Part shown: positions 1 through 64,000 of the stretch, in pieces | Numbering within the stretch: the stretch's first letter is position 1 | Layout: each line of letters opens with the position of its first letter | IMG/VR virus record: IMGVR_UViG_3300009499_000295 | Span: 1-64,000 of that record | Source of the DNA: a virus | DNA length: 64,000 nt | Reading direction: 5' to 3' (one strand) | Notes under the pieces: generated by a model | What the model was told of the DNA's origin: nothing | Database searches by the model: none | Seen by the model: only the letters and a program-made list of their open reading frames with translations | Made by a program: the position numbers and the translations under genes

Positions 1-249
1 ATGGAAAAGTGGTGTTTTAGAATGGTTAAGTTTAATTCAAAGACGAAAGGTAAAGAGAAGAAAGAGTTAAAGAAGCTTCAGGAAGAGTTTAATCCCTCTG
101 CTCGTGATCCTTATCCTAACAAGGAAGACAAAGAGGAGAAAGCTGATCAATCGATAAATTCCTTGGAGGCTTTAGCTGCTGCTATGATGGCTGAGGGTAA
201 GTCCTACGAGAAAAAGAAGAAGGACAAAGAAGATAAAGTAGGTGAATGA
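1..249 (+). CDS. Small charged protein with an internal FNPSAR motif
   Basis: An 82-residue Lys/Glu-rich protein with no recognisable domain. It contains the recurring window motif FNPSAR near residues 30-35 and a short Ala-rich stretch near residue 58. The frame is open at the window edge, so the true start may lie further upstream. The next gene follows four bases after its stop. Function unknown; probably a soluble, largely disordered or helical protein. Confidence 0.6.
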   Translation: MEKWCFRMVKFNSKTKGKEKKELKKLQEEFNPSARDPYPNKEDKEEKADQSINSLEALAAAMMAEGKSYEKKKKDKEDKVGE

Positions 250-253
250 ATAA

Positions 254-448
254 ATGGAAGTATGTTTGTGTGATAATTGTCGCAAGCAATTAAAATGGAA
301 ACCAGAGGAAAGAGGTTATTCTTTAAAAATTACCCTTTACAAACCTTGGTGTTGTGAATGTTATAGAAGTAAACATGAGGAAACTAATCTTGGTTTCTGC
401 TCTAAGAAATGTTTAGTTGAATGGCTTTCAAAAGAGAGGAATGAATAG
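254..448 (+). CDS. Small zinc-binding protein
   Basis: A 64-residue protein with CxxC pairs near residues 6-9 and 33-36 and a further Cys pair near residues 49-53, the layout of a small treble-clef or zinc-ribbon domain. It is closely coupled to the preceding gene. The last plus-strand gene before a 400-base gene-poor stretch. Specific role unknown. Confidence 0.65.
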   Translation: MEVCLCDNCRKQLKWKPEERGYSLKITLYKPWCCECYRSKHEETNLGFCSKKCLVEWLSKERNE

Positions 449-450
449 AC

Positions 451-457
451 TTATATA
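451..457 (+). promoter_or_regulatory. Possible archaeal TATA element
   Basis: TTATATA just after the stop of a gene, at the start of a gene-poor stretch. It resembles the archaeal TATA box (TTTAWATA-like). It could drive an RNA across the following stretch, including the tRNA-like structure. Weak, because AT-rich hexamers are common here and no transcription data are available. Confidence 0.25.
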
Positions 458-942
458 GGCTTATTACCCATAACTAATAATATACATGGAGTACTGTAGG
501 TAACGGTTACTTCTATTGACATACTATAATAAGCCCGTTTCCGTCCGTTTGTCTCCTGTATAATCAAAGTCACAATGGGATCATCCTGTGCTTGCAGGAG
601 TGGCGACATAACAAGTGTTCCCTTGAGCAAGGTAAATGTCGCAATGCTGGTGACGAAGCTCAGGTTGCTAGTATCCCCATATGACATCATAGTCACCGGA
701 GAGGTACTGTAGAGATTGGTTACTTCACCCTTCAGAGGTAGTGGTCCAGGTTCGAGCCCTGGTGAGTCCCTCGGGACTTGTAGCATAACTGGTAGTGCAC
801 TTCTGTCACCGTCCTCGCCCGTTCGTCCTCTCCACTGACATTCTTTTAATTGGAAGGATTGAGATGGATGAAAGAAGCACGGCAGTAATATCTGCAATTC
901 TATTGATAATAGGCTTAATTTGTCTAGCAGTAAGTTATACAA
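451..942 (-). CDS. Doubtful minus-strand ORF in the gene-poor stretch
   Basis: The only minus-strand frame in the window that does not simply lie beneath a plus-strand gene. The downstream part (complement of about 451-735) has protein-like composition, rich in Thr, Ser and Val, with two related segments, EVTNLYSTSP and EVTVTYSTP, about 75 residues apart. This could be a domain edge repeated in a structural protein. The N-terminal part runs through the tRNA-like structure and into a plus-strand membrane-protein gene, so the annotated start is not credible. It may be the decayed 3' end of a virion or adhesin gene. Apart from the tRNA-like element I see nothing else in 449-863. Confidence 0.2.
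   Translation of the reverse strand: MYNLLLDKLSLLSIELQILLPCFFHPSQSFQLKECQWRGRTGEDGDRSALPVMLQVPRDSPGLEPGPLPLKGEVTNLYSTSPVTMMSYGDTSNLSFVTSIATFTLLKGTLVMSPLLQAQDDPIVTLIIQETNGRKRAYYSMSIEVTVTYSTPCILLVMGNKPI
734..804 (+). tRNA. Candidate circularly permuted tRNA (3' half upstream of 5' half)
   Basis: The T-arm is at 746-762: CCAGG, loop TTCGAGC, CCTGG, a perfect TTCRANY loop. The acceptor 3' strand TGAGTCC is at 763-769 with C at 770. After a two- to three-base spacer comes the acceptor 5' strand GGACTTG at 774-780, which pairs along all seven positions (two wobbles). TA fills positions 8-9, and a D-arm follows: GCAT, loop AACTGGTA, GTGC at 783-798. CTTCT (800-804) pairs with AGAGG (734-738) as an anticodon stem closing across the permutation. 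Leader GGAGAGG (698-704) and trailer CCTCTCC (827-833) are complementary. Problems: the variable region would be seven bases, no join gives a purine at position 37, and I cannot assign an anticodon (CAC or CAT are possible). No clear bulge-helix-bulge was found by eye. Confidence 0.42.
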
Positions 943-1088
943 TATTTTCTATGAATCTACCTACTGGATTTTATGTTAGAGCTATATCTCAATTGACAGC
1001 CCTTGGAGGACTCTCTCTTACACCAGCTGGAATCTTCGGATTTGCTTTGATAGGCATTAGACGATTCATAAAATGGTTGATAAATTAA
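864..1088 (+). CDS. Two-helix membrane protein
   Basis: A 74-residue protein with two hydrophobic segments, about residues 5-27 and 41-64, and a basic C-terminal tail (RRFIKW). The start at ATG is preceded by GGAAGG at suitable spacing; a longer reading from an upstream alternative start would run into the tRNA-like element and is rejected. Likely a small integral membrane protein; function unknown. Confidence 0.65.
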   Translation: MDERSTAVISAILLIIGLICLAVSYTIFSMNLPTGFYVRAISQLTALGGLSLTPAGIFGFALIGIRRFIKWLIN

Positions 1089-1093
1089 GTTTA

Positions 1094-1109
1094 GAAGGTA
1101 ATTAGAAAT
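1094..1109 (+). repeat. 16-base direct repeat ahead of two starts (copy 1)
   Basis: GAAGGTAATTAGAAAT occurs here and again at 1301-1316, each time ending at the start codon of the next gene. In the second copy it also codes for the last residues of the upstream gene. It supplies the AAGG ribosome-binding core, so both downstream genes may share translational control or a duplication history. Confidence 0.5.
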
Positions 1110-1312
1110 TGTCACATACAAAAACATATTTCAAAGAAACCGGTAAGAATAAGATTCTATTATGGATCTTTAGAAGAGTAAAAAACCTAGCCTTTTGGAT
1201 TAGATCCAGATGTGATCACCATGATTGTAATAAATGCATAAATCATGATCAATATGGATGTCTATTGGATTGGCATGATGGAGATTGTTCATTCAAAGAG
1301 GAAGGTAATTAG
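1109..1312 (+). CDS. Small Cys/His-rich protein
   Basis: A 67-residue protein whose C-terminal half is rich in Cys and His (CDHHDCNKC, then Cys near residues 51 and 61), suggesting a metal-binding knot. The TTG start is chosen because the bases before it are an exact copy of those before the next gene's ATG. The N-terminal half is basic and aromatic. Function unknown. Confidence 0.6.
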   Translation: MSHTKTYFKETGKNKILLWIFRRVKNLAFWIRSRCDHHDCNKCINHDQYGCLLDWHDGDCSFKEEGN

Positions 1313-1314
1313 AA

Positions 1315-1752
1315 ATGGGTGGTAAGGTCCGAACGTTTGAAGTAGAGGAATTAAAAGAACTTCTTTCTAAGAGCAACTTCAAGTACAGTGAGATACATGG
1401 AAAGTCAATCAAAGAAAGATTAGAACTTCTGTTAGGATTTCTAAATAACCGATTTGGGGTAAAGTTTCTCCTAGTAGGAACAACTGATTGTGGTGCATCT
1501 TCTTCTTTTAGAGGATCCCCAGCAGGAAACCCTCCAACTCTACCTAAGACAATTACCTTTAACTTCAGGGGAAAGTACTCACATACCGTTAAACATGCTG
1601 TCTATGTCTTCTGTCATGAGTATGGACACTTGTTATTAAATGAACTGGGATGGAAGGACTATGAGGAGTATTGTAATCAGTTTGCTGATATGATACTACT
1701 AGAGTTAGGAACACTTGCCCCAGATTTTCTTTATGGTGATATAGATGCCTAA
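1315..1752 (+). CDS. HEXXH metallopeptidase-like protein (ImmA/IrrE-like)
   Basis: A 145-residue protein with HEYGH at residues 101-105, the zinc ligand and general-base motif of gluzincin-type metallopeptidases. It is followed by a downstream acidic stretch and NQFADMIL, as in the ImmA/IrrE family where a Glu about a dozen residues on provides the third ligand. ImmA/IrrE enzymes cleave transcriptional repressors in mobile elements and stress responses; whether this protein has such a substrate is unknown. It overlaps the following TROVE gene by eight bases, so the two are translationally coupled. Confidence 0.65.
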   Translation: MGGKVRTFEVEELKELLSKSNFKYSEIHGKSIKERLELLLGFLNNRFGVKFLLVGTTDCGASSSFRGSPAGNPPTLPKTITFNFRGKYSHTVKHAVYVFCHEYGHLLLNELGWKDYEEYCNQFADMILLELGTLAPDFLYGDIDA

Positions 1753-2197
1753 AACGTTGAAAGAGACAATAAGAGTCTCTCTGGATAAGGATAAGTCTAA
1801 GACAGAGAACACTGAAGGCGGAGAAGCCTTTAGGATGTCTAAGAAGACAGAACTATACGAAAGAGTAATGACTTCCTTAATGGAAGGAAAGTTCTACGAT
1901 CCTGATAGTCAGGGTACAAGACAGGCAATAGCTGATCTAATTGAACAGATGGAGAAGATCGATCCAGAGTTTCCACTTAAGTTAGCCTCTTATGCTAGGA
2001 ATGAGATGCACCTACGAAGTGTACCCATATTCATAGCTGTAGAAGCTGCTAAGCATGAGAATATGAAGAAGCTTCTACCAAAGTGGCTTCCAAGTATAAT
2101 CCAAAGAGCAGATGAATTAACAGAGATTATAGCCCATTACATAGAAGAGAACGGTCCGATAGGAGATAGTAAGACAGGAGTAACTAAAGATGCATGA
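1745..2197 (+). CDS. TROVE domain protein, N-terminal part (Ro60-like)
   Basis: A 150-residue protein corresponding to the N-terminal HEAT-like helices of the TROVE domain of Ro60/Rsr. The middle (PEFPLKLASYARNEMHLRSVP and following) is typical of the family. In standard Ro60 proteins the chain continues directly into the sequence now encoded by the gene after next. Here it stops after a Gly/Asp-rich linker, and an unrelated small gene overlaps its end. Ro60 proteins form a ring that binds misfolded RNAs and Y RNAs and help RNA quality control. The two pieces could reassemble as a split protein. I infer a recent or tolerated gene insertion. Confidence 0.7.
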   Translation: MPKTLKETIRVSLDKDKSKTENTEGGEAFRMSKKTELYERVMTSLMEGKFYDPDSQGTRQAIADLIEQMEKIDPEFPLKLASYARNEMHLRSVPIFIAVEAAKHENMKKLLPKWLPSIIQRADELTEIIAHYIEENGPIGDSKTGVTKDA

Positions 2198-2501
2198 GAA
2201 TAAACACTGTGAAATTGATAAGGCCATATTCGGCCAGGAATATCCTGCAATTCATGAATGGATAGATGAGTTCTTCCCAAACTACCAAGATTGGGAACAT
2301 TGGAAAGAAAGACATCACCTTACTGCTATCCGAGAGAAATATAAAGAGGGCTCTAATGAGTATCTTTCTGCACTCTTGCATATTATCTGTGACTGGATTA
2401 GTCATGTAAAAGCATTTGAACTTCCTACAGATAGAAAGGAAACTCTAGAAATGTTAACCAACTATTGTCTAATTTCAGGGGATGATAAAAATGTTAAGTA
2501 A
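2190..2501 (+). CDS. Small acidic protein inserted between the two TROVE genes
   Basis: A 103-residue acidic and His/Trp-rich protein (HEWIDEFF, HWKERHHL, HIICDWISH) with no domain I can name. It overlaps the upstream TROVE gene by eight bases and the downstream one by eleven, so it is fully integrated into the reading train rather than sitting as loose cargo. It has no endonuclease motif that would explain its insertion by homing. Possible Zn-binding role from the His clusters; unproven. Confidence 0.6.
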   Translation: MHENKHCEIDKAIFGQEYPAIHEWIDEFFPNYQDWEHWKERHHLTAIREKYKEGSNEYLSALLHIICDWISHVKAFELPTDRKETLEMLTNYCLISGDDKNVK

Positions 2502-3636
2502 CCCATTAAAGAAAGGCCTTCAAGAAGCTATTCATAAATTCAGAGAGTACCACTTTGCTAAGTACAAGGGAAGAGGTAAAGCTGTTACAATGAAGGATGT
2601 CCTGAGGTTAGTTCACCCTAAACCTAGAAATGAAGAAGAGAGTGCACTATTCAAGAAGATCATAGAGGGTACACTTACACCTCCAAAGACATGGGAGGTA
2701 TTCATAAGTACCAACGGTGCTAGTAAGAAGAACTGGGAGATCATCATGTCCAAGATGGGTATCATGGCTCAACTTAGGAATCTTAGAAACTTTGCTAAGT
2801 ATGGCTGTAACGTAGACTCAGTAATAAGGAACCTAAACAATGAAACTACAATCCTTAAGAGTAAACAGTTTCCATTCAGATTCTTCTCAGCATATAAGGC
2901 TCTAGCCCAAGGTATGCGTGAGATTCCAGCTAAGTATCATCCTTTGACTCAACATCTGATGGATGCTGTACAAGATGCTATGGCAATCTCAGTAAAGAAC
3001 TTACCAGTCATTCCAGGAATAACATTCATGACTGCTGATAACTCGTCCTCAATGGGTGGTCTTTTATCTGAAAGAGGTTCAGTTTCCTATAGTGATGTAG
3101 CTAATCTTCTACAGGCCATAGCTTACCGGATCTCAGATCAGGCTGTAACATCTGTCTTCGGACAAGAGTTTGCTATTGTTCCTGTAAGTCAGAGATCAAC
3201 TATCATAGATAACATGTTAAAGTTCAAGAACACAGATGTAGGACACTCAACAAATGCTTACCTAGCCTTTGAGTGGCTACTAAATAACAAAATCAAGGTT
3301 GATAGGATCCTTCTATTCTCAGACATGCAATGCTATCGTGACTCAGGATATTCTACAGACACTGTGGCTTCTCTTCTTAGAGAGTACAGAGCCAGTATTA
3401 GTCCTGGATGTAGGTTCTATTCCTTCGATCTAACAGGGTATGGAACACTAAAGACACCAGAGAAAGAGACCTACCTGGTAGCAGGATGGTCAGAGAAGGT
3501 TCTTAACTTCATAGAACTGAATGAGACCAAAGGAGTCTCAGCAGTAAAAAAGGTGGAGGCGTATGAGCCCTTCAAAAAGAAAACACAAAGAAAGAAGACC
3601 ACTTCCAAATCCAAAACTACCCAGAAAGTTAGGTAA
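2491..3636 (+). CDS. TROVE C-terminal part plus vWA domain (Ro60-like)
   Basis: A 381-residue protein that begins inside the TROVE domain (KKGLQEAIHKFREYHFAKYK, then DVLRLVHPKP, a Ro60 hallmark). It continues to a von Willebrand A domain with the MIDAS motif DNSSS near residues 183-187, a conserved Thr further on and LLFSD for the last metal ligand. With the upstream partial TROVE gene it makes up a complete Ro60. The tail is Lys/Thr-rich. Start ATG at 2491 is preferred over 2482 because AGGGGA lies eight bases ahead. Ro60 proteins bind the ends of damaged or misfolded RNA; the neighbouring RNA ligase fits an RNA-repair role. Confidence 0.8.
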   Translation: MLSNPLKKGLQEAIHKFREYHFAKYKGRGKAVTMKDVLRLVHPKPRNEEESALFKKIIEGTLTPPKTWEVFISTNGASKKNWEIIMSKMGIMAQLRNLRNFAKYGCNVDSVIRNLNNETTILKSKQFPFRFFSAYKALAQGMREIPAKYHPLTQHLMDAVQDAMAISVKNLPVIPGITFMTADNSSSMGGLLSERGSVSYSDVANLLQAIAYRISDQAVTSVFGQEFAIVPVSQRSTIIDNMLKFKNTDVGHSTNAYLAFEWLLNNKIKVDRILLFSDMQCYRDSGYSTDTVASLLREYRASISPGCRFYSFDLTGYGTLKTPEKETYLVAGWSEKVLNFIELNETKGVSAVKKVEAYEPFKKKTQRKKTTSKSKTTQKVR

Positions 3637-4141
3637 ACTCCTAGTATATGGAGTAACTGAGGATAACATCCTAGCCTTTCAACTAGGAGCACACGGTATC
3701 TACCTGGTTAGAACTGTCCAGATAGAGACCTCTGAAGAGAAGAGACTAAACCCAATGATGGCTGTTATTCGTTACAACGCAGACAAGGATATCTACTGTT
3801 TCTTAAAGAACACAGATATTTTGTCCTTTAGGATATTCAAACATGCCATCTTCAAGACTAAAGCAAGAACCAAGGCATTCTTCTACTCAGTAGCTAACAA
3901 TATTCTAGGTCTAGCCAAGGGTAAAGTTCTTAGGATCAAGTCTAAACATCAGAAACTTAGAAAGGAACTCTATGACATTGCAGTCAAGGTAAACGAAGAA
4001 GGAAAATTCGAATGTAGCTTTGACTATGATAAGTATGATCTACTCCTTGAGTTGAAGAAATTCAACACTAAAGACAAGACTTGGTTCGTGGTAACAACAA
4101 TAGGATTGGACGATATTGTCTCAACAGGTAAATCTTCATGA
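3563..4141 (+). CDS. Uncharacterised protein between TROVE/vWA and RNA ligase
   Basis: A 192-residue protein with a strongly basic, Pro-rich N-terminus (first 25 residues) followed by an alpha/beta body without a family I recognise. GGAGG sits five bases before the ATG. It overlaps the vWA gene by 74 bases in another frame, so the ends of both are dual-coding. Position between a Ro60-like protein and an RNA ligase suggests a part in RNA binding or repair; the basic N-terminus fits but does not prove this. Confidence 0.65.
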   Translation: MSPSKRKHKERRPLPNPKLPRKLGKLLVYGVTEDNILAFQLGAHGIYLVRTVQIETSEEKRLNPMMAVIRYNADKDIYCFLKNTDILSFRIFKHAIFKTKARTKAFFYSVANNILGLAKGKVLRIKSKHQKLRKELYDIAVKVNEEGKFECSFDYDKYDLLLELKKFNTKDKTWFVVTTIGLDDIVSTGKSS

Positions 4142-5354
4142 GATACCTCCGAGACGAAGACTGGTCGAAATACATCAAAAACTAGTAAGAGTTCGGTCCC
4201 TTCGGACACTTCGTTCTAGGGTATGTGAGTACCTTCAGTGCGGAGGATCAGAAGTTAAGGAGTTTCACTACAAGATAAATGGTCATGATTGGAAAGGGAT
4301 CATCTATCTTAAGAGGAACAACCTAATGGGATCAATTTTCTCTCTTTTTGATAACAAAGTCTTCATCATCAGAGGTTTTCCTAAGATAAGATACACTTCT
4401 AACTCCCGAGTGAGGGATAGGGTCTGTGTCGCAGAGGAGAAAGTAGATGGTACCAACATTGGTATCTGGGCTTTCCCCGATGGTTCTATTATGGGAAAAA
4501 CTAGGATGGTTGAGAGATGGGACAAAGGTTCTAAGAGGGCAAAGGAGTATGGTAGTTGGAAGAGGAAGTTTGCACATGTTCCTTGTCATAGTAGAATCTA
4601 TAAACTAGCCAGAGAGGGGTTCCTAGTATACGTGGAACTATACGGTTATCATAACTCTGGAGAGTTTGTTAAATACACTACTCCAATGGCTTACAAGGTT
4701 ATAGGGATAGTAAACTTAGAAACGTATCACTTCTTACCTAGGCCAAGAGTAGAACAGTTATGTTCAGCATACAACCTTGAAGTTGTTCCAGTCTACTACA
4801 AAGGTACACTTACAGCTAAAGAGGTACGAAAGATGGAAGTAGACCTGGAACAGGAAATGGCACTAGATGGAATGGAAGGTCTGGTTGCTAAGTACTGGGA
4901 TGAGAAAGACAAAGATTCCTACTTCTGTAAGATTAAGTGTGACAGGATTAAAGAGGTCTGTTGGAAGATTAGCCGTTCTCTTATACCAGCTGCTATGATA
5001 CGGAAGTGTATTAAGAAAGCACTGGATGAAAACTTAGGAGAAACACGAATAGAGATTATCTATCCTGTAGTCGTAGAGGAACTAACAGAAGACTTTGATG
5101 AGGCTATCCTAGAGACTTCACAGGGAAAGATTAAGGGTCTAATCCGTTACATGACAACTCCCTCAGATGTGGTTCTTAAGGCTAGGGTCGTAGAGGTAAT
5201 GAAGAAGATGAAAGCCCTAGACGTAGATATAGAGAATCCTAAGAAGAAAGGAGAGGTTCTCTCAGGACTACATGATAAACTAGGGGATATTGGTGGAGGA
5301 ACATTGTTCAAACTCTACAACGAAGTCCTATTGGAGATGAAAGGAAAATGGTAG
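4116..5354 (+). CDS. ATP-dependent RNA ligase family protein
   Basis: About 412 residues with the covalent nucleotidyltransferase motifs in order: motif I KVDGTN (Lys near 109, the adenylylated residue), motif III VELYGY (Glu near 174), motif IV EGLVAK (near 254-259) and motif V KIK (near 272-274), followed by a helical C-terminal domain. These define RNA/DNA ligases; the layout is closer to RNA ligases. The reaction would join 3'-OH and 5'-phosphate RNA ends via an AMP intermediate. The start is uncertain: the TTG used here overlaps the previous gene, and an ATG at 4139 in another frame opens only 15 codons. The N-terminal 70 residues could contain a frameshift. Confidence 0.75.
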   Translation: MSQQVNLHEIPPRRRLVEIHQKLVRVRSLRTLRSRVCEYLQCGGSEVKEFHYKINGHDWKGIIYLKRNNLMGSIFSLFDNKVFIIRGFPKIRYTSNSRVRDRVCVAEEKVDGTNIGIWAFPDGSIMGKTRMVERWDKGSKRAKEYGSWKRKFAHVPCHSRIYKLAREGFLVYVELYGYHNSGEFVKYTTPMAYKVIGIVNLETYHFLPRPRVEQLCSAYNLEVVPVYYKGTLTAKEVRKMEVDLEQEMALDGMEGLVAKYWDEKDKDSYFCKIKCDRIKEVCWKISRSLIPAAMIRKCIKKALDENLGETRIEIIYPVVVEELTEDFDEAILETSQGKIKGLIRYMTTPSDVVLKARVVEVMKKMKALDVDIENPKKKGEVLSGLHDKLGDIGGGTLFKLYNEVLLEMKGKW

Positions 5355-5399
5355 GGAAAGGCTTAAAGATGACAACTCCCTCATATACTCTGAGAAGCA

Positions 5400-5996
5400 A
5401 TGACAATCAGAGAGAAAAGCAAAGTCGTTTCATTAAGGGGTCCAGCTGGTTATCATAAGGTAACTGAGAAAGACGAAAGTGGTCATGCAGTTACAATAGA
5501 CACTGATCATCACTTAGTCCACGTAGGAAGATATTTCATCGTAGATGACATTGATATTGAGGTTGACATTGCTGCTCCTAAAATATGGTACTTTGAAACC
5601 CCAGATGATGACACGCGTATCCATATATACTTCCAGGGGAGTGTATCCAATGCAGGGACATTTGAACTCTTTGAAGGCGGATCAGTCTCTGTTCTAGGAA
5701 GCGCAGTATCACCAACTAATCTAGATCGTAATTCTACCAGAGAATCAAAAATGAACTTCTATAGAGATTCAACTGTCGGAGATCTTGGTACATTTCGTAT
5801 GGGAGTCTTCCTAGGCGGAGCTTCTCCAACCCCAGTACCAATAGGTGGGTCCGCAGATCGTAGGACTGAAATGATTCTTAAGAAAGCAGAGAAGTACATT
5901 GTTAGATTCTCTCCAGTAAACAACGATACTGTTGTAAATATCTCCTTCAAATGGTATGAAGCAGAATATCCGTCTGATGACATTATAGATCCTTAG
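5400..5996 (+). CDS. Virion structural protein-like (tailed-phage type)
   Basis: A 198-residue protein with the pattern of a widespread tailed-phage virion protein: an early HHLVHVGRYF segment, a beta-rich centre with GTFELFEGGSVSVLG, then a SPTNLDRNS segment (family members commonly show TPxNRNRNS), and a final beta strand region. It contains no transmembrane segment or signal peptide. This is the clearest hint in the window that the element makes particles. A spare ATG at 5368 lies in another frame and opens only 29 codons. Confidence 0.6.
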   Translation: MTIREKSKVVSLRGPAGYHKVTEKDESGHAVTIDTDHHLVHVGRYFIVDDIDIEVDIAAPKIWYFETPDDDTRIHIYFQGSVSNAGTFELFEGGSVSVLGSAVSPTNLDRNSTRESKMNFYRDSTVGDLGTFRMGVFLGGASPTPVPIGGSADRRTEMILKKAEKYIVRFSPVNNDTVVNISFKWYEAEYPSDDIIDP

Positions 5997-6027
5997 TTTT
6001 ATCTTAAATAGGTAGGGAGGGTAGGAA

Positions 6028-6225
6028 TTGTTAGACATCTTTCACAAAGATTGTGATAAGAGAAACAAGAAAGAACAGAGATATATTGATCTTCACATAC
6101 CAAAACGTTTTGAAGAGAAACTATACTTCCTAATAGGATACAGTTTTAAGAACTTTGAACTCCGTATAGACCTAGACTTTTGGTTCTTATGGTACAAGGA
6201 TCATGAACTAATGATTTTCCGGTGA
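6028..6225 (+). CDS. Small hypothetical protein
   Basis: A 65-residue, aromatic-rich protein, start TTG with GGGAGGGTAGGA just upstream. A TTAAATA element lies 20 bases before the start. No recognisable domain; the N-terminus is charged and the C-terminal half is hydrophobic and aromatic (FWFLWYKDHEL). Function unknown. Confidence 0.55.
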   Translation: MLDIFHKDCDKRNKKEQRYIDLHIPKRFEEKLYFLIGYSFKNFELRIDLDFWFLWYKDHELMIFR

Positions 6226-6227
6226 TA

Positions 6228-6365
6228 ATGATGGATCATCAGAGTCCCTTCTACAGATGTCCCTACTGTAAAGGAAGGGTTATTGAAAGTAACCATGATG
6301 GAATTCATATGTTCTGTAAAGAGTGTGGAAGAGAATGGGATCCTTACAAGGTCAAGAGAGAGTAA
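6228..6365 (+). CDS. Tiny zinc-ribbon protein
   Basis: A 45-residue protein made almost only of a zinc ribbon: CPYC near residues 11-14 and CKEC near 30-33, ending in REWDPYKVKRE. It is placed immediately before a very similar tiny zinc ribbon and is a likely paralogue of it (both end in CGRxWD). Confidence 0.65.
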   Translation: MMDHQSPFYRCPYCKGRVIESNHDGIHMFCKECGREWDPYKVKRE

Positions 6366-6367
6366 GA

Positions 6368-6484
6368 ATGCCAAAACACTGTTTTTTCTGTGGTTGTCCT
6401 ATTGTTGAACGCTATGGTAAAGGTCTCTATTTCCTTCGTTGTACAGAATGTGGTAGAACATGGGACGAGAGAAGAGAGAAGTAG
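6368..6484 (+). CDS. Tiny zinc-ribbon protein, paralogue of its neighbour
   Basis: A 38-residue protein with CFFCGC near residues 5-10 and CTECGRTWD near 25-33. The order, spacing and the CGRxWD ending match the preceding gene, suggesting tandem duplication. The gene overlaps the next one by 25 bases in another frame. Confidence 0.6.
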   Translation: MPKHCFFCGCPIVERYGKGLYFLRCTECGRTWDERREK

Positions 6485-6663
6485 TTAAAAAAGAATGGTG
6501 TAATATCCTAACAGAGGTTCCTGAGTGCGAAGGAAAGTGTTGTCAGTTCTGTGAACAATTCCTTATGGGAATATGCATCTATTGCTGTACAAGGAGTGCT
6601 CCAAAGAAATGTCTAGAACTCGTAGACGAACGGACTTTCTTCTGGACTAGGGTATTCCGCTGA
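6460..6663 (+). CDS. Cys-rich small protein
   Basis: A 67-residue protein with eleven Cys between residues 14 and 47, including CCQFC and CIYCC, probably coordinating zinc or another metal. The start overlaps the upstream zinc-ribbon gene; no better start is available. Function unknown. Confidence 0.55.
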   Translation: MGREKREVVKKEWCNILTEVPECEGKCCQFCEQFLMGICIYCCTRSAPKKCLELVDERTFFWTRVFR

Positions 6664-6679
6664 GTAAGGGGTTACACAC

Positions 6680-6901
6680 ATGATAGAACCATGTGAGAAT
6701 GATCTTTTCTGGAAGAAACTCTTCGAGGGTAACTGGTACTTAGTTAAAGTCTCTACTCGGAACATTAACATCTTAGGATTAAGACACATATTCTACAGAA
6801 TAGAAAGATGGTGTAATGACACAACAGATAAAGAGAAGATAATAACTCATAAGTGGGAAGATGGAAAATGCATAACAAAGGTACGCTTACGATCGTTATA
6901 G
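6680..6901 (+). CDS. Small hypothetical protein
   Basis: A 73-residue protein without a recognisable domain, with Trp, Lys and Cys scattered throughout. Its 3' end overlaps the SLOG-like gene by 34 bases in another frame, so the last residues may be dictated by that gene. It may be a genuine gene because its start follows the upstream stop closely. Confidence 0.45.
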   Translation: MIEPCENDLFWKKLFEGNWYLVKVSTRNINILGLRHIFYRIERWCNDTTDKEKIITHKWEDGKCITKVRLRSL

Positions 6902-7248
6902 TGGGTTCAGAACAGAAGAAGTGGTCTTACCATAAAGAGTCTATCTGTAGAGCTCTGATAAAAGAATTCATGGAAGAACACCCAGATGAACTCTACATCT
7001 CAGGAGAATGCCATAGGGGAGGAGTAGATCAATGGGTAAAAGAGATAGCACATAACCTTAATAAGCGGTATAAAGGATATCCTCCTAAGGAACGAAAGTG
7101 GTACTACTACAAGAAACGTAACATCAAGATGGCTGAGATTGGGGATGTAGTAATCGACTTAGAACCATTCGGTTTTACTTCTGGAGGAACCTGGACAGCA
7201 AATTATGCTAAGTCGATAGGGAAGAAGGCAGTCACGGTTGAGATATAA
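6868..7248 (+). CDS. SLOG/DUF2493-like nucleotide-binding protein
   Basis: A 126-residue Rossmann-like protein: N-terminal strand TIVIVGS, then SGECHRGGVDQWVKEIA, RNIKMAEIGDVVIDL and SGGTWTANYAKSIGKKAVTV. The GGVD, RN..M and SGGT elements are those of the SLOG superfamily (DprA/LOG/YspA-like), whose members bind nucleotides or nucleic-acid-derived ligands. ATG at 6868 is preferred over GTG at 6853. In viruses such proteins are common; the ligand is unknown. Confidence 0.7.
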   Translation: MHNKGTLTIVIVGSEQKKWSYHKESICRALIKEFMEEHPDELYISGECHRGGVDQWVKEIAHNLNKRYKGYPPKERKWYYYKKRNIKMAEIGDVVIDLEPFGFTSGGTWTANYAKSIGKKAVTVEI

Positions 7249-7376
7249 TGAACGATAAAGAGAAGACAAAGAAACTCTGGAAGAAGTTGTTTCAAAATAA
7301 AGAAGAATACACTCTTGGTATATGGCCTTTCACTAAATCAAAACTCAAGAAACAAAAGGAATGGGAGAAGAAATAG
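7248..7376 (+). CDS. Tiny basic protein
   Basis: A 42-residue Lys/Trp-rich protein that starts within the stop of the SLOG gene (TAATG), indicating coupled translation. No domain; possible nucleic-acid-binding peptide. Confidence 0.5.
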   Translation: MNDKEKTKKLWKKLFQNKEEYTLGIWPFTKSKLKKQKEWEKK

Positions 7377-7378
7377 TA

Positions 7379-7606
7379 ATGGGAAAGTGGAGAGAAGAGA
7401 CTAAGATTCTATCCTGTGGTTGTAAGATAGGTAAAACAGGGAAAGGTCCTTGGTTCCTTGACTACTACTGTAAAACACATGTAGAGGAAGTTAGGACTAA
7501 TGGTAGATTCGATCTTGAGAAGGCTTTTAAGTATTTGGAGAAACTGAATAAGATGCTGAAGAAGAATCCTCCTCCAGACGTTTTTAAGGAAGGAAAGGAA
7601 GAATGA
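7379..7606 (+). CDS. Small protein with a possible metal site
   Basis: A 75-residue protein with CGCK near residue 13 and a YCKTH segment near residue 30, followed by a helical, Lys-rich half. It begins three bases after the previous stop; an ATG at 7361 would overlap that gene. The next gene overlaps its end by four bases. Confidence 0.55.
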   Translation: MGKWREETKILSCGCKIGKTGKGPWFLDYYCKTHVEEVRTNGRFDLEKAFKYLEKLNKMLKKNPPPDVFKEGKEE

Positions 7607-8319
7607 ACGGAACAATTGCAACTTTCCTTATTATCATGGCTTTCATAGCTCTATTTGCAGGAACTGCTTACTGGATAGGAACAAATCAACTTCCTCGTGA
7701 TGTAAAACAATATGAGCAACTCATAACACAAATGGATACACAGGAAAGCAAACAGGCCTGGATTAAAGAGTTTCCAGAGACATATGGACTTGATTGGCAA
7801 GGGTGTTTAGACTGGTTATCCTATCACATGATATATGGTCTCTCTAACAGAACTAAGGTTCTATGGGAAGTAAAGGTAGATAATGAAGGAAGACCCCAAG
7901 ATCCTATTGAGATAATGAAATCTACCTGGATTACAAACCTTACAATAAGAACTGATATGGGTTATGGAGAGTACTATTTAATCTCCAAGTTTCCATGTGT
8001 TCTAGGTCTATGTGGTGAACACACCATAGTCTATACCCAGTTACTCCTAGTTAATGGTTACTCACCAAGAATGATGATAGGACACCATGATGAAGGAGAC
8101 CATGCTTGGGTAGAGATAGATGGATTAACTACTATAACTATAGATCCTACAGATGCAGTAGCATGGAGACAAAATAATCCTACTTCTTTCTGGGATTATT
8201 GTCCTAATATTTCTAGAACTACAAATAAACTCTGGGGAGATAGGGTATGGACACGAGTCCATAGGATAAGTAAAAGAGGAACAACAGAAGTAACGGAGGA
8301 ATATAATAATGAAGTTTAA
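7603..8319 (+). CDS. Membrane-anchored transglutaminase-like protein
   Basis: A 238-residue protein with an N-terminal membrane anchor (about residues 4-25) and a transglutaminase-like domain. The triad is visible: Cys137 in GLCGEH, His167 in DHAWVEI and Asp181 in TIDPTD. The family includes cysteine proteases, peptide-N-glycanase-like enzymes and cross-linking enzymes. The anchor would place the catalytic domain outside the cytoplasmic membrane, suggesting cell-envelope modification, entry or exit. It overlaps the gene before it by four bases. Confidence 0.7.
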   Translation: MNGTIATFLIIMAFIALFAGTAYWIGTNQLPRDVKQYEQLITQMDTQESKQAWIKEFPETYGLDWQGCLDWLSYHMIYGLSNRTKVLWEVKVDNEGRPQDPIEIMKSTWITNLTIRTDMGYGEYYLISKFPCVLGLCGEHTIVYTQLLLVNGYSPRMMIGHHDEGDHAWVEIDGLTTITIDPTDAVAWRQNNPTSFWDYCPNISRTTNKLWGDRVWTRVHRISKRGTTEVTEEYNNEV

Positions 8320-8440
8320 GGGTAGTGACATAGTCAAGACTCCAGATGGTAAATCCTGGTTCTATGATGAGAAGCACCATCAATGGATAGAGGTAACAGA
8401 GTCTAAGAAGATGAGAAAGAGTACCTTTGTCTCAATCTAA
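8309..8440 (+). CDS. Tiny hypothetical protein
   Basis: A 43-residue protein with a TPDGKSWFYDEKHHQW segment that reads like a small beta hairpin (WW-like strand pattern), preceded by GGAGGAA. Overlaps the transglutaminase-like gene by eleven bases. Function unknown. Confidence 0.55.
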   Translation: MKFKGSDIVKTPDGKSWFYDEKHHQWIEVTESKKMRKSTFVSI

Positions 8441-8456
8441 GAAAGAGGAATAATTA

Positions 8457-8636
8457 ATGGAAAATACACCTTTCCTAGCTAGTCAGAAACACAGAGAAGG
8501 TGAGATACAGGAATCTCATGATGAGATAAGGGACTACTATGACTTTAAGTTCTGTCCCTGGTGTGGAGTAGATCTCATAGAAGAACTTCAATCGCGAGGT
8601 AAAGAAGATGAACAAAAAGAAATGCCCGAGTTGTAA
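8457..8636 (+). CDS. Small protein with one CxxC
   Basis: A 59-residue acidic protein with FCPWCG near residues 32-37. A single CxxC is visible, so any zinc site would need a partner or dimer. Upstream AGAGGAA provides a ribosome-binding site. Confidence 0.55.
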   Translation: MENTPFLASQKHREGEIQESHDEIRDYYDFKFCPWCGVDLIEELQSRGKEDEQKEMPEL

Positions 8637-8754
8637 GGGTAGAGGCGGATGGTTCATACCTTCACATAGACCATTCTTTCTTACATGGTTTACCTGTGGA
8701 ATGTGTGGAGGAAGTGGTAGAATAGATGACAATGAATCCAAGTCAGAGAACTGA
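8608..8754 (+). CDS. Tiny zinc-binding protein (DnaJ-zinc-finger-like)
   Basis: A 48-residue protein with CPSCKGRGG near residues 6-14 and CGMCGGSGR near 30-38. These CxxCxGxG repeats are those of the DnaJ-type zinc finger, here as a free-standing pair. Overlaps both neighbours. Confidence 0.6.
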   Translation: MNKKKCPSCKGRGGWFIPSHRPFFLTWFTCGMCGGSGRIDDNESKSEN

Positions 8755-8941
8755 AGAATATATCATACTCTTTGATACGAGGTTGAAAGGAATAAACATT
8801 CTTATAGATCAGAAATGTTATGAACGAGTAAGTAAAAAGAAGGATATACTTCCTATGATTATAGAGATTATCAAGAACAAGAATGCTAATAACTTACAGG
8901 TCTTTGTCCTAGGAAAAGAACTTAATGTCGAGTGGGAATAA
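8726..8941 (+). CDS. Small protein with N-terminal NPSQR
   Basis: A 71-residue alpha/beta protein that starts MTMNPSQR, a variant of the window-wide NPSxR motif placed at the very N-terminus. The remainder (ILFDTRLKG, ILIDQKC, LQVFVLGK) has no family I recognise. The start is either the first ATG or the one two codons on. Confidence 0.55.
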   Translation: MTMNPSQRTEEYIILFDTRLKGINILIDQKCYERVSKKKDILPMIIEIIKNKNANNLQVFVLGKELNVEWE

Positions 8942-9342
8942 TGGATCCAAAACTAGTGTGGGAGAGGGTCTTTAAATCAGATGAGGAGATATACTCAGAG
9001 ATGATTATAAAGAAACTTCAGAAAGAAGCAGATCAAAAGGCAAAACGTCATAAACTACGAACTAATGCCCTTCATTTCATTAGAATCCATGAGTATGAGA
9101 TAGTTTCCAGAAAGAAAAGAATGGAAGTTCATAAGTGTAAGCTCTGCTCTAAGTTACAGACAAGGAAAGAAAATGGTGCAGGAAGCTGGAGCGGAGAAAT
9201 AACTGGTTTTATGTTTCTTGTGGCTGTTCTTTTAACCATATTCTCTCTAGGAATGTTAAGTAGTGGTAGTTCCCTTGGACTTATCCCAGGTACCTTAGGA
9301 ATAATATCAGCATATATAACACTGAAACGAGCTATGGAATAA
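8941..9342 (+). CDS. Two-helix membrane protein with CxxC
   Basis: A 133-residue protein: a charged helical cytoplasmic part, a CKLC pair near residue 64, and two hydrophobic segments near residues 86-106 and 110-128. It starts in the stop of the preceding gene (TAATG). Function unknown. Confidence 0.65.
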   Translation: MDPKLVWERVFKSDEEIYSEMIIKKLQKEADQKAKRHKLRTNALHFIRIHEYEIVSRKKRMEVHKCKLCSKLQTRKENGAGSWSGEITGFMFLVAVLLTIFSLGMLSSGSSLGLIPGTLGIISAYITLKRAME

Positions 9343-9357
9343 TTTGGTAGTGAGAAA

Positions 9358-9891
9358 ATGACAGACCTATTAAGACACTCAGAGGGGATATGGAGAAGTA
9401 TCTATGTCTTCGCTCTGATAAAAGAGCATTATCGTATTATTGAATGGTTCAAGAAGGAGATGAAGAAGCTTAAGATAGAAGGATATTCATGGTGTCACTA
9501 TGGAGAAGTAAGAGGTCCAGTACCTGTTCTTTGTGAGAAGGAACATATTACCTTTAGAGTAGACTTCCCAGGAACTACATCCTATAATTCCTTTAGAGCA
9601 GATCTAGAGAAAACAGAATGGAAATGGGAAGATCATGGTTATGACGAGCCTCTCTGGGTTAAAAGGGCTTATGAACTAGGAACTAAGCTCTATGAGATGG
9701 TAATGGAAACAACTAAAGGACCAGATGTAAATATGAACAATAACTTTATGAGAATACTTCTACATGGTTTCTTTAATGATGCACACATGAACTCTAAAGA
9801 GGAGACAGAGTTCTACTTATTCCTGTTTCAGTCTTACTTAACAGCTAGGTATGGACTAAGGCCAGGAGGAGTTAACGATAGTATCCCATAA
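9358..9891 (+). CDS. Uncharacterised 177-residue protein
   Basis: A mostly helical protein, Trp- and Tyr-rich, with no recognised domain or catalytic motif. No signal peptide. It ends before a small TTG-start gene and lies upstream of the MoxR-like ATPase. Confidence 0.6.
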   Translation: MTDLLRHSEGIWRSIYVFALIKEHYRIIEWFKKEMKKLKIEGYSWCHYGEVRGPVPVLCEKEHITFRVDFPGTTSYNSFRADLEKTEWKWEDHGYDEPLWVKRAYELGTKLYEMVMETTKGPDVNMNNNFMRILLHGFFNDAHMNSKEETEFYLFLFQSYLTARYGLRPGGVNDSIP

Positions 9892-9908
9892 GAAAGAGGT
9901 GGAAAGGA

Positions 9909-10079
9909 TTGGTTAGGAAAGTGGAAGGAAGTATAGAACTAAGCAACAAGCTCATGGAAGTAATTGTTGCTGATCTGAAGAAACTCTATGGTTCCTACTG
10001 GAACTTTGAGATAGGGTTTATGGAAGGTTCAGATCCTAAGAAGAACTTCAGTTTGAAGGTTAAAGTATACAAAAGGTAA
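9909..10079 (+). CDS. Small hypothetical protein
   Basis: A 56-residue protein with a TTG start preceded by GAGGTGGAAAGGA. Composition (helix then two strands) is protein-like and the frame fills the gap before the MoxR ATPase exactly. It could bind the ATPase, but nothing in the sequence shows this. Confidence 0.5.
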   Translation: MVRKVEGSIELSNKLMEVIVADLKKLYGSYWNFEIGFMEGSDPKKNFSLKVKVYKR

Positions 10080-10091
10080 GGAGGAATTGGA

Positions 10092-11678
10092 ATGGAAGTA
10101 AGAGAGAAGATTAAAGCACAAGTCAAAGAAATCAGAAGGTCTTTGTTCGGTATAGATGAGATCATTAAGATATACTGTCTGAGTAAAGCTGCAGATCTGA
10201 CAGTGCTCATGCTAGGGGAACATGCTATTGCTAAGTCCTCTTTGGCTAGAGATTGGAGCACTACTACAAGTCTTGACTTTCGTATAGTCACTAGCTCAGA
10301 AGTAGATGAGGCAATGATAGCCTACATAGACCCTGCTATCTTTAGAGAGAAGAATATAGTTCAAATGAAAAGAGGAGAATTGATGCTGAGAGATCACATA
10401 CTCGTAGATGAATTCTTTATGTGGTCTAATAAGTACAGGGCCAAGTTACACCAATTGCTTGAAGAGAAGACATATGCTGGTCTAGATATAAAAACTAAGA
10501 CATATACCTTTGCTAGTAACCCAATTACGGAACACTATGCAGGACAACAGGATGAACGGAACCTGGCTACAGAGGATCGTATTGACTTACTGTTACCAAT
10601 GTACCAACCTACTGTAACTCCCACCCAGAAGATGATGATGAAGTTCAATAAAAGAGGGAGACATGAGATAGAACTAGAACCCGTAGTTACATGGGATAAT
10701 TACCTTGAAGCAAGAGATGACATTATGAAGGTAGAGATACCTCCTGACTTAGTGGTATGGCTTACCCTCTTTGCAGAGTCTTTGAGTGCATGTAAGTACT
10801 CAGCTTCTAAGTTTGATGTATCTAGGGCTAGGATGCATACACTATGTGCAGAATGTAATCAACGTAAGCATCTCTGTGCTAAAGTAGCATTATCTAAACC
10901 AAGATTCCTAAGGGCAACTATCCTTCTAAGTAAGGCACTTGCATGGTATGATGAAAGGGAGACAATCTCAGAAGAGGATGTCTTTGCTTCTGTGAAGTAT
11001 ACACTACCACACAGAATGATATTCCTACAAGAGGAAAGAACCATCTTCGAGGCAGAAAGAGCTCTTCCAGAGATCCTACAAGAGTTCATAGATGACTTTA
11101 ACAACTGGGAAAGCAGAAAGATCTTTAGTCACCTTGAAGCATTGATTCTAAAAGCAATAAATGATAAGAGTCCATACTTTGACCTAGAATCAGCTAATAA
11201 TCTCCAGAGTGAGGTAGCAGAACACTTAGCCATAAATAACTATGTAAAAGAGGCCGTAATGAGGGTTCAACAGGAAGTGAAGAAACGTTACAGAGTAATC
11301 CTGAATGCTGGAAAGATCACAAATGTTGATGATATAAAGGAACTACTCAATAAATCTGGCTTAAACCTCTATGATAAAGGAGAGATCCTAGAAGAGTACA
11401 TGTCGAAGAATGAACTCTTAACCTTCTATCATGAGCTAGACAGAAGAGATACGAAGGCTCTAGAACGAGTAGCTATTGCAGTAAGAGCACTACATCAGAC
11501 AGAAACTCCTAATGTAAAGATAAAGTCCAAGATCAGATTAGTGAAAGCCTTTAAGAGAGAAATAACCTATGCCTCAGACCTGATACTAATCAAGGAAGAA
11601 AGAGGAAGGATTAGGATAACAGCTTCTACACCTGATCTAAAGAAGAAGTTCGAGAAGTTACTGGAGGAAACTAAATGA
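10092..11678 (+). CDS. MoxR/RavA-type AAA+ ATPase
   Basis: A 528-residue protein. The AAA+ core has Walker A GEHAIAKSS (about 42-50), an insertion typical of MoxR (YIDPAIFREKN), Walker B HILVDEFF (Asp106/Glu107) and a sensor segment FASNP. A long helical C-terminal extension follows, with a Cys/His cluster near residues 257-268 (CAECNQRKHLC) that could bind zinc. MoxR ATPases act as chaperones with vWA-domain partners; a vWA protein and a metallopeptidase lie 3-5 kb downstream in the same direction. The next gene overlaps by four bases. Confidence 0.8.
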   Translation: MEVREKIKAQVKEIRRSLFGIDEIIKIYCLSKAADLTVLMLGEHAIAKSSLARDWSTTTSLDFRIVTSSEVDEAMIAYIDPAIFREKNIVQMKRGELMLRDHILVDEFFMWSNKYRAKLHQLLEEKTYAGLDIKTKTYTFASNPITEHYAGQQDERNLATEDRIDLLLPMYQPTVTPTQKMMMKFNKRGRHEIELEPVVTWDNYLEARDDIMKVEIPPDLVVWLTLFAESLSACKYSASKFDVSRARMHTLCAECNQRKHLCAKVALSKPRFLRATILLSKALAWYDERETISEEDVFASVKYTLPHRMIFLQEERTIFEAERALPEILQEFIDDFNNWESRKIFSHLEALILKAINDKSPYFDLESANNLQSEVAEHLAINNYVKEAVMRVQQEVKKRYRVILNAGKITNVDDIKELLNKSGLNLYDKGEILEEYMSKNELLTFYHELDRRDTKALERVAIAVRALHQTETPNVKIKSKIRLVKAFKREITYASDLILIKEERGRIRITASTPDLKKKFEKLLEETK

Positions 11679-12466
11679 GTTATCTACCTAAAGAGGGAAA
11701 GAGAGCAGATTCCTTCCCTGACTATAGTAAGTACTTCTACGACTTCCTAAAGATACCTGAGACAGAGATCTTTAAGCAGTCTAAACAGGAAAGGGTAAAG
11801 CAAATTCTAATCATTATAGCAGGAACTATGGGAATAGGTAAGACTACACTCATAGAGAACATCATCAATAACCTCCGGAAACACTATGGAATAGAGAAGA
11901 CGAATACAGTTTATTCCCAAGTTTCCGCTAAGGTTCTAATGGAGTATGGATTCAAAGGAAATCCCATGAGAGGATGGGATGCTGAGAAACCTATTCAGAT
12001 ATTAGTCTTTGATGATGCTACCTCTGCAAGACTAACTAAGAATGATCAAAGACAGTTCTGTAAGATGAGACATCAGATGATGGATGATACAAAACTGACT
12101 GAGGGAGTAATATTCTCAATCCTGGTTACTCATGATTGGTATCGACTAGATCCTAACTTCCGTAGAAATGCCATTGTAACAGCCTTTCTCTCAGTATCTC
12201 CTCTAGATCAATACTCAAGAAGAGAGTATGGTAGAATCTTAGGAGAAGAAGGAGTACACTTTCTTTCAGAGAGATTATCTAAGTCTCTACGGTTTGATAA
12301 GGATAAGGGAACTGGTCTGGTAGTTCTACCTTTTGTACCTCCAGGAGAAAGGTCTAAGAAAGTAGGCTGTATTAAATGGAAGAACATACAGGATGTGAAC
12401 TACATAGTTATTAAAGAACTTCCCTCGGGAAGATTAGTATGGAAGGAAAAGGTGAAACAGAAATGA
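11675..12466 (+). CDS. P-loop NTPase
   Basis: A 263-residue protein with Walker A GTMGIGKTT (50-58), Walker B ILVFDDA (109-115) and a VTHDW segment further on that may serve as sensor. The fold resembles ABC/zeta or viral packaging-type P-loop proteins, but I cannot fix the family. It is coupled to the MoxR gene (ATGA), and its stop overlaps the next gene, so it probably belongs to the same functional set. Confidence 0.7.
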   Translation: MSYLPKEGKRADSFPDYSKYFYDFLKIPETEIFKQSKQERVKQILIIIAGTMGIGKTTLIENIINNLRKHYGIEKTNTVYSQVSAKVLMEYGFKGNPMRGWDAEKPIQILVFDDATSARLTKNDQRQFCKMRHQMMDDTKLTEGVIFSILVTHDWYRLDPNFRRNAIVTAFLSVSPLDQYSRREYGRILGEEGVHFLSERLSKSLRFDKDKGTGLVVLPFVPPGERSKKVGCIKWKNIQDVNYIVIKELPSGRLVWKEKVKQK

Positions 12467-13011
12467 ATGAAAAAGTAAACATGATAGAGGATGAGGAAGA
12501 AGAAATCTTAGAAAAGACAGGCCCAGATAAGAAACATAACGAGAGAGTCTTCAACTACAAGATTGCCTCTGAAGAAACTAGAGAGATAGAGGTAAGAGGA
12601 ATTGCTTTCCTAGTTAAGTTCTACAAGACTACTACAGGAACTGCAGGGATCAGGGTTCAACTAGAAGACAATGGTCCAATATTCCAGAAGTTCTTAGAGT
12701 ACTGTAAAGAGAACAAAGGTCAACGGATAGAGAAGGAAACACAAGCTAACCTAATGGCCTTCACTACATTTGGTAAACTAGATCAGGGACTAGAGTTCTT
12801 TCCAGTAATGGGATTCTATATCTTCCCATTTGGAGATAAGACTACAGAACCACATCTAGTATTCAATGAAGAGAAGGATGCTCCTGAACCTATGGAACGC
12901 TTAGAGGCATTCATGGACTACTACAAGAAGAAACTTGGTATAAAGGTAAGACCCAAGAAGAGCTCATTCGATAGTCTTAGAAAGCTTGTCCTAACAGAAA
13001 TAGGTGACTAG
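12463..13011 (+). CDS. Uncharacterised protein of the MoxR neighbourhood
   Basis: A 182-residue protein with an acidic N-terminus (EDEEEEI) and an alpha/beta body (FLVKFYKTTTGTAGIRVQL, FFPVMGFYIFPFG). No family recognised. The ATG chosen overlaps the stop of the NTPase gene; an upstream ATG at 12439 is possible. Confidence 0.6.
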   Translation: MNEKVNMIEDEEEEILEKTGPDKKHNERVFNYKIASEETREIEVRGIAFLVKFYKTTTGTAGIRVQLEDNGPIFQKFLEYCKENKGQRIEKETQANLMAFTTFGKLDQGLEFFPVMGFYIFPFGDKTTEPHLVFNEEKDAPEPMERLEAFMDYYKKKLGIKVRPKKSSFDSLRKLVLTEIGD

Positions 13012-13012
13012 T

Positions 13013-13204
13013 ATGCCAACTCATGGAAGTATAAGTAAAGCAGGAAAGGTTCGTAATCAGACTCCCAAGATTGAGAAGACCCCTAGAAAGAAGAAGAGCC
13101 CTAAAGTAAACAACAGGAAGAAACACTACAAACGGTTCATACTAAACCAAGAAGTAGGACAGAGTGAAATAGGAAGAAGAAAACGTGGAAGACGCAGGGT
13201 ATAA
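13013..13204 (+). CDS. Ribosomal protein eS30 homologue
   Basis: A 63-residue, very basic protein that starts MPTHGSISKAGKVRNQTPKI. This matches the hallmark N-terminus of archaeal and eukaryotic small-subunit protein eS30 (HGSLxKAGKVRxQTPK), followed by a Lys/Arg stretch, RNRKKHYKRF-like spacing and a basic tail longer than usual. eS30 sits near the decoding site and mRNA entry on the 30S/40S head-body junction. The ATG at 13013 gives exactly the expected start; a GTG at 13004 is possible. The family is absent from bacteria, which supports an archaeal host. A viral copy might alter host ribosomes. Confidence 0.8.
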   Translation: MPTHGSISKAGKVRNQTPKIEKTPRKKKSPKVNNRKKHYKRFILNQEVGQSEIGRRKRGRRRV

Positions 13205-13442
13205 TTCAGGTCTTTGCCCTAACCTTAAAGAATGTGGAGAATGGAGAGGAGAATGGTATTGGGGATTCTGTCATCAAGACTTTGCCTGGTCACGATGCCC
13301 TCTGTTTATAAAGACAATCAACCCAAGTTCTAGATATCTAGGTATGGAAACCTTCCTTAAGTATACTCAGTTAGAAGTAATGAGAAAGGCGTTGAAAGAG
13401 AATGTCAAAACCTATACAGGGAAACGTAGAAGTAATCACTAA
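13185..13442 (+). CDS. Small Cys-rich protein with INPSSRYLG
   Basis: An 85-residue protein with Cys near residues 11, 17, 29 and 38 (a possible zinc site) followed by INPSSRYLG near residues 45-53, one of the extended forms of the window motif. GTG start inside the end of the eS30 gene; overlaps the metallopeptidase gene by 41 bases. Confidence 0.55.
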   Translation: MEDAGYNSGLCPNLKECGEWRGEWYWGFCHQDFAWSRCPLFIKTINPSSRYLGMETFLKYTQLEVMRKALKENVKTYTGKRRSNH

Positions 13443-14274
13443 GAAGAACTGGAAGAGGATTAAGCAGGAAGTAGAGGACTCTGTTCTCCGAGCCTGGAGA
13501 AATAGTAAACTTATTGTCCCTAGAATGGCCCTAGACTTCCGAGTACACTTCCAAGAAGTATATGCATCATCAACTGGTAGAATCTGGGCTTTTACCCCTT
13601 TCTGGAGAGGAAGAGTCTTTACCGATGTTATCATGATGCATGAGTTTCTCCATTGGGCTATATATCCTATAGATCTATGGAAGGGACTCTCTGACATGTT
13701 CAAGGCACGAAGAATGTTAGCAGAGGATCTTAAGTGGAAACCTACAAACAAGGAAACTGACCTCTATGGAGAGGTAGAGGACTGGTCAGGTTTTGAATAT
13801 GACATTACAGAATTCAGCTTTGTCCAGAATATCTTAGGAGACTATCTAATCAATCTTCATATACATGATAACCATCCTATTCTCTTTGCTGATCTATGGA
13901 AGTTCCTTTACCATGATGGAACCTTCTATGAGCAACAGAAACAACTAAAGAGAGACTCTACCTTTATTCTCTACCTATCAGCATACCCTGATCTTCTAAG
14001 TGACATAAAGGAAGAAGTTACCCTGATAGATCCAAAGTCAGAGAAGGACAAGGATAAGATCATAGACATTATAGTAGAAGTACGACATGGTAGAATGAGT
14101 AAGGTCTACGCCATTAAGGAACTGACTAAGATCTTTCATCCGTACATAGTACAGGATCAGAAGGATTCTAAGGGTAACAAGGGAGCAGAACCAAAGTGTC
14201 CTAAGTGTGGTCACGATGAGTTTGAGGTAGTAGGGTACGAGGATCCAAAGACAGGGAAGTGGGTAGATGTCTAA
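13402..14274 (+). CDS. Metallopeptidase of a MoxR-vWA system (DUF2201-like) with zinc ribbon
   Basis: A 290-residue protein. HEFLHW at residues 80-85 is an HEXXH zinc-peptidase motif. The C-terminus ends in a zinc ribbon opening with CPKCGH; only one CxxC is clear. Metallopeptidase-like domains of this sort (DUF2201) normally precede a vWA domain, either fused or in the next gene, next to a MoxR ATPase. Here the ATPase is upstream and the vWA gene is 1.2 kb downstream. The substrate is unknown. Confidence 0.65.
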   Translation: MSKPIQGNVEVITKKNWKRIKQEVEDSVLRAWRNSKLIVPRMALDFRVHFQEVYASSTGRIWAFTPFWRGRVFTDVIMMHEFLHWAIYPIDLWKGLSDMFKARRMLAEDLKWKPTNKETDLYGEVEDWSGFEYDITEFSFVQNILGDYLINLHIHDNHPILFADLWKFLYHDGTFYEQQKQLKRDSTFILYLSAYPDLLSDIKEEVTLIDPKSEKDKDKIIDIIVEVRHGRMSKVYAIKELTKIFHPYIVQDQKDSKGNKGAEPKCPKCGHDEFEVVGYEDPKTGKWVDV

Positions 14275-14437
14275 AGGATACTTTAACCCTTCAATGAGAC
14301 ATGATCTACATTTCCATGATAATTGGGGAGATCATGAGTGTCCAGCTAATAAATGTGAGTACATTGTCTTTGATGACTTTGGATACAGAATCGTCTATTG
14401 TAAGAACTGTGGTCAAGCAGATAGAAGGAAGCTATAG
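14267..14437 (+). CDS. Tiny zinc protein with N-terminal FNPSMR
   Basis: A 56-residue protein with FNPSMR at residues 6-11, immediately after the start, and Cys at about 25, 30, 45 and 48 forming a zinc ribbon. It begins inside the metallopeptidase gene (eight-base overlap). Shows that the motif is not confined to C-termini. Confidence 0.65.
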   Translation: MSKGYFNPSMRHDLHFHDNWGDHECPANKCEYIVFDDFGYRIVYCKNCGQADRRKL

Positions 14438-14448
14438 AGGATGAACAG

Positions 14449-14610
14449 ATGCCTAAGAGAATAGCATGCCCTAATTGCAAAGGACATCTTAAGAGAGGGA
14501 GCCTAGCTCTAGATGAGAGAGCCTGGGAATGTGAGAATTGTCATACGATCTTTACAGATAAATACCCAGTAGAAGAAAAGAAGGGAAAGTTTAACCCCAG
14601 TAAAAGATAA
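14449..14610 (+). CDS. Tiny zinc ribbon ending FNPSKR
   Basis: A 53-residue protein: CPNC near residues 7-10, CENC near 28-31, a charged linker and the C-terminal end FNPSKR. A short zinc ribbon plus the tag is the commonest architecture in this part of the window. Confidence 0.7.
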   Translation: MPKRIACPNCKGHLKRGSLALDERAWECENCHTIFTDKYPVEEKKGKFNPSKR

Positions 14611-14641
14611 GTGTAATAGAACAGTATGAGTGACTCTCAGA

Positions 14642-14830
14642 ATGAGTAAATTAGCACCTATAATATGTCCAAGATGTCTTAGTAAGGAACTAAGGATAGC
14701 AAAGGCTACGTTTGTCACTAAACCTTATCTGATTCACTACTGTCTATGTGGATGGGTAGAAACTAGAAAATACCGTAAAGGATTAGTACCTATGATCCTT
14801 AAAGATTCATTTAACCCGAGTATGAGATAG
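14642..14830 (+). CDS. Tiny zinc ribbon ending FNPSMR
   Basis: A 62-residue protein with CPRC near residues 9-12, CLCGW near 35-39 and the C-terminal end FNPSMR. The start is uncertain (GTG at 14630 also possible). Zinc ribbon plus C-terminal tag. Confidence 0.65.
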   Translation: MSKLAPIICPRCLSKELRIAKATFVTKPYLIHYCLCGWVETRKYRKGLVPMILKDSFNPSMR

Positions 14831-14831
14831 A

Positions 14832-15032
14832 ATGTATAAACCTCCTCAGATATTTCAACCTAAACCTGCCCCTGTTTATCAATTCTTGGAGCTAAAGTGT
14901 CCTCATTGTGGGTATGAGATCTACCGACCCTACCGTGAATTAACAGACTTACCATCAGAAATACTATGTATAAAGTGTGGAAAGCACTACTCTGTATCCA
15001 GTCAATGGAATCCTTCGAGGAGATACTTATGA
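14832..15032 (+). CDS. Tiny zinc ribbon ending WNPSRRYL
   Basis: A 66-residue protein with a Pro-rich N-terminus, CPHCG near residue 23 and CIKCG near 46, ending WNPSRRYL. The codons for Ser-Arg-Arg give GAGGAG, which lies seven bases before the next gene's ATG and is its ribosome-binding site. Confidence 0.7.
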   Translation: MYKPPQIFQPKPAPVYQFLELKCPHCGYEIYRPYRELTDLPSEILCIKCGKHYSVSSQWNPSRRYL

Positions 15033-15217
15033 GTAAACATGTTCATTGTCCAAAATGTAATGCCCAAGGTTACTTAAAGGCACATAAAAAAGAATGGAGT
15101 ATATTCATTTGCCGAAGATGCAGATGTCTCTTCTCAGTGTCACAGAGCGATTTAGAACAGATACATGAGACATCTGACACAGAAGTGGTACTCCCCTTTA
15201 ATCCTAGTTCGAGGTAG
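15029..15217 (+). CDS. Tiny zinc ribbon ending FNPSSR
   Basis: A 62-residue protein: CPKC near residues 8-11, CRRCRC near 27-32 and the C-terminal end PFNPSSR. The start at 15029 overlaps the previous stop (ATGA) and has GAGGAG upstream, so longer readings are rejected. Confidence 0.7.
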   Translation: MSKHVHCPKCNAQGYLKAHKKEWSIFICRRCRCLFSVSQSDLEQIHETSDTEVVLPFNPSSR

Positions 15218-15222
15218 TAATA

Positions 15223-15474
15223 ATGAGAAGACCCCGGTTTGAGGAAGTCTGTATCCATCCTTTCTATCTTAAGAAGAAGAAACTATGTATCCACCCAGAT
15301 GACAGAATCTTCTTCTTTGAACATCCGGCCTTCTTCGATAAATCTTTCTTTAGTTCTGATAAAGTATTCAAACCCTTTCAGTTAGGAATGATTTATGGAT
15401 ATGAGGTCTTTGTTCAGGATGATATGCAGATTATGCTCCTAAGTATGAATGGAGGAAAGAGTGTTGAAGATTAA
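15223..15474 (+). CDS. Small hypothetical protein
   Basis: An 83-residue, Phe-rich protein (FFFEHPAFF, KSFFSS) with a basic N-terminus. No recognised domain. The codons near its end provide the GGAGGA used by the vWA gene. Confidence 0.55.
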   Translation: MRRPRFEEVCIHPFYLKKKKLCIHPDDRIFFFEHPAFFDKSFFSSDKVFKPFQLGMIYGYEVFVQDDMQIMLLSMNGGKSVED

Positions 15475-16462
15475 GATAAAATGTACTAAATGTAATTGGG
15501 AAGCAGTAGTAGAGGTATCACGCTCCCCCTTAGGTTCTCTAAAACCAGGTAAAGCTATCAAGGGTACAGGGAAAGGACTGAAAGTTAAGTGGACAAAGGA
15601 ACAACTGGATAAGGTTATGGATGCTGCTGGAGGACTAGGTGCCTCTAGAGATGAGCTAGGTCAGGTAGGTATCCGTGTCCCCATTCCTCAGTGGGTAGAC
15701 GCCCTGGAACGTAGAAGACTTAGACAGTTTGTAAGGAAGCATCTAAAGGTCTCTAAAGATTTAAGAAACGCTCAGGGAGAAAGAAGTCAAGTATCTACTG
15801 CTCCTTGGCAAATGGGAGATTCTTTCAAAGATGTAGATCTAGCCTCTAGTGAAATTGCAGCCTATGGAGTTCCCGATCTTCGTCTTATTCCTGGAGTAAC
15901 CCTACAGAAGAGGGTCTTTGAGACTACTAAGGGAGGAGACCGAGAGATACTTAGGGGAATAAAGTTCTTTAACATCATAGATGTCTCAGGAAGTATGTTC
16001 GGCGGATCAAGTCAAAGTCAAGGAAATATCGATAAGGTTCACAAAGCACTTATGATGGCCGAAGAGACATCAAAGATCTGTAAGAAGTTAGGTTATGACT
16101 ACAACTTGTCTATCTTCTCTGGTATAGCTACTAGGATTCCCAAGAGAAAGATCAAAAGATTCTTTAAATCTGAGACTGAAAGAGCAACCTATCCTGGATG
16201 GAATGGAGGAACTACACTATCATCTGCTCTCGGACTATACGATCTAAAGGAACTCAAGGATGGAAACTTGGTCATAATGTCTGACATGGATATATCTGAC
16301 TCTGAGGAATCTAAGAAGAAGTTGAAAGAGATAGGAAATGTAACCTCATCCTTCAAGGTAGTAATTATAGAGTATCGTTCTCAACTAAGGAAAGAAAGAT
16401 TAATAAGAACAAGGGAACTATTTCCAGATAAGAAAGTACAAATACTCCGAATAGCAATCTAA
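15461..16462 (+). CDS. vWA domain protein, partner of MoxR ATPase
   Basis: About 333 residues. After a short zinc-like CTKC segment and a helical region comes a von Willebrand A domain with a complete MIDAS: DVSGSM (Asp near 174), a downstream Thr in GGTTLSSAL and MSDMD. Such vWA proteins are adaptors that bind MoxR ATPases and clients. With the MoxR gene at 10092 and the HEXXH protein at 13402 this makes a three-part system. GGAGGA precedes the GTG/TTG pair; ATG at 15449 is an alternative start without a good site. Confidence 0.75.
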   Translation: MLKIKIKCTKCNWEAVVEVSRSPLGSLKPGKAIKGTGKGLKVKWTKEQLDKVMDAAGGLGASRDELGQVGIRVPIPQWVDALERRRLRQFVRKHLKVSKDLRNAQGERSQVSTAPWQMGDSFKDVDLASSEIAAYGVPDLRLIPGVTLQKRVFETTKGGDREILRGIKFFNIIDVSGSMFGGSSQSQGNIDKVHKALMMAEETSKICKKLGYDYNLSIFSGIATRIPKRKIKRFFKSETERATYPGWNGGTTLSSALGLYDLKELKDGNLVIMSDMDISDSEESKKKLKEIGNVTSSFKVVIIEYRSQLRKERLIRTRELFPDKKVQILRIAI

Positions 16463-16478
16463 ACAGGAGGATCTATTA

Positions 16479-16694
16479 TTGCCGAATAAAAAAGAAACAA
16501 AAGATTTCGAGATGAAGTCAGAATACTGGGAAGTAACAATAGACAAGGCAGACCATTCTGAGATTAAGTACATCATCGTCTTCAAGGATAAGGTGATCCC
16601 AGTGGGAGAACTAAGAAAGCTTGAAGAGGCTATAAGGAAGGTTCTCGAAGCATGTGGCCGTATAGAGACTTTGCATCCTTCAAAACGCCAATAA
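16479..16694 (+). CDS. Small protein ending HPSKRQ
   Basis: A 71-residue alpha/beta protein. TTG start with AGGAGG upstream. The end LHPSKRQ looks like a drifted version of the NPSKR tag (His for Asn). The gene overlaps the next by 43 bases. Function unknown. Confidence 0.55.
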   Translation: MPNKKETKDFEMKSEYWEVTIDKADHSEIKYIIVFKDKVIPVGELRKLEEAIRKVLEACGRIETLHPSKRQ

Positions 16695-16873
16695 ATCTTG
16701 ACAAATGCAAGGTCTGTGGTACCTATGTCTGTCTTGTACCAGTGACCTATGGCAATGCATTGTTTGGATACGTCTGTGGCCTCTGTGCAGGGATCCTATT
16801 CACGAAAGGGAACCTTAGAATAGGTTTCAACCCAAGCTCTAGAAACCCCTGGAGGATAGTGAAAGTAAAATGA
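16652..16873 (+). CDS. Small zinc protein with FNPSSR near the end
   Basis: A 73-residue protein with CKVC near residues 19-22, CGLC near 42-45 and GFNPSSR near residues 58-64, followed by nine more residues. Zinc ribbon plus motif; the motif is close to but not at the C-terminus. Confidence 0.65.
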   Translation: MWPYRDFASFKTPINLDKCKVCGTYVCLVPVTYGNALFGYVCGLCAGILFTKGNLRIGFNPSSRNPWRIVKVK

Positions 16874-17097
16874 CAAAAGTAATACTTGAAGAAGATTCCT
16901 GGATTAGATGGATAGACAAAAAAGGCAATGGTACAATAAGAGTAGGTCAAGTTAAGAGACGAATAAAGGATAAGCCCTTTGATAGTCAGAATATAACAGT
17001 GGCTACTCCTAACTATGGAGAAACACAGTTAGATGTTAGTACAATCATAGAGGTCTTCCCTAAAATAACAATAAGATTTAATCCTTCGGAGCGATAG
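16870..17097 (+). CDS. Small beta-rich protein ending FNPSER
   Basis: A 75-residue protein without Cys, with several predicted strands (WIRWIDKKGNGTIRVGQVKRR, a possible SH3/OB-like barrel) and the C-terminal end RFNPSER. Shows that the tag is not linked only to zinc ribbons. Starts within the previous stop (ATGA). Confidence 0.65.
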   Translation: MTKVILEEDSWIRWIDKKGNGTIRVGQVKRRIKDKPFDSQNITVATPNYGETQLDVSTIIEVFPKITIRFNPSER

Positions 17098-17099
17098 AG

Positions 17100-17390
17100 A
17101 TGAAACTACAAGGAATGTTCAAATGCCCTCAATGCGGAGGAGAGTTTGATGCATGCAGACCCAGTGGTCCTGGTAGAATCTGGGCTCATTGTGTAAGTTG
17201 TTCTCTAGTAGTTATTATAGAAGACTACAAACTCTGGCTAAGACGAGCACAGAGAAGAAAACAACAAAAAACGGGAGTTCATGGTAGTAAATCGTATTCA
17301 GGAACGTTAGTCTACCCAGGTTTTGATACAGGGAAAACAAAGGAAATAGAGAAAAAGGAAAAGGATGAATACAATCCAACGGAGAGATAA
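17100..17390 (+). CDS. Small zinc ribbon ending YNPTER
   Basis: A 96-residue protein: CPQCGGEFDAC near residues 9-19, CVSC near 31-34, then a basic linker and the end EYNPTER. Thr replaces Ser in the tag. Zinc ribbon, function unknown. Confidence 0.65.
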   Translation: MKLQGMFKCPQCGGEFDACRPSGPGRIWAHCVSCSLVVIIEDYKLWLRRAQRRKQQKTGVHGSKSYSGTLVYPGFDTGKTKEIEKKEKDEYNPTER

Positions 17391-17394
17391 TTAG

Positions 17395-17667
17395 ATGCCT
17401 TATATAAAAGAAGAGGATCGTGTACCGATTAGTAGATATCTAAATGATCTGATAGCAATACTCAGAATCAAGACAGATAAGGGAAAACAAAGCAATGGTC
17501 AGGTAGTTTATGCTATCTATAGGATTATCAAGGAAGTCTATGGAGAAGGACGTTTTGAAGTAAAGAGTAATGCTTTGAAAGTCTTGGATGCTGCAGGTAA
17601 GGAATACTACAGACGAATCATGGTTCCGTACGAAAAAGAGAAGATCAAGGAAAATGGAGACGTCTAG
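17395..17667 (+). CDS. DUF6899-like phage protein
   Basis: A 90-residue helical protein opening MPYIKEEDR and containing NGQVVYAIYRII, similar to a small protein family common in tailed phages (DUF6899). No catalytic residues are evident and the family has no assigned function. It lacks the tag carried by its neighbours. Confidence 0.6.
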   Translation: MPYIKEEDRVPISRYLNDLIAILRIKTDKGKQSNGQVVYAIYRIIKEVYGEGRFEVKSNALKVLDAAGKEYYRRIMVPYEKEKIKENGDV

Positions 17668-17929
17668 TTTGGGTCTCAATTACTTTAAGTGTAAAATCTG
17701 TGGATTCTCTTTTCTAGAACTGTACAATCTTGAACACCATATGCTAACTTATCATAGGAAAGAACATACCCTAAAGAGGAAACAAGGTAACTTTGGTTGT
17801 TATTGGAGATGTTCCGAGTGTGGAATGGCATTCAAGAATGTGAAAACAGCTCTCAATCATTCAGGAGAAATGAATCATAATCCGACAGAGAGAATCGAAC
17901 TGGATGGCTTTAATCCTTCGAGGAGATAA
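17654..17929 (+). CDS. Double C2H2 zinc finger with two copies of the tag
   Basis: A 91-residue protein with two C2H2 fingers: CKICG...HH..TYH near residues 13-34 and CSECG...H....NH near 53-74. Two motifs follow, NPTER near 75-79 and the C-terminal FNPSRR. The internal copy ends at a position that looks like a former C-terminus, suggesting extension of the protein and addition of a second tag. Likely nucleic-acid binding. Confidence 0.7.
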   Translation: METSSLGLNYFKCKICGFSFLELYNLEHHMLTYHRKEHTLKRKQGNFGCYWRCSECGMAFKNVKTALNHSGEMNHNPTERIELDGFNPSRR

Positions 17930-17930
17930 T

Positions 17931-18041
17931 ATGTGGGAATGTCCTTTCTGTGGTTCTGAGGCAGAGAGAGTCTTTCCTAGAGACTATACTTCGCGTTTAA
18001 TCTATTGTCCAGTTTGTAAGGTTCATACTTCTCCAAACTAA
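17931..18041 (+). CDS. Tiny zinc ribbon, 36 residues
   Basis: CPFC near residues 4-7 and CPVC near 26-29 fill almost the whole protein. It is preceded by the SD formed from the tag codons of the previous gene (GAGGAG), and it is followed after two bases by the mini-gene that encodes only the tag. It has no tag of its own. Confidence 0.6.
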   Translation: MWECPFCGSEAERVFPRDYTSRLIYCPVCKVHTSPN

Positions 18042-18043
18042 AG

Positions 18044-18088
18044 ATGGCAGAGAAAGAATTCAATCCAACAAAAAGAGGGGAAAATTAA
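18044..18088 (+). CDS. 14-residue mini-gene encoding essentially only the FNPTKR motif
   Basis: ATG, 13 further codons and TAA: the peptide is MAEKEFNPTKRGEN. It sits directly after a tagless zinc-ribbon gene (two-base gap), and its stop directly abuts the next ATG. It could be a true peptide carrying the motif alone, or the 3' end of the upstream zinc-ribbon gene split off by a frameshift: the upstream stop and this ATG are two bases apart, as expected for a broken C-terminal tag. No dedicated SD beyond the upstream coding bases. Confidence 0.5.
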   Translation: MAEKEFNPTKRGEN

Positions 18089-18433
18089 ATGAGTGATGAA
18101 GGAAAGAAAAAGATCAAGATAGACAGGTATAATCCAAGCTCTAGGAAGAACGAAATAATAGAGATAGAGCAGGTACAAATAGGAACAGTAAAGTACAAAG
18201 ACATTGGAGATAACTTTGAATGCCTTGTAGGGATAGAGACAGAAGATTCGGATGCTGGTTTGTACAGAGGAAAGAGTGTAACTATGAACTCACCCAGGAG
18301 AATATCTAGGATTAGGTGGGATGTATCTAAACACCACAGCCTAGGAGATAGAGTAGATCTTAGTCCCAGAGATATTCAAGTCCTAGATGCAATCCTTCAA
18401 TACCTAAAGAAAATGGGTTACCATGTGGGATAA
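18089..18433 (+). CDS. Small protein with N-terminal YNPSSR
   Basis: A 114-residue protein with a basic N-terminus, RYNPSSR near residues 13-19, then a beta-rich body and a C-terminal helix (DIQVLDAILQYLKKMG). GAGGGGAAAA precedes the start. No family recognised. Confidence 0.6.
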   Translation: MSDEGKKKIKIDRYNPSSRKNEIIEIEQVQIGTVKYKDIGDNFECLVGIETEDSDAGLYRGKSVTMNSPRRISRIRWDVSKHHSLGDRVDLSPRDIQVLDAILQYLKKMGYHVG

Positions 18434-18438
18434 GAAAG

Positions 18439-18642
18439 ATGGGCAAAGTGAAAGACATACTAAAGAAACTTAGAGGAAAACAAGGGACTATTTCAGATCT
18501 AGAGATTCCACCGGATCATGTTAGATGTTCAAGGTGTAAAAAGACAGTTCCTAAGGGAAAGGCTACTGTTGACCTAGAGGCCTCGACAAGACGTACAGAG
18601 GTATGGGTCTGTGATGGATGTTTCTTTGGACATGCAATCTAA
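18439..18642 (+). CDS. Small zinc protein
   Basis: A 67-residue protein: basic N-terminal helix, CSRC near residues 30-33, CDGC near 58-61. Zinc ribbon without a tag. The end overlaps the next gene by 29 bases. Confidence 0.6.
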   Translation: MGKVKDILKKLRGKQGTISDLEIPPDHVRCSRCKKTVPKGKATVDLEASTRRTEVWVCDGCFFGHAI

Positions 18643-18874
18643 GGAATACCCCTCTAATCTTCGGGGAAGACTCTCGGAACAGACCAGATGTGAAGTCTGT
18701 AAAGACTTTCTCAATGATTCTTGGTGTCTAACAAGCGTATGTCAGATTTGTTGTGAGAAGGGACGTTGTAGGAGAAAAGAACATTGTTGTGTCTATCCAG
18801 ATATCCTAGTTCGTCTACAGTATCAGAAAAAAGAAAGTGTGATCTATAATCCATCTAAGAGGATAAAGATTTGA
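18614..18874 (+). CDS. Cys-rich protein ending YNPSKRIKI
   Basis: An 86-residue protein with about ten Cys (CEVC, CQICCEKGRCRRKEHCC) that could hold two zinc ions, ending YNPSKRIKI. GTG at 18611 and ATG at 18632 are alternative starts. Function unknown. Confidence 0.6.
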   Translation: MDVSLDMQSKEYPSNLRGRLSEQTRCEVCKDFLNDSWCLTSVCQICCEKGRCRRKEHCCVYPDILVRLQYQKKESVIYNPSKRIKI

Positions 18875-19155
18875 CCCTTAAAAAGAGAGAATGTTATTAC
18901 TGTAAGACAGATGTTACTGAGGGTGAACGTCTGAGGATCAGTTTAATGGCAGGAAAGGCTAAGTATGTTGGTACTAGCTTACAAAGTAGTGGACAGCTTG
19001 AAAAGATTTATGTCTGTTCTGACTGTTCTAGAGATTACTTTGAACTCATAGTTATGGGACACAGTAATACGCACAATCACTTAAAGTTAATACTCCAAAG
19101 AATGATTCCTACTAAGAGAATAAAGAAAAGAGAATGGAACCCTACGGAGAGATAA
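18871..19155 (+). CDS. Small zinc protein ending WNPTER
   Basis: A 94-residue protein with CYYC near residues 8-11 and CSDC near 49-52, a His/Asn-rich segment, a partial motif-like IPTKR near 78-82 and the C-terminal WNPTER. The tag codons (ACGGAGAGA) are the SD of the RNase H-like gene. TTG start overlapping the upstream gene. Confidence 0.65.
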   Translation: MTLKKRECYYCKTDVTEGERLRISLMAGKAKYVGTSLQSSGQLEKIYVCSDCSRDYFELIVMGHSNTHNHLKLILQRMIPTKRIKKREWNPTER

Positions 19156-19157
19156 TC

Positions 19158-19568
19158 ATGAAAGCCTATGTTGATGGATCCTCTACTGGTCTCTACGGAT
19201 ATGAGATAACTACTCCAAGAAAGGAGAGGAGTCTTGTCAGAGACCATCCAATGACAAATAACCAAGCAGAATGGTTAGCTCTAGTTCATCTACTTATGAA
19301 CCTAGAGCCCAGAACAAAGTTAACTATCTTCTCTGATTCTCAGATAGTTGTTAATCAGTTAATAGGGGCATGGGAGACTAGGGACAAGGAGATGCGACAC
19401 CTTAAGGGAGTTGCTAGGGAACTAATAGAGATAAAGGAACTAAACGTTAAGATGATCTGGATTCCAAGGAAACAGAATGTCTTTGGTTGGTATCTAGATA
19501 AGATCATGAAACATCGTAGGAAGAAGAGAAGGAAGCGTAGAGAGAGGATAAGGAGAGGATATAATTGA
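19158..19568 (+). CDS. RNase H-like protein
   Basis: A 136-residue protein with the RNase HI-type core: Asp6 in YVDGSS, Glu38 in NQAEWLAL, Asp60 in FSDSQ and a late Asp114 where the fourth carboxylate is expected. The ending is extremely basic. RNase H removes RNA primers or RNA:DNA hybrids; the basic tail could bind nucleic acid. ATG at 19158 has GGAGAG just upstream; an earlier ATG lacks a site. Confidence 0.7.
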   Translation: MKAYVDGSSTGLYGYEITTPRKERSLVRDHPMTNNQAEWLALVHLLMNLEPRTKLTIFSDSQIVVNQLIGAWETRDKEMRHLKGVARELIEIKELNVKMIWIPRKQNVFGWYLDKIMKHRRKKRRKRRERIRRGYN

Positions 19569-20776
19569 AAGAACTAAAAGAACTTCTAAAATCAGATAAT
19601 CTAGTAATTATGGCTTGTCAGGAGTACCCAGGCTTTCCTGATGAAGTACACTTCTGGGGAGGAATGGGTGTAGTTGCTCAGTCTATCTCTGAGAGACTAG
19701 TCAAGAGAGGCTATGAGGTCCTAGTCATTCCTCGAAGAGTAAAGGAGTATGGAGCCGAAGGTGTCTTCTATGACCAGAAGAATGAAGTTAATGTTCTAAG
19801 TTTACCTACTCAAGCATTCCAAGCAGGAAGTGAGAATGGTGATCTCTATCAGATCTATCCTACTCGTGCAGGAAGGTCTATCCTAGATCACACCTTCACA
19901 ACATGGAGGTACTTAGAGAAAATAGGGATGAAGGATCCTATCTTCCACTGCCATGATTGGTTAGAAGTAGGTACACTCAGGATGTCCAAGAAGAGTGGCT
20001 TCCGAAACATCTTAACAGTTCATATGTCTGCCATTAGAACAGAAGATAGGGTGGAAGCAGATAAACGTCTAGAACTAGAACGACTGGCAGGAGGTTATGC
20101 TGATAAGATCCATTATGTCTCCTTAGCTCAGATGAACTCTTGTAGGTTGTATCACTGGAATCATGATAAGAGACACTATGTCATAAAGAATGGTGTAGAC
20201 ATCAATAAGTTTACCCCACCTAAGGAACAACCTATAGGAGACTATGTCTTCTTTGTAGGGAGACTTACTCCTGTGAAGAATGTTACTGCCCTAGTAAATG
20301 GATGGAGACTCTTCAATAATAAATACCCAGGAGTAGAACTAAAGATCCTAGGAGCATCAGGTATCTCTAACATAGACGTTATGCAGGCTATTGAGAAGTT
20401 AGAACCTAATCGGAGAAACAAGGTAGAACTTAGGATTGAGATGGTCTCAGAGGAAGAAAGACTAAGGTACTACCGGAACTCTACTGTGTGTTGCTTCCCA
20501 AGTTCCCAAGAAGCATTTGGTATTGTAGCTGTAGAAGCACAATCCTGTGGAAAGCCTGTAGTAGTTGGAGATGTAGGTGGCTTTAAGGAGAATGTCCTAG
20601 AGGGAGTTACTGGTGTTCATGTCCAGGGTCACATTCCTGAGGAAATAGCTAGAGGTTTAGAACTAGCCTTCCTTAACAGAAAAGCATGGGGAAAGAACGC
20701 TAGGAAATTGGTCAAAGGTTTCTTTTCATGGGATAACCTGATAGATAACTATGTAGAGGAGTTGTATGAAGAATGA
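19565..20776 (+). CDS. GT-B glycosyltransferase (GT4/GT5-like)
   Basis: A 403-residue protein with an N-terminal GGMGVVAQSISERL acceptor-site loop, HCHDW near the domain boundary, then a GT4-type C-terminal domain: FVGRLTPVKN, FPSSQEAFGIVAVEAQSCGKPVV. This resembles glycogen/starch synthase and GT4 enzymes, which use nucleotide sugars with retention of configuration. It sits alone among zinc-ribbon genes, far from the large glycan cluster. TTG start with GGAGAGG upstream. Confidence 0.75.
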   Translation: MKELKELLKSDNLVIMACQEYPGFPDEVHFWGGMGVVAQSISERLVKRGYEVLVIPRRVKEYGAEGVFYDQKNEVNVLSLPTQAFQAGSENGDLYQIYPTRAGRSILDHTFTTWRYLEKIGMKDPIFHCHDWLEVGTLRMSKKSGFRNILTVHMSAIRTEDRVEADKRLELERLAGGYADKIHYVSLAQMNSCRLYHWNHDKRHYVIKNGVDINKFTPPKEQPIGDYVFFVGRLTPVKNVTALVNGWRLFNNKYPGVELKILGASGISNIDVMQAIEKLEPNRRNKVELRIEMVSEEERLRYYRNSTVCCFPSSQEAFGIVAVEAQSCGKPVVVGDVGGFKENVLEGVTGVHVQGHIPEEIARGLELAFLNRKAWGKNARKLVKGFFSWDNLIDNYVEELYEE

Positions 20777-20991
20777 GATTCAAAAGGAAAAAGACCAAGA
20801 CTTATATCAAGATAGAGTTTGATAAAAAGACTCAGGAGATTAGGATAGAAGTAGAACCAGAGACTGTAAGACCTACTGAGATAATCCAGACTCTTATGCT
20901 AGCAATAAACGTTATAAGCCAGACTCTACAAAAGGAGTTAAAGGCGAAGAAAGAAAAGAAGAAACCAAAGAAGTTGGGATATATTGGATGA
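20773..20991 (+). CDS. Small basic protein
   Basis: A 72-residue protein with two beta strands, a helix and a Lys-rich tail (KAKKEKKKPKK). Overlaps both neighbours by four bases. Function unknown. Confidence 0.55.
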   Translation: MRFKRKKTKTYIKIEFDKKTQEIRIEVEPETVRPTEIIQTLMLAINVISQTLQKELKAKKEKKKPKKLGYIG

Positions 20992-21296
20992 CTGGACATC
21001 ACGGACATTCAGTTAATGAGACTAAGGCAAGATCCTTACTTAAGGCAATATCAGGAAGGGTAATTGAGATTGCTGTAGGAACCCTAGTCTTTGGAACAAT
21101 AATCTCTATATTCTTTCCAAGTATTCCTAGTCCCTTTATAGCAGGGCTTGGTTTTAATCTATTAGAGGAAACAGTCTGTTTTATAGTAACCTATGGTACT
21201 GAAAGAGTATGGAATAAAGTATCCTGGGGAAGGAAGGTGTTAGATAAAATTGTCATACATGGATCCAGAGAAGAAGAAGATAGCACAGAAAGCTAA
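20988..21296 (+). CDS. DUF2061-like membrane protein
   Basis: A 102-residue protein with two hydrophobic segments and the pattern of DUF2061 proteins: KAISGRVIEIAVGTLVFGT, then ETVCFIVTYGTERVWNKVSWGR. The N-terminus is His-rich and the tail acidic. Integral membrane protein of unknown function. Confidence 0.6.
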   Translation: MTGHHGHSVNETKARSLLKAISGRVIEIAVGTLVFGTIISIFFPSIPSPFIAGLGFNLLEETVCFIVTYGTERVWNKVSWGRKVLDKIVIHGSREEEDSTES

Positions 21297-21423
21297 GTGG
21301 AGACACTACTATATCTGTAGAATATGCAAGAAGAAGTACAGAGGACGGAAACGATGTTCTAGATGTGGGTCTAGTAATAGAAGGGAAATACATCATGATG
21401 CCAGAAAGAAAGGAAGAAACTGA
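21259..21423 (+). CDS. Tiny basic zinc ribbon
   Basis: A 54-residue Lys/Arg-rich protein with CRIC near residues 20-23 and CSRC near 33-36, followed by HHDARKKGRN. Overlaps both neighbours in other frames. Likely nucleic-acid-binding zinc ribbon. Confidence 0.55.
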   Translation: MDPEKKKIAQKAKWRHYYICRICKKKYRGRKRCSRCGSSNRREIHHDARKKGRN

Positions 21424-21568
21424 TACGGGGATAGTTAATCTCCTCTGTGAGGAATGCGGAAGGATTACCCCTCATATCTTAGAGGAGAGAGGTAGAACTA
21501 AGAAGGTTGCAATCTGTGTCCTCTGTGAAGAAGAAGTTGGAATCTTAGGAACAGAGACAGAAGAATGA
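21395..21568 (+). CDS. Small zinc ribbon
   Basis: A 57-residue acidic protein with CEEC near residues 19-22 and CVLC near 42-45. No tag. ATG at 21398 or GTG at 21365 are alternative starts. Coupled to the next gene (ATGA). Confidence 0.6.
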   Translation: MMPERKEETDTGIVNLLCEECGRITPHILEERGRTKKVAICVLCEEEVGILGTETEE

Positions 21569-21753
21569 AAGATCAATATGGTAGACTACTTCAGTGTCCT
21601 CAGTGTCGTGGATATATGATTATAGGAGTCCATGTACCTTTTGCTTCTAGCAGACATCGATGCACAGATTGTGGTTATAAGGGTAGGGAAGAGTCCTTTA
21701 GGGCTGTTCCAGCTAAGGCTGTAATTGAATACTTTAATCCATCGGAGAGATAG
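21565..21753 (+). CDS. Tiny zinc ribbon ending FNPSER
   Basis: A 62-residue protein: CPQC near residues 11-14, CTDCG near 33-37 and the end EYFNPSER. The tag codons contain GGAGAG, the SD for the next start three bases past the stop. Confidence 0.7.
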   Translation: MKDQYGRLLQCPQCRGYMIIGVHVPFASSRHRCTDCGYKGREESFRAVPAKAVIEYFNPSER

Positions 21754-21755
21754 TA

Positions 21756-22043
21756 ATGAAAAATAGAACCCTTTCATCTAAGAAGAAGACACTTGACTTT
21801 GATAAGATAGAGATAATCATCAGAAGTCTAACCCTAGACGAGTTGACTATAGTCCTTGGAAAGATAAAGAACGGTCCTCTTCATGGAGCAAAGCAGGCAC
21901 TTGAATATGGAATAGTATCTCCTCCCAGTATCAAGAATAATCCTGGAAGATTAAACGCTGAGATTGCACTTGTTGTTGCAACAGAGATTCTAACACTATC
22001 AGGACTATATGAGAAACCCCCCTATAACCCCTCCGAGAGATAA
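21756..22043 (+). CDS. Small helical protein ending YNPSER
   Basis: A 95-residue protein without Cys; helical, with a segment resembling ribosomal protein L7/L12-type sequence (LTLDELTIVLGKIKNGPLHGAKQALEYG; weak resemblance only). It ends PPYNPSER. SD from the upstream tag. Confidence 0.6.
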   Translation: MKNRTLSSKKKTLDFDKIEIIIRSLTLDELTIVLGKIKNGPLHGAKQALEYGIVSPPSIKNNPGRLNAEIALVVATEILTLSGLYEKPPYNPSER

Positions 22044-22045
22044 GT

Positions 22046-22282
22046 ATGGGCTTCATTTCATCATCAACAGTAGAGTTTAAAAAGGCAAAGTACCCAAAGC
22101 TCACGATGGAAACTATCTGTGCTAACTGTGGAACAATGGGTTGGAAGACTATGATGAGGAAAACGGGTAGACTATGGGTCTGTAATAGCTGTTGGAAACT
22201 ATTCAAAGAAGAGATAATGAACCAAAAGACCGACAATGTAACAGTTAGGAAAAGAAGGTTTAATCCATCGGAGAGGTACTGA
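22046..22282 (+). CDS. Small zinc ribbon ending FNPSERY
   Basis: A 78-residue protein with CANC near residues 25-28, CNSC near 46-49 and the end RRFNPSERY, one residue after the tag. The stop overlaps the next ATG. Confidence 0.7.
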   Translation: MGFISSSTVEFKKAKYPKLTMETICANCGTMGWKTMMRKTGRLWVCNSCWKLFKEEIMNQKTDNVTVRKRRFNPSERY

Positions 22283-22446
22283 TGGAAACCACATGTTCCT
22301 TTTGTGGAAGGAAATCTAAGATTACTACGATAATCAGTAGTTTCTTTATTTGTGAGAGATGTCATCTAGAGTATGAAAAGACAAAAGCTGGAATGACTAC
22401 AATGGAAAAGTATAAAGATAAACGATTTAACCCATCGGAGAGATAA
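22282..22446 (+). CDS. Tiny zinc ribbon ending FNPSER
   Basis: A 54-residue protein: CSFC near residues 5-8, CERC near 24-27, end RFNPSER. Same layout as its neighbours, consistent with serial duplication, although the bodies differ strongly. Confidence 0.7.
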   Translation: METTCSFCGRKSKITTIISSFFICERCHLEYEKTKAGMTTMEKYKDKRFNPSER

Positions 22447-22448
22447 AA

Positions 22449-22661
22449 ATGGAATGTCCAACCTGTAATAAGGAGAGTCAACCTCTCTGTCCATTCTATG
22501 ATGGATGTAAATATAGACATTCACAGCTCCAAGCAGAGAGGGTTTGCTGGAAGACACCACACTACTGTGACATCTATAGAAAGAAGAACAGAAGAGCACC
22601 CCCGACAGAACGAGAGGAGGAGTTTAATCCTTCAGAGAGGGATAATGATGTTGATATGTAG
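22449..22661 (+). CDS. Cys-rich protein with FNPSER near the end
   Basis: A 70-residue protein with CPTC near residues 3-6 and further Cys at 14, 20, 33 and 40, then APPTER and FNPSER in tandem (about residues 50-55 and 59-64) before an acidic end. The last 14 bases overlap the next gene. Confidence 0.65.
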   Translation: MECPTCNKESQPLCPFYDGCKYRHSQLQAERVCWKTPHYCDIYRKKNRRAPPTEREEEFNPSERDNDVDM

Positions 22662-22854
22662 TGAGTGTCTTATGGACTATAAGCTCTCCAAACCAATGTT
22701 CCTTACCTCAAGGAGTAAAAGTCTTTGTGAAGATTGTAATCGGATCAGAACTTGTTTTAATATTCCTGCAAGTGTATACTCTTACAAGGATCTAAGGGAC
22801 GTTAAGATACTAGAGAGAAAGAGAAAGAAATCATTCAACCCTTCGGAGAGGTAA
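22648..22854 (+). CDS. Small zinc ribbon ending FNPSER
   Basis: A 68-residue protein with CSEC near residues 4-7, CEDC near 29-32 and the end SFNPSER. AGAGAGGG from the tag codons of the preceding gene lies at SD distance from the ATG at 22648 (22645 also possible). Confidence 0.65.
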   Translation: MLICSECLMDYKLSKPMFLTSRSKSLCEDCNRIRTCFNIPASVYSYKDLRDVKILERKRKKSFNPSER

Positions 22855-22857
22855 GAA

Positions 22858-23091
22858 TTGGGTGGACGAGTTAGTTGGGAAGATGCGTATACACCTTGTA
22901 AGAAAGCGATAGTACCTTTATATGGGGAGAAGAAGAAAGTAAAGTATAGTTATTGTAATGACTGTCAGTTTTCTTTTGAGAGGAAGAGTCGGAGGAAAGA
23001 TTGTCCCAAGTGTGGATCCTATAACATTTCTTTTATGGGAGGGAGTTTTGTCCCAGTAAAGGGGATGTATTGGAATCCTTCAGAGAGATGA
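22858..23091 (+). CDS. Small zinc ribbon ending WNPSER
   Basis: A 77-residue protein with CNDC near residues 33-36, CPKCG near 48-52 (rubredoxin-like spacing) and the end YWNPSER. TTG start preceded by GGAGAGG from the upstream tag. Confidence 0.65.
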   Translation: MGGRVSWEDAYTPCKKAIVPLYGEKKKVKYSYCNDCQFSFERKSRRKDCPKCGSYNISFMGGSFVPVKGMYWNPSER

Positions 23092-23411
23092 GGAGGAATG
23101 AGGAATTAATGCCTTGCAAACGGTTACCAAATGAGACACTTAAAGAATATAGGAAAAGAAGAGCTATAGAATACAAAAAGAGAATACAGGGATACTTCAG
23201 CTCAATTGATGAAGCCTTTGGTGACGCTATGGGAGACAATAAGAAATCCTTCAAAAAAGCCTTTGAATCCAGTACAGGTGTTAAGGTCAACGAGAAGACA
23301 AGAGTTAAAGTTAATCAGATAACAGATACAGAAGATGGTTGTAAACGTTATGATGGAAACAGAAAAGAATCATCTAAAAAGGTCAATGAAATAACAGATA
23401 AAGAGGAATGA
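23088..23411 (+). CDS. Basic helical protein
   Basis: A 107-residue charged protein with a short internal repeat: KVN(E/Q)-containing units ending ITDTED and ITDKEE. No recognised domain. It immediately precedes the GHKL ATPase (three-base gap), so may be a partner. ATG at 23109 is an alternative start with a better SD. Confidence 0.55.
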   Translation: MRRNEELMPCKRLPNETLKEYRKRRAIEYKKRIQGYFSSIDEAFGDAMGDNKKSFKKAFESSTGVKVNEKTRVKVNQITDTEDGCKRYDGNRKESSKKVNEITDKEE

Positions 23412-23414
23412 GAA

Positions 23415-24911
23415 ATGGAAAACATATGGAAAGTAGATATGAATCGTCTAATAAAACTAGTAGCAGAGAGAATGTATAGTGATCCAATTAAAGCAGGAAT
23501 AAGAGAACTAATCACAAATAGTCTAGACGCTCGGGTAGGACAGGTAACGATCCGGATAGACTATGATGATATTCAGAAGACATTACATTATTCAGACTCA
23601 GGAATAGGAATAGATCCTAAGACCTTTAAGGATATCTATGGCAAGATAGCATCAGGCCATAAGAGACGTAAGAACTCCAGAGGCTTCTTTGGTATAGGGA
23701 GAATGTCCCTAATTGCTGCATCTAAGAAAGGAATGATAGTATCCTACAAGGATAATAGAGTCTATACCTGGTTCTTTAACAAGAAGGGATGGAATGGACC
23801 TGAGGTACAGGATGATGAGGATAAGATAGGCCATGGAGTCTACATCTATTTCAATGGTATAGAGATAGAGGATCTAGGAGAGATGGAGCTATGGATCCAG
23901 AAGACTTTTTCTGTTCCCCTAGCGAGAAAGGAATGTACCATCCAGTTCCAGATGGGGAGTATTTCTAGTCTAATTGATGATCAGTGGACTGTGTACCCTG
24001 AGATTAAGACTAAGAATGGTCCAATTCTGTTCTATGCTAAGGAACAGACAGATGGAACTCTTCATGTATGTCAGAAGGGAATCTTAGTAAAGGAAGAGAG
24101 TTATACCGGTCTAACTGTGTTCGCAGACCAGAGCTTCTTAGAGATTAAGACAGATAGGGAAGGTTTTATTAATAATGCTAAGTATCGTCAGTTCAACTCT
24201 ATTGTGAAGAAGGAACTGGCTAAGATAAGACCACAGAAGAGCTTCAAGAAGATGGAAGTGCATTTCATTCGTAGACTTATGAAGGAGTTTAAGAAGTATT
24301 GGCTTGTCCAGGCAAAGAAGACTGATCCTGTTCTGGAGAAAGTAATACTAGAGTTTCCTAAGACAGGGAAAGAGTTAGTTACAGATAAACCAGAGACTAA
24401 GGAGACTATTCCACTTATTGATCAGCCAGGGTTTGAAGAGGTCAAGAAAGAACTAGAACTATGGGACAATGTACCAAGTGAAGGACTAGATGGACCTTTC
24501 CCACCACCAGAAGGACAAGAACACAAGGAAGGAACAAAGAGCACCGAGGTTATCAAGGCTGAAGATGTAGAAGGGGATAGAGCAGGTTACAGTACAGCTG
24601 CAGAAGCAGAAGACAATAAAATAATCAAGGAGAAGACGGTAGTAATAAAAGGAGCTAAACCCGTTGATCTTGGAGAGGATTATCCAATGGTCTTCTTTGA
24701 GACTGATCCATTCATACTTGTCTTCAATACCTCACATCCAGTCTTTAAACAACTGGTAGAGAAGGGGAAACTTAGCTCTGCTCAGTTAGCTGTTCTATTT
24801 GAGAGGATGTTTGAGTGTGCATACACTGATCGTTTCCCAGTAGAATCACCCGAAGAGTTGAAGAAAAGATGGAAGGAAGTCGATCTGAAACTCAAGGAAA
24901 TATTCAAGTAG
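23415..24911 (+). CDS. GHKL (Bergerat-fold) ATPase
   Basis: A 498-residue protein with the Bergerat ATP site: N box ELITNSLDA (Glu31, Asn35), G1 box DSGIGID (61-67) and G2 box GFFGIG (90-95). A second alpha/beta domain follows (transducer-like, TDREGFIN), then an acidic, Pro-rich disordered linker (about 360-420) and a small C-terminal domain. The order recalls Hsp90/MutL/topo VIB-type ATPases, though no partner endonuclease or topo VIA gene is adjacent. ATP-driven dimer clamp is the likely mechanism; the role is unknown. Confidence 0.75.
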   Translation: MENIWKVDMNRLIKLVAERMYSDPIKAGIRELITNSLDARVGQVTIRIDYDDIQKTLHYSDSGIGIDPKTFKDIYGKIASGHKRRKNSRGFFGIGRMSLIAASKKGMIVSYKDNRVYTWFFNKKGWNGPEVQDDEDKIGHGVYIYFNGIEIEDLGEMELWIQKTFSVPLARKECTIQFQMGSISSLIDDQWTVYPEIKTKNGPILFYAKEQTDGTLHVCQKGILVKEESYTGLTVFADQSFLEIKTDREGFINNAKYRQFNSIVKKELAKIRPQKSFKKMEVHFIRRLMKEFKKYWLVQAKKTDPVLEKVILEFPKTGKELVTDKPETKETIPLIDQPGFEEVKKELELWDNVPSEGLDGPFPPPEGQEHKEGTKSTEVIKAEDVEGDRAGYSTAAEAEDNKIIKEKTVVIKGAKPVDLGEDYPMVFFETDPFILVFNTSHPVFKQLVEKGKLSSAQLAVLFERMFECAYTDRFPVESPEELKKRWKEVDLKLKEIFK

Positions 24912-25084
24912 ACTTCAACCCCTCAGAGAGAAAGGACAGACGAAAGAGGGTACTTAAGGCCCTTAAGGTTCTGGAGAGTACAGAGTATCTAACTGAGGAA
25001 GAATGGGATAAACTTAGTAGATTAAGGGAAAAGTCACGAAGGAGAGACTTTGTAAGATGGATGAAAAACCGAGGACTAAAGTAG
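24869..25084 (+). CDS. Small basic protein with N-terminal FNPSER
   Basis: A 71-residue protein with DFNPSER near residues 15-21 followed by a basic helical region (KDRRKR, REKSRRRDF). The start overlaps the GHKL gene by 43 bases. Another instance of the motif near the N-terminus. Confidence 0.55.
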   Translation: MEGSRSETQGNIQVDFNPSERKDRRKRVLKALKVLESTEYLTEEEWDKLSRLREKSRRRDFVRWMKNRGLK

Positions 25085-25425
25085 GAAGAAGGACTTTACA
25101 GAAGAAGTACTGGGAATCAGATATCCACTGTACCATGAATCATAAGGAAGTGAAGATCTTCTCTACTGAATTCTGGCCTACATTATTTGGGTCTTCAGAT
25201 TTAGATCTAATAGGAGCAAAGGGAACGTGGACTAATATTCCAGGATTTACTCTCTATTTCCAACCTAGTACAGAAGTAGTAATTGATTCGATAGTAGTAT
25301 CCCTAAAGAGGAATGGTAGAACTTGGTTCATAGTTAAGAAGAAAATCATACCTGAGATTAAGATGCAATCTCAAGATACATTTAGACTAACAATACAAAT
25401 GGATGAGTCATGGAATGGTAAGTAA
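25057..25425 (+). CDS. Uncharacterised beta-rich protein
   Basis: A 122-residue protein with alternating strands (FWPTLFG, FTLYFQPS, VVIDSIVVSLKRNG, TWFIVKKK), suggestive of a beta sandwich or barrel. No family recognised. Overlaps both neighbours. Confidence 0.55.
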   Translation: MDEKPRTKVGRRTLQKKYWESDIHCTMNHKEVKIFSTEFWPTLFGSSDLDLIGAKGTWTNIPGFTLYFQPSTEVVIDSIVVSLKRNGRTWFIVKKKIIPEIKMQSQDTFRLTIQMDESWNGK

Positions 25426-25693
25426 GAAGAGAAAGGTAATATTAACCTTCAATCCTTCATCTAGAAACCCAGTTACATTAGATGAGGATGGGTTGGACTT
25501 CATTGAAAGTACAATCCGAAACGCAGGAATAAAGTTTGCTGATGAACAGGATAAGCAGACCATGATTATCCTTATGGGGATAATTAGGAAGAAACTTAAA
25601 CATGAATCTGACTTTGCTCAGAAACTTAGAGAGTTTCTAGAGATAGATAAGTTGATACAGGAGAATAAGGTTGAATGGTGTGTTAAGCAATGA
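25415..25693 (+). CDS. Small helical protein with N-terminal FNPSSR
   Basis: A 92-residue protein with TFNPSSRNP near residues 11-19 followed by a helical, acidic body. ATG at 25403 is an alternative. Motif at the N-terminus, as in the genes at 14267 and 18089. Confidence 0.6.
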   Translation: MVSKKRKVILTFNPSSRNPVTLDEDGLDFIESTIRNAGIKFADEQDKQTMIILMGIIRKKLKHESDFAQKLREFLEIDKLIQENKVEWCVKQ

Positions 25694-25727
25694 CAGAACC
25701 AGCCTTTAGACATGGGAAGTATGAAGA

Positions 25728-26339
25728 TTGACTAAAAGATCTAGTGTTTCTACTGAACTTGTTACCTACAGATGTCCTTCTTGTAAGACCTTTAATAAGC
25801 CGTATTTCCATAACAGAAAGGGAATTGCCTTTACTCTATGTTCAGAGTGTAAGGCTCAGTATAAGACAAGTACTAAGGCATCTGCTAGCTTCCGTAAGTT
25901 CTCCTCAAGACATGGAAGAAAGCCTAACCGAAGTCCTATCCACTACTCCTCATCTGAACGTTCAGGAAAGAAGTTCCTAGAGAAGTTAGGGTTAGTAGAG
26001 GGATTTGACTTCTTCCATAACCCACGAGTAGAGACGGTAAGTGTAAATGGAAGGAAGATGTACTACTGGTTAGACTTCGTAGTTCCTGCAGTTAAACTTG
26101 TGATAGAGATCTCTCCTGAGATGTGGCACAGGTTAGATGGTGTTCCTGAGAAGGATGAGAGGAAACGTAAGTTCATAGAGGATCTCGGTTGGACTCTTAT
26201 TGATCTGAAGACTGCTGATGTCAGACGTCTAAATAGAACAAGACCTAACTCTTCTAAGAGAACCAAGGTGTGTAGGGAACTTGATAAGATACTTAAATTA
26301 AAAGAACAAGGGAAAAGAGGTGAAACTAAGTGTTGTTGA
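25728..26339 (+). CDS. Zinc ribbon plus Vsr/DUF559-like nuclease
   Basis: A 203-residue protein. An N-terminal zinc ribbon has CPSC near residues 16-19 and CSEC near 38-41. The C-terminal part follows the Vsr/DUF559 pattern of PD-(D/E)XK enzymes: SGKKFLEKLG, YWLDFVV (Asp116), VIEISPEMWH (Glu127 and a following W-H) and LGWTLIDL. Vsr nicks at mismatches; relatives are found in restriction and mobile elements. The ribbon probably aids DNA binding. TTG start. Confidence 0.7.
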   Translation: MTKRSSVSTELVTYRCPSCKTFNKPYFHNRKGIAFTLCSECKAQYKTSTKASASFRKFSSRHGRKPNRSPIHYSSSERSGKKFLEKLGLVEGFDFFHNPRVETVSVNGRKMYYWLDFVVPAVKLVIEISPEMWHRLDGVPEKDERKRKFIEDLGWTLIDLKTADVRRLNRTRPNSSKRTKVCRELDKILKLKEQGKRGETKCC

Positions 26340-26638
26340 CTATCATTATTGTAGCCTTTATCATAAGTCTATTAGTTACTTACCGAAACTACAGAAAGGT
26401 TAGGGCCAGAGCAGAACCCTATAATCCATTCAAAGAAACTAGAATGAAAGTTAAAGTAGGCTGTACTAAGTGTAACTACACAAAGACTAGAGCCTTTAAA
26501 CACTCTGAGTACATCTTCCAAGAGATTGGTAAGTGTCCTAAGTGTGGAAAGACTACAATAATAAAGGGAATATACCATCAGAAAAAGAAATCAAGAAAGG
26601 AAATAAAGTGGGAAAAATGGCTAGCGCAGTGGCAGTAA
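26330..26638 (+). CDS. Membrane-anchored zinc ribbon
   Basis: A 102-residue protein with an N-terminal hydrophobic helix (about residues 2-18) and a zinc ribbon, CTKC near 45-48 and CPKCG near 69-73. GTG start with GAGG upstream. The anchor suggests the ribbon faces the cytoplasm or periplasm at the membrane. Confidence 0.6.
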   Translation: MLLTIIIVAFIISLLVTYRNYRKVRARAEPYNPFKETRMKVKVGCTKCNYTKTRAFKHSEYIFQEIGKCPKCGKTTIIKGIYHQKKKSRKEIKWEKWLAQWQ

Positions 26639-27078
26639 AGAAAAAGGAAAGAATAGGATTTGACTTTGATAATACACTGACTAGGCTGCCATTTCCTTTT
26701 AGTTTCCTAAATAGGGTATTCAACTGTGCTCAGACACCTAGGTTTATCTATGAAGTCTACTTTAATGTAATGATTAGATTGCCTATATTCCTGAATCATA
26801 AGAAACTCAAGGTTATTAAACTGTTCTCAGATCAGTATGACATGTTTATTATTACTGGAAGATGGAATGGTGAAGTACCGATAACTTACCTTCTAGATAA
26901 GTATGGGTACTTTGTAGCATTTAAGGGAATCTATGCACCCCATCCACCTCCTAGGGTATCTATTCAATCATTCAAATGGTATAACTGTAGAAGACTGGAT
27001 CTTGATTGGTACTTTGAGGATAACTACTATACTATCTATTACCTATGGAAGAGGGGCATAAAGGTAGTGAGGGTTTAG
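26608..27078 (+). CDS. HAD-like phosphatase-type protein
   Basis: About 156 residues. GFDFDNTLT (Asp19, Asp21) is HAD motif I with the nucleophile and general acid; FIITGRW supplies motif II (Thr), a basic residue follows later and FEDNYY could supply the acidic motif IV. This is similar to small HAD proteins with unknown phosphorylated substrates. GTG start chosen for AAAGG at seven bases; ATG at 26617 also possible. Confidence 0.65.
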   Translation: MGKMASAVAVKKKERIGFDFDNTLTRLPFPFSFLNRVFNCAQTPRFIYEVYFNVMIRLPIFLNHKKLKVIKLFSDQYDMFIITGRWNGEVPITYLLDKYGYFVAFKGIYAPHPPPRVSIQSFKWYNCRRLDLDWYFEDNYYTIYYLWKRGIKVVRV

Positions 27079-27079
27079 A

Positions 27080-27307
27080 ATGAAATGTGTAGATAAGAAA
27101 GGTCATGAATATGGCTTCGTAGGTTACATGGTAGTCTGTGAAGAGATTCAGGGAAAGACAGAGAAAGGACGAAGAACGCCACAACCAGGAACCGCAGGGC
27201 CTGTTATTCTTAAACTACCTGAACACTTCTCTGCAAAGATAGAAGTCTGGCAATGTCTTAAGTGTGGTCACATTAAATTAGCTCCTGCTGTCTTTACGAG
27301 GTTATAG
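27080..27307 (+). CDS. Small protein with a single CxxC
   Basis: A 75-residue protein with Cys at residues 3 and 20 and CLKCG near 59-63, which together could make a zinc site. No tag. Follows the HAD-like gene by one base. Confidence 0.55.
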   Translation: MKCVDKKGHEYGFVGYMVVCEEIQGKTEKGRRTPQPGTAGPVILKLPEHFSAKIEVWQCLKCGHIKLAPAVFTRL

Positions 27308-27309
27308 AG

Positions 27310-27639
27310 ATGAAGTACCATAGAATTGCGAAGCAGTGTCCATTCTGTCCCACTATTAAATCAGCTTATACCTTTAAGACATTTCATGGATTACGTAAGC
27401 ACATCCTCCAATGGCATCTTCAAACAAAGAAAAGAAGGAGTTGGTATATTTGGTCAAGAGGACGGGGAAGATTCCCGAACAAAGAGAAACCTGCTTTCAT
27501 CAGAGTCTATAAAGTGAAGTACTCTGAATATCGTGATATTCCTGTAAATGGGATGGCTCACGTAGAAGCAATAGTTCAAGATCACTGTAAAGAATTTAAT
27601 CCATCTATGAGGGGGATAAAAGTATGGCCGATGAATTAG
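27310..27639 (+). CDS. C2H2 finger protein with FNPSMR near the end
   Basis: A 109-residue protein with a C2H2 finger, CPFC near residues 9-12 and HGLRKHILQWH near 25-35, a basic middle and EFNPSMRGIKVWPMN at the end (nine residues after the motif). Probably nucleic-acid binding. Confidence 0.65.
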   Translation: MKYHRIAKQCPFCPTIKSAYTFKTFHGLRKHILQWHLQTKKRRSWYIWSRGRGRFPNKEKPAFIRVYKVKYSEYRDIPVNGMAHVEAIVQDHCKEFNPSMRGIKVWPMN

Positions 27640-27962
27640 ATCAGAACTGGTATCCAGAGTATGTCTACATTAATGAGGAAGTAAACCGTCTCTATGATAA
27701 GGAGAGAGAAAGGATTACTCAGAAGATCACTAATCGTAAGACAAAAAGGACTCTAAGGAAGAACCTTCAACTTATTAGGATCTTTCTTCCAGAGAAGGAT
27801 TTTAAGTTCCTAGAGAAGCACAAGGCCTTTAGGAAGTTACATAATCTTGGGGGAATCCCCGTAGTCAAGATCAAGGAAGATAAGATCAGGATAGATACTG
27901 AGGTAGTTAATCCTAGGAAACGAAAGAGGAAGACGGTTATTTATGTCAGGGAAGACAAATAA
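27624..27962 (+). CDS. Basic helical protein
   Basis: A 112-residue protein rich in Lys, Arg and Glu with a coiled-coil-like centre. VVNPRKRKRK near its end is only loosely like the tag. Overlaps neighbours on both sides. Function unknown. Confidence 0.55.
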   Translation: MADELDQNWYPEYVYINEEVNRLYDKERERITQKITNRKTKRTLRKNLQLIRIFLPEKDFKFLEKHKAFRKLHNLGGIPVVKIKEDKIRIDTEVVNPRKRKRKTVIYVREDK

Positions 27963-28317
27963 GAGACCCTTCGCATCTTTCAAGATAACCTTTCGAAACC
28001 CTAACTCTATGCACATGTTCCATGATGATGAGGGGATAACAAAGAACATGATCATTGATGTAGTAAGGAATGCTACAGAGTATAGGAAGGATCCTAGGAA
28101 ACTTAGAAAGAGAATACGACTCTTCCATATTACTAAACACTTAACAGAAAGGGTCAGAATAACAGTTGTCTTTCAGATGTTTCCGAATAGAATTCATATC
28201 CTAAATGCCTGGTTAGGTTCCTTTCACCATAAGAATCTGTATGAGAAGATAGGAATAAAGGGCGAAGAAATAAAAGAGATGTGGAAAGAGAAAACAGGAG
28301 AGAAAGGCAATGACTAA
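27943..28317 (+). CDS. Uncharacterised basic protein
   Basis: A 124-residue protein without a recognised domain; basic, with His-rich centre (RLFHITKHLTERV). Coupled to the genes before and after by overlaps. Confidence 0.55.
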   Translation: MSGKTNKRPFASFKITFRNPNSMHMFHDDEGITKNMIIDVVRNATEYRKDPRKLRKRIRLFHITKHLTERVRITVVFQMFPNRIHILNAWLGSFHHKNLYEKIGIKGEEIKEMWKEKTGEKGND

Positions 28318-28726
28318 AGATAGGCCCAGTTGGTACGCCTCAAGATGGAGAAGCTCCTATAATTGGGATACCAATAAATCAACAGTTCTGCATGAGAAAC
28401 CAATTCGTTGTCCTTACTGTGGATATTATATGGGATTCCATATAACAACAGGATATGGATCACATTCCTCTGACAATTACTGGATTTGTCATCAATGTCG
28501 AATGAGTTTACCAAATCAACTAGACTTCAGACCTGAGTTTCTTGAAGGGGCTAGGAAGAACTACCGTAAACATCTGAAGAATGAAATGGAGAATACGAAA
28601 GGAAAGTTTGATAGACTGAAAAACCTTTATAACCAATATGGAGTATACTTTACTAAAGAGGAGAAACGTGACAGGCTGATAGAGACGATTGAGGAACAGG
28701 GGAATAAGAATGCAATACAAGAATAA
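28310..28726 (+). CDS. Zinc ribbon plus helical tail
   Basis: A 138-residue protein with CPYC near residues 34-37 and CHQC near 60-63, followed by a long charged helix. Zinc ribbon of the type seen throughout the window, here without the tag. Confidence 0.6.
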   Translation: MTKDRPSWYASRWRSSYNWDTNKSTVLHEKPIRCPYCGYYMGFHITTGYGSHSSDNYWICHQCRMSLPNQLDFRPEFLEGARKNYRKHLKNEMENTKGKFDRLKNLYNQYGVYFTKEEKRDRLIETIEEQGNKNAIQE

Positions 28727-29090
28727 GGATAAAACGAATCCTACTTCAAAGGACTTCGGGGCATCTATGCATACCCCTACCAAAGTTCTAAAGGAAGCCA
28801 AGCAAGCTAACAGAGGAAAGAGAGTAATGAGGAAGGTCTTTGACGCAAGGAGATACCCTGATAGGGAGTCAATAGACTTAGGTGTCTGTTGGATGTGTTG
28901 GATGGATCTTACAGAGGAACCATTAGAGAAGTGGAGAAGAGAACCCTACAGCTTTGTTATCCCTCATGATCAAGTTTGTCCCTTATGTGGATACATGCAC
29001 TGGAAGGGAAGGATATGGTATCCATTTAGGTTCATTAGAGGTTATATTGGTAATCCATCAAGTAGACATGGAATTAGGGGAAGGAAGTAA
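28710..29090 (+). CDS. Zinc protein with GNPSSRHG near the end
   Basis: A 126-residue protein: basic N-terminus containing TNPTSKD (a degenerate motif), CWMC near residues 61-64, CPLC near 90-93, and GNPSSRHG eight residues from the end. ATG at 28710 with AGGGGA upstream is preferred over a TTG at 28689. Confidence 0.6.
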   Translation: MQYKNKDKTNPTSKDFGASMHTPTKVLKEAKQANRGKRVMRKVFDARRYPDRESIDLGVCWMCWMDLTEEPLEKWRREPYSFVIPHDQVCPLCGYMHWKGRIWYPFRFIRGYIGNPSSRHGIRGRK

Positions 29091-29091
29091 G

Positions 29092-29334
29092 ATGATGAAG
29101 AAGTGTAGTTTATGTAAGAAGGAGATCTGGTGTTGGACAGAGATCGATGGTAAAGCAGTGTGTAATGACTGCAGAGAAAATAATGTCTGCACAGGGAAGA
29201 AAGGGAAACCTAAGCCTATAGTGAAAGTCCATAAACCCAGAAAGAAACCTTGGCTTAGGATAATCATTCGTAGATCTTGGAGTAAACCTTGGATAAAGTT
29301 TGTACTCAGGAAGAAGAAGGGAGATGAGAGATGA
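29092..29334 (+). CDS. Small basic zinc protein
   Basis: An 80-residue protein with CSLC near residues 5-8 and CNDC near 24-27, then a Lys/Arg/Trp-rich tail. Longer readings from upstream starts overlap the previous gene and lack a site; GGGGAAGGA precedes this ATG. Confidence 0.6.
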   Translation: MMKKCSLCKKEIWCWTEIDGKAVCNDCRENNVCTGKKGKPKPIVKVHKPRKKPWLRIIIRRSWSKPWIKFVLRKKKGDER

Positions 29335-29543
29335 TGAGTAACAAGGTAAGACAGAGAACAAGTAACCGTGTAATGCAATGCCCCAGATGTGGTTCCAAGG
29401 ATCTTGAAGAGGTAGTTTGTTGTGGGGGTAAGACAAACTACAAATGTAAGAAGTGTAAGCTTCTCTCAAGATCTAAAGATGTAAAGAGAGGAGAATTGCC
29501 CTCCCAAAATAAGGAGAAAAAAGATAATGAGAAAGAAACTTAA
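29331..29543 (+). CDS. Small zinc ribbon
   Basis: A 70-residue protein: CPRC near residues 17-20, a CC pair near 30 and CKKC near 39-42, with a Lys-rich tail. Overlaps neighbours. Confidence 0.6.
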   Translation: MMSNKVRQRTSNRVMQCPRCGSKDLEEVVCCGGKTNYKCKKCKLLSRSKDVKRGELPSQNKEKKDNEKET

Positions 29544-30063
29544 GTTCTATCTAGTAGGTCCAATTCAGTGGACTGAAGACTTTATGAACTGGAGAATAGA
29601 TCTCAGAGAGTACCTAGAAGATCAAGGACATGAAGGACTTCTTCCCTGGGGAGAGATCTATCACGGTAAGATGGGAAGATTAGTCTTCACTAAATGGGCA
29701 AAGAGTATGTCTAGGGATGATTATCTAGGGAGAGTTAGAAAGTACTTTAGAAAGTACGTTATCAAGTGGGACATCAGGGCTGTGGAGGCATGTGATGGTA
29801 TCATATTCTGGTTACCTAAGGATATACCAACTGTAGGATCCCATGGGGAATGTACTTTAATCTACTACCTAGTTCATCACAAAAAGCTTGCTAAGTGGAG
29901 AGCAAGTCATAAGAAGATCTTTGTGGTAACTACAATTCCTGCTAAGGATCTTTCTTACTGGCTAATTGGTTGTTCTGATAGAATATTCTTCAATTGGAAC
30001 GAATTTAAGGCCTATTTCGGTAAGCGTTTTAACAATAAAAAGAAGAAGGTGAATAACAAATGA
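29527..30063 (+). CDS. Nucleoside 2-deoxyribosyltransferase-like protein
   Basis: A 178-residue protein with FYLVGPIQW at the N-terminus, AVEACDGIIFWLPKD and GSHGECTLI (Glu likely the catalytic nucleophile), the pattern of the nucleoside deoxyribosyltransferase/SLOG-like fold. Members exchange bases on deoxyribose or hydrolyse N-glycosidic bonds of nucleotides. A second member occurs at 38591. Could serve nucleotide salvage or base modification. Confidence 0.65.
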   Translation: MRKKLKFYLVGPIQWTEDFMNWRIDLREYLEDQGHEGLLPWGEIYHGKMGRLVFTKWAKSMSRDDYLGRVRKYFRKYVIKWDIRAVEACDGIIFWLPKDIPTVGSHGECTLIYYLVHHKKLAKWRASHKKIFVVTTIPAKDLSYWLIGCSDRIFFNWNEFKAYFGKRFNNKKKKVNNK

Positions 30064-30419
30064 CTAAAAGATGGAAGTATAGGAAAGTAACTCCTGAGAA
30101 CAGAAAGAACATGAAGGACCTAAGGGAAAAAGGATGGTCCTATGTAAAGATAGGAAAATTGTTTAATATAGATCCTCACTCTGTCCGTTATTGGATAGAT
30201 GAAGAATATAGACAACGATGTATTAAGCGAGCTAAGAGTAGAAAGAGGAAACCCCTTACTGATGAGCAGAAAACAAAGAGGAAAGTCTACATTAGGAAAT
30301 ACATCAAGAAGAGATATAACGAGGATCCTGAGTTTAGAGAGAGATTTCTAGGCCATACTAAGAAATGGCAGAGAAAGAACAAGGCAATGAATAAAGTGGG
30401 AAGTGAGAAGAATGCCTAA
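30060..30419 (+). CDS. Helix-turn-helix DNA-binding protein
   Basis: A 119-residue basic protein with a homeodomain-like HTH (DLREKGWSYVKIGKLFNIDPHSVRYWI, near residues 19-45) and a long basic C-terminal region. Likely binds DNA; could be a regulator or recombination factor. Coupled by overlap to both neighbours. Confidence 0.65.
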   Translation: MTKRWKYRKVTPENRKNMKDLREKGWSYVKIGKLFNIDPHSVRYWIDEEYRQRCIKRAKSRKRKPLTDEQKTKRKVYIRKYIKKRYNEDPEFRERFLGHTKKWQRKNKAMNKVGSEKNA

Positions 30420-31002
30420 AGAATGGGAATACATGGATGAACATGCAAAGAAGAAAACTAGAACACCCTTAGATGACAAGATAGATGGGAGATTGATGAA
30501 GAAGAGAATCTTAATATTAAATGGTGAACTGGAAGAGGAAAGAGTTGATAGAATCTGTAGAAAACTGATCCTCCTAGGAACAGAGAAGAGTAAGGCTCCT
30601 ATCAGGATAATCCTTAACTCTGTTGGTGGAGAGGTCTTTCTAGGACTTCTAACCTACAATACCATAATGGATCTTAGAAGCAAAGGAATCCCTATAGAGA
30701 TAGAGACTCGTGGACTAGCTGCAAGTATGGGTTGTATTATTCTTCAATCTGGAAGTAGAAGAATAGCAAGAAAGTATACCCGTTTCCTTATACATGAGAT
30801 TACCTCTATCACCTTTGGAAAGTCCTCTGAGATTAAAGAGCAGGCCCAAGAGATTATAAAGCTGAATAACATGCTTCGAGACATCATAGCAAACCATACA
30901 GGTAAGACTCCTAAACAGATTAGGAAACTTTGGTTTAAAAAGGATGTTTGGATGTCTGCAGAGGAAGCATTGAAGTTTGGTCTGTTAGATGAGATAGTCT
31001 AG
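30412..31002 (+). CDS. ClpP-like serine protease
   Basis: About 196 residues. ClpP fold elements: LNSVGGEV, GLAASMG (nucleophile Ser near 106), FLIHE (His near 128) and SAEEALKFGLLDEIV at the end. The usual third residue, Asp in the segment between, is not clearly present (QIRKLWFKKD). ClpP is rare in archaea but common in large viruses, where it may process structural or regulatory proteins. The nearest AAA+ genes are the MoxR ATPase and the one at 35243. ATG chosen over GTG at 30403. Confidence 0.75.
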   Translation: MPKEWEYMDEHAKKKTRTPLDDKIDGRLMKKRILILNGELEEERVDRICRKLILLGTEKSKAPIRIILNSVGGEVFLGLLTYNTIMDLRSKGIPIEIETRGLAASMGCIILQSGSRRIARKYTRFLIHEITSITFGKSSEIKEQAQEIIKLNNMLRDIIANHTGKTPKQIRKLWFKKDVWMSAEEALKFGLLDEIV

Positions 31003-31039
31003 CAATTCTCATACAAGAACAAATCGGAGATAAAATAAT

Positions 31040-32773
31040 ATGACATTAAAATTAAGTGAAAACGCTAAATATATTCTAAGTCAGAGGTATCTCTTAAAGG
31101 ATGAGAATAGGGAACTCATTGAAACACCTATACAGATGTTCAGACGGGTTGCTAAGGCAGTAGCAGCATCAGAGTTTAAGTACGGAAAGACCAAGAAGGA
31201 TGTAAAGAAGTATGAACGAGACTTCCTACGGATGATGACTAGTCTGGAGTTTCTACCCAACTCTCCTACGTTGATGAATGCAGGTACAGATCTAGGTCAG
31301 TTGAGTGCTTGTTTTGTTCTTCCTGTAAGTGATAGTATTGATGAGATCTTTCTAGCAGTAATGTATACTGCAAGGATTCACAAGACTGGAGGGGGAACTG
31401 GGTTCTCATTCTCACGATTAAGACCAAAGGATGACATTGTTAAATCTACAGGTGGAGTAGCCTCAGGTCCCCTATCCTTTATGACATGTTTTGATACTGC
31501 TACAGAGGTAATTAAACAGGGTGGAAAGAGAAGAGGAGCTAATATGGGTGTCCTCAGAGTAGATCATCCTGATATCCTAGACTTCTTAGTGGAGAAGGAG
31601 CAAGAGGGGAAACTTAGGAATTTTAATCTCTCAGTTGCCTTAACTGATAAGTTCCTAAATGCTGTAGAGAAGGAGGCAGACTTCAGTCTTATTAATCCAA
31701 GAACTAAGAAGGTAACCAATACTATTAGAGCTAGGACTATCTGGAACCTTCTAATCACTATGAGTTGGAAGAATGGAGAACCAGGAGTCATCTTCTTAGA
31801 TCAGATGAATAGGGCAAATCCTACACCAAAGGTAGGAGAGATAGAGGCTACAAACCCATGTGGTGAACAACCATTACTACCCTATGAATCCTGTAACCTG
31901 GGTTCTATTAACCTCTCTAAGTTCATCAAGAAGAATGGACAGATAGACTGGGAGAAACTTAAGAGAACGGTCAGACTAGCAGTTCGTTTCCTAGATAATG
32001 TAATAGATGCTAACAAGTATCCACTACAGGAGATAGCGAACCAGACCCTAGCTAATAGAAAGATAGGTCTGGGAGTGATGGGCTTTGCTGATCTTCTTCT
32101 AAGACTAGGAATAAGGTATGATACCAAGAAGGCAGTAGACCTTGGAAGAAAGATAATTAAGTTCATTAAAGAAGAGGGATTTAAGATGTCACAGGAGCTA
32201 GGAAAGGAGAAGTCAAGCTTTCCGAATAAGAGAAGGTCTATCTTTAAGGATATACCCTACCTAAGGAATGCCACAATTACAACCATTGCACCTACAGGAA
32301 CAATCTCTCTAATAGCTAACTGCTCCTCTGGGATAGAACCAATCTTTGCAGTGGTACAGAGAAGGAACGTAAAAGAGAGTCTAGGAAAGGATCTAATAGA
32401 AATCAATCCTGCCATTAAGATCTCCCTTGAGTTGAAGGGACTATGGTCTGATGTCATGGAGGAAACTTTGAGGAAGACAGAATGCGCTAAGTGTCTCTTG
32501 ATTCCTAAAGCAATGAGGGACGCCATAGTTACCTCTGCTGAGATCTCTCCTAAGTGGCATGTAAGGATGCAAGCAGCCTTTCAGGACTATACGGACAATG
32601 CTGTTTCCAAGACAATAAACCTACCCAATAAGTCTACTGTGGATGACATTGAGAGGGTCTACCTATTAGCTTATAAGTTGGGATGCAAAGGTATTACTAT
32701 ATACAGGGATGGAAGCAGAATATTCCAGTTATTAACTAAGGGAGGAAGGGTATCATGCCCCAAATGTGGTTAA
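31040..32773 (+). CDS. nrdJ: Class II (B12-dependent) ribonucleotide reductase
   Basis: A 577-residue protein with the ribonucleotide reductase alpha core: FLPNSPTLMNAG, first redox Cys near 91 (LSACFVLP), glycine-rich HKTGGGTGFSFS, the catalytic NPCGE (272-276), second redox Cys near 285 and APTGTISLIANCSSGIEP, ending in GCKGITIYRDGSR and a C-terminal CPKCG pair that would act in thiol re-reduction. No beta subunit or activase is nearby, which fits an adenosylcobalamin enzyme. It makes dNTPs for replication. The last 19 bases overlap the next gene in another frame. Confidence 0.85.
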   Translation: MTLKLSENAKYILSQRYLLKDENRELIETPIQMFRRVAKAVAASEFKYGKTKKDVKKYERDFLRMMTSLEFLPNSPTLMNAGTDLGQLSACFVLPVSDSIDEIFLAVMYTARIHKTGGGTGFSFSRLRPKDDIVKSTGGVASGPLSFMTCFDTATEVIKQGGKRRGANMGVLRVDHPDILDFLVEKEQEGKLRNFNLSVALTDKFLNAVEKEADFSLINPRTKKVTNTIRARTIWNLLITMSWKNGEPGVIFLDQMNRANPTPKVGEIEATNPCGEQPLLPYESCNLGSINLSKFIKKNGQIDWEKLKRTVRLAVRFLDNVIDANKYPLQEIANQTLANRKIGLGVMGFADLLLRLGIRYDTKKAVDLGRKIIKFIKEEGFKMSQELGKEKSSFPNKRRSIFKDIPYLRNATITTIAPTGTISLIANCSSGIEPIFAVVQRRNVKESLGKDLIEINPAIKISLELKGLWSDVMEETLRKTECAKCLLIPKAMRDAIVTSAEISPKWHVRMQAAFQDYTDNAVSKTINLPNKSTVDDIERVYLLAYKLGCKGITIYRDGSRIFQLLTKGGRVSCPKCG

Positions 32774-32916
32774 AGTGTCCATACTGTGGTCAACCCTTCA
32801 AAAACGATTTCAGAATGAAGGAACATTGTTGGCAAAGACATTGGTGGACAGGATACGTAGAGAGATACGTGACAATGGCGTTTAATCCATCCTGTAGATA
32901 TGGGTACTGGGATTAA
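32755..32916 (+). CDS. Tiny zinc-finger protein with FNPSCR near the end
   Basis: A 53-residue protein: CPYC near residues 8-11 and EHCWQRHW near 23-30 (C2H2-like finger), then AFNPSCRYGYWD at the end. It carries the motif with Cys at the variable position. Begins within the reductase gene. Confidence 0.6.
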   Translation: MPQMWLKCPYCGQPFKNDFRMKEHCWQRHWWTGYVERYVTMAFNPSCRYGYWD

Positions 32917-32917
32917 A

Positions 32918-33040
32918 ATGAAGTGTCTTATATGTGGTGGTAATATGGTAAGGATGCCTGTCCAGAAAGACTGTGGTCAAGGACACTGCAGTATAGAATG
33001 GAAAAACGTTTGCAATAATTGTGGAGAAATGAGTGATTAA
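32918..33040 (+). CDS. Tiny zinc ribbon, 40 residues
   Basis: CLIC near residues 3-6, Cys at 19 and 24, and CNNC near 32-35 make an almost minimal zinc domain. No tag. Lies two bases from the start of the phosphoesterase gene. Confidence 0.55.
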   Translation: MKCLICGGNMVRMPVQKDCGQGHCSIEWKNVCNNCGEMSD

Positions 33041-33041
33041 A

Positions 33042-33923
33042 ATGAGTAAACAAGGAATAGGAAAAAGAACAAGCATTAGAAGTTATCCAGGAGTAACCCT
33101 AGACTTAATGGAGAGAAAACTAAAAGTGATTGATATTCCTTTGCAACCAGGTCAAACCTACAGCGAAGTCATCTTTATGGGTGATTTTCATGTAGGAAGT
33201 GATGGTTTCTCAGAGCATCAATTAAAAGCATACCTAGACTGGATCAAGGATAACCCGAGTGTTAGAGTCATTCTAATGGGAGATTTGGTTGAGGTTGGTG
33301 ATCTATCTGGTCATCTACCTGCACAGAAAGAAGCATTTAAGGATCAAATCATTAGACTGGTACAACTACTAGAACCAATTAAGGAACAGATTATCTGTAT
33401 CCTAGAGGGTAACCATGAGGAGAGATATGCACGAGAAGTAAAGAATGCTATTGAGTTTTCACATTACCTAGCTCTTGAGTTAGGTATCTCTAGGAAGATA
33501 CTGAAACCTGGACCTCAGAAAGGACAGATAATGGTTCTAAAGGTAGGTGAACAATACTATCCTATCTACTGTATACATGGGAATACCTCATCCATCTATA
33601 ATAAGGGTACACAACTCAAGAGGATGGCCTTTACAACTAAGCTTCCCTTAATTATACATGCACATACACACCAGATCTATCATGATCACTACATCTATCG
33701 TATGCCTAACAGGATAGCAGGGGACTTCTATGAGTCAGTATTTGAACAGCACTGGGTAGTCTCAGGTTGTTTTGTTAAGTACCTAGGTTATGCAGAACAG
33801 AAGTCATATCCAATGTCTAAGATCGGAGCTCCTATAGTTCGCTTCTTTGGGGATTCGCAGGGACTAATGGTCATAACAGATGCTATGTTCTTCTATGGGA
33901 TAGGAAAGAACCCCTCTTATTAA
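33042..33923 (+). CDS. Calcineurin-like metallophosphoesterase
   Basis: A 293-residue protein with the family motifs in order: GDFHVG, LMGDLVEVGD, EGNHEERY, IHGN and HAHTHQ, which bind two metal ions. Family members hydrolyse phosphomono- or diesters, including nucleic acids (Mre11, SbcD) and cyclic nucleotides. A partner Rad50-like gene is not seen. The protein ends GKNPSY, possibly a truncated tag. ATG at 33042 chosen over GTG at 33033. Confidence 0.75.
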   Translation: MSKQGIGKRTSIRSYPGVTLDLMERKLKVIDIPLQPGQTYSEVIFMGDFHVGSDGFSEHQLKAYLDWIKDNPSVRVILMGDLVEVGDLSGHLPAQKEAFKDQIIRLVQLLEPIKEQIICILEGNHEERYAREVKNAIEFSHYLALELGISRKILKPGPQKGQIMVLKVGEQYYPIYCIHGNTSSIYNKGTQLKRMAFTTKLPLIIHAHTHQIYHDHYIYRMPNRIAGDFYESVFEQHWVVSGCFVKYLGYAEQKSYPMSKIGAPIVRFFGDSQGLMVITDAMFFYGIGKNPSY

Positions 33924-33950
33924 GATCTTCTTCTATAGGATGGAGGAAGG

Positions 33951-34154
33951 ATGGGAAGGAAGTTAAAGTACGAGAAGATTCTATTTCCTAAAGATAGACC
34001 TAAGTGTCCACGTTGTGGTGGTTTACATGTTATCTCTAGAGGAGTGGAATGGGGATGTGGTAACTGTGGTAGGAGATGGGCAAAGCGTTTAAACTGGGGA
34101 AAGAACTATGAGAAAAAAGAGATGGACGGAAAAGCAGTTAAAGGAGAAGATTGA
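33951..34154 (+). CDS. Small zinc ribbon
   Basis: A 67-residue protein with CPRCGG near residues 19-24 and CGNCGRRW near 36-43, a ribbon like that of ribosomal and transcription zinc proteins. No tag. Overlaps the following gene by 47 bases. Confidence 0.6.
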   Translation: MGRKLKYEKILFPKDRPKCPRCGGLHVISRGVEWGCGNCGRRWAKRLNWGKNYEKKEMDGKAVKGED

Positions 34155-34311
34155 AGAGATAAAGGGTCAGGTCAACTACCAGAAAAGGACTATTAAGAGA
34201 TCAGAAGATGAGATTAGAGACCTAGAGATCCTTCAAAGATACTTTAGGGAGATGCTGGCTAAGAAGTATGATAATCCCTCGTCAGTTAAGTTCGGAGGTC
34301 CCCAGAAATGA
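34108..34311 (+). CDS. Coiled-coil protein ending in a tag-like segment
   Basis: A 67-residue, mostly coiled-coil protein (KIEEIKGQVNYQKR, SEDEIRDLEILQRYF) with YDNPSSVKFGG near the end, similar to the extended NPSSRxFG form but with Val-Lys in place of Arg. Probably an oligomerising protein. Confidence 0.55.
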   Translation: MRKKRWTEKQLKEKIEEIKGQVNYQKRTIKRSEDEIRDLEILQRYFREMLAKKYDNPSSVKFGGPQK

Positions 34312-34571
34312 AAGGTCATAAGAACTTTAAGGTTCTAAGGACATGGAAAGGAACAAGTTATAGGTTGTTTGAGTTGGTTAAATGCCCTGAGTGTGGGATT
34401 AACTTCGTAAGGGATATTAATCATGAAAGGTACTGTATCATAAAGATTCCCTCAGTTTGCCCAGGTTGTAGATATCCTTGGACCTATTACCAGAAACTTA
34501 GGGAAGAATTAGAGAATAAGGGTATACCGAAGGTAGCTCCACCATTTAATCCTACGGCGAGGGTACAGTAA
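34308..34571 (+). CDS. Small zinc ribbon ending FNPTARVQ
   Basis: An 87-residue protein with CPEC near residues 26-29, CPGC near 50-53 and the C-terminal end PFNPTARVQ. Zinc ribbon plus tag. The stop overlaps the next ATG. Confidence 0.65.
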   Translation: MKGHKNFKVLRTWKGTSYRLFELVKCPECGINFVRDINHERYCIIKIPSVCPGCRYPWTYYQKLREELENKGIPKVAPPFNPTARVQ

Positions 34572-34726
34572 TGTGTCAGAACCCCTGGAAAGAGTGTAAG
34601 AAACCAGGATGCGTTGTCCTAATCCTTTATAAGAAGTCGAGTAAAGAGATATGTAAGAGGTGCTGGAATGAAATCGCTGTTTCCGATCGGGAGTGGGGTA
34701 ACTCTAAAAGACGCACTAAAGAATAG
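34571..34726 (+). CDS. Tiny Cys-rich protein
   Basis: A 51-residue protein with Cys at residues 2, 9, 14, 28 and 31 and a basic C-terminus; likely a zinc ribbon. It overlaps the next gene by 59 bases in another frame. Confidence 0.5.
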   Translation: MCQNPWKECKKPGCVVLILYKKSSKEICKRCWNEIAVSDREWGNSKRRTKE

Positions 34727-34967
34727 GTATCCCGGTCTAGAGTTTGATATAGAGGATGACATTACACGGGGAAGGAAGATGATTAGGATTTCACTAGAGG
34801 ATACTGAGACGTACAGAATCGATGTAGTGTTTAGTCAGACTTTGTTAGCAGCAGGACGTCCAGAACTAATGTCAATGCACATAGATAGTGCAGTAAAACG
34901 TCTTAGGGAGTATGTAAGACAGGAAAAGTGGGGAGAGAACAATCCATCATCAAGGTGGTACTGTTGA
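34668..34967 (+). CDS. Small protein ending NNPSSRWYC
   Basis: A 99-residue alpha/beta protein (LEFDIEDDITRGRKMIRISL, YRIDVVFSQTLL) with the end ENNPSSRWYC. Asn replaces the usual aromatic before NPSSR and an aromatic pair follows. No domain recognised. Confidence 0.6.
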   Translation: MKSLFPIGSGVTLKDALKNRYPGLEFDIEDDITRGRKMIRISLEDTETYRIDVVFSQTLLAAGRPELMSMHIDSAVKRLREYVRQEKWGENNPSSRWYC

Positions 34968-35233
34968 GTATTGAGTTAATAGCTATTTTGGCTGCAGTGA
35001 TTATTTCCCTTGTTAATCTGTTGCTTGGTCTTCTAAGGACTTATTATGCTAAGTACACAAAGAGGACCTACCAAGGTTCAGTAAATTACTGGTCCTCCTG
35101 GCAGAAAAGGAAGTTTGATGTAGCAGCCGAGGTTCTCAAGGAGATGGGAATAGAGTCTCCTGAGGATATGAGGAAGTTAATGAAGAAGATTACGAAAGAG
35201 AAAAAGAGGAATCTAAAAGAGAAAACAAAGTAG
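34964..35233 (+). CDS. Small membrane protein
   Basis: About 89 residues: an N-terminal hydrophobic segment (IELIAILAAVIISLVNLLLGLL) and a basic helical tail. TTG at 34964 overlaps the previous stop and has AAGGTGG upstream; a GTG at 34955 or 34928 is possible. Single-pass, tail probably cytoplasmic. Confidence 0.55.
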   Translation: MSIELIAILAAVIISLVNLLLGLLRTYYAKYTKRTYQGSVNYWSSWQKRKFDVAAEVLKEMGIESPEDMRKLMKKITKEKKRNLKEKTK

Positions 35234-35242
35234 GTGGAAATA

Positions 35243-36610
35243 ATGGAAGAAAAAAGTGAAGTAACGTGTGAAGATGGCCCAGCCTGTTCAGGATCTGTAG
35301 AGAGAACAGGTAAAGCAACATCAACAGTTAAGAGTGAGATAACAGAACAAACAAGGAGAGAAGTGAAGACTTTTGCAGCGCAGATTCTTAAGGTCCTAAA
35401 ATCCTATGTCACCCAACAGGATAAAGACTATGAGGAATGGCTAGGAGTGAAAGCTGAGGATAGAGTAACAGTGTCTGTAGAGTATCCACTTTACCAACAA
35501 TCGCAGGCCTGTTATGCTGTCAATACACTAATAGATAAGACTGCTAAGGTACATAAACGGACAAGTTACTGTGGAGGAGAGAGAAGTGCAGCAGACTATC
35601 AGGATGTAGAGATTAAAAGGGAAGTATACCAGAGTCTCTTGGTAAGTGGGAAGATATTCTTTACATGGAAGAAAATGAAGTGTATCGCAAGTGTGTTCTT
35701 CTCAGGTAACTACTCTGAGGCTAGCTTTGTCCATGCCAAGAAACATGCTAAGACCAGTAAGAAGTTCCAAGCTGAGTTAAGAGAGTTCATGTGCAAACAT
35801 AACTATTTCAAGGGTGAGAAGTTAGAGTTTATGCCCTACTCCAGAATAAAGTTCCTAAGTTTCCCAGATCTAGACTGGAATTCTCTTATCCTAAAGAAAG
35901 AACTCAAGGATGAGATAGCCCTTAACCTTATCTTTCCGCTACATAACCAGAAACTATGTGATAAGTTCAATGTACCCTGGAGAAGGGGAGTACTTCTAGC
36001 AGGGGTTCCAGGAACAGGAAAGACTCAGTTAGGGAGAGTACTCTGTAACAAGTTAGATGGTATAACAGTAATCTGGGCAACCTGTAAGTCAGTGCAAGAT
36101 GTGAGCAGAGTAAGGAACCTCTTTGAGATAGCAAGAAACTTTGCTCCTACACTGATAGTAATGGAGGATCTAGACTTCTATGGCCAAGATAGGGAGTTTA
36201 CAACTAACCCGATTGTGGGTGAACTTCTAAACCAACTAGATGGGAATGCACCTAATGTAGGAGTGTTTGTCCTAGCAACCACTAATAGACCTTACCTACT
36301 TGATAAGGCACTAGCTGACAGACCAAGTAGATTTGATATAAAGCTAGTATTTGGTCTTCCTGATGTAAATGAGAGAAGGGCCATGATAAATCTCTTTGGA
36401 AAGAAGAAGAACATAAAGCCCTCTGTTGACTATATTGCTCGGATGTCAGATAAGTTGACTGGAGCACATATCAAGGAAGTCATTAACTATGCTCAGTTGG
36501 TATCCCTGAATGATGGAAGGGAGGAAATACAGACAAAGGACATAGATTTAGCCCTGAGAAAGGTTAAGACTAAACTAGAGGCACAAAGAAAAAATAATTT
36601 GGTGAGGTAA
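35243..36610 (+). CDS. AAA+ ATPase (BCS1/FtsH-like core)
   Basis: About 455 residues. The N-terminal half is an unassigned domain. The AAA core then has Walker A GVPGTGKT (about 254-261), Walker B LIVMEDLD, sensor 1 ATTNRP, an arginine in ADRPSRFD and the C-terminal lid helices with GAHIKEVI. The core resembles FtsH, BCS1 and Cdc48-type ATPases, which unfold or remodel proteins. No protease domain is fused; ClpP at 30412 is the nearest protease. The substrate is unknown. Confidence 0.75.
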   Translation: MEEKSEVTCEDGPACSGSVERTGKATSTVKSEITEQTRREVKTFAAQILKVLKSYVTQQDKDYEEWLGVKAEDRVTVSVEYPLYQQSQACYAVNTLIDKTAKVHKRTSYCGGERSAADYQDVEIKREVYQSLLVSGKIFFTWKKMKCIASVFFSGNYSEASFVHAKKHAKTSKKFQAELREFMCKHNYFKGEKLEFMPYSRIKFLSFPDLDWNSLILKKELKDEIALNLIFPLHNQKLCDKFNVPWRRGVLLAGVPGTGKTQLGRVLCNKLDGITVIWATCKSVQDVSRVRNLFEIARNFAPTLIVMEDLDFYGQDREFTTNPIVGELLNQLDGNAPNVGVFVLATTNRPYLLDKALADRPSRFDIKLVFGLPDVNERRAMINLFGKKKNIKPSVDYIARMSDKLTGAHIKEVINYAQLVSLNDGREEIQTKDIDLALRKVKTKLEAQRKNNLVR

Positions 36611-36611
36611 T

Positions 36612-37112
36612 ATGGGAGGTCAATTTTGTCCAAAGTGTAATGAGGGTCTTCTACTAAGGACTTCTAGAGGAACTAAGAGATGCAAGGTCTGTGGACATAC
36701 CAAACATGATAGCTTCAATAAACACTCAAGGGGATTGCCCCTAGGGAAGAAGAGGGAGAAGAAGGACACAAAGGAAATACCGGTAATCCATAGTAAGAAG
36801 TATGAGAAAGAACTGAGTCGTTCTATTCCTAAGGGTGATGGTTTCTTTAGTGAAGACTATCAGACTAAGAAGTTTGTTCGTGATGGTCAGATTAGAAAGG
36901 CTAGGAAACTACAGGGAATCCAGGAGATGCTTAAGAAGATGAGAGCGAATAAGTACAATTCTCTTGAATCTATACAGATAGATGGAGAACTATGGGATAT
37001 TAAGACAGGAAAACTCGTTAGAGAGAAAGGAAAGACAGTTAAGGAACCAAGCAAGAAAGAGCTTGAAACCGATAGAATTATCGAGGACATGGTCTTTAAA
37101 GAATCTGGGTAA
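36612..37112 (+). CDS. N-terminal zinc ribbon (RPB9/TFS-like) with charged helical tail
   Basis: A 166-residue protein. FCPKCNEGLLL and RCKVCGH (near residues 5-15 and 23-30) match the N-terminal ribbon of archaeal RNA polymerase subunit RPB9/TFS-type proteins. The C-terminal catalytic ribbon of TFS is missing, and the rest is a charged helical region. Could bind RNA polymerase, but the resemblance rests on a short segment. Confidence 0.55.
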   Translation: MGGQFCPKCNEGLLLRTSRGTKRCKVCGHTKHDSFNKHSRGLPLGKKREKKDTKEIPVIHSKKYEKELSRSIPKGDGFFSEDYQTKKFVRDGQIRKARKLQGIQEMLKKMRANKYNSLESIQIDGELWDIKTGKLVREKGKTVKEPSKKELETDRIIEDMVFKESG

Positions 37113-37128
37113 GGAATAGGAAGAAGAA

Positions 37129-37359
37129 ATGAGAAACCCTGTTTTGGTTCTGTTAATAACTCTGGAACATAAGTTCATTCCTTCAAAGATAACAGGATCA
37201 TCCCTATACAAATACTTCTTTATTAATACAGTCTATCCATATCCATTTGAACGATGGTGCGTATACTGTAGAAGAACAAGTTACTGTTGGTGGAAGGAGA
37301 AGGAAGAATGGAAGGAGGAGAGAGAATGTGTAAGTATGGGACCTATAAAAAAGTCCTAG
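37129..37359 (+). CDS. Small Cys/Trp-rich protein
   Basis: A 76-residue protein with a hydrophobic N-terminus and a CVYCRRTSYCWW segment. The start has GGAAGAAG upstream. It overlaps the next gene by 34 bases. Weaker gene candidate than its neighbours. Confidence 0.4.
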   Translation: MRNPVLVLLITLEHKFIPSKITGSSLYKYFFINTVYPYPFERWCVYCRRTSYCWWKEKEEWKEERECVSMGPIKKS

Positions 37360-37682
37360 TAACAATGCAACCCCACGTATCAAGGACACAACCTTATGAT
37401 TACTCTCAACCTTGGGAAGTACTCTGGAAGTTGTTAAAGTTTAGGTGCTTTACCTTCAATAAAGTTACTCTTTCCCAGTTATTTCAGAGGTATAAGGAAT
37501 GGTTAAGGTGGACTTCGATTGATAGTTGTGTTGCTGATATCGTTCAAGTCTTTGAGGATAACAAGGTGTATATGAGAGCCTCATGCTGTGGTCATGGTAG
37601 AGGTAGAGGAGACGGTTATATTGACTTTAAGGATTACTCAACAATCATTATTCCTATTGAACTTACAACGAATGAGGGATAG
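37326..37682 (+). CDS. SCCGHG-type protein, copy 1
   Basis: A 118-residue protein starting MCKYGTYKKV with the signature SIDSCVADIVQVFEDNKVYMRASCCGHGRGRGDGYIDF, a pattern seen in small phage and bacterial proteins of unknown function (an SCCGHG loop, probably metal binding). The next gene begins the same way (MCKWGTYEEV). GGAGGAGA precedes the ATG, so longer readings are rejected. Confidence 0.65.
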   Translation: MCKYGTYKKVLVTMQPHVSRTQPYDYSQPWEVLWKLLKFRCFTFNKVTLSQLFQRYKEWLRWTSIDSCVADIVQVFEDNKVYMRASCCGHGRGRGDGYIDFKDYSTIIIPIELTTNEG

Positions 37683-37684
37683 AA

Positions 37685-38146
37685 GTGTGTAAATGGGGAA
37701 CCTATGAAGAAGTAGAGTGTGTTATTGCAGCACACCTTAGTTATACTGGAAAGGAACGTAAGAAGCTAGTGAAGATCGATAAGTGTATAGCTCCTATTGT
37801 CCGTGCCCTATCTGAGGCAGGAATTAAGATGGTATACTCCTGTTGTGGACATGGTAAATCAGGTCGTATTGATTTAGCAGATGGTAGATTCTTAATAGTC
37901 AGGAACAATAAGTCAGACTGGCCATATGAACGTTGCAGTGGCTGTGGAAGAGAACAACGACTAGCCTGGGCTGTAACTGATGAACTCTGGGCTAAGGTAA
38001 TAGAATGTCCAGATGTACAGAAAGTTCTTTGCTTAGAGTGCTTCTTAAGTGTAGCTGATGAAAAGAGCATAGAAGTTAATAACGAGGATTTTACCTTCCT
38101 TCAATGGATAGGAATTAATCTTAAGGGAGAAGGATTTAGAAAATGA
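37685..38146 (+). CDS. SCCGHG-type protein, copy 2, with zinc domain
   Basis: A 153-residue paralogue of the preceding protein: MCKWGTYEEV, CIAPIVRALSEAGIKMVYSCCGHG near residue 40, then a second zinc domain with CSGCG near 80 and CLECF near 115. That second domain is similar to the protein at 52090 (DELW, CxxC, INK/INL ending). Function unknown; GTG start. Confidence 0.65.
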   Translation: MCKWGTYEEVECVIAAHLSYTGKERKKLVKIDKCIAPIVRALSEAGIKMVYSCCGHGKSGRIDLADGRFLIVRNNKSDWPYERCSGCGREQRLAWAVTDELWAKVIECPDVQKVLCLECFLSVADEKSIEVNNEDFTFLQWIGINLKGEGFRK

Positions 38147-38601
38147 GTAAATGTCCAATAAAAAGGAAGACAGATAACTTAGCAGTAAAAAGAAAGTTAG
38201 AGAACTTTACTGGAGATCTTCTGACACCAGAGGAGAAACAGTTCAGATTAAAAAGATTACAGAAAGAAATCGAGAGTAAACGAATCGATGAGGAAATGGT
38301 TCCTTATGTTAAACGAATCAACGCACTCTCCTCTTTTGTAACTACACAATGTTGTTTTGGTCATAAAGGAAATGACCATAATCAAAGAGCTTACATAGAC
38401 TTTAGGAGTTCTTTAAAGCCCGGGGAGGTAATAGAACAGATCCTCAAGCCAATGTTATTGAAGCATAATGTTCTACAAGTACAACTCTTTGGTCTCTGGA
38501 ACGATCGTTTACGTTACTGTATTAGATTGGAAAGTAAGTTCTGGAAAGAAGAAATGGAAACACTAATCAATATTCTAGAAGGAATTGAATATGGTAAGTA
38601 G
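38143..38601 (+). CDS. SCCGHG/TYW3-like protein, copy 3
   Basis: A 152-residue protein in which IDEEMVPYVKRINALSSFVTTQCCFGHKG and AYIDFRSS repeat the same loop as the two genes before it. The arrangement also resembles TYW3 (wybutosine synthesis) proteins, where a similar loop follows a PxIxxIN motif, but assignment to tRNA modification is speculative. Confidence 0.6.
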   Translation: MSKCPIKRKTDNLAVKRKLENFTGDLLTPEEKQFRLKRLQKEIESKRIDEEMVPYVKRINALSSFVTTQCCFGHKGNDHNQRAYIDFRSSLKPGEVIEQILKPMLLKHNVLQVQLFGLWNDRLRYCIRLESKFWKEEMETLINILEGIEYGK

Positions 38602-38977
38602 GAAACTTAGAGTATATCTTGGGGGAAGCAAAGGTACATGGAGAAGGAAGTTTGCTAAGGAGAATCAGGACTGTGAATGTTATGATCCCTTCAAGCATTC
38701 TAAACAGACTGCACTAGTTTCCTTTACCCAAAAAGATCTACAGGCAGTGAAAGAGACAGATGTCCTCTTCATCTATATTAACTACAAAATCTACACAGGA
38801 AGTTGTATAGAGGCAGGGTTTGCCTTTGCTCGGGGAATACCTATAATCTTGGTATTTGAACTAAAGGGTTATATTGACCCATTGCTACTAGGTATATCAC
38901 GGAAGGTCTTTACAGATCTGGACTCAGCAATAGACTGGTTTAAGAAGTCGACTTATGTTAAGAAGGTGAGGAAATGA
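38591..38977 (+). CDS. Nucleoside 2-deoxyribosyltransferase-like protein, second copy
   Basis: A 128-residue protein with LRVYLGGSK, DPF.., AVKETDVLFIYIN and GSCIEAGFAFARGIPIILVF. The Glu in SCIEAGFA is the likely nucleophile of this fold. Shorter than and only distantly like the copy at 29527. ATG at 38591 chosen over TTG at 38585. Confidence 0.6.
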   Translation: MVSRKLRVYLGGSKGTWRRKFAKENQDCECYDPFKHSKQTALVSFTQKDLQAVKETDVLFIYINYKIYTGSCIEAGFAFARGIPIILVFELKGYIDPLLLGISRKVFTDLDSAIDWFKKSTYVKKVRK

Positions 38978-39315
38978 GTAACTGCACAGGCTGTCACAAT
39001 TCTTTTGGGGATCATCCTAATCCACATAGTAGAGAGTGTACAATTTGTATACGGAATCCTAGGTATCCTACTATGAAGATGCCTGATAAGGCTACTATAG
39101 ATGGAGTAGAGGTAACAGTGCCCCAGGATCTGTACATTACTGAGGATAGAAAGAAGTTGGATGAGAAACGAATGTTAAAGAAACTGGCTGAGGTGGCAAA
39201 TACTATAAACCGAAGAAGGGAACATGAAAAGATCATTCCTCTTAAAAGACCTAAGCGTTTACGTCCAGCATATTCACCTTGGGAGGCATATTGGGACTAT
39301 GTCTACTGCCAGTGA
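38974..39315 (+). CDS. Small zinc protein
   Basis: A 113-residue protein: CTGC near residues 4-7, CTIC near 22-25, then a charged helical region and a Trp/Tyr-rich end. Overlaps neighbours. No tag. Confidence 0.6.
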   Translation: MSNCTGCHNSFGDHPNPHSRECTICIRNPRYPTMKMPDKATIDGVEVTVPQDLYITEDRKKLDEKRMLKKLAEVANTINRRREHEKIIPLKRPKRLRPAYSPWEAYWDYVYCQ

Positions 39316-39643
39316 GAAACACACGAAAGTTGAGTCTCCATCTGGAGGTACAATAGATCCAACTATGTTCGGGCGAAGGATCAGGGAACTACCAACGAAA
39401 GAGGATAATCCTAGTTCTCGTTACTTTGGACATTTGGTTTTCCCCTTTGGATTTAAGAAAGGTGCCCTAGAGCTTGAGGACCAGAACCTAGTATGGAATG
39501 GAGCAATCATTGTAAACTGGAATATTGATATTCCTTTTGAAGATGAGAAGAAAGATAGTAATCCTTCTTCTAGAACCTTTGGAAAGTTAGCAGATGTGAG
39601 GGAATTGATAGGAAATGACTACCAAGAAACGATCAGTATCTGA
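39299..39643 (+). CDS. Protein with two NPSSRxFG motifs
   Basis: A 114-residue protein with DNPSSRYFGHL near residues 36-46 and SNPSSRTFGKL near 86-96, each followed by a hydrophobic segment. Two internal copies in a protein with no zinc site make it a strong witness for selection on the peptide. ATG at 39299; longer readings run into the previous gene. Confidence 0.6.
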   Translation: MSTASEKHTKVESPSGGTIDPTMFGRRIRELPTKEDNPSSRYFGHLVFPFGFKKGALELEDQNLVWNGAIIVNWNIDIPFEDEKKDSNPSSRTFGKLADVRELIGNDYQETISI

Positions 39644-39980
39644 GTGGATAGAGTACTGTAAGAAGAATGCTAATGAGCATGGATTCACGATAGTTTGGGA
39701 AAGACAAGAAGGACCAATGAATCCTATAGAGAAGTTAATGAAGATTGTCTCAGAGTGTTCAGAGGCTTTAGAGGCCTATACTGCACAGAGTAAACCTAAT
39801 GATGGAAAGAATAAGATACACTGTGATAACTGGAAGGAACACTTTGAAGCAGAGATAGCTGACATTGTTATTCGTACATTACACTTAGTGGGAGACCTAG
39901 ATATTGATCTAGAAAGTATCTTAGAGAAGAAGATGAAGTATAATAAAAAGAGATCACACTTACATGGGAAGTTAACTTAG
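39615..39980 (+). CDS. MazG-like nucleotide pyrophosphohydrolase
   Basis: A 121-residue helical protein with KLMKIVSECSEALEAY and HFEAEIADIVIRTLHLVGDLDIDLE, the EExxE / ExxD metal site of MazG-like all-alpha pyrophosphohydrolases. Such enzymes hydrolyse (d)NTPs or alarmones. Fits with the dNTP-pool genes around it (reductase, DUF5664). Confidence 0.75.
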   Translation: MTTKKRSVSEWIEYCKKNANEHGFTIVWERQEGPMNPIEKLMKIVSECSEALEAYTAQSKPNDGKNKIHCDNWKEHFEAEIADIVIRTLHLVGDLDIDLESILEKKMKYNKKRSHLHGKLT

Positions 39981-40246
39981 TGAGACTACCATCTGCACCC
40001 TGTTGGGCATGTAAGCTAACCTACAGTTCAAGGGGACAACGTATTACTGTCTTTACCAAGGACTCTAAGAAGGTGGAGATTATGCTGTGTTCAATATGTT
40101 GGAATAGGCTCCTTAAAACCATTATAAACAGATACAGTGATGATATCATAGAAGAACTAATGCAGATGTGTGGAATGAAATTTAATCCTAGTAGTAGGAT
40201 AATCTGGAGGAAGGAAAGTGAAAAAGGAAAAGGAAAGAAAGTTTAA
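39980..40246 (+). CDS. Small zinc protein with FNPSSR
   Basis: An 88-residue protein with CWAC near residues 8-11 and CSIC near 37-40, and KFNPSSRIIW near residues 68-77, followed by a basic tail. GTG start at the previous stop. Confidence 0.65.
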   Translation: MRLPSAPCWACKLTYSSRGQRITVFTKDSKKVEIMLCSICWNRLLKTIINRYSDDIIEELMQMCGMKFNPSSRIIWRKESEKGKGKKV

Positions 40247-40505
40247 TCCGTCATCTAGAACAGATTCTGAGGAAAATCTTAAACCATTAGATAATCTTCA
40301 GGAAGGGGATAACTGTAAAGCTAATTGGCCTTTGTTTCAGAAGAGTGATGTAATTCTAAGGAAGATAGCAGAGGACTCTAGAGATGTTGCTAGAACTACA
40401 CTATGTTGGGAGAGAAAGAGCCATAAGAAAACAATAAGGTTTATTCTCTGGTTAGGTTTGGTTATTGGATCAATAATCGGTTTATTTATCGGGGTGATTA
40501 TCTGA
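40218..40505 (+). CDS. Membrane-tail protein with N-terminal FNPSSR
   Basis: A 95-residue protein starting MKKEKERKFNPSSR (motif at residues 9-14), then a soluble region and a C-terminal transmembrane helix (IRFILWLGLVIGSIIGLFIGVII). Together with the preceding gene this gives one motif at the end and one at the start of adjacent genes, only 60 bases apart. GTG start. Confidence 0.6.
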   Translation: MKKEKERKFNPSSRTDSEENLKPLDNLQEGDNCKANWPLFQKSDVILRKIAEDSRDVARTTLCWERKSHKKTIRFILWLGLVIGSIIGLFIGVII

Positions 40506-40891
40506 TGGAAAAGAAAAAGGTAGAGGATAATAAGAATATAAGGAAGTTCCCAGGAGGAGCAACTAGGGATACAGAGAGAAATAAATTGGATTACGAAGGT
40601 TTCTTCTCACCACTAGTACTACAGGCCTGTGCTGTGTATATGCATAAGCATAGATTACAGACTGATGGTTCATTCAGAGACAGTGATAATTGGCAGAAGA
40701 TGTATGGGGAGAAACACTATGATGTATGTATGAAGTCACTAACCAGACACTTTATGGATGTGTGGCTGGAACACAGAGGGTCCAAGAGTAGGGATGGTCA
40801 GAAGGACGCCCTGTGTGGACTGATATTCAATGCAAGAGCTTATTTGTTCAAGATGTTGAAAGAGGAAGAAGAGAAGAAAGAGACCCCATAA
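40505..40891 (+). CDS. DUF5664-like dATP/dGTP diphosphohydrolase
   Basis: A 128-residue helical protein with FSPLVLQACAVYMHKHR, DSDNWQ, SLTRHFMDVWLEHRG and FNARAYLFKML, the pattern of the phage DUF5664 family (dATP/dGTP diphosphohydrolase, N-terminal type). It probably acts on deoxynucleotides. Next to MazG and downstream of the reductase. Confidence 0.7.
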   Translation: MEKKKVEDNKNIRKFPGGATRDTERNKLDYEGFFSPLVLQACAVYMHKHRLQTDGSFRDSDNWQKMYGEKHYDVCMKSLTRHFMDVWLEHRGSKSRDGQKDALCGLIFNARAYLFKMLKEEEEKKETP

Positions 40892-40908
40892 GTATCGTAC
40901 GCTGGGAC

Positions 40909-40926
40909 GGAAGGTCTAGACCCTTC
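40909..40926 (+). other. Imperfect inverted repeat in the gap
   Basis: GGAAGGTCTAGACCCTTC is an AAGGTCTAGACCTT palindrome with one extra C. It lies in the 48-base gap between the DUF5664 gene and the next gene and could be an operator or part of a terminator. The gap otherwise has little structure. Confidence 0.3.
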
Positions 40927-40939
40927 ATGGTTTATCACT

Positions 40940-41203
40940 ATGAACGTTCTAGTAGCGGTAATGGATAGGTCGATAACAATGAAGAACATAGAAGATATAC
41001 TAAGAGAGTGTGTAGGACATAGAGTAACTATTACTTTCTGCTCTGTCGATGAACCAAAACTTAGGGAAGTTTCGGGAATCTTAGTGCAAGTTGAGGAACA
41101 AGTTATTACCTTTAAGTTGTTTGATAACTATGGAGGGTCTGACCTTTACCACCTCAATCGGCATAGTTGTACACTGCATAGTGTAATAGATGAAGGAAAG
41201 TGA
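40940..41203 (+). CDS. Small beta-rich protein
   Basis: An 87-residue protein with strands VTITFCS, VSGILVQVEEQVITFKLF that recall an Sm-like or OB fold; no family assigned. Several ATG codons near the start (40940, 40961, 40979) leave the N-terminus uncertain. Confidence 0.55.
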   Translation: MNVLVAVMDRSITMKNIEDILRECVGHRVTITFCSVDEPKLREVSGILVQVEEQVITFKLFDNYGGSDLYHLNRHSCTLHSVIDEGK

Positions 41204-41204
41204 A

Positions 41205-41765
41205 ATGAGTAAGAAAGTAGCCATAATTGGAGCACAGAACTGCGGTAAGACTACCTCACTCTACTATCTCTGTTACAAGTTGAAGAAGAGGAACATAAAG
41301 TTAGGAGTAGGTCATGAGGTGGCTAGGGAATGTCCATACCCTCTAAATGCTAAGGGAGGACTACTTACTCAGTTATGGATACTTTTTAAACAGATGGAGA
41401 GAGAGGCTAAGTTAGAAGGTTACTATGAGGATATAATCATAGATCGATCTGTCTTTGATTGTGTTCCTTATTGTGATCAGTTAACAAGATGGGGAATCAT
41501 AAAAAGGAAAGACTCGAAGTTTGTCTCTGAGAGTGCTTTTGCCTGGGCTAAGAACCATCCTTATTCTCTGTTAGTCTACCTAGAACCTTTATCCCCAGAA
41601 ACAAATACAAAGAACGGTAGTGGAAAGTACCAAACCTCAATAGTAGAACACTTTGAGAGACTACTAAAGAAGATAGATACTCCCATAAAAAGGGTGGATA
41701 TAGCTCCCAAGGATGAAAGATGTAAGAAGGTATATAAGATTGTCAAAAGACACATCTATGGATGA
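41205..41765 (+). CDS. P-loop kinase, NadR/thymidylate-kinase-like
   Basis: A 186-residue protein with Walker A GAQNCGKT (9-16) and IIIDRSVFD as the kinase DRS motif, then a helical lid. The pattern resembles NadR-type ribosylnicotinamide kinases and phage deoxynucleoside kinases (AAA_28). A nucleotidyltransferase at 63071 could be an NAD-pathway partner. ATG at 41205 has GGAAAG upstream. Confidence 0.65.
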   Translation: MSKKVAIIGAQNCGKTTSLYYLCYKLKKRNIKLGVGHEVARECPYPLNAKGGLLTQLWILFKQMEREAKLEGYYEDIIIDRSVFDCVPYCDQLTRWGIIKRKDSKFVSESAFAWAKNHPYSLLVYLEPLSPETNTKNGSGKYQTSIVEHFERLLKKIDTPIKRVDIAPKDERCKKVYKIVKRHIYG

Positions 41766-41925
41766 TAAGGTTTGCTTTGGAGAGCACGGATTACATGAAC
41801 TCTGCAATGAGTGTCCACTTAGAAGAAGGTGTCAACGCTTTACAGCAGCAGAGAAGCAGGTATCTATCCGTCATAAAGGTAAATATACTGGTAAGGGCAA
41901 AGAGAGAAGGAGAGAACGTTACTGA
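41758..41925 (+). CDS. Small Cys-rich protein
   Basis: A 55-residue protein with Cys near residues 6, 16, 19 and 25 (ELCNECPLRRRC), a possible Fe-S or zinc site, and a basic tail. The chosen ATG overlaps the kinase stop; an earlier in-frame ATG exists. Confidence 0.5.
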   Translation: MDDKVCFGEHGLHELCNECPLRRRCQRFTAAEKQVSIRHKGKYTGKGKERRRERY

Positions 41926-41963
41926 AACGTATCATGGGTATTAAAAAAGGAGATGAATAAGAA

Positions 41964-42926
41964 TTGAAAGAGAAAGAGAGATTAGAGAAACTTAAGGAGA
42001 AATACGGAATAAGCCGTATAGGGAAACTAGCTGTGCATGACGATGCAGACGGGATTAGTTCAGGGGTATTGCTCACCTATGTCTTTAAGACTGCGGAAGT
42101 TATGGCTCCTGAGATCTTTGGAGAGGTTGAGGATGCTGACGTTTGTACTGATATGAGACCAGTCGATCCTGAATGGAAGGGTCTATGCTTTGATCACCAC
42201 CCAGGACATCCAGAAGAGAAAGATAGAAAATATAAACTGGTCTGGGGAGATCAACCTGCAACTAAGGTAGTATACGATGTTTTCAAGGATCAGATCCCAG
42301 AGGAACATGCCTGGAAAGCAGTCATCGGAACCTGTGGAGATGGTAGGGCCGATATCATACCGATAGACTTGTGGAAGAAGTTCCCAATGTTACTATCACA
42401 CTTCCAGAATGTTTATGATAGCAGAGGACAAATAAGACTGTATCCCATGCCAATGTATATGAGAGTAGTCTCAGGTATCAATGCCTGTTGTAAGATTCCT
42501 GGGAAATGGTACGTGGCCTACACTGTACTTCGTGCAGCGGATAGTCCACTTGACATAATCTTTGACGATGCTATAAACTTGGCAAGAAAGCTAGTAAATG
42601 AGGAGAGAAAGCGAGCTGTTAAGGATCACCCGATTGTCGACTTGAATGACTATATTCGAGTTTGGCCTATCGAGAGTGAATACAGGATCCAGAGAGGCTT
42701 AGCTTGGAAGGCAAACAATGTAGACCATAAAACTTCAGTCGTTGTTAACACGAAGACGAGTACCATGAGTATTAGGGGTATTCTAGCAACACTTATATGC
42801 AGCGAACTGACTAAGAAAGGTTATGAGGTCGGTGGTCATCCTGGGTTTGCTGGAGGAATTCTCAAGGAAGAGAAGAACCAGGACTATAAGAAACTAATAC
42901 AGGACCTCAAGGATATTAAAATTTAG
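41964..42926 (+). CDS. DHH-family phosphoesterase (RecJ/GAN-like)
   Basis: A 320-residue protein with HDDADG (25-30), DMRP, FDHHPGH (DHH at 77-79), a central ACGDG-type segment and GGHPGFAGG near the end, matching DHH-DHHA1 proteins. Archaeal relatives (RecJ/GAN) are 5'-3' exonucleases linked to replication; other DHH proteins degrade nanoRNA or cyclic dinucleotides. Position directly before the SSB-like, RadA and polymerase genes favours DNA repair or replication. TTG start with GGAGATG upstream. Confidence 0.75.
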   Translation: MKEKERLEKLKEKYGISRIGKLAVHDDADGISSGVLLTYVFKTAEVMAPEIFGEVEDADVCTDMRPVDPEWKGLCFDHHPGHPEEKDRKYKLVWGDQPATKVVYDVFKDQIPEEHAWKAVIGTCGDGRADIIPIDLWKKFPMLLSHFQNVYDSRGQIRLYPMPMYMRVVSGINACCKIPGKWYVAYTVLRAADSPLDIIFDDAINLARKLVNEERKRAVKDHPIVDLNDYIRVWPIESEYRIQRGLAWKANNVDHKTSVVVNTKTSTMSIRGILATLICSELTKKGYEVGGHPGFAGGILKEEKNQDYKKLIQDLKDIKI

Positions 42927-42938
42927 GGAGGAAAGGAA

Positions 42939-44003
42939 ATGACTATGAAGAAAGAAGCCTATTTGAAGAAATGGGCTAAGGAAACTGGAAAGACCATAGA
43001 TGAATTGTCAGAGATCTGGAAACAGACAGAAGAGCGGATGGAAAGATTAGGAATAGATGACAAGAGAGCCTTACAACTAGCCTTTAGAAGAAAACTTAGA
43101 GGCGCTGTGTTCGGCAAAGGTAAAACAAGACGAACCCCGCAAGAGTTCTTTGGGTTTGTGTGCGGTACCTCTCGTCTAATAGACTGGGATGAGATACGAA
43201 GGAACAAAGCTCTTAAGAGAGATAATGAAGACCATACAAATGCTGTTCTGGGAGGCATAGTGGATGAAGCAGGAAACCCACTAGATGACAGAGAAACCAT
43301 CTACCGTTTTGGTGAGAAAGTAGAAAATCCTAACTTTAGGAAACCTCTAGTAGGTCACGCCTATGATAGGAAGGTCTATGGAGTCGCTAGGATGGAAGGT
43401 GATACTGATCCTAAAGTGTTCAGACTAAACCTGAAAGGAAAGACTGCAAAAGAGTTCAGGGGTTGGAAGCCCTTTGTTGCTGTAAGATTTCTAGCACTGG
43501 TCTATGGAAAAGAAGGACAAGACTTCTATGAACTATACCCATCTAGGATAACTAAGTTCCAAACTGATAATAAGACAAAGATAGACTTCGAGCAGTGGAT
43601 TAGAACTGCTTCACATGTCTACAAGCTTGATAAAGTTGATCAGGCTTTCAATTCAGTTGATGGACAAAAGAACAAGTGGGTGTTCATTGAGGCAGATCTG
43701 GACTACATCAATCCAAATGTTGACGAAGATCGAGGACAGAGATCCTTGAACATAGCAGACGATATTGTGGGTCTACAAACCTATCGTGTTCGTTTGCCAC
43801 AGGATTTCCCTATAACATTTAGCGAGTTCTCTCGTATAATTGTCATGGGTGAGATACAGAAGTGGAAGAGGAAGGATGATTCAGAGGCAACCTCTATAGA
43901 AGGCTTTGGTGTCTTCCCAATTCCAGGTCAATCGGTCAAGATGCCTGATAAGACATCCTTACCCGCAGAACCTTCAGAAGAACCAATAATTCTCTGGGAG
44001 TAA
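42939..44003 (+). CDS. Candidate OB-fold ssDNA-binding protein
   Basis: A 354-residue protein without recognised catalytic motifs. Its N-terminal helical part is followed by strand-rich segments (FRLNLKGK, WKPFVAVRFLALVYGK, ARINT-type) that suggest OB folds. Location between the DHH nuclease and the RadA-like gene is where an SSB/RPA would be expected. Family not established from sequence alone. Confidence 0.5.
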   Translation: MTMKKEAYLKKWAKETGKTIDELSEIWKQTEERMERLGIDDKRALQLAFRRKLRGAVFGKGKTRRTPQEFFGFVCGTSRLIDWDEIRRNKALKRDNEDHTNAVLGGIVDEAGNPLDDRETIYRFGEKVENPNFRKPLVGHAYDRKVYGVARMEGDTDPKVFRLNLKGKTAKEFRGWKPFVAVRFLALVYGKEGQDFYELYPSRITKFQTDNKTKIDFEQWIRTASHVYKLDKVDQAFNSVDGQKNKWVFIEADLDYINPNVDEDRGQRSLNIADDIVGLQTYRVRLPQDFPITFSEFSRIIVMGEIQKWKRKDDSEATSIEGFGVFPIPGQSVKMPDKTSLPAEPSEEPIILWE

Positions 44004-44064
44004 TCTCAGGGAACCCCCTCTTATTTAGAGGAATTAGAGAAATTAACTAAAAGGAGAGATTAAG

Positions 44065-45015
44065 ATGAAAGACACAGTAACAAAGTTAAGTTCTGGAGTA
44101 AAAGAAATTGATGATATGCTAGAGGGTGGTATCTTGCTTGGTGCACCGGCTTTAGTTTATGGTATTCCGAACCTTGGAAAAACTTGGCTTAGTTTTCAAT
44201 TGTGCTGTATGAGCACACGGGATCCAAAACACGGTGGTCTTGGAAGAAGAGCCCTTTACTTAGATACTGAGACTTTCTTTACTAGGGATACATTCGATAG
44301 ATTCTACAAGTACTTTAAGGCAAGATGGCCTGATCTACCTGAGGAACCTATGATTGATGTCAAAATAGTCCCCGATATATTCAAGCTTGGTAAGCTTTTT
44401 GGTATCGACTATGAGATTATCCATGAAGAGAAAAGGGTCAGTATGATATCAAGATTTCCTACCAAGAGACAGAAAGCCTTGAAGAGATCAGGAAACACAA
44501 AGCTGAAGACTACAACTAAGTCAAGTGACTATATCCTTGATTCTAAGTTGTACCAGATGTTACAGGAAAAGAAGTATGGTATTGTCGTAATTGACTCCAT
44601 CACTGCTCCTATAAAGAGCGTAATTCCTTCTGCTGCACAAAACTTCCCAGCTAGAGCAAGTATTCTTCAAGAACTACTTGGAACCTTCTACACAATCTGT
44701 CAGGAGAATGATTGTGCAATCTTTATGACAGACCACATTACAAGATCCCCCATGTCACCAGGATATGTGTACGGACTTGGAGCACCTTGGGGTGGACAAG
44801 ACGTAACATACTATGTGAAGATACAACTAGGGCTATACAGAGCACTGAAGGCCCAGAGAGAGATGTATCCCGGAGAGGGACAAAGACTGCGAAGGGTAGA
44901 GAGACATAGATATCCAGGACTAGAAAAGTCTTTAGTTCTAGTGCACTTAGCTAAGGACACTGGTTACAAGAGTCTAGGCTCTGGAACTGGTGGTAAAGCA
45001 AGACCAGCTAGTTAG
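44065..45015 (+). CDS. RadA/RecA-family recombinase
   Basis: A 316-residue protein starting with the archaeal-type GVKEIDDMLEGGI, Walker A GIPNLGKT (33-40), a Walker B segment (IVVIDSITA) and DHITRSP. It is shorter than host RadA and lacks the N-terminal HhH domain, like other viral or RadB-type members. It would form filaments on ssDNA for recombination or replication restart. The 61-base gap upstream contains CTTATTTAGAGG and AAGGAGAGA, the SD. Confidence 0.8.
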   Translation: MKDTVTKLSSGVKEIDDMLEGGILLGAPALVYGIPNLGKTWLSFQLCCMSTRDPKHGGLGRRALYLDTETFFTRDTFDRFYKYFKARWPDLPEEPMIDVKIVPDIFKLGKLFGIDYEIIHEEKRVSMISRFPTKRQKALKRSGNTKLKTTTKSSDYILDSKLYQMLQEKKYGIVVIDSITAPIKSVIPSAAQNFPARASILQELLGTFYTICQENDCAIFMTDHITRSPMSPGYVYGLGAPWGGQDVTYYVKIQLGLYRALKAQREMYPGEGQRLRRVERHRYPGLEKSLVLVHLAKDTGYKSLGSGTGGKARPAS

Positions 45016-45035
45016 AATTTTAAGGAGGGATAGGA

Positions 45036-45242
45036 ATGGAGGAAAGGAGTGGAAGAAAGATAATGAAGGCACTAGGTGCAGAGGATCAAAAGTACCCTTG
45101 CGTTTGGTATGAGAAGGTTAACTGCCCGATCAGAACCAAATGGAAGTTAGCACCTGAGAATCTCACACCTTGGTGCACTGTCTGTAAGCAGATAGGTTAT
45201 CTAGATGAACAGAAAGAGAAGACTTCTAAGGAGGATAAATAA
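45036..45242 (+). CDS. Small Cys-containing protein
   Basis: A 68-residue protein with Cys near residues 22, 30, 47 and 50 (WCTVCKQ), a likely zinc site. AAGGAGGGA precedes the start. It is immediately before the ERCC4 nuclease. Function unknown. Confidence 0.55.
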   Translation: MEERSGRKIMKALGAEDQKYPCVWYEKVNCPIRTKWKLAPENLTPWCTVCKQIGYLDEQKEKTSKEDK

Positions 45243-45968
45243 TTGCCAGAGGTTGTAATAAATGAGCTGTCTTCTGATAGTTCAACCCCTGTTTCTTTAG
45301 TGGAGAATGGTAATGGTAATGGAAGTTCTGTCAGAGTAATGATTATGGACTCACATGAACCAAAGGATATAGCTGAGAAACTTAGACAAAAAGGAATACC
45401 TGTCTCAGTAGAGTTCCTATCCTCAGGAGACTACATCTTTAGTAATATTGGGATAGAGAGGAAGACCCTGACTGATCTCTGGGGCTCTATAACTTCTAAG
45501 GATAAGAGGATCTGGAGACAGATGTTTGAGTTGAAGAGAAACTTTGAGAGACCATTCCTTATTGTAGAGTCATTTAACTTTGCATACCTAAGAGACCCAT
45601 CCTACAGTAAACAGATATGGGGAACACTAGCATCAATAGCCCTACTGGGAATCAATGTGATTACAATAGCATCCAAGATGGGTGGGTCTAAGGAGTTTAT
45701 AGACTTTATGAACTACCTGTACTTCTCAGCAGATAAGACTAAGAAGACATCAAGACCCCTACCTAAGAAGAGTGCCAATCCTAAGGATATCTTTAGGGAC
45801 AGTCTGTGTATGGTTCCTCAGATAGGTCCAGTAACAGCTAGAAAGTTAATGGCTAGGTTCAGGTCATTTGAGGCACTATGTGTAGCTAGTCAGGAGGATC
45901 TAAGTAGTCTTTGTGGAAGAACAAAGTATCAGATGCTTTGGAGGATTTTACATGGAGAGAATCCATAA
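45243..45968 (+). CDS. XPF/ERCC4-type nuclease
   Basis: A 241-residue protein with an ERCC4 nuclease domain: Asp36, GDYIF (62-66), IERKTLTDL (Glu72, Lys74) and then a C-terminal HhH2 segment (VPQIGPVTARKLMARF). This is the short, helicase-less archaeal XPF/Mus81 form, which cuts branched or flap DNA, often with PCNA. The TTG start has AAGGAGG upstream. N-terminal 28 residues are disordered. Confidence 0.8.
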   Translation: MPEVVINELSSDSSTPVSLVENGNGNGSSVRVMIMDSHEPKDIAEKLRQKGIPVSVEFLSSGDYIFSNIGIERKTLTDLWGSITSKDKRIWRQMFELKRNFERPFLIVESFNFAYLRDPSYSKQIWGTLASIALLGINVITIASKMGGSKEFIDFMNYLYFSADKTKKTSRPLPKKSANPKDIFRDSLCMVPQIGPVTARKLMARFRSFEALCVASQEDLSSLCGRTKYQMLWRILHGENP

Positions 45969-46162
45969 TGCGTAATGGACCTACACCCTTAGCACCCTAC
46001 ACCCATTTTAGTTTCTGTCCTGTATGTGGATGGGAGTATGAAACTTGGAGTGAGGATGTAGAGTTTCGTTGTTTTGAGTGTCGTCACTTTATTGTCCTAA
46101 GGAAGGATATGAGTTATCCTACAGAGGTAAAGGATGAACCCTCAAGTAGGTGGTTTAGTTGA
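45968..46162 (+). CDS. Small zinc protein ending EPSSRWFS
   Basis: A 64-residue protein: CPVC near residues 17-20, CFEC near 35-38 and the C-terminal end DEPSSRWFS, a drifted tag (Glu for Asn). Starts inside the previous stop (TAATG). Confidence 0.6.
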   Translation: MRNGPTPLAPYTHFSFCPVCGWEYETWSEDVEFRCFECRHFIVLRKDMSYPTEVKDEPSSRWFS

Positions 46163-46614
46163 AGAGGAGAAGAAATCCTGATTCGTTAAGATCGAATCCT
46201 GAGAAGAATAGAGAATATAAACGAGATTGGATAAGACGATGGAGAAGGAAATCCCCCGAAGAAGCAAAGGAAAAGAAAAAGAAATGGCAGGATAAGAACA
46301 TAGAACATTTACGGAAACATTGGAGAGAATACAACCGAAAAAGATTACAAAAGCTCCGAACAGCAATCTTAGAAATTCTTGGAAATAAATGTGAAAGATG
46401 CGGTTTCGAAGATTATAGAGCTCTACAAATAGATCATATTCATGGTGGAGGAACTAAAGAATCAAAGTCCTTCAATCATGGGCATAGTTATTATGTTTAT
46501 ATTTTAAAGAAACTAAAGAAAGGATCTAAGGACTATCAATGTCTGTGTGCTAATTGTAACTGGATTAAACGAGTTGACAGAAAAGAAACTGGACATAGTT
46601 GGGGAGGGAAATAA
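46159..46614 (+). CDS. HNH endonuclease-like protein
   Basis: A 151-residue protein: a very basic N-terminal half (RRNPDSLRSNPEKNREYKRDW) and an HNH domain with CERCG near residues 80-84, IDHIHGG and CANCNWIKR, the zinc-binding His-Me layout. Codon use is more AT-rich than its neighbours. A lone HNH gene next to a DNA polymerase gene is typical of a free-standing homing endonuclease. TTG start. Confidence 0.7.
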   Translation: MKRRRNPDSLRSNPEKNREYKRDWIRRWRRKSPEEAKEKKKKWQDKNIEHLRKHWREYNRKRLQKLRTAILEILGNKCERCGFEDYRALQIDHIHGGGTKESKSFNHGHSYYVYILKKLKKGSKDYQCLCANCNWIKRVDRKETGHSWGGK

Positions 46615-49194
46615 ATGCGTGGAGTGCTTACAAGAGTTGAGCAGAAGATAGAGGAATGGCCAAAGGGCACTGGTAGGAAGAAGTCTGTCATTTGGCTCTT
46701 CATTAGAGGAGAGGATAAGAAGAGGTACGTCTTTAAGGATCCTTTCTTTGAACCCTACTGTTACTTTAATAGGGGGGTACTGAATGTGACCTCTTTCCCT
46801 AAGGAGGTTAAGAAACATGCAGTGGTGAAGATAGAGGGTAAGAGTTATGTAAAGGTCTGGACTGACTTTCCTACGTCTGTTGCTAAGTTAAGGAATATTG
46901 TGGAGCATAAGAAGCCTAACATAGTTACTACTTTTGAGGCAGATATTGTCTTTCCCCTAAGGTACATCATAGATAAGTTGATTAGGGGACCAGTGGAGTT
47001 TGATCCTGGTCAAGGGAATATAAAACCGATAGATGAGAATATTCCATCTAACCTACGTATCCTAATCCTTGACATTGAGACACTTGGTAATGAAATAATC
47101 TGTCTGACTATATGGGATAATTATGATGAGAAGTACTATACGTGGTACTGGAGAAAGAATCCCCTTATGATAGAGGAGGAGAAGGATTGGGTAATAACCT
47201 GGTGTGAAGACGAGGTATGGATGCTTAAGGAAGCACTTAAGTTCATTAGAAAGAAGAACCCTGATGTAGTTACAGGGTATAACGTTGACTTTGACTTAGT
47301 GGAAATAAGGAAAAGGGTTCTATCCCTAGCCTCTCCTGAGGTTGGAACAGCATGGGATTATATCTGTCCTATGCAGGGGAAGACTAGAGCTGACGTCTAC
47401 CGTATGCCTCCTCCCAGAGATAGGAGAAAGAAGTTTAGAGACTTCTGGGTAAAAAGTAAACACCAGAGAATACCAGGAAGGAATGTAGTAGACCTTCTAC
47501 AGATCCTGATGAAGATAGGAAAGCATCAGTTATCTGAGTTTAACTTGGACTTTGTAGCACGGCACCACCTTAAACCTTCTATGGGGAAGAGGAAGTTCAA
47601 TGGGATAATCATCTCTAAGATGTTAGGTAAGATGTGGAATAAACATCCAGTAGAGGTCTTAAAGTATAACAAGATGGATGTAGAACTCTGTGTGGAACTG
47701 AATAAACAACTAGCCCTGATTGCCTTTGCTGATGAGATAAGAAAGTTTGTGGGGATTCAACTAGATGATATTCAGTCTAATAAGAGGATAGCACACATAG
47801 AACTACTAAGGAAGAGTAAGAAGCCCTTCCCTGTAACAAAGAGGGAGAAGAGGTCATTCAAGGGTGCCATAGTAATTGAACCTAAGAAAGGGGTCTATAA
47901 GTGGGTCATTGTAATGGACTTTACCTCTCTATATCCTTCAGTTATTCTACAGTTGAATATTGATCCTGATACATACATTAGCACTAAGTGGAGACACAAG
48001 TACAACATTACCAATGCATACATCCTAAAGGATAAGGATGAAAATACAGAGTATTGGTTTAAGAAGAAGCCTGAGGGAGACCTATCTGCTGTTCTGAGGA
48101 AGTTCTTAGCACTTAGAAAGGATAAGAAGATTGAACTAGAGAGGACTAGAAAGACAGGGAATAAAGAGTTAACTGCTATTCTAGATACCCAACAGTATGC
48201 CCTAAAGGTGATAACTAATGCATTCTATGGGTCACTAATGTATAGGGGACAACCATCAGCTTGGATGTGTGCTAGGGCTATTACCTGTGGAGCAAGGGAG
48301 TCTATTAGGTTTGCTAAGAAGGAAATAGAGAAGTTAGGATACATGGTAATCTATGGTGATACAGACTCAATAATGATTGCCTCTAAGTTTAGTAGTTATA
48401 AGAAGGTGGTGGAGGAAGCAGACTATCTAAGTAAAAGGGTCTCTGTTAAAATGCCTAAGTTTCTTAGTTCCTTTGGAGGAACAGGAGATAAGAGCTACAT
48501 TAACTTAGCACTGGATAAAGTCTTTAAACACTTCCTAATGGATGAGAAGAAGAAGAGGTATGCAGGAATACCCATAACTAAGTATGGAGAGGACAAATTA
48601 GAGGTAAAGGGTTTTGGGACAGTAAGATCAGATACGTCTAAGTTTACAGGAGAATTACAGAGAAGACTACTTAAGGAGATCCTACTAGAGAAGGAGAAGG
48701 GAAGGATAAAGTACCTTACTGAACTAGAGTTGGAGGAGTTTACTAGAAGACCTCTAACTGAGATAGGGGTCCCCTGTGTATTGACTAAGCCACCTAGTAA
48801 GTATAAGGGTAATTCAATACAGAAGAAGGCATTTCACTTTACCAATAAATACCTGGGAGGAGACTTTAGGGTAGGGGATAAACCTAAGAGGATCTATGTA
48901 AAGACACTCACAGAGAAGGCTCCCATAGAGATGATAGAACCAAAGGGTGTAGATGTCATAGTCTATGACGTAAATGATCTAAAGCTTCCTGATTGGTTAG
49001 AGATAGACTACCCAAAACAGGTGAATAGGACTGTAAAACCTAAGATAGAGAAAGTACTACAGTTTGTAGAGATAGAATGGAAGGACCTGAAGTTACCTAG
49101 TATACTGATTAAGAAGAAGAAGAAACGGAAGAAGAAGGCAAAGAAGTTGAAGAAGGCAAGGGAGTTAGTAAAAGGACAGACCAAGCTTGGCTGA
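46615..49194 (+). CDS. Family B DNA polymerase with 3'-5' exonuclease
   Basis: An 859-residue protein with exonuclease motifs LDIETLG (Asp153, Glu155), GYNVDFDL (Asn223, Asp225) and YNKMD (351-355), and polymerase motifs DFTSLYPSVI (near 435), KVITNAFYGS and YGDTDS (near 580-585). Catalytic residues appear intact, so it is probably the replicative polymerase of the element. The C-terminal tail is very Lys-rich. No PIP box is obvious. Overlaps with the preceding HNH gene are absent (abuts at one base). Confidence 0.9.
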   Translation: MRGVLTRVEQKIEEWPKGTGRKKSVIWLFIRGEDKKRYVFKDPFFEPYCYFNRGVLNVTSFPKEVKKHAVVKIEGKSYVKVWTDFPTSVAKLRNIVEHKKPNIVTTFEADIVFPLRYIIDKLIRGPVEFDPGQGNIKPIDENIPSNLRILILDIETLGNEIICLTIWDNYDEKYYTWYWRKNPLMIEEEKDWVITWCEDEVWMLKEALKFIRKKNPDVVTGYNVDFDLVEIRKRVLSLASPEVGTAWDYICPMQGKTRADVYRMPPPRDRRKKFRDFWVKSKHQRIPGRNVVDLLQILMKIGKHQLSEFNLDFVARHHLKPSMGKRKFNGIIISKMLGKMWNKHPVEVLKYNKMDVELCVELNKQLALIAFADEIRKFVGIQLDDIQSNKRIAHIELLRKSKKPFPVTKREKRSFKGAIVIEPKKGVYKWVIVMDFTSLYPSVILQLNIDPDTYISTKWRHKYNITNAYILKDKDENTEYWFKKKPEGDLSAVLRKFLALRKDKKIELERTRKTGNKELTAILDTQQYALKVITNAFYGSLMYRGQPSAWMCARAITCGARESIRFAKKEIEKLGYMVIYGDTDSIMIASKFSSYKKVVEEADYLSKRVSVKMPKFLSSFGGTGDKSYINLALDKVFKHFLMDEKKKRYAGIPITKYGEDKLEVKGFGTVRSDTSKFTGELQRRLLKEILLEKEKGRIKYLTELELEEFTRRPLTEIGVPCVLTKPPSKYKGNSIQKKAFHFTNKYLGGDFRVGDKPKRIYVKTLTEKAPIEMIEPKGVDVIVYDVNDLKLPDWLEIDYPKQVNRTVKPKIEKVLQFVEIEWKDLKLPSILIKKKKKRKKKAKKLKKARELVKGQTKLG

Positions 49195-49197
49195 GGA

Positions 49198-49644
49198 ATG
49201 AGAGAGATGTTCAATTCATATCCGCGACTTATCTTGAAAGAAAATAGGAAGGTTCTTTCAGATAGGGATGCTAGACTGTGGATCAATATAGCTAGGACTC
49301 ACAGTAAGTTGTGTCTATTTGGACTATACGCCTTTGAGAAGTGGAGGGATAATAGACCACTCATGGAAACGGTAATCTTAGACGTAATTGCTCTAACAGG
49401 AGGGAAGGGAACCCTTGAGAAGTTAGGGGCTAAGTTCCTTAAAGAAGGAAGACAATCTCTTTTCATGTTCGATGGGGAGACATATCTTCTAATAGTGGAA
49501 CATGATGGAACTCCACTTGAGAAGGTTAAGGTGCCCTTGGGTACTGAACTTATCAAAGATAAACTGTACAAGTTTACATACCCAAATACTGAGAATGGTA
49601 ACACTGGAATACCAGCTGAGATAATTAGGAGATTTAAGAATTGA
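49198..49644 (+). CDS. Uncharacterised protein after DNA polymerase
   Basis: A 148-residue alpha/beta protein without a family I recognise (helical N-terminus, then LFMFDGETYLLIVEHDGTPLEKVKVPLG). Lies in the replication cluster, so a replication role is possible but unproven. Confidence 0.6.
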   Translation: MREMFNSYPRLILKENRKVLSDRDARLWINIARTHSKLCLFGLYAFEKWRDNRPLMETVILDVIALTGGKGTLEKLGAKFLKEGRQSLFMFDGETYLLIVEHDGTPLEKVKVPLGTELIKDKLYKFTYPNTENGNTGIPAEIIRRFKN

Positions 49645-49826
49645 AGAAAAAGACCCATGCTGAGGAGAATTACGGAAAGTTAACCAAGGAAGATATCCTG
49701 AAGATCATAACAAGTTACCTAGGAAAATACGCGGTAGAATCAATAGTTGTAAATCCTCAAGAACTTAGGATAGTCTACTACGATGAGGAGAAGAAGTTTA
49801 ACCCTACTAAGAGGGGAAAACCATGA
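49641..49826 (+). CDS. Small protein ending FNPTKRGKP
   Basis: A 61-residue protein without Cys; helix-strand pattern, ending KKFNPTKRGKP. TTG start overlapping the previous stop by four bases. The tag codons give AAGAGG upstream of the next ATG. Confidence 0.6.
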   Translation: MKKKTHAEENYGKLTKEDILKIITSYLGKYAVESIVVNPQELRIVYYDEEKKFNPTKRGKP

Positions 49827-50206
49827 CAACAGGAGGTAATTCTGCATTTTGCCCAATATGCAATAAGGGTAGACAACGTCCTCTACTCAGGAGTATGCTC
49901 TTCCCCAGTGATGTAAAGGATATAAGCAGGTGTGGGATCTGTAAACGACTCTTTCTTAAAGGAAAAGAGGTAGAGATCATTGTAAAGGAAAAACCTAAAC
50001 TAGGGATAGACCTTGCTAAGATGATAAAAGATCACTACAGGTGTCCAGTATGTTATGAGGTCTGTGCAGGACTCATGAGTTGGGCAAGTCATTGTGCCCA
50101 GAGACATGGATTACCTTCAAGTGAATTCAAGAAGAAGTATGGAGAACCAGAATGGAGTGCATATGGAATTGACTTCGAAAAGAACTTTAACCCGACCAAA
50201 AGATAA
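49823..50206 (+). CDS. Zinc protein (MucR/Ros-like finger) ending FNPTKR
   Basis: A 127-residue protein: CPIC near residues 10-13, CGIC near 37-40, then CPVCYEVC...HCAQRHGLPSSEFKKKYG (near residues 74-106), a C2H2 finger of the MucR/Ros type, and the C-terminal FNPTKR. Probably DNA binding. Confidence 0.65.
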   Translation: MTTGGNSAFCPICNKGRQRPLLRSMLFPSDVKDISRCGICKRLFLKGKEVEIIVKEKPKLGIDLAKMIKDHYRCPVCYEVCAGLMSWASHCAQRHGLPSSEFKKKYGEPEWSAYGIDFEKNFNPTKR

Positions 50207-50450
50207 GTTTGCAAAGCCTAAGGGTAGACCTGCACCCTTCCCAAAGATGAGGATAAGTCCCCTTACTGATGCTCTGGGGTACTATAACTTGAGCTATAAA
50301 TGTTCAAATTGTGGGATAACAATCATCTATCCTAAGTACCTAGAGAAGGACTTTGTAATGAAGTGTCCCAAGTGTCTTACAAGGGCTATGATTTCAGGAC
50401 GGAAAAAAGGAAATGTTAAGAAAAGGAAATGGAATCCAACTGAGAGGTAA
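50163..50450 (+). CDS. Small zinc ribbon ending WNPTER
   Basis: About 95 residues: basic N-terminus, CSNC near residues 47-50, CPKC near 68-71 and the end KWNPTER. The start is uncertain; the ATG used overlaps the upstream gene by 44 bases, and ATG at 50247 is an alternative. Confidence 0.6.
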   Translation: MELTSKRTLTRPKDKFAKPKGRPAPFPKMRISPLTDALGYYNLSYKCSNCGITIIYPKYLEKDFVMKCPKCLTRAMISGRKKGNVKKRKWNPTER

Positions 50451-50455
50451 TTGAA

Positions 50456-50797
50456 GTGAAGCATATACTTAAATCAGGAGAAGGCAGAAAGGCAGACTGT
50501 TTTCTCTGTAAAGAACCCCTTGATGGGGATGTCTTCTGGACTGTAATACAATCAAAGAAGGAGATACGTGTATTCTCTTGTCCTAAGTGTGGTCAGGATT
50601 ATATGCTAGAGAAGAATGTACTTACAGACTGTTGGGAAATTGATAAGAAGTGCCCCTGTAAAATATCACTTTCTCTCGAGGATCTTTCAGGATCTCTACC
50701 TAAGTGGAGAAAGACAAAGTACTTTTACTGTGATAAGTGTTTTAGTGAGGCATTTGGTAACATCCTATTTGAAAACCTAGGTGATAAAAGTGAATAA
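50456..50797 (+). CDS. Zinc protein with several CxxC
   Basis: A 113-residue protein: CFLC near residues 15-18, CPKC near 42-45, CPC near 66-68 and CDKC near 92-95, so up to two zinc sites. GTG start with GAGAGG from the upstream tag. No tag of its own. Precedes the glycan cluster. Confidence 0.6.
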   Translation: MKHILKSGEGRKADCFLCKEPLDGDVFWTVIQSKKEIRVFSCPKCGQDYMLEKNVLTDCWEIDKKCPCKISLSLEDLSGSLPKWRKTKYFYCDKCFSEAFGNILFENLGDKSE

Positions 50798-51833
50798 ACT
50801 ACTCTGGATCTCAGACTATCCCCTAAAGGGTACATCATTCGGTAATGTAACCTTGGAACTCTGTAGAAGGATACAGAACTATAAGATATACATCCTGGGA
50901 ATAGGTTACACAGGAACCCCCATAGCTCCTTTCCCTAATATGGATATACTTCCTCTGGAGAATGCTAAACAGATAGAGTACTATGTAAGGAAGCTTAAGC
51001 CAGATAAGACGGTTGTATACCACTCATTCTACTTCTTAGAACAACTAACTGGAATAGAGTTACCAGACAATACAGTAGGTTACATTCCAGTAGAGGGAGA
51101 GAAACTCCCTGCTAACCTAGTAGCTTACCTAACTAACTTTGAGAACCTGATAGTTCCCTCTAAGTATTCACAGGGAATACTACGAAAGGAGGGACTTCAC
51201 TCAGAGATTGTCTACCATGGAGTAGATAGTAACTTCTTCACTCCTGCAAATAAACCACCATTAAAGGAGTTCAGGTGGGGTTACTTAGGACTTAATGACA
51301 TTAGGAAACAGATACCTAGGATTATAGAGGCATACTCAAGACTACCAAGGAGGACAAGGGGATCCCTAGCAATAGCAGCAAAGGGAACTGGACACTATCT
51401 TCTCTCAGCAGTAGCTCAACAGTTTAGGGTGTCTCCTATCTGGATAGAGAAGAAGTACTATGGGATACCAATGGCTAAACAGAATATCCTAAGTTTCTAC
51501 CGTAATCTATCATGCTATGTAAACTGTTCATCAGAGGCATTTGGTCTACCTAACCTAGAGGCTGCTGGGGCAGGGATACCAAGTATAGCACTAGATCATG
51601 GGGCTTCTAAGGAGATAATGGGAGGCGGGTCTCTCTATGTTAAGGTTAAGGATATGCTTGATACGAACATAGGACAACTGGGTCTTGCAGACAGAGATGA
51701 CCTATACAGAAAGATGAAGGTAATCTTAGAGGTTCCTCCAGAACGAAAGAGGTTAATCAAGGCAGGAAAGAGGAGAGCTAAGATCTTCACATGGGAGAAG
51801 GCATTGAAGCAACTACTGGATGTGATAGATTGA
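50790..51833 (+). CDS. GT4-type glycosyltransferase
   Basis: A 347-residue GT-B protein: LLWISDYPLKGTSFGNVT at the N-terminus, VPSKYSQ, HGVDSNFF and NCSSEAFGLPNLEAAGAGIPSI near the C-terminal Glu-x7-Glu donor site. Transfers sugar from a nucleotide donor. First enzyme of the large glycan cluster. GTG at 50790 or 50781. Confidence 0.75.
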   Translation: MNKLLWISDYPLKGTSFGNVTLELCRRIQNYKIYILGIGYTGTPIAPFPNMDILPLENAKQIEYYVRKLKPDKTVVYHSFYFLEQLTGIELPDNTVGYIPVEGEKLPANLVAYLTNFENLIVPSKYSQGILRKEGLHSEIVYHGVDSNFFTPANKPPLKEFRWGYLGLNDIRKQIPRIIEAYSRLPRRTRGSLAIAAKGTGHYLLSAVAQQFRVSPIWIEKKYYGIPMAKQNILSFYRNLSCYVNCSSEAFGLPNLEAAGAGIPSIALDHGASKEIMGGGSLYVKVKDMLDTNIGQLGLADRDDLYRKMKVILEVPPERKRLIKAGKRRAKIFTWEKALKQLLDVID

Positions 51834-52090
51834 GGATAGAGATAGTAAGGAAGAAGGCAGAGAACCCAATAGATAAGGATCCTATGATTACCTGGTTATG
51901 GGATGCCCTTAATCCCCTCTTTAAGGAGACAGATGGAAAGGTAATGGTCTACATGTCAGATGACCTAGGACCTAATGAGGATCAGAGGGGTATGGTTATC
52001 TACCTAGAGGGTCTGAAGTCAACAGAGATGCGTATAAGAAAGATTATAGAACTAAATCCGACAAATAGGAACTATCAGGAGGAGAAATAA
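51830..52090 (+). CDS. Small protein with NPTNR near the end
   Basis: An 86-residue protein (WLWDALNPLF, VMVYMSDDLGPN), no recognised domain, ending ELNPTNRNYQEEK; NPTNR is a tag variant with Leu before the Asn. TTG start overlapping the previous stop. Confidence 0.55.
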   Translation: MRIEIVRKKAENPIDKDPMITWLWDALNPLFKETDGKVMVYMSDDLGPNEDQRGMVIYLEGLKSTEMRIRKIIELNPTNRNYQEEK

Positions 52091-52389
52091 TGAAATCTAT
52101 AAAGATAAAAAGGGGTCATTGGCCATCAGGAATATCGAATGGACTAACTATACATTGTAGTGTGTGTGGAGATATACCTAAGTTTGATTATAGAGTAAAA
52201 GATGAACTATGGATTAAAATAATTCCTAAAGCATTTAGAAGAGGAGCAATATGTTTACCATGTCTAGATAAATTAGCTGTAGAGAAAGGAATAGACATAG
52301 GTAAAGGACTAATTAGTTTTCAATATACAGGAATAAATAAGACTATAGAACTAGTGCCAGTTACAGTATATTATTACAAGAAACATTAG
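52090..52389 (+). CDS. Zinc protein related to the SCCGHG copy-2 domain
   Basis: A 99-residue protein with CSVCG near residues 23-27, KDELWIKII and CLPCLDKLAVEKGIDI near 55-70, then a TGIN segment. Aligns by eye with the C-terminal domain of the protein at 37685 (VTDELWAKVI, CLECF, IGIN). More AT-rich in codon use than its neighbours. Function unknown. Confidence 0.6.
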   Translation: MKSIKIKRGHWPSGISNGLTIHCSVCGDIPKFDYRVKDELWIKIIPKAFRRGAICLPCLDKLAVEKGIDIGKGLISFQYTGINKTIELVPVTVYYYKKH

Positions 52390-52431
52390 ATTGATAGACA
52401 AACGTAAGATACCTGGGAGTAGCCTTGAATC

Positions 52432-52439
52432 TTTAAATA
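52432..52439 (+). promoter_or_regulatory. Archaeal TATA box upstream of a tagged mini-protein
   Basis: TTTAAATA, a near-consensus archaeal TATA box, in a 90-base gap that is among the longest in the right half of the window. A start of transcription some 25 bases on would leave a short leader before the ATG at 52480, which has ATAGGA upstream. This may be the promoter of the glycan cluster. Confidence 0.5.
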
Positions 52440-52479
52440 CAAGCAGGACACTATTAGTTGTTAGTAGGGATAGATAGGA

Positions 52480-52596
52480 ATGAGTATAGGGAAGATGATT
52501 TTTGAGAAGAACCCAGATCTCTTAGAGGAAGAGGAACTGGTAGATGTAGATAACCCTAGTTCAAGATATTTTGGAATTGATCAGAATGATAAGTGA
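52480..52596 (+). CDS. 38-residue protein with DNPSSRYFG
   Basis: A very small acidic protein (EEEELVDVD) carrying DNPSSRYFGID near residues 24-34. Half of it is the extended form of the motif. Preceded by a TATA box and an SD, so it is expressed on its own terms and not merely as a by-product of a neighbour. Confidence 0.55.
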   Translation: MSIGKMIFEKNPDLLEEEELVDVDNPSSRYFGIDQNDK

Positions 52597-52855
52597 TGAA
52601 CGAGCTAAACAGGTTTGGATGTGTACTTTCTGTGCTACTCCACATGAGACTAAGGAACAGGCTGAACAGTGTTGGGAGTCACACTCTGAGTTAACCATAG
52701 ACTATATATTCGGTGGGATTGGTGGAGGGGATATGCCTTTGGAGTGTGTTATCAAGAAGCATGAGAGAGGTTACATTACCAAGATAGCAACTTACACTAA
52801 GAAAGAGGAAGTAGAAGTTCAAATGAGGGAAAAGAGAAGTGTCAAAAGGAAGTAG
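52586..52855 (+). CDS. Small zinc protein
   Basis: An 89-residue protein with CTFC near residues 13-16 and QCWESH near 29-34, a C2H2-like finger, followed by strands and a basic tail. Overlaps both neighbours. Confidence 0.6.
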   Translation: MISDERAKQVWMCTFCATPHETKEQAEQCWESHSELTIDYIFGGIGGGDMPLECVIKKHERGYITKIATYTKKEEVEVQMREKRSVKRK

Positions 52856-54266
52856 AAAAGTAAAGAAAGGACCTAATATTCTAGATAGAGGAAGGATTAA
52901 GAAAGGAACTAAGATTCCAGTAAAGTCCTTATCACCTAAGTTACAACAGGAGTTGAGGGATATAGAGAAGGATATGAAGGAGAAGAAGAAGACGAAGGAA
53001 CGAACATGGAGAGACATAAGTATTCTCTGGTACTCTGTAGCACCCTATGTTAAGTCTGGGTATGGAGTAGTAACTAAGCACTTTGTCTCTAGACTAATAT
53101 ATAGAGGATTTACCACAATGGTTGTAGCATACTATGGACTTCAGAAAGGAGGATTCCTAAAGGTAGGGGATATAGTAACATTCCCAATAGATGCTCAACC
53201 AGGAGATAACCTAGGGTTTAGGTCAGTAGCCCAACATCATAAGAAGTTTAATACAGACTGTGTTATCTTCTTTACAGACTTCTGGGTTGCTAAACCCCTA
53301 ACTAAGGTTGTTAAGGAGACAGTAGCCTATACAGTCCTAGACCATGAGGACTATGCAGAGGAGTATCAGGACGTTCTTCGTGGTTTCTTTAAGGTAGCCA
53401 TAGCCTCTAAACATGGCTGTGCTGAGGCTAAGAAGTATGGGGTAGATGCTCGTTTTATTCCACACGGAGTAGATACTGAGGTATTTTATCCACTACCAAA
53501 GGGTGCCTGTAAGAAGATGTTGTCAGTAGATCCTAAGACATTTGTCCTGGGGATTGTAGCAGCTAATAATGACAAGGAACCCCGTAAGGGATGGGACAAG
53601 ATGTTCCAGGCTATTCGTATCTTTATGGAGAATAACAAGGAAATGAGGAAACCAGGAAAGTTTAAGGTTTTCATTCATACTGATGCACGGTGTAATAGGG
53701 GTTATGACCTAAAGCTTCTGGCTAAGAGGACAGGAATAGGAAAGTATGTTATCTTCCAGGATCCCTATATGTCAATTATAGGGTTACCTGACAAACTAAT
53801 GGCAAGGATCTATTCTGCCTTTGATGTACTAATAAACCTAGCCAGGAGAGAGGGATTCTGTCTACCCCTTCTGGAGGCACAGGCCTGTAGAGTACCAGGT
53901 ATAGCAACTGACTTCTCAGCTATGACAGAAAGACTAAACTATGGTAAGTGTGGTTGGTTAATTAAGCCAACTACAACAATGTTGTCACCCCTGGGTGGTG
54001 TAACTGCCATTCCAGATGAGCACAAAGCTGCTGAGGCTCTAGAGGAAGCATGTTTCAATCTAAAGAAGAGGGAACTATATGCTAAGCGATCCCTTGTATA
54101 TGCTAGACAACAGACCTGGGATATAGCTGTTGATAAGTACTGGTTACCTTTCATAAGAGACATTTGGGCAGACCTAAGGGCTCCAGCACAGAAGAAGGCA
54201 GCTAAGGTTCTATTCAAGAATAAACAGAGGAAAAAGAAGAGAAAGATAAAGATAAGAAAACGATGA
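52839..54266 (+). CDS. GT4-type glycosyltransferase with basic ends
   Basis: A 475-residue protein. The GT-B core has YSVAPYVKSGYGVVTKHF, FIPHGVDTEVF, LGIVAANNDKEPRKGWDK and LARREGFCLPLLEAQACRVPGIAT. Both ends are strongly basic, unusual for the family, and could bind nucleic acid or an acidic glycan. GTG start overlapping the upstream gene. Confidence 0.75.
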   Translation: MSKGSRKVKKGPNILDRGRIKKGTKIPVKSLSPKLQQELRDIEKDMKEKKKTKERTWRDISILWYSVAPYVKSGYGVVTKHFVSRLIYRGFTTMVVAYYGLQKGGFLKVGDIVTFPIDAQPGDNLGFRSVAQHHKKFNTDCVIFFTDFWVAKPLTKVVKETVAYTVLDHEDYAEEYQDVLRGFFKVAIASKHGCAEAKKYGVDARFIPHGVDTEVFYPLPKGACKKMLSVDPKTFVLGIVAANNDKEPRKGWDKMFQAIRIFMENNKEMRKPGKFKVFIHTDARCNRGYDLKLLAKRTGIGKYVIFQDPYMSIIGLPDKLMARIYSAFDVLINLARREGFCLPLLEAQACRVPGIATDFSAMTERLNYGKCGWLIKPTTTMLSPLGGVTAIPDEHKAAEALEEACFNLKKRELYAKRSLVYARQQTWDIAVDKYWLPFIRDIWADLRAPAQKKAAKVLFKNKQRKKKRKIKIRKR

Positions 54267-54280
54267 GGAGGCAAGAATGA

Positions 54281-54733
54281 ATGAGAGACAAAGTAGATGA
54301 TACAAAAAGATGGAAGTTTATGGGAAAGACTAGACGAGGAAAGGTTTGGGCCTTTCAGATGTCAGATGATCCAATGGATGAACTACTTATCTTCTTCACT
54401 CCAAAGGGAGCAGTAAGAGGCGGAGACTTCCATGATCATAGACAGTATAACCTAGTCATTAGAGGACAGGTTAAGTTCTATGAGAGATATGGTCCAGATA
54501 TGAAGATACCAGGAAAATGTTGCAAAGTTTCTGGAGAGAATACAACCTTTCTAAAGGAAGGGCAGATGCGATGCTTTGAACCGGGTATACCACACTGGTT
54601 TGTTGCCTTGACAGACTGTATCATGTTGGAGTTCTTTGAGAGACCAAGAAGTAAGCATGTCCATGAAGAGTATCGGGACATCATTAAGGCATTTGAGAAG
54701 ATGCTAGATAAAAAAGAAAAGGAGAAACAGTAA
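54281..54733 (+). CDS. Cupin domain protein
   Basis: A 150-residue protein with GGDFHDHRQYNLVIRGQVKFYE (metal-binding His pair, Glu later) and PGIPHWFVAL, the two cupin motifs. In glycan clusters such cupins are often sugar isomerases or epimerases. Stands directly before the NAD-dependent epimerase gene. Confidence 0.7.
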   Translation: MRDKVDDTKRWKFMGKTRRGKVWAFQMSDDPMDELLIFFTPKGAVRGGDFHDHRQYNLVIRGQVKFYERYGPDMKIPGKCCKVSGENTTFLKEGQMRCFEPGIPHWFVALTDCIMLEFFERPRSKHVHEEYRDIIKAFEKMLDKKEKEKQ

Positions 54734-54734
54734 G

Positions 54735-55637
54735 ATGAAAGTATTAATAACTGGTGCTGGAGGATTCGTAGGAACTGAAGTCTGTAGACAACTAAGGGCA
54801 CAAGGTCGAGAGGTGTTCGCTACAGACATAAGTAAAGCTCCAGGTATAGACTATATGGATGTTACACAACTTAAGCCTATGATTAACTACCTACAGAAGA
54901 ATCGCTTTGGACCTAATGATGCTATTATACACCTAGCTGCTAAGGTGGCTGGGAAGCCTAGTCTAACAGATCCTTGGGGTTACTTCTATGTTAACCTAAT
55001 AGGAACACTAAATGTCCTAGAGGCCATGAAGACCCTTAGGATAGGAAACTTGGTATTTATTTCCTCTTGGTCTACATATGGTTCTAATATTGCTCTACCA
55101 ATAACTGAGGCTACACCACAATACCCAGAGAATCCCTATGGTGCATCTAAGAAGGCAAGTGAGGCATTGGTGGAATCCTATACAGGACTCTTTCCAATCA
55201 GGGCAGTTATCATTCGTCCAACCATGATATATGGACCTGGACAACCAGAGAAGAATGTCCTGCAACAGGTTGTAGATGCTATGATCTCTGGGGAGAAGTT
55301 TGAGATATATGGTAGGGGTTCACATACCAGAGAGTTCCTGAATGTTAAGGATGCTGCTGCAGCCTTCATTAGGGGAATCAAGGTGGCTAAGACAATAGAT
55401 ACCTTTGAGGTGTTTGTTCTTGGAACAGAGGACCCCATATCCATAGCAGACCTAGCCAAGATAGGTAAGAAGATCAAGGACTTTCCACTGATATTTAAGA
55501 ATGTTCCCAAGTGGGCCTTCTCCCAAGCTAGTAGGATGTCTAAGTTCAAGAGAGGATTCAACATGGATACTAGGAACTTTGTTACACTAAGGGAAGGTCT
55601 AATGGAATGTCTAAAGGCACGACAAAAAAGGGACTAA
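54735..55637 (+). CDS. NAD-dependent sugar epimerase/dehydratase
   Basis: A 300-residue extended SDR: GAGGFVG at 7-13 binds NAD, DVTQL, HLAAKV, SSWSTYG, and the YGASK catalytic Tyr/Lys (near 136-140), with RPTMIYGPG after it. It acts on nucleotide-activated sugars. Overlaps the next gene by 31 bases. Confidence 0.8.
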   Translation: MKVLITGAGGFVGTEVCRQLRAQGREVFATDISKAPGIDYMDVTQLKPMINYLQKNRFGPNDAIIHLAAKVAGKPSLTDPWGYFYVNLIGTLNVLEAMKTLRIGNLVFISSWSTYGSNIALPITEATPQYPENPYGASKKASEALVESYTGLFPIRAVIIRPTMIYGPGQPEKNVLQQVVDAMISGEKFEIYGRGSHTREFLNVKDAAAAFIRGIKVAKTIDTFEVFVLGTEDPISIADLAKIGKKIKDFPLIFKNVPKWAFSQASRMSKFKRGFNMDTRNFVTLREGLMECLKARQKRD

Positions 55638-56473
55638 GATTCTCTAAGGTCCTATGGATCTCAGATCGTTCTTATCCTGACTACAATGGTGGTGCTGAGA
55701 GGACAGACTATGTTATACGAGATGCTGGAAAGAAGTTAGGTCTGGAGATAGACTGGATTAGTACGTTTCCTAAGGATACAGAGAAGTATGACCTGGTTGT
55801 CATCTCAAATATCCATATGTGGAAGGATGAGGTAGCAGAACAACTTCTTCTGGAGACATACACACCCATACTTTTCTTCTCACATGATCCACTAATACAT
55901 AGGTGGTACCCCACTGCAATTAAGCAGGCATTCTGTTCTGTTTTTATGAGTCCTGCACACTGTAAGTTCTATAGAAAGAAGTTCTTCATTAAGAACTACA
56001 TTGTCCAACCACATGGGATTATAGACCTAGATAGGTGGTATGGGGAGGAGAAAAGAGAGGACTACTGTCTCTATGTGGGAGACCTTAATACCTACAAGGG
56101 AGCACAGAATGTGTATAAGTGGGCAGAGGAGAATCCAGATAGAGAAGTGAGGGTCTGGGGAAGACACATGGTTAAGTTCCCCTTTACGATAGATAACTTC
56201 AAGTACTATGGATGGATGGATGAGGAGGAACTACCTAAGAAGTTAGCAACTGCATCTTACTTTATACACCTACCAGAGTACATAGATCCCTGTCCCAGGA
56301 TGATAATGTTTGCTCTCCTATCTGGGTGTGAGATTATAGGGAATGATAACATAGGGACAAGTTCATATGACTGGCCCTGGGAAAACTTAGACAGAATTAA
56401 GGATATCCTGAGGAAGGCTCCTGAGGAGTTTTGGCGTAAGGTAAATAAGTACTATAGGAAGGAAGAGGGATGA
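55607..56473 (+). CDS. Glycosyltransferase (GT-B, GT4-like)
   Basis: A 288-residue protein with LWISDRSYPDYNGGAERTDYV, a typical GT4 acceptor loop, FFSHDP, YVGDLNTYKGAQN and HLPEYIDPCPRMIMFALLSG as the donor-site region. Shorter than standard GT4 enzymes. Confidence 0.65.
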   Translation: MSKGTTKKGLRFSKVLWISDRSYPDYNGGAERTDYVIRDAGKKLGLEIDWISTFPKDTEKYDLVVISNIHMWKDEVAEQLLLETYTPILFFSHDPLIHRWYPTAIKQAFCSVFMSPAHCKFYRKKFFIKNYIVQPHGIIDLDRWYGEEKREDYCLYVGDLNTYKGAQNVYKWAEENPDREVRVWGRHMVKFPFTIDNFKYYGWMDEEELPKKLATASYFIHLPEYIDPCPRMIMFALLSGCEIIGNDNIGTSSYDWPWENLDRIKDILRKAPEEFWRKVNKYYRKEEG

Positions 56474-57432
56474 ATAAGAAACAGAAGAGAAAGATAAAGA
56501 TTGGTTTCTTCCTAGACTCCCTGAATAGGGTGACAGGAGGACATAAGAGACGAGTGTACATGGCTAATGAGTTGAAGAGTAGGGGATATGATGTTGCCCT
56601 TCTCCTAAAGAACAATCACTTCAATAAGATCTGGACTGGAGTAATAAAGGTTAGAGGAGATGTAAATCCCTGGGATAAGGACTATGACTTCCTCTTCTTG
56701 GGAGATGCCCGTTTTAGTATAGATCCATTCCTAAAGTCTAATAACTCTACCAGGATATGGATGATGCAGGGAGCCTATGAGGGAGACAACCTTCTTGGTG
56801 GAAAGCTATTCCAGACGGTAAATAATAGAATATACCGGAACGAGAAGATAATCAAGTTAGCCTTTACAACCTACATGAGGGATTGGTTAAGGATACATCA
56901 CAAGGCAACGAGTATACTTGCTCCTGGTGGGATAAATACAGCATACTACTATCCACAGGAATTCATACAGAGGGAAACAAAGATCTGTTCAGTAAGGTGG
57001 CATGTTCCTGGTGAATGGAAACATGAAATAGATGAGACTGTTCGTGGATCAAATTGGTCATACAAGGAAACTGTTGGAAGGGAGAGGGAGGAGGACATGG
57101 CTAACTTCTATAGGAGTGCAGGAATCTTAGTAACCTTTAGGGCTCCCAGTGTAGCAGGTGTCGTAAGGGACTGGAATAATCCAATGGCTGAGGCAATGGC
57201 CTGTAAGACACCTGTAATCACAACGCCTATGGGTGGAATAAGGGACATAGCCATTCAGGGGAAGACAGCCTACATTGTAGAGTCAAAGGAAGAGTTCCGT
57301 AGGGTTCTAAAGAAATGTATCAATAGCAGAACGTACAAGAATCAACATGTTGAAAGAGCCTATGCCCATATTAAGGGGTTTGAGTACTTTGACATGATAG
57401 ATATCGTTGAGAAGGAGATCATACAGAAATGA
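56470..57432 (+). CDS. GT4-type glycosyltransferase
   Basis: A 320-residue protein: FFLDSLNRVTGGHKRRVYMANEL at the N-terminus, APGGINTAYYYP, and FRAPSVAGVVRDWNNPMAEAMACKTPVITT as the donor site with the Glu. Coupled to its neighbours by four-base overlaps. Confidence 0.7.
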   Translation: MNKKQKRKIKIGFFLDSLNRVTGGHKRRVYMANELKSRGYDVALLLKNNHFNKIWTGVIKVRGDVNPWDKDYDFLFLGDARFSIDPFLKSNNSTRIWMMQGAYEGDNLLGGKLFQTVNNRIYRNEKIIKLAFTTYMRDWLRIHHKATSILAPGGINTAYYYPQEFIQRETKICSVRWHVPGEWKHEIDETVRGSNWSYKETVGREREEDMANFYRSAGILVTFRAPSVAGVVRDWNNPMAEAMACKTPVITTPMGGIRDIAIQGKTAYIVESKEEFRRVLKKCINSRTYKNQHVERAYAHIKGFEYFDMIDIVEKEIIQK

Positions 57433-58070
57433 AAGACTCATGTGAAGCTTGGAAGAGACATAAGGATCCTAAGATCCTAACCTGGGGAGAGTACCTCTCA
57501 GGAGAAAACTTAGTGGAAATCTTAGATAAGAAAGGGTACTTTAAGGATGGAATGAGGATCTGTGAGATAGGTTTTGGTTACAACAGGTTCCTGAATAGTC
57601 TCCTTAAGAGGGAGTATCAATTTACCTACGTTGGGGTTGATATAGGGAAGAACTGGGTAGACCAAGCTAATAGGAAACATCGGAAGAATAAGAGCATTGA
57701 ATTCTTAGAGGGAGACGTGAGGGATAGGGACTTCTTTATAAAACTGGGGAAGAATAGAAGATTTGATTTGATCCTTTCATTTGTTTGCCTACACCACATC
57801 AAGCCCACCTTTGCTATTCCCCTTAGAAACTTTAGACTAATTCTGGATTCGAAGGGACTAGTTATCTTTGATCTCCCAGTAGTTGACAAGGAGAAGGATG
57901 AGAAGGTCCTAGAGTGGGAAGATGCCTGGGCAAGAAACTACTATCTAACTGAGGCAGAGTTGGTTATCTGTAGAGAGTTCTTTAAGTTACTAACGAAGTT
58001 TAGAGTACAACAGGGAGTACACAATAGAATGTGCTTTATAATTAGACCATGGAATGTGATTAGGAAATGA
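57429..58070 (+). CDS. Class I SAM-dependent methyltransferase
   Basis: A 213-residue protein with CEIGFGYNRFL (SAM motif I), YVGVDIGKNW, FLEGDVRD and FDLILSFVCLHH (motif IV). The target is probably a sugar, given the cluster. ATGA overlaps on both sides. Confidence 0.75.
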   Translation: MKDSCEAWKRHKDPKILTWGEYLSGENLVEILDKKGYFKDGMRICEIGFGYNRFLNSLLKREYQFTYVGVDIGKNWVDQANRKHRKNKSIEFLEGDVRDRDFFIKLGKNRRFDLILSFVCLHHIKPTFAIPLRNFRLILDSKGLVIFDLPVVDKEKDEKVLEWEDAWARNYYLTEAELVICREFFKLLTKFRVQQGVHNRMCFIIRPWNVIRK

Positions 58071-59002
58071 AAATCTGTTACTATCCTAGATACGACATAA
58101 ATGGAGGGTCTAGTAGGTGTAGGGCCTACTACATTCAACAGAGACTACTCAAGTGGGGAGTAGATGCCTATATTACAAGTGCCCCCTATACAGCAGATGT
58201 TATTGTCTTCCAGAAGACCTATGAGAAACCCTACCTAGAGATAGCCAGGAAGGCTAAGGAGAAGGGGATAAAGATGGTCTTTGATCTGGATGATGACTAC
58301 CTGGCTAAGGATATGATTGAACTGGTTGATGTGGTAGTCTGTGACTCACAGGGCCTTGTAGACTTTGCTCAGAACCAGACCATGAAGAAGATAGATGGGA
58401 GAGTAATCCTAAACCCAGTAGACTACATTAAGGAACCCCTACAACAGAGAAAACACACCAAGAAGAATGGTCTAAACCTTGTGTACTTTGCTAATCCTGC
58501 TAACTTTAAGGCATTTGTTAACTGTAGGAAGGGAATGGAGAGACTGAGAAAGGAAGGATTCAAGTATAACCTTACACTCCTAGGAGGACGGAACCTAGCC
58601 CATATAAGAAAGTACGGAGATCCGTTTAAGGGATTCAAGGTAAATCACGTCCCCTGGTCACTAAAGACATTCTCCCTTGAGTTAAGGAAGTTTGACTTCT
58701 CTATACTACCACAGGCATGGGACTGGAAGGGACCTGCTAAGCAGACTGAGTCGGTAGCCCACAATGTACCTGCAGTGTGTGAGAAGATACAGCCGAATGA
58801 GTCCCTCTATAGGGATGCTGGACTAATGGAGTACCTAGCAGGGACACAGGATGAGTGGTACAGGGCTGCTAAGAAGCTCTTCAACCCTAGGGAAAGAAAT
58901 GGGTTCCTGGATAAGGTTCTACCTGTAGTCTGGAAGAAGAGATCACATGATGGGATAACCAGAGAGTGGTTAGACCTATTTGAGGAGTTGGTTGGGAAAT
59001 GA
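58067..59002 (+). CDS. Glycosyltransferase-like protein
   Basis: A 311-residue GT-B-like protein: YPRYDINGGSSRCRAYYI, FDLDDDYLAKDM, VVCDSQGLVDFA and LPQAWDWKGPAKQTESVAHNVPAVC. Similar proteins occur in phage and bacterial glycan clusters. FNPRER near residue 288 resembles the tag but is probably chance. Confidence 0.65.
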   Translation: MKICYYPRYDINGGSSRCRAYYIQQRLLKWGVDAYITSAPYTADVIVFQKTYEKPYLEIARKAKEKGIKMVFDLDDDYLAKDMIELVDVVVCDSQGLVDFAQNQTMKKIDGRVILNPVDYIKEPLQQRKHTKKNGLNLVYFANPANFKAFVNCRKGMERLRKEGFKYNLTLLGGRNLAHIRKYGDPFKGFKVNHVPWSLKTFSLELRKFDFSILPQAWDWKGPAKQTESVAHNVPAVCEKIQPNESLYRDAGLMEYLAGTQDEWYRAAKKLFNPRERNGFLDKVLPVVWKKRSHDGITREWLDLFEELVGK

Positions 59003-59490
59003 AGGGTGTAGTAATTAGGAAGATTGGATCTGCAGTTCTAAGTAAGAGACCAGACCTACTAAGGGAACTACCCTTTATTGTACACCAACACCATACAACA
59101 GGAAAGCCAAAGCACATAGCTGATGATTGGAGTAAGAGATTACCTATACTTAGGAGGGCTATGGAAGGTGGAAACTATGGACTACTGGTGGCAGTAGATT
59201 CAGAGAGTGAGAATGATACGATAATAGGTTTCCTGGACTACCACATTATAGACTGTTTCATAGAGAATACAAGGATATGCTTCCTACAGAATATGAGGGT
59301 ATGGCATCCTTGGAGGAAGAAGGGAGTAGGGACTATGTTGGTTAGGGAACTAATCATCAGAGCTGAGAAGGCAGGTTGTAAGGAGATCCACGTAGTGGCT
59401 GGGGAAGGAGCAGATGCCTTCTATGAGAAGTTAGGGTTTAGTAAGAAGGATACATTCCTGGAAGCAGAGGTAACTGACTTCTTTGAGTAG
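58999..59490 (+). CDS. GNAT-family N-acetyltransferase
   Basis: A 163-residue protein with LVAVDSESENDTIIGFL, FLQNMRVWHPWRKKGVGTMLVRELI (acetyl-CoA binding RxxGxG/A), CKEIHVVAGEGADAFYEKLGF. It may acetylate an amino sugar made with the aminotransferase downstream. Precedes the three-domain fusion, whose first part is also GNAT-like. Confidence 0.75.
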   Translation: MKGVVIRKIGSAVLSKRPDLLRELPFIVHQHHTTGKPKHIADDWSKRLPILRRAMEGGNYGLLVAVDSESENDTIIGFLDYHIIDCFIENTRICFLQNMRVWHPWRKKGVGTMLVRELIIRAEKAGCKEIHVVAGEGADAFYEKLGFSKKDTFLEAEVTDFFE

Positions 59491-59502
59491 GGAGGGTATA
59501 GG

Positions 59503-61293
59503 TTGGACTACAAGGTAGAGAACTGGACAGAGGGGAAAGGGTACCAGTTTAAACTAAAAGATGCTAAGTTTCCAGAGGTGGATCTACCTGGGGGTTATAC
59601 CTTTAGGGAGGGGTACCCCAATGAGATGACCAGAAGAGACTTTGAGGAGTTTAAGAGGATCTATGGTGGAAAGTCTCCTGGTAGAGATAGTATCTTCTAT
59701 CAGAAAGTGGGAGAGGGAAACAACTTCTTCATGTTATGGGTCTACTTCGAGAAACGTGTAGTTGGTTCCAGTCTTGTAATTATAGAACCTAAGACAGGTA
59801 GTTGTCGGATAGAGTGGTCTAATGTCCTTCCTAAACATAGAAAGAAGGGACTATACCGAAACATGCAGTATCACTCCCTCAAACGATTAGAGGAGATGAA
59901 GGTAGAGACACTAAGGTTTGGTCTATCTGAGGCATGGCTTCTGCCCTTCTGGTTAAGCATATTTGGGAAGAAGAAGACCATTACCTTCACACAATTCAGT
60001 AGTCTATTCAGAGAGTATAAGCCTATGACTAGGAAAGAGGAGATCTGGGAGTTAGTTAAGATTATAGAGAAGAGGAGACCAAAGATAATTATGGAGATAG
60101 GGGTTGGAAGTGGAGGGACCTTCAAATTGTGGGAGACTATAATTCCCATCAATGGAATGCTAATTGGTATAGACATAATGGATGAGTCTAAGTGGGATCA
60201 TCGAGGGAGTAAGAAAAGGGTACACTTCCTTCATGGAAACTCTCTCTCAAAGAAGATCCTAAATAAGGCAAAGGGAATCCTCAATGGGGAGAAGATAGAC
60301 TTTCTCTTTATAGATGGTTGTCATGAGGGTTCCATAGTAAGACAGGACTTCTCTAACTATAGACAACTAGTAAAGGAGAATGGAGTAGTTGCCTTTCATG
60401 ACATAAGGGCTCCTGATACAAAGGATTACCAAAGGACAACAACAGTGGATAAGGTCTATACAGATCTTAAAGGGATATACAAGTCCCAGGACATTCTACC
60501 AGAGAAGGGATGGAAAGGATCAGATGGGATAGGAATTATCTTCCTGGAGAAGGAGGCTAAGAAGGGAATGAATATTGTAATTACTGGGGCATCAAGCGGA
60601 ATAGGGAGAGCAACTGCTAGGGAGTTCTCTAGACAGTATCCAGATAGTGCCTTTCTACTAACCTACCGTAAAGCTGTACATCAGATAGTAAGAGTCAGAG
60701 CAGAGATCGAGGGACAGGGAAGTAATGTAATGGTAGGACAGCTAGATGTGACAACTAGGAAAGACGTGAAGAAGATTATAGAATACTTTGTAAAACAGTA
60801 TGGAAAGATAGATATCCTAGTGAACAACGCAGGAATCAACATTCCCAGTACAGTAGAGAAGATGACAGATGAGCAGTGGGATAGGGTCATAGAAGTAAAC
60901 CTTACTGGAGTAGTAAATGTAACAAGGGCCTGTCTACCACACATAGAGAGTGGAGGGGCCATAGTTAACCTGGGAAGTGTACAAGGAATAGTGGGAGGTT
61001 ATGGATCAGCAAACTACTCAGCCTCTAAGGGAGGGGTACTGGCCCTTGGTAAGGCACTAGCCAAGGAGGTAGCCAGTAGGGGAATACGAGTGAATAATGT
61101 AGCCCCTGGGTACATAGATACAGACCTAGTAAGGGAGATCCCTAAGAGGATACAGGAGAAACTTAGGGAGAGAACGTTACTGAAACGATTTGGTACTGCA
61201 GAGGAGATAGCTAAGTTTATAGTGTTCCTGGCAGTAGAGGGTACATTCTGTACCGGTCAGACGTACATAGTTGATGGAGGAAACATTTCTTAG
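59503..61293 (+). CDS. Three-domain fusion: GNAT-like, methyltransferase-like and SDR
   Basis: A 596-residue protein with no internal stop. Residues 1-170 resemble a GNAT acetyltransferase (SNVLPKHRKKGLYRNMQYH). About 190-350 form a Rossmann methyltransferase-like domain (IMEIGVGSGG, IGIDIMDES, FLFIDGCHEG, VAFHDIR), similar to cephalosporin-hydroxylase/Mt24 proteins. From about 356 a complete short-chain dehydrogenase follows: GASSGIGRA, NNAGIN, YSASKGG. An internal ATG at 60568 with AAGGAGG some bases ahead could also start the SDR alone. TTG start. Likely a sugar-modifying enzyme doing several steps. Confidence 0.75.
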   Translation: MDYKVENWTEGKGYQFKLKDAKFPEVDLPGGYTFREGYPNEMTRRDFEEFKRIYGGKSPGRDSIFYQKVGEGNNFFMLWVYFEKRVVGSSLVIIEPKTGSCRIEWSNVLPKHRKKGLYRNMQYHSLKRLEEMKVETLRFGLSEAWLLPFWLSIFGKKKTITFTQFSSLFREYKPMTRKEEIWELVKIIEKRRPKIIMEIGVGSGGTFKLWETIIPINGMLIGIDIMDESKWDHRGSKKRVHFLHGNSLSKKILNKAKGILNGEKIDFLFIDGCHEGSIVRQDFSNYRQLVKENGVVAFHDIRAPDTKDYQRTTTVDKVYTDLKGIYKSQDILPEKGWKGSDGIGIIFLEKEAKKGMNIVITGASSGIGRATAREFSRQYPDSAFLLTYRKAVHQIVRVRAEIEGQGSNVMVGQLDVTTRKDVKKIIEYFVKQYGKIDILVNNAGINIPSTVEKMTDEQWDRVIEVNLTGVVNVTRACLPHIESGGAIVNLGSVQGIVGGYGSANYSASKGGVLALGKALAKEVASRGIRVNNVAPGYIDTDLVREIPKRIQEKLRERTLLKRFGTAEEIAKFIVFLAVEGTFCTGQTYIVDGGNIS

Positions 61294-61305
61294 GAGGAAT
61301 ATAAA

Positions 61306-62427
61306 ATGGGAAAGATTTGGTTATTTAATCCTTTCTTGCCTAAGGAGGCAGGGGATGAGTTAAAGAAGACAATAGATAGTGGATTCATTAATAGGGGAAA
61401 GAAGGCTACTGAGTTTGAACAGAAACTTAGAGAAAAGTTTGGTTTCAATCAGGTACACCTAGTGAATAGTTGTACATCTGCCCTTAAGTTATCCCTTAAG
61501 GTTGCAGGTATTAGACCGGGGGATGAGGTAATATCTACTCCCTGGAGTATGATAGCTACCAATACAACCATACTGGAGTGTGGTGCCAAGCCTGTCTTTG
61601 TGGACATTAAGTACGAGACACTGAACATGGATCCCACCCTAATAGAAGAGAAGATTACTAAGAGGACCAAGGCAATCATGTTGGTACACTATGCAGGTTA
61701 CCCTGCTGACCTGAAGAAGATCTATGAGGTTGCCCAGAGATACAACCTAGAGGTTATTCAGGACTGTGCCCATGCCCTAGGGGCTAGGTACAAGGATATG
61801 TACATTGGTTCCTTAGGAAGGTTCTGTTGTTTCTCCTTTCAGGCAATTAAGATGATAACAACGGGGGATGGGGGGGCTATCTCCACTACAGACAGTAAGG
61901 TCTATGAGGACCTAGTTAGGTTGTCATGGTTTGGGATAAATAAGAGTAAGAGGATAAAGACACCCATAGGCGCCTTTCCAGAGGACATTAGTGAACTGGG
62001 ATATAAGCACAATGTAACTGACATAGATGCCACCCTTGGACTGGTTGGTCTAAGACACCTGGATCAGGCACTATGGAGAAGGAGACAGGTAGCAGAGACC
62101 TACAACCATAGTCTAGGAAAATGTAAGAGAATTACCCTACCTGTCTATGAAGGAGACAGGAAGAGTGCATATTGGTTATACCCCCTACATGTACCAGGGA
62201 AGAGGGACTCCTTTGCTAAGTTTATGCAGACTAATGGTATACAGGTAGATAAGCACAATGATAGGAATGATAGGTACAAGATCTTTGGTGGTCTGAGGAG
62301 TGACCTACCCAATACAGCTAGGGTAGATAAGGACATAGTTCACATACCAATACACCCTGCCCTCACAAGTGAGGAGATGATGACAGTGATAAGAAAGGTA
62401 AGGGAGTGGGATAGAAGTGGGAAATAA
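61306..62427 (+). CDS. DegT/DnrJ/EryC1-family sugar aminotransferase
   Basis: A 373-residue PLP enzyme: NSCTSALKLSL, STPWSMIATNTTIL, QDCAHALG (Asp153) and FSFQAIKMITTGDGG (Lys182 forms the Schiff base). It transfers an amino group to a keto sugar nucleotide, usually after dehydratase action, and would supply the substrate for the acetyltransferase. AGGAGGA precedes the start. Confidence 0.85.
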   Translation: MGKIWLFNPFLPKEAGDELKKTIDSGFINRGKKATEFEQKLREKFGFNQVHLVNSCTSALKLSLKVAGIRPGDEVISTPWSMIATNTTILECGAKPVFVDIKYETLNMDPTLIEEKITKRTKAIMLVHYAGYPADLKKIYEVAQRYNLEVIQDCAHALGARYKDMYIGSLGRFCCFSFQAIKMITTGDGGAISTTDSKVYEDLVRLSWFGINKSKRIKTPIGAFPEDISELGYKHNVTDIDATLGLVGLRHLDQALWRRRQVAETYNHSLGKCKRITLPVYEGDRKSAYWLYPLHVPGKRDSFAKFMQTNGIQVDKHNDRNDRYKIFGGLRSDLPNTARVDKDIVHIPIHPALTSEEMMTVIRKVREWDRSGK

Positions 62428-63061
62428 GGCAGCAATAGTCCTGGGAATGCATAGGACTGGATCCTCTGCTGCAATGGGAATCCTGAGAATTCTTGGTGTA
62501 GACATTGGAGATGACCTTGGTGGAAAGAATGACTACAATGAGAAGGGATACCTAGAGAACCAGGAGTTCTACAGATGGGAACAGAAGATTCTGATTAAGT
62601 CAGGAGGAAACTGGCAAAGTATCCCCTCCCTCAATGTTGTAAATAGTACATTTGGATTCTACGAGAAAGAGTACATGATGCTCCTGGAGAAGTATAACAG
62701 AAGTCCCTACTGGGGATACAAGGCAATTAGGGGAGGACTATTCCCTGATCACCTAACACTAATAGAGAACCCCCACTTCATAGTCTGTTGGAGGAGTCCC
62801 AAGGCAGTGGCTGACTCCCTAAGAAGGAGAAATGGCTTTACCAGACAGAAGTCTATTGGACTGTGGGCTACATACTACTACAGAATCTTTAGTTTCCTGG
62901 GGAGGAGTAAGCTTCCGTATATGATACTTAACTATGATGAGTTGGTTGATGACACAGAGGAAACAGTACTGAAAATAGCTAAGTTTCTTATGATAGAGTT
63001 CACTAAGGAGAAGAGGAAGAAGACTGAGGAATGGATAGAGAAAGGACTTAGACACTTCTAG
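62417..63061 (+). CDS. Sulfotransferase-like protein
   Basis: A 214-residue protein with GMHRTGSS (10-17), the PAPS-binding P-loop-like motif of sulfotransferases, VCWRSPKAVADSLRRR (PAPS 3' phosphate loop) and a C-terminal helical part. It likely sulfates a sugar or lipid-linked glycan. GTG start overlapping the aminotransferase. Confidence 0.7.
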   Translation: MGNKAAIVLGMHRTGSSAAMGILRILGVDIGDDLGGKNDYNEKGYLENQEFYRWEQKILIKSGGNWQSIPSLNVVNSTFGFYEKEYMMLLEKYNRSPYWGYKAIRGGLFPDHLTLIENPHFIVCWRSPKAVADSLRRRNGFTRQKSIGLWATYYYRIFSFLGRSKLPYMILNYDELVDDTEETVLKIAKFLMIEFTKEKRKKTEEWIEKGLRHF

Positions 63062-63070
63062 GTGAAGTAA

Positions 63071-63454
63071 ATGAGTAAGAAATGGACACTATTCATAGGA
63101 AGGTTTAGTCCACCTCATAAGGCTCATAAGTACCTCTTTGATAGTGTACTTAATAATGGAGGGAAGGTTGTGGTGGCACTACGGGATACATCAATCTCTG
63201 AGAAGGACCCCCTAACAATAGAACAACGTAAGTTCCTGATTGAGAAACTATATCAAGGGAACCCAAGAGTAAAGGTAATAGTCATACCCGATGTAGAAGA
63301 GGTATGCGTAGGAAGAAAAGTGGGCTACAGGATTATGGCTGTACCTGAGAAGATAAGGGTCATATCAGCAACTAAGGTGAGAAAAGGAAAGTATGATGAT
63401 GTTCCTGAGGAGATTAGAGATCTAGTGAAGGAGATGTTAGATAAAGATGAATAA
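63071..63454 (+). CDS. Nucleotidyltransferase (NMNAT/cytidylyltransferase-like)
   Basis: A 127-residue protein with GRFSPPHKAHK (family HxGH; here HKAH at 16-19) and ISATKVRKG, the family ISxTxxR motif. It joins a nucleotide to a phosphorylated substrate: NMN for NMNAT, or a sugar/alditol phosphate. The Gly-to-Ala change in HxGH is unusual and may affect activity. It could work with the NadR-like kinase at 41205 or in the glycan pathway. Confidence 0.65.
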   Translation: MSKKWTLFIGRFSPPHKAHKYLFDSVLNNGGKVVVALRDTSISEKDPLTIEQRKFLIEKLYQGNPRVKVIVIPDVEEVCVGRKVGYRIMAVPEKIRVISATKVRKGKYDDVPEEIRDLVKEMLDKDE

Positions 63455-64000
63455 ACAGAAGAAACGAATTTGGGGAACCCTAGCTGAACCAAAAATCTGG
63501 AGAGGTATAGATAGGTCTATTGGTTCCCTTCAACTATTTTGGTTACTTAACCTAGGGCTTCGTCCTGAACACTTTCTCCTAGACCTTGCCTGTGGTCCAC
63601 TTAGGGCTGGGGTCCACTTTATCTTCTATCTAGATAAGGGACACTACTATGGAGTTGATGCTGACCAACGTTCCCTAAATAACGGAGAAGAATACTATAA
63701 GAGATTTAGACTAGAGGATAAGGAACCGAATCTAGTTCTTGAAGATAACTTTGACCTAGGGAAACTTAGGAGAAAATTTAACTTCATTATAGCACAGTCT
63801 CTCTTTACGCACCTAGCAGATCCAGATATTAAGAAATGTCTAACTGAGGTTGACAGAATCCTAGAAGGGGGAGGAGTCTTCCTAGCTACCTTCTTTGAGG
63901 CAAAAAAGGGAGTAAGAGAAGTCATGAGAAATTTGGGAACAATGAGAAGATCAACTTTCCGTAATAAGAACCCCTTCCATCAACCCTTTAGGTTCTACAA
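63447..64000 (+). CDS. SAM-dependent methyltransferase (runs off the window)
   Basis: The frame is open to the window end (at least 184 codons). It has LLDLACGPLRAG (motif I), YYGVDADQ and FIIAQSLFTHL (motif IV), typical of class I methyltransferases. The start ATG overlaps the nucleotidyltransferase stop by eight bases. Part of the same glycan cluster. Confidence 0.7.
   Translation, partial: MNKQKKRIWGTLAEPKIWRGIDRSIGSLQLFWLLNLGLRPEHFLLDLACGPLRAGVHFIFYLDKGHYYGVDADQRSLNNGEEYYKRFRLEDKEPNLVLEDNFDLGKLRRKFNFIIAQSLFTHLADPDIKKCLTEVDRILEGGGVFLATFFEAKKGVREVMRNLGTMRRSTFRNKNPFHQPFRFY

What the first reader, a model, noticed from the sequence alone, without database searches (positions are those of the whole stretch)
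734..804. Candidate circularly permuted tRNA
A perfect T-arm and acceptor 3' strand lie upstream of a complementary acceptor 5' strand and D-arm, with a two- to three-base spacer; the anticodon stem closes across the permutation and leader and trailer carry a seven-base complementary pair. Permuted tRNAs are established in red algae, some green algae and a few archaea; one in a mobile element would be new to me. Irregularities: seven-base variable region, no purine at position 37, no clear splice motif.
Basis: partly seen in the sequence, partly recalled or inferred. Interest (0 to 1): 0.75.

Follow-up and report, generated by a model that had tools for sequence, protein, structure and literature searches.

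The report
Y RNA mimicking a permuted tRNA
The apparent permuted tRNA is almost certainly a Y RNA, the small RNA partner of the ring protein Ro60, encoded just upstream of a Ro60 gene in a tailed virus that probably infects an archaeon; tRNA mimicry in rotated order is already known for bacterial Y RNAs, but relatives of this virus carry the same RNA in both the rotated and the ordinary tRNA order.

Summary
A T-arm (746-762), an acceptor hairpin (763-780, 2-nt spacer), a D-arm (783-798), an anticodon-like stem (733-738/800-805) and a 7-bp outer stem (698-704/827-833) are all present. No random sequence scored as high in 673 million strand-bases. The interpretation changes. The RNA is a YrlA-type Y RNA, a known class whose tRNA mimic is circularly permuted, not a tRNA gene. 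A Ro60 (TROVE plus vWA) gene starts about 900 bp downstream, split into two ORFs by an inserted ORF; an RNA ligase gene follows. A covariance model built from 16 viral Y RNAs without this one finds 704-830 at 51 bits (E 1.6e-8), the best hit in the 133-kb genome. Its conserved motif, stem-UUACUUC, also marks a second, small Y RNA at 484-565 lacking the tRNA module. There is no bulge-helix-bulge splice site. Several genes and nearest relatives suggest an archaeal host. The unexpected result lies in relatives: eight Y RNAs at seven viral Ro60 loci, including the "tRNA-Asp with intron" of halovirus HGTV-1, carry the same modules in ordinary tRNA order, and the order appears to have switched at least three times on the Ro60 tree. 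Everything is computed; expression and binding are untested.

The parts
450..457 (+). TATA-like box about 27-30 nt upstream of the inferred 5' end of the small Y RNA (archaeal-type promoter candidate)
   Evidence: Sequence; inference only
484..565 (+). RNA1: small Y RNA without a tRNA module; outer stem GGAG/CUCC, inner stem AACGG/CCGUU, motif UUACUUC 507-513
   Evidence: Second-best hit of model R1 in the genome (491-528, 17.5 bits, E 0.083). Shares GUACUGUAG...GGUUACUUC with RNA3. Same form visible in L035, L037, L039 and L045
698..834 (+). RNA3: YrlA-type Y RNA (the finding), containing the permuted tRNA-like module
   Evidence: Model R1, built without it: 704-830, 51.4 bits, E 1.6e-8; Rfam YrlA 740-801 in register, sub-threshold
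698..704 (+). 5' strand of outer stem GGAGAGG (pairs with 827-833)
   Evidence: Sequence; fold
720..726 (+). UUACUUC, the conserved 5' motif on the Ro60 side
   Evidence: Near-invariant in 16 viral homologues
733..738 (+). anticodon-stem-like helix CAGAGG, paired with CUUCUG 800-805
   Evidence: Sequence
746..762 (+). T-arm mimic
763..780 (+). acceptor-stem mimic as a capped hairpin, UGAGUCCC-UC-GGGACUUG
   Evidence: homologous helix covaries in relatives
783..798 (+). D-arm mimic
818..833 (+). 3' strand of the Ro60-side stem (CCCGUUCGUC) and outer stem CCUCUCC
   Evidence: Sequence; equivalent complementary 3' strand in homologues
1745..2197 (+). Ro60 N-terminal half (150 aa, TROVE)
   Evidence: Pfam TROVE 24.1 bits; PDB 9l5y/9kop
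2190..2501 (+). 103-aa ORF inserted between the Ro60 halves; sub-threshold DUF6915
2482..3636 (+). Ro60 C-terminal half (384 aa, TROVE plus vWA; DxSxS, T and D of a MIDAS present)
   Evidence: Pfam TROVE 68.1 and vWA_Ro60 31.1 bits; PDB Ro60 chains; alignment
4116..5354 (+). RNA ligase (ATP-dependent family)
   Evidence: Pfam RNA_ligase 50.7 bits; weak TIGR01209

Best explanation
The feature is a virus-encoded Y RNA of the YrlA type, about 137 nt (698-834). Shown computationally: it has a Ro60-side stem made of its 5' and 3' ends with the family motif UUACUUC, and at the other end a tRNA-like module (T-arm, capped acceptor, D-arm) in circularly permuted order. It is encoded with a second small Y RNA upstream of a split Ro60 gene and an RNA ligase gene. 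Inferred: the two Ro60 chains assemble into the usual ring, which binds the stem side. The tRNA-like end recruits tRNA-recognising proteins: tRNA-modifying enzymes, and a 3'-5' exonuclease that in bacteria is PNPase and in an archaeal host would be the exosome or another nuclease. The particle would then direct RNA decay or repair during infection.
For: Model built from 16 other viral Y RNAs, window excluded: 51.4 bits, E 1.6e-8, best in 133 kb. Rfam YrlA in exact register. Ro60 immediately downstream. The same permuted module plus UUACUUC-type motif sits next to Ro60 in at least 13 other viral loci. Helices covary there: 97.8% of cells paired, 67 double-sided changes. The Ro60-side stem, which was not used for selection, is complementary far above shuffles (5.45 vs 3.65 +/- 0.22, 0 of 2000). 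Published YrlA is a circularly permuted tRNA mimic (PMC11472068; PMC8394870).
Against: The Rfam score is below gathering (21 vs 69). The Y RNA fold is not the minimum-energy fold (-41.3 vs -45.9 kcal/mol) and z is -0.11. The inner Ro60-side stem of this copy holds a U-U mismatch. T-arm, acceptor and D-arm pairing was part of the selection descriptor, so the covariation count is partly circular. Ro60 is split into two ORFs and might be non-functional. There is no expression or binding evidence. The partner protein is unknown, and PNPase is generally absent from archaea (own knowledge).
Confidence: 0.93

Rival explanations
1. A true circularly permuted tRNA gene: the precursor is cut at the leader/trailer junction, circularised, and opened at the acceptor by RNase P and tRNase Z to give a functional tRNA.
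For: Gene order, closing anticodon-like stem and leader-trailer pairing. Rejoined sequences are called as tRNA by ARAGORN, mostly SeC/tca. Known permuted tRNAs have intervening sequences of 1-74 bp, so a 2-nt spacer alone does not exclude it (PMC3978253).
Against: No strict BHB motif, and fewer relaxed ones than in shuffles. Homologues cap the acceptor with stable tetraloops. Conserved non-tRNA UUACUUC stem and linked Ro60 gene. No stable anticodon among possible joins.
Confidence: 0.03
2. Remnant of two tandem tRNA genes (T-arm of one, D-arm of the next) that resembles YrlA by accident.
For: Rfam's YrlA model does fire on tandem tRNAs (13 of 14 control genomes give sub-threshold hits).
Against: No tRNA in the window. 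Acceptor strands are complementary over 8 pairs with a 2-nt loop. Conserved flanking motif and independent model hit.
Confidence: 0.01
3. Same RNA, other function: the tRNA mimic is mainly a decoy or competitive inhibitor of a host anticodon nuclease or other tRNA-targeting defence, rather than a nuclease tether.
For: Competitive inhibition of the anticodon nuclease was proposed for Salmonella YrlA (PMC7790460). An RNA ligase gene is close by; viral RNA repair counters RNA-cleaving defence (PMC7824862).
Against: No defence target identified. Salmonella YrlA is not cleaved by the induced nuclease (PMC7790460), which fits inhibition but does not show it.
Confidence: 0.25

Closest known systems
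YrlA Y RNA (Rfam RF02553; Salmonella YrlA, PDB 6CU1)
   Same: End-paired stem, T-arm, capped acceptor and D-arm in circularly permuted order; linked to a Ro60 gene; sits in an RNA-repair context
   Different: Conserved 5' motif is UUACUUC instead of the AUGCU of the Rfam consensus; scores below the Rfam gathering cut-off; encoded by a probable archaeal virus; Ro60 partner split into two ORFs
Y RNAs of phages (Xanthomonas phage Olaya, Caulobacter phage CcrColossus, Brevundimonas phage Kikimora and others found here)
   Same: Same type of motif, module order and position beside the TROVE gene
   Different: Intact Ro60; several tRNA-bearing copies where the window has one; bacterial hosts
Ro60-linked RNAs of halovirus HGTV-1 (the closest Ro60 among named phage records)
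   Same: AUACUUC/UUACUUC stems beside TROVE
   Different: The tRNA-bearing copy is in ordinary tRNA order and is annotated as tRNA-Asp with intron
Circularly permuted tRNA genes of red and green algae and Thermofilum
   Same: Order of the two tRNA halves
   Different: No BHB; capped acceptor; Ro60 stem in place of an anticodon loop

Membership tests
YrlA / bacterial-type Y RNA | tRNA-like module in order T-arm, acceptor, D-arm | tested here: met
YrlA / bacterial-type Y RNA | Stem formed by the RNA's 5' and 3' ends | tested here: met
   GGAGAGG/CCUCUCC 698-704/827-833; complementary stems in homologues
YrlA / bacterial-type Y RNA | Gene next to a Ro60 (TROVE) gene | tested here: met
YrlA / bacterial-type Y RNA | Score over Rfam RF02553 gathering threshold | tested here: not met
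   21.2 vs 69 bits. The phage copies tested here also fall below it, so this is a search cut-off, not a structural feature; a model of viral members is met
YrlA / bacterial-type Y RNA | Binds Ro60; tRNA-like end is modified by tRNA enzymes or tethers a nuclease | not testable with these tools
   No experiment available
Circularly permuted tRNA gene | Bulge-helix-bulge at the leader/trailer junction | tested here: not met
   0 strict BHB
Circularly permuted tRNA gene | Rejoined sequence scores as a tRNA with a defined anticodon | tested here: inconclusive
   ARAGORN accepts 159 joins but the anticodon depends on the join
Circularly permuted tRNA gene | Circular intermediate and CCA-ended product | not testable with these tools
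   Needs RNA
Ro60 protein | TROVE domain plus vWA domain with MIDAS residues | tested here: met
   but on two separate ORFs

The most novel reading that the evidence does not exclude
Viral Y RNAs occur as natural circular permutants of one another. The same Ro60 stem and tRNA-like modules are opened either at the Ro60 stem (the window's order) or at the acceptor (ordinary tRNA order, with the Ro60 stem closed by a loop in place of the anticodon arm), and evolution has switched between the two several times. The tRNA-order forms, such as HGTV-1 'tRNA-Asp with intron', could enter the normal tRNA end-processing pathway.
Probability: 0.75. Interest if true: 0.7.

Novelty: new member of a known kind. 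Interest (0 to 1): 0.48.

Why it matters
It removes a false lead (a permuted tRNA gene in a mobile element) and adds Ro60/Y RNA particles to a probable archaeal virus. It supplies a viral Y RNA signature (stem-UUACUUC) and a covariance model that finds members scoring below Rfam's YrlA cut-off. The two circular permutations among relatives bear on how Y RNAs arose from tRNAs and whether their ends matter; both questions can be tested with existing phages and with halovirus HGTV-1.

Tried and rejected
Permuted tRNA gene: no BHB, capped acceptor, Ro60 linkage. Tandem tRNA remnant: no tRNA in the window, and the model hit is independent. Rfam SNORD123 hit on the minus strand (649-697): a short low-score match, treated as chance. 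Direct scans for close relatives (Ro60 C half and YrlA DNA in viral contigs, terminase in viral contigs, Ro60 C half in genome contigs) returned nothing usable; a two-sequence profile in viral contigs then gave 21 loci. The same profile in genome contigs gave one bacterial contig. MFE folding alone does not recover the Y RNA fold. The 103-aa insert has no match in phages. Many weak YrlA hits beside tRNA clusters were discarded because control genomes also show them.

Full report
WHAT IS THERE. The described elements are all present at 698-834 on the + strand: outer stem GGAGAGG/CCUCUCC (698-704/827-833); UUACUUC (720-726); anticodon-like stem CAGAGG/CUUCUG (733-738/800-805); T-arm 746-762; acceptor hairpin 763-780 with a UC spacer; D-arm 783-798. 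A descriptor for "T-arm, 6-8 bp acceptor hairpin, D-arm" in this order hits once in the 133,079-base virus record (score 17.9). In 673 million strand-bases of Markov-shuffled sequence no hit reaches 17. ARAGORN finds no tRNA in the window.

WHAT IT IS. Rfam's YrlA model (RF02553) aligns in exact register to 740-801, at 21.2 bits, below its gathering score of 69. Downstream lies a Ro60 gene: TROVE N part at 1745-2197, TROVE C part plus Ro60 vWA at 2482-3636, both matching solved TROVE/Ro60 chains. An RNA ligase gene follows at 4116-5354. Y RNAs are the RNA partners of Ro60. The bacterial Y RNA YrlA is described as a circularly permuted tRNA mimic (PMC11472068, PDB 6CU1), a tRNA-like domain plus an end-paired stem that binds Ro60 (PMC8394870). 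From memory, Chen et al. 2014 reported likely Y RNAs in more than 250 bacterial and phage species; that paper was not held.

COMPARATIVE TEST. Ninety-four phage records encode a relative of the Ro60 C half, and a two-sequence profile gave 21 IMG/VR loci, including HGTV-1 itself. The same permuted module, preceded by a stem and a [UA]UACUUC-type motif, lies beside Ro60 in at least 13 of the viral loci examined. A covariance model from 16 of these RNAs, window excluded (R1), finds window 704-830 at 51.4 bits, E 1.6e-8, the best hit in the genome. Helices in the 16 training RNAs show 97.8% paired cells and 67 double-sided changes; because those helices were part of the descriptor, this count is partly circular. 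The stem in front of UUACUUC was not selected for; its complementarity to the 3' side exceeds all 2000 shuffles (5.45 vs 3.65 +/- 0.22). YrlA hits beside tRNA clusters must be treated with care, since 13 of 14 control genomes show sub-threshold ones.

A SECOND Y RNA. RNA1 at 484-565 shares GUACUGUAG...GGUUACUUC with RNA3 and is R1's second hit in the genome (17.5 bits, E 0.083). It lacks the tRNA module. The same small form is visible in L035, L037, L039, L045 and HGTV-1.

NOT A PERMUTED tRNA GENE. Known permuted tRNAs are joined at a BHB motif and opened at the acceptor (PMC3978253). No strict BHB exists here and relaxed ones are fewer than in shuffles. Rejoined sequences are called as tRNA by ARAGORN, but with an anticodon that depends on the join. 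Homologues cap the acceptor with UUCG, GAAA or GCAA. The 2-nt spacer itself is not an argument, because known permuted tRNAs go down to 1 bp.

HOST. The best named Ro60 match is halovirus HGTV-1. DNA polymerase B hits haloviruses first. RadA/Rad51-like, PAN/CDC48-like AAA and ERCC4 genes are present, and a ligase-like protein matches ANMV-1, a virus of an uncultured archaeon. An archaeal host is likely but not shown. TROVE proteins are known in Borgs (PMC9605863) and in haloarchaeal tRNA clusters (PMC6333295); I found no report of archaeal Y RNAs in the library.

SPLIT Ro60. Nearly all of the viral relatives compared have Ro60 in one ORF; L049 and L032 are interrupted elsewhere. Only the window has a 103-aa ORF, with overlapping starts and stops, between two well-conserved halves. 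Residues of the metal-ion site are kept. Whether the halves assemble is unknown.

TWO CIRCULAR PERMUTATIONS IN RELATIVES. In L039 (the Ro60 closest to the window, 43-46% identical), L040, L041, L042, L049, HGTV-1 and crAss-like phage cr106_1 the same pieces occur in tRNA order: acceptor 5' strand, D-arm, 3' strand of the Ro60 stem, closing loop, 5' strand with the UUACUUC motif, T-arm, acceptor 3' strand. Shuffled or other upstream DNA reproduces the acceptor plus D-arm match in 0-4% of trials per case. A model from six of them finds the HGTV-1 RNA, annotated "tRNA-Asp + intron", at 39.5 bits, E 1.7e-6, and the cr106_1 RNA at 27.8 bits. Rotating the sequences in silico raises their match to the permuted family in every case, most in cr106_1 (29.8 to 61.1 bits); control rotations that also bring the acceptor ends together raise it about as much. 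On a Ro60 tree the tRNA order needs at least three changes across well-supported branches, and the window sits in a supported group of 11 rows holding both orders. Caveats: labels rest on my descriptors, a locus may hold copies I missed, and one long-branch join is doubtful.

MECHANISM. Shown: anatomy, conservation and linkage. Inferred: Ro60 binds the stem; the tRNA-like end recruits tRNA-binding enzymes or a nuclease (PNPase in the bacterial particle; something else in an archaeon), directing RNA decay or repair in infection. A decoy role against anticodon nucleases is the main functional rival (suggested for YrlA in PMC7790460).

VERDICT. Observation confirmed; interpretation partly supported (right topology, wrong gene class). 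The window RNA is a new member of a known kind; the permutation switching among relatives is the novel part.

Noticed in passing
L007 (HGTV-1, KC292026.1) 1623-1753: The annotated 'tRNA-Asp (gtc) + Intron' looks like a tRNA-order Y RNA: GAAGCG-UUACUUC pairs with CGCUUC, and a GUGG/CCAC stem is closed by GUUUU.
   Followed up: partly
L039 3949-4073 and 4273-4402; L040 3555-3679; L041 4381-4505; L042 4373-4498; L049 3886-4043; L009 5207-5349: Y RNAs with the UACUUC motif in ordinary tRNA order beside Ro60 genes: natural circular permutants of the window's RNA.
   Followed up: yes
window 569-685: Between the two Y RNAs lies a strongly predicted four-way-junction structure (-44.3 kcal/mol, z -2.95) with no Rfam family and no match in the related loci.
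   Followed up: partly
window 1745-3636: Ro60 is split into two ORFs by a 103-aa ORF with only a sub-threshold DUF6915 match; other viral relatives are mostly intact.
   Followed up: partly
L035 6060-7490: A cluster of about eight Y RNA copies follows one viral Ro60 gene, mixing copies with and without the tRNA module, many closed by a clear outer stem such as GAGCAG/CUGCUC.
   Followed up: partly
L016 3441-3570, L053 4478-4605, L043 6808-6935, L018 3407-3534: The stretch before the T-arm often looks like a tRNA anticodon loop and 3' stem (CUGUUAAUC, CUUUUAAUG, CUUGUAAUC, CUGCUAAUC), as if these Y RNAs derive from particular tRNAs; ARAGORN calls one as tRNA-Asn.
   Followed up: no
Rfam RF02553: All phage YrlA copies tested here score below the Rfam gathering cut-off, so standard annotation misses viral Y RNAs.
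   Followed up: yes

Follow-up and report, generated by a model that had tools for sequence, protein, structure and literature searches.

A gene for ribosomal protein eS30 in a large tailed virus, probably of a TACK archaeon

The virus represented by IMG/VR record IMGVR_UViG_3300009499_000295 carries a gene for ribosomal protein eS30 (S30e), located on the + strand at positions 13013..13204 of the analysed window, which comprises positions 1 to 64,000 of the 133,079-bp record. We consider it probable, with moderate confidence, that the gene encodes a functional eS30, which was captured by a large tailed virus from a TACK host, for which Bathyarchaeia is the likeliest class, and which joins the 30S subunit of that host.

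The eS30 ORF starts with ATG and encodes a 63-aa product (ORF translation, MPTHGSISKAGKVRNQTPKIEKTPRKKKSPKVNNRKKHYKRFILNQEVGQSEIGRRKRGRRRV) with the N-terminus MPTHGSISKAGKVRNQTPK. A Shine-Dalgarno sequence, AGGTGA, which is complementary to the 3' end of archaeal 16S rRNA, is present at 13002..13007 (+ strand), 5 nt upstream of the ATG. The ORF start that was called mechanically, GTG at 13004, falls within this Shine-Dalgarno sequence, and the start of eS30 was thus placed at 13013. The initial annotation had recognized eS30 here by its hallmark N-terminus, and the profile check confirmed this identification: the Pfam model Ribosomal_S30 (PF04758) matched the ORF over profile positions 2-45 of 58 with E 2.9e-12, its 47.1 bits exceeding the cut-off of 27. 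The best PDB matches in the phmmer search were two archaeal eS30 chains, 9e71_Ba and 9fhl_e, with E-values of 2.4e-11 and 3.2e-11, respectively. The eS30 match is far above chance level. The GC content of the gene is 41%, compared to 40% for the virus, and no second eS30 copy was found in the 133,079-bp record.

Among 92 cellular eS30 sequences aligned with the window eS30, 21 columns were conserved to 90% or more. The window eS30 kept 20 of these, with L7I as the sole change, along with 15 of the 33 less conserved columns. Pro2 is among the retained conserved positions, and the N-terminal core elements H-G-S, K-A-G-K-V-R, and Q-T-P-K are all present. The 19 differences from the consensus avoided the conserved columns (hypergeometric P about 1e-4). 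The eS30 copies of two other viral contigs, L002 and L003, retained 17 and 19 of the 21 columns, with P-values for avoidance of about 7e-4 and 4e-6, respectively. This substitution pattern fits a working ribosomal protein, though conservation alone is no proof of selection within the virus, as the lineage from which the gene came directly may be missing from the sampled genomes. The window eS30 may have been acquired recently from such a host, and its conservation would then reflect selection in the host, not in the virus.

The window eS30 shares with cellular Bathyarchaeal eS30 (rps30e) the core MPTHGS-x2-KAGKVR-x-QTPK, P30, a GQ motif near the C-terminus, and an Arg-rich tail, but differs in having S51 and E52 for the usual N-W and I7 for L7, and in being virus-encoded among virus genes. 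The tail had been described as longer than typical and as a possible source of new function. A length of 58-72 aa and an R-rich tail are found in many eS30 proteins of Bathyarchaeia, exemplified by the C-termini GQYKPGQRSRRKRR, GQNWGDRGRRRGRRR, and GQNPLKRRRRRRRRH, and the window tail, GQSEIGRRKRGRRRV, is of the same kind. The tail is thus of ordinary Bathyarchaeal length, and a new function conferred by it was rejected, as R-rich tails are common at the ends of Bathyarchaeal eS30.

The contig represents a Caudoviricetes-like tailed virus with dsDNA of at least 133 kb. The stretches of the same record outside the window (L004, L005, L006, and L007) include, all on the minus strand, genes for the large terminase subunit TerL (L005:12521-14032, contig 96521-98032; E 1.5e-35), the portal (L005:10719-12155; E 5e-18), an HK97-type major capsid protein (L004:13152-14189; E 5e-20), and a tape-measure candidate (L004:7429-9714; E 8e-5), in addition to baseplate/tail-fibre candidates. 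These structural genes lie at 67-98 kb, far from eS30 and on the opposite strand. The initial annotation's assignment of eS30 to a virus was thus upheld, and the contig as a chromosome segment was rejected on the basis of TerL, portal, capsid, and tape measure and by the lack of neighbours in common with cellular loci. Within the window, a profile search identified PolB (46615-49194), and a ribonucleotide reductase gene is also present. No tRNA genes or Rfam matches were found, and in ten selected ORFs the Pfam ribosomal families all stayed below their cut-offs, S27e and S26e by a wide margin. Nothing in the ORFs profiled pointed to a broader set of viral translation genes. Neither TerL nor the ATPase neighbouring eS30 (11675..12466) had a close relative in the viral contig set.

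The eS30 gene is packed tightly within a run of + strand genes with viral ORFs on either side. Upstream, this run comprises a MoxR-like AAA+ ATPase at 10092..11678 (Pfam AAA_lid_2, 28.8 bits against a cut-off of 22.7; bpMoxR and MCM P-loop below cut-off), a P-loop/AAA-type ATPase at 11675..12466 (Pfam AAA, 24.4 bits against a cut-off of 21.2), and, directly before eS30, a 190-aa ORF at 12439..13011 that has no assigned function and no Pfam match and is probably co-transcribed with eS30. Downstream, an 85-aa ORF at 13185..13442, which contains INPSSR (13317-13334), overlaps the end of eS30. It is followed by a 290-aa protein at 13402..14274 that had no Pfam or PHROG match above cut-off and may, judging from its HEFLH (HExxH) sequence, be a zinc metallopeptidase, and by a putative vWA-type protein at 15449..16462 with a DVSGS MIDAS-like motif, a putative partner of the MoxR-like ATPase. 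The MoxR/vWA module proposed in the initial annotation was thus supported on its MoxR side by the AAA_lid_2 match, whereas its vWA side remained a reading of the DVSGS motif, with no Pfam match to a vWA domain. ORFs carrying the virus-wide NPSxR motif, described below, flank eS30 on both sides, indicating that eS30 is not in a host flank. None of the neighbours of the window eS30 was shared by eS30-bearing cellular loci.

Three small-subunit proteins, eS30 among them, are common to TACK/Asgard archaea and eukaryotes and absent in other archaea. Among prokaryotes, eS30 is confined to TACK and Asgard archaea, eukaryotes also having it (PMC11698992), and the archaeal host claimed in the initial annotation can therefore be narrowed to a TACK or Asgard archaeon. 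eS30 thus marks the host at this level without any other host link. Cellular eS30 was abundant in TACK and Asgard genomes; of 256 Bathyarchaeia genomes, 209 had it. Bathyarchaeota supplied most of the top-ranked matches to the query alignment, and the closest cellular copy in pairwise comparison was Bathyarchaeal (L015; 38 of 62 residues identical, about 61%), suggesting Bathyarchaeia as the likely host class. When two 20-kb stretches were searched as DNA against the 256 Bathyarchaeia genomes, only imperfect matches of 30-80 bp were obtained. Only one region recurred among them, the beginning of the eS30 gene (around window 12996-13089), which aligned with genomic eS30 genes over 53-80 bp at 74-81% identity. 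The other matches inspected in these genomes included no CRISPR repeats or spacers and gave no provirus link. A codon-level kinship with the Bathyarchaeal eS30 L173 (12 of 16 shared codons; median one third) was unconvincing, being the best picked of about 100. The phylogeny that had been expected to place the host lineage did not do so: the maximum-likelihood tree, built from 58 columns, had 39 open forks, and the three viral eS30 stood apart and unplaced. Some Bathyarchaeia genomes contain two or three different eS30 genes, namely G001:C1 (L012/L090 and L093) and G004 (L089, L092, and L095). The two genes of G001 share a single 2.15-Mb contig and have ordinary genes around them, which hints at ribosome heterogeneity within the host.

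Scanning 2.9 million viral contigs brought up two eS30 genes besides that of the window, and a looser DNA pattern for eS30 returned the same two loci and chance matches. eS30 was not found among deposited phages and plasmids, and no PHROGs family matched it. L002 is a 91-kb contig with only a weak portal match. It resembles the window virus in its glycosyltransferase genes and, by profile, in an AAA ATPase gene. L003 is an 8-kb contig with the gene order terminase, portal, probable protease, major capsid protein, and eS30. The three contigs differ in the gene setting of eS30, and the viral copies may represent independent captures. The L002 eS30 (L002:7944-8162) has no start codon near HGS and therefore bears an N-terminal extension of 11 or more residues (11-16) ahead of HGS. 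This extension would be on the end of eS30 that faces h44 and the A site in ribosomes, and the L002 eS30 appears to be a better candidate for altered function than the window eS30.

In S. solfataricus, the mRNA entry channel of the 30S subunit accommodates eS30, which touches h16 and, through Pro2, a residue typical of archaea, also h44; the eukaryotic protein extends its N-terminal tail as far as eIF1A and the codon-anticodon at the A site (PMC11698992). Among viral ribosomal proteins, incorporation into ribosomes has been shown only for bS21 and bL12, in E. coli (PMC6375957). This precedent and the N-terminus retained by the viral eS30 suggest that the latter may be incorporated into 30S. 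The viral eS30 would be translated during infection from a Shine-Dalgarno-led message, would enter the host 30S by replacing or competing with host eS30, and would sit by the mRNA entry channel, its N-terminus close to both h44 and the A site. The virus may benefit through a ribosomal-protein supply kept up during takeover or through initiation or decoding tuned for viral mRNAs. The changes in the window eS30 are mostly at host-variable positions, which favours a near-equivalent spare part over a radically altered protein. It is also conceivable, though we regard it as unlikely, that TACK tailed viruses repeatedly took eS30 to build specialised ribosomes with initiation or decoding shifted to viral messages, in which case the N-terminally extended eS30 of L002 would reach into the decoding region.

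An action outside the ribosome, as a basic RNA/DNA-binding condenser, a minor virion protein, or a decoy titrating eS30-binding factors, would agree with the very basic nature of eS30 and with the late-gene position of the L003 copy directly behind the major capsid gene. However, the strongest constraint is on the ribosome-facing N-terminal core and not on net charge alone, the same basic tail is present in ordinary cellular eS30, and the window eS30 is far from the structural genes on the other strand, and we hold such a role to be improbable. More doubtful still is that eS30 is a passenger, that is, a recently acquired host gene that brings no benefit and is decaying. Its occurrence in only three viral contigs among 2.9 million and the lack of other translation genes among the ORFs profiled would be expected of a passenger, but the frame is intact, the Shine-Dalgarno sequence is good, the base composition is virus-like, no host genes adjoin eS30 in its tight packing between viral ORFs, and the gene recurs in three different virus contigs with different gene settings. 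Although both the capsid and terminase genes lie beyond the window, with neither inside it, we find it very hard to credit that a host chromosome segment or an assembly chimera accounts for the contig or its left arm, given the complete head/packaging module on a single 133-kb record, the NPSxR motif of the ORFs flanking eS30, which recurs between 91 bp and 66 kb and also within the terminase, and neighbours of eS30 that are absent from all eS30-bearing cellular loci.

Virus-encoded ribosomal proteins are an established kind, with bS21, bL12, bL31, bL33, bL9, and HPF encoded by bacterial viruses (PMC6375957). As in those viruses, a single extra ribosomal gene with a conserved core is carried here by a dsDNA tailed virus, and bS21 is, like eS30, a small-subunit protein involved in initiation. 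In contrast to the bacterial-virus proteins, eS30 is of archaeal/eukaryotic type and located at the mRNA entry and A site, and bacterial ribosomes have no counterpart. Among archaeal tailed viruses, L21e has been reported in Hafunaviridae (PMC8651126) and bL19 in Kunpengvirus of Bathyarchaeia, with L21e named in 2024 as the sole earlier archaeal-virus case (PMC10848311). These viruses are likewise tailed and carry one ribosomal protein gene each, and Kunpengvirus shares the likely host class, though both proteins are of the large subunit (bL19 being of bacterial type), whereas eS30 belongs to the small subunit and is situated close to the decoding site. An eS30 gene has previously been recorded in FBR murine sarcoma virus (FBR-MuSV), which carries fau (ubiquitin-like-eS30) as an antisense, untranslated sequence (PMC6375957). 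Unlike this retroviral antisense host cDNA, the window eS30 is free-standing, apparently translated, and without the ubiquitin-like part. No earlier report of eS30 in an archaeal virus was found in the literature searched, most subscription journals being outside its coverage, and eS30 is, as far as that literature shows, a ribosomal protein type new for archaeal viruses. The initial annotation's view of eS30 as an unusual viral protein holds to this extent, but archaeal viruses with a ribosomal protein gene have already been published. The window eS30 brings the decoding region of archaeal/eukaryotic type within the range of virus-encoded ribosomal proteins and points to the mRNA entry/A-site region as worth controlling during infection.

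The flanking motif, [FWY]NP[ST]xR (FNPSER, WNPTER, FNPSSR, and others), occurs at about 40 sites between window positions 91 and 52552, at contig position 66068, and in the TerL N-terminus. Its carriers are mostly small viral proteins, often Cys-rich (zinc-ribbon-like), and in about half of them it is at the C-terminus or no more than three residues from it. Called ORFs contained 33 occurrences, compared to 0.4 in shuffled proteins, and the synonymous codons of the motif vary freely, indicating that selection acts on the peptide. The motif was absent from G257/G258, and a strict DNA pattern for the motif tail had no match in other viral contigs. It is possibly a sorting, packaging, or assembly tag. 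Furthermore, an [LF]WxxLF(G)-like motif, often near the N-terminus, is found in many small right-arm ORFs (L006 and L007; contig 104-133 kb), for example at contig 128877-129182, with 14 occurrences observed and 1.9 expected in shuffled proteins, and may be a second virus-wide linear tag.

Several other features were noted in the record. ORFs resembling glycosyltransferases, epimerases, aminotransferases, and methyltransferases are numerous at window 19565-20776 and 50781-62427 as read from the sequence, which suggests that the virus performs extensive glycan synthesis. A 103-aa ORF (2190-2501) divides a Ro60-like TROVE/vWA protein at window 1745-3636 into two ORFs, with TROVE positions 37-119 in the first ORF and positions 135-356 together with vWA_Ro60 in the second. 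Furthermore, a second apparent MoxR-vWA set was read at L006:5822-8597 (contig 109.8-112.6 kb), where an ATPase (6161-7306) lies between ORFs with DTSGS and DSSGS motifs.

Follow-up and report, generated by a model that had tools for sequence, protein, structure and literature searches.

An NPSxR peptide on dozens of unrelated small proteins of a probable archaeal virus points to an address-label system

Several described systems mark many unrelated proteins with short peptides. The peroxisomal signals PTS1 and PTS2 serve import into a eukaryotic organelle, and PTS1 requires a free C-terminus, where ssrA acts as well. Encapsulins share the HK97 fold and load their cargo via short terminal peptides, among which we know of no NPSxR consensus. 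In large prokaryotic viruses, most small early genes have no known function. Here we analyse a window of 64,000 nucleotides, positions 1 to 64,000 of IMGVR_UViG_3300009499_000295, from a large tailed virus (virus A), probably of uncultured archaea, with Bathyarchaeia as the probable host group. Many of its small proteins carry the tag N-P-[ST]-x-R, Table 1.

The closest parallels share some traits with these tags and differ in others. PTS1 and PTS2 too are a pair of short, mutually unrelated tags, one typical of C-termini and the other of N-termini, and they too mark many unrelated proteins; in virus A each tag goes with a gene block, and there are only candidate readers. Encapsulin cargo peptides are likewise short additions to unrelated proteins and are read by one protein (shells, PMC8346489), although a shell usually has one or few cargoes. 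Plasmodium PEXEL, a five-residue motif on many unrelated effector-like proteins, was also recognised by its recurrence, but it lies near the N-terminus and is a secretion signal processed by a protease. Sorting tails of the archaeosortase and sortase type are recurrent C-terminal motifs of unrelated archaeal or bacterial proteins in which a membrane helix and a basic tail follow the motif, whereas in virus A 14 of the 40 NPSxR copies end the chain at the arginine. AAA+ degrons and adaptor motifs such as ssrA are short peptides at flexible chain ends that recruit an unfoldase; ssrA needs the free C-terminus, while 13/40 NPSxR copies are N-terminal or internal. Among viruses, the part of PMC10848311 considered here describes Fuxiviridae and Kunpengviridae as head-tailed viruses assigned to Bathyarchaeia. 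Kunpengvirus has a PolB, as virus A does; Fuxivirus is 32 kb long vs 120-156 kb for the group studied here, and no such tags are described in that part of the source.

Table 1. NPSxR carriers and members of the candidate reader cassette in virus A (coordinates in the window).
Feature	Coordinates	Strand	Basis
carrier of 82 residues, FNPSAR at residue 30	1..249	+	
carrier, MNPSQR near N-terminus	8726..8941	+	
MoxR-type AAA+ ATPase, candidate reader cassette	10092..11678	+	
conserved protein of cassette	12439..13011	+	
carrier, INPSSR internal	13185..13442	+	
metallopeptidase-like protein (HExxHW), cassette	13402..14274	+	assigned by eye
carrier, FNPSMR N-terminal (residue 6)	14267..14437	+	
zinc-ribbon-like carrier, C-terminal FNPSKR; G001 orthologue NPSER	14449..14610	+	
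carrier, C-terminal FNPSMR	14642..14830	+	
carrier, WNPSRR, two residues before C-terminus	14832..15032	+	
carrier, C-terminal FNPSSR	15029..15217	+	
vWA-like protein (DxSGSM), cassette	15461..16462	+	assigned by eye
degraded tag HPSKR; orthologues G004 NPSKR, G006 NPSRR	16479..16694	+	
carrier, FNPSSR, nine residues before C-terminus	16652..16873	+	
carrier, C-terminal FNPSER; G001 orthologue NPSKR	16870..17097	+	
carrier, C-terminal YNPTER	17100..17390	+	
carrier, two copies near C-terminus: HNPTER, FNPSRR	17588..17929	+	
14-aa ORF MAEKEFNPTKRGEN, almost only tag; or out-of-frame tail of upstream gene	18044..18088	+	
carrier, N-terminal YNPSSR	18089..18433	+	
carrier, YNPSKR, three residues before C-terminus	18614..18874	+	
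carrier, C-terminal WNPTER	18871..19155	+	
zinc-ribbon-like carrier, FNPSER; G001 orthologue NPSRR	21565..21753	+	
carrier, C-terminal YNPSER	21756..22043	+	
carrier, FNPSER, one residue before C-terminus	22046..22282	+	
carrier, C-terminal FNPSER	22282..22446	+	
Cys-rich carrier, FNPSER; G001 orthologue NPSRR	22449..22661	+	
carrier, C-terminal FNPSER	22645..22854	+	
carrier, C-terminal WNPSER	22858..23091	+	
carrier, FNPSER at residue 16	24869..25084	+	
carrier, FNPSSR at residue 12	25415..25693	+	
zinc-finger-like carrier, FNPSMR; orthologues G001 NPSFR, G004 NPSKR	27310..27639	+	
Cys-rich carrier, GNPSSR; orthologues G001 NPSRR, G006 NPSFR, G003 NPSKK	28710..29090	+	
carrier, FNPSCR, five residues before C-terminus	32755..32916	+	
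zinc-ribbon-like carrier, FNPTAR; G001 orthologue NPSKR	34308..34571	+	
carrier, NNPSSR near C-terminus	34668..34967	+	
carrier, DNPSSR at residue 36	39299..39643	+	
carrier, FNPSSR near C-terminus	39980..40246	+	
carrier, FNPSSR at residue 9	40218..40505	+	
carrier, FNPTKR; likely G001 orthologue NPSKR, detected only with motif unmasked	49641..49826	+	
zinc-finger-like carrier, FNPTKR; G001 orthologue NPSKR	49823..50206	+	
carrier, C-terminal WNPTER	50163..50450	+	
carrier, LNPTNR; G006 orthologue NPSFR	51791..52090	+	
carrier, DNPSSR	52480..52596	+	

In a six-frame translation of the window, [FYW]NP[ST]xR is found 31 times on the plus strand and never on the minus strand; with any first residue the numbers are 42 and 2. 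The other 69 kb of the record contain a single additional [FYW] match, at 66065. In the left half of the virus A genome (1-66.6 kb), 36 of the 138 proteins are carriers vs 0.19 expected (mean of 300 within-protein shuffles, maximum 3), and the relative G001 (virus B) has 69 carriers vs 0.26 expected. The carriers are mutually unrelated: the 38 in virus A belong to 38 families, and the 69 in G001 to 68. The sequence-only reading, which had proposed about 40 unrelated small carriers, is thereby borne out far above chance. It had also written the motif with an aromatic first residue; the NP[ST]xR core stands, but the aromatic residue is a mere preference of virus A (28/40 copies), weaker in G001.

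The near neighbours NP[^ST]xR, N[^P]SxR and NPSxK are at background level in the virus A genome, so most of the drifted forms listed in that reading do not constitute a class; at 16479, HPSKR is truly a degraded tag, given the NPSKR and NPSRR of the orthologues. The DNA 15-mers encoding the tag are distinct in 40/40 copies and serine is coded by both TCN and AGY, therefore the tag is not a DNA repeat. Arginine is mostly AGR, with few CGN codons. Unrelated carriers, differing DNA copies and one-residue variants at background together show that selection acts on the peptide, as had been argued from codon diversity.

The expected position near the C-terminus also holds, with 27/40 copies at most 15 residues from it, six near the N-terminus and seven internal. 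In most of the exactly C-terminal copies the frequent glutamate at x, coded by GAG, overlaps the Shine-Dalgarno sequence of the next gene, and GAG-AGR often serves as that sequence, with the start 3-6 nt past the stop. One could thus regard the peptide as a by-product of an element at the DNA or RNA level, for instance a ribosome-binding site within the coding sequence or a repeat dispersed over the genome. We consider this hardly conceivable, given the codon diversity, the existence of N-terminal and internal copies, and the only six exactly C-terminal copies among the 69 carriers of G001. The overlap accounts for residue x, not for N-P-S-R; as the main cause, a repeat or ribosome-binding-site artefact is ruled out by the synonymous codon diversity and stays only for the glutamate.

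Conservation in relatives, proposed earlier as a check, is clear. In the tagged orthologue pairs of A and G001 the tag is kept in 8/8, while the flanks (10 residues on each side) are identical at 7/100 positions (7%) and residue x is identical in 1/8. For untagged A proteins, the G001 orthologue is also untagged in 14/15. The tags are gained and lost as clean add-ons, as in MSENPSRRLNK of G001 vs MSKNK of G006. The form of the tag differs between viruses (FNPSxR, NPS[KR]R, NPS[LF]R).

NPSxR is one of two tags, each bound to its own gene block. The block at 99-133 kb of virus A lacks NPSxR and has a second tag, [LFV]-W-x-[KRE]-[LI]-[FL], which is mostly N-terminal, located in a predicted N-terminal helix, and also variable between viruses (WxxLF vs WxKIL). 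The N-terminal W tag is found in 20 proteins of A vs 1.9 expected, in 33 of G006 vs 3.6 and in 10 of G004 vs 2.2. A fold search with a W-tag model gave no significant match. Two orthologous pairs, A 114270 (W) with G001 4746 (NP) and G006 146921 (W) with G001 29324 (NP), seem to have exchanged one tag for the other, at modest similarity (E about 2e-6).

The NPSxR peptide is selected, conserved, modular and confined to one block. We read it, with a rough probability of 0.55, as a short linear motif, appended as a docking address and read by one partner in a block-specific two-address system. On small accessory proteins the tag would occupy a tail, probably a flexible one, and bring them to a common partner that reads the asparagine, the proline, the Ser/Thr hydroxyl and the arginine strictly and ignores the surroundings; the mostly N-terminal [LFV]Wxx[LI][FL] helix would be the address of the neighbouring block. 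In one AF2 model, which is poor overall (mean 51), the tag lies in a tail with pLDDT<50, and the position of most copies near chain ends also speaks for flexibility. A shared signal with one partner had been proposed before, and it is well supported by the strict four-residue specificity, the conservation against diverged flanks and the unrelated carriers; the selection presumably stems from a single reader. Alternatively, NP[ST]xR might be a modification site, for example for Ser/Thr phosphorylation by a host or viral kinase, which would suit the interchange of Ser and Thr beside fixed N, P and R. This is improbable: there is no kinase among the viral proteins searched, a strict N-P ahead of the hydroxyl better suits docking or turn geometry, and the second, unrelated tag of the other block would be left unexplained.

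A docking address may recruit its carriers to a machine of the host or to a compartment or AAA+ complex of the virus. The leading virus-encoded reader candidate is the MoxR-metallopeptidase-vWA cassette (10092-16462), with a host protein as the main alternative. The protein at 10092 matches AAA_lid_2 above the cut-off and bpMoxR below it, and the one at 15461 has no Pfam match at E<=0.001, its DxSGSM being read in the alignment. Searched against the PDB, the profiles of 42939, vWA and MoxR gave only a weak MoxR-like match. The cassette is present in A, G004, G005 and G006, with its gene order kept in the three relatives, and is absent from the tagless, LonB-bearing G268-G270, a co-occurrence of tag and cassette that is confounded by kinship. 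G005 has the cassette and almost no NPSxR, and the record of G001, with the most tags, lacks both the cassette and the adjoining block. A second MoxR-DUF2201 pair is located in the W block. In 12 Bathyarchaeia genomes C-terminal NPSxR is not clearly in excess (168 vs 136 control matches), so that nothing suggests host ligands that a host reader would bind.

The AAA+ machines bring in a reading of the tags as degrons or remodelling signals, in which NPSxR and the W tag would each deliver the proteins of their block to an AAA+ machine of the virus or the host, so that accessory proteins are removed once their phase of infection is over, with enzymes and virion proteins left untagged. Virus A has genes for LonB and ClpP as well as two MoxR-type cassettes that include metallopeptidase and vWA domains, and the tags are block-specific and near chain ends, as is usual for AAA+ engagement. 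We nevertheless find it rather unlikely, since the tag also occurs inside proteins and so does not depend on a free end, and two of the proteases fit poorly. ClpP, one of the readers suggested initially, is disfavoured because G001 lacks it at the syntenic place, where the neighbouring genes are present. LonB is also disfavoured, being conserved in tagless G268-G270; its gene is next to that for the portal, as would be that of a head-maturation protease, and this position suggests a role in head maturation. The AAA+ and MoxR ATPases had been named as well: MoxR is still a candidate, but the Cdc48-like AAA+ at 35243 is missing from all the tagged relatives that were examined and occurs in the untagged ones.

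A virion component as the reader, also put forward originally, finds no support in the structural block, which like the large enzymes has no conserved NPSxR copy. The same holds for packaging, by which the tags would load the carriers as cargo into the virion capsid or another shell. Virus A does encode an HK97-type major capsid protein, the fold of the encapsulins, but some 60 different cargoes with two tags would be extraordinary, and G004 and G006 have orthologous capsid genes but few NPSxR tags; we give packaging little credence.

Taken further, the docking reading becomes a tentative picture, held at less than even odds, of an archaeal virus with two exchangeable tags, one per block, in which dozens of unrelated accessory proteins are tagged by clean addition and delivered to a dedicated reader, which would be a compartment of the virus or a MoxR-type machine that it encodes. 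The virus would then have a sorting or timed-turnover code, to our knowledge the first tag-and-reader system of such extent in any prokaryotic virus. More than 100 small genes in related records are grouped by a four-residue code according to a seemingly shared partner, so that identifying one reader would place all of them in a pathway. The concerted change of the tag between viruses makes reader co-evolution testable. A literature search found no report of NPSxR or W-tag motifs, the motif-string queries being drowned by unrelated words.

The phosphoesterase at 33108 has an internal tag match and the terminase at 96521 (outside the window) another; neither is conserved, and both look incidental.

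For the 120-156 kb virus group, two of three queries gave no match in GenBank phage records, and the third, LonB, matched only one short unannotated contig. A RadA-like profile found no relatives in 257 Bathyarchaeia genomes (no positive control was run), and a direct DNA scan of viral contigs for FNPSER-stop gave no match. Two candidates were dropped as relatives: L007, also drawn in by the first RNR scan, is a bacteriophage with PolA and RecA, and G007 (RNR 54%) is a different virus without tags. The relatives compared beyond G001 included G003, G004, G005, G006 and G268-G270. Both gene blocks and both tags of virus A recur in a relative of 156 kb.

The NPSxR motif (N-P-[ST]-x-R) is real. 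In the first 66.6 kb of virus A (IMGVR_UViG_3300009499_000295, record G000; genes called with our own heuristic) 36 proteins carry it, against 0.19 expected when residues are shuffled within each protein, and the window, which covers bases 1-64000 of the 133,079-base record, contains 31 matches to [FYW]NP[ST]xR on the plus strand and none on the minus strand. One-position variants of NP[ST]xR are at background in A, and therefore none of N, P, S/T and R is dispensable. The sequence-only reading had described a recurring motif on unrelated carriers and with serine codons of both families, and these points hold. With the motif masked, no two of 38 carriers in A are detectably related, and the DNA copies are all different (40/40), with serine codons from both families. 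A Pfam search of the carriers gave no family in common; the weak matches are mostly to different zinc-binding folds.

Conservation in relatives had been proposed as a check. We searched with the reductase, which gave virus B (G001, 121.5 kb; reductase 74% identical), and with the RadA-like protein, which gave the records G003-G006. The excess over the shuffled null is found in B as well, where 69 of the 160 proteins in the first 72 kb carry NPSxR (0.26 expected). NPSxR is present in 9/88 proteins of the G006 replication block, in 4/64 of G004 and in three of G003. Eight tagged A proteins have a B orthologue (reciprocal best, motif masked, at most 250 residues; identity 32-51%). N-P-[ST]-x-R is kept in all eight pairs and residue x in one, while the ten motif-aligned flanking residues on each side are 7% identical. 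Among untagged A proteins with a B orthologue, 14 out of 15 are untagged in B also (Fisher p = 1.8e-5), and the single exception is a tag swap. A clean insertion of the tag is seen in MSENPSRRLNK of B versus MSKNK in G006.

NPSxR is absent from the 99-133 kb block of A, where an unbiased tally of short patterns returned LWxxLF and WxxLFG. This W tag, [LFV]Wxx[LI][FL], is found on about 20-30 small proteins in this block and in 42-105 kb of G006, mostly at N-termini, e.g. MKLSKANKLWRKLFG and MSRKTNKVWSELF. N-terminal carriers number 20 in A (1.9 expected), 33 in G006 (3.6) and 10 in G004 (2.2). The consensus is WxxLF in A and Wx[KR]IL in G004 and G006, and orthologues shift accordingly. The NPSxR and W blocks are adjacent and in identical order in A, G004 and G006, provided, for A, that the two ends of the record are joined. 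In two orthologous pairs the tags differ: WNKIF at the end of A 114270 corresponds to NPSCR in B 4746, and LWEKILG at the start of G006 146921 to NPSRR at the end of B 29324. AlphaFold models give weak support: in one (mean pLDDT 63) the W tag is part of an N-terminal helix that precedes a beta-rich domain, and in another, poor overall (mean pLDDT 51), the NPSxR tag lies in a tail of low confidence.

When x is Glu in A, the codon is GAG without exception. In most of the 13 listed exactly C-terminal copies GAG-AGR lies a few bases upstream of the next gene's start, and therefore doubles as a Shine-Dalgarno sequence; this double use of the x and Arg codons, seen within 14449-23091, explains the FNPSER appearance of the window's densest cluster. 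The overlap does not account for the core motif, which persists with other x residues, at N-termini and in B. A 14-codon ORF at 18044-18088, MAEKEFNPTKRGEN, is hardly more than the tag, and either stands alone as a tag peptide or belongs to the upstream gene as its out-of-frame tail.

Virus A encodes PolB, a RadA-like ATPase, an ERCC4-type nuclease, the ribonucleotide reductase large chain, archease, an archaeal-type CCA-adding enzyme, an HK97-type major head protein, portal and terminase. By these genes it is an archaeal tailed virus. The structural genes (67-98.5 kb) are on the minus strand and the remaining genes on the plus strand. For the LonB-like protease, a scan of the genome collection with two short patterns matched 18 loci, all from Bathyarchaeota (53-65% identical, mostly 61-65%), so the host, judged from this one gene, is probably a member of Bathyarchaeia. 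The LonB reading frame of the relative G268 is broken into two pieces (18961-21435).

Features of virus A (L003-L005, sub-loci of G000)
Feature	Position	Strand	Remark
Candidate reader cassette: MoxR ATPase, conserved protein, HExxHW protein, vWA protein	10092-16462		
Second MoxR-like ATPase (assigned by eye) and DUF2201 metallopeptidase-vWA protein	L004:10161-12597 = G000 110161-112597		W block
LonB-like membrane protease, virus-encoded	L003:10275-12524 = G000 92275-94524	-	adjoins portal gene, the position expected of a head-maturation protease
ClpP in an archaeal virus	window 30412-31002		kept in G003-G006
RNA-repair set: Ro60/TROVE-vWA protein, two RNA ligases, archease	window 2491-3636, 4326-5354; L005:7779-10044		CCA-adding enzyme in L004 adds to the set

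The pattern is what one would expect of an appended docking peptide that a stringent reader recognises. From gene content, it is plausible that the two tag blocks are early and middle genes. Reader candidates were sought by co-occurrence across virus records. The ClpP-like protease, proposed earlier as a candidate partner, is disfavoured because it is missing from G001 at the syntenic position, although its flanking genes are there. LonB is likewise disfavoured, being found in the relatives G268-G270, where tags are absent. The MoxR ATPase, also proposed earlier, remains a candidate: A, G004, G005 and G006 all retain the cassette and the tagless G268-G270 lack it, but G005 has almost no NPSxR. 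The G001 record is without the cassette region. This distribution, and the MoxR-like/DUF2201 pair in the W block, make MoxR-type machines the best viral candidates, in a comparison confounded by kinship. In 12 Bathyarchaeia genomes, the probable host group, C-terminal NPSxR is not clearly in excess (168 versus 136 control matches).

Tagging of many proteins with a short peptide has precedents elsewhere; a pair of tags, each specific to its own gene block, is to our knowledge new for a virus of prokaryotes. Neither motif was found reported in the open literature searched, and the section consulted on published Bathyarchaeia viruses does not describe them (PMC10848311). Among 50,697 GenBank phage records there was no match to the tagged protein 28710 or the RadA-like protein, and LonB matched one short unannotated contig. 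Another virus without these tags, G007 (L121-L127), has a set of seven proteins with CWEWQ and CCNPxH in common.
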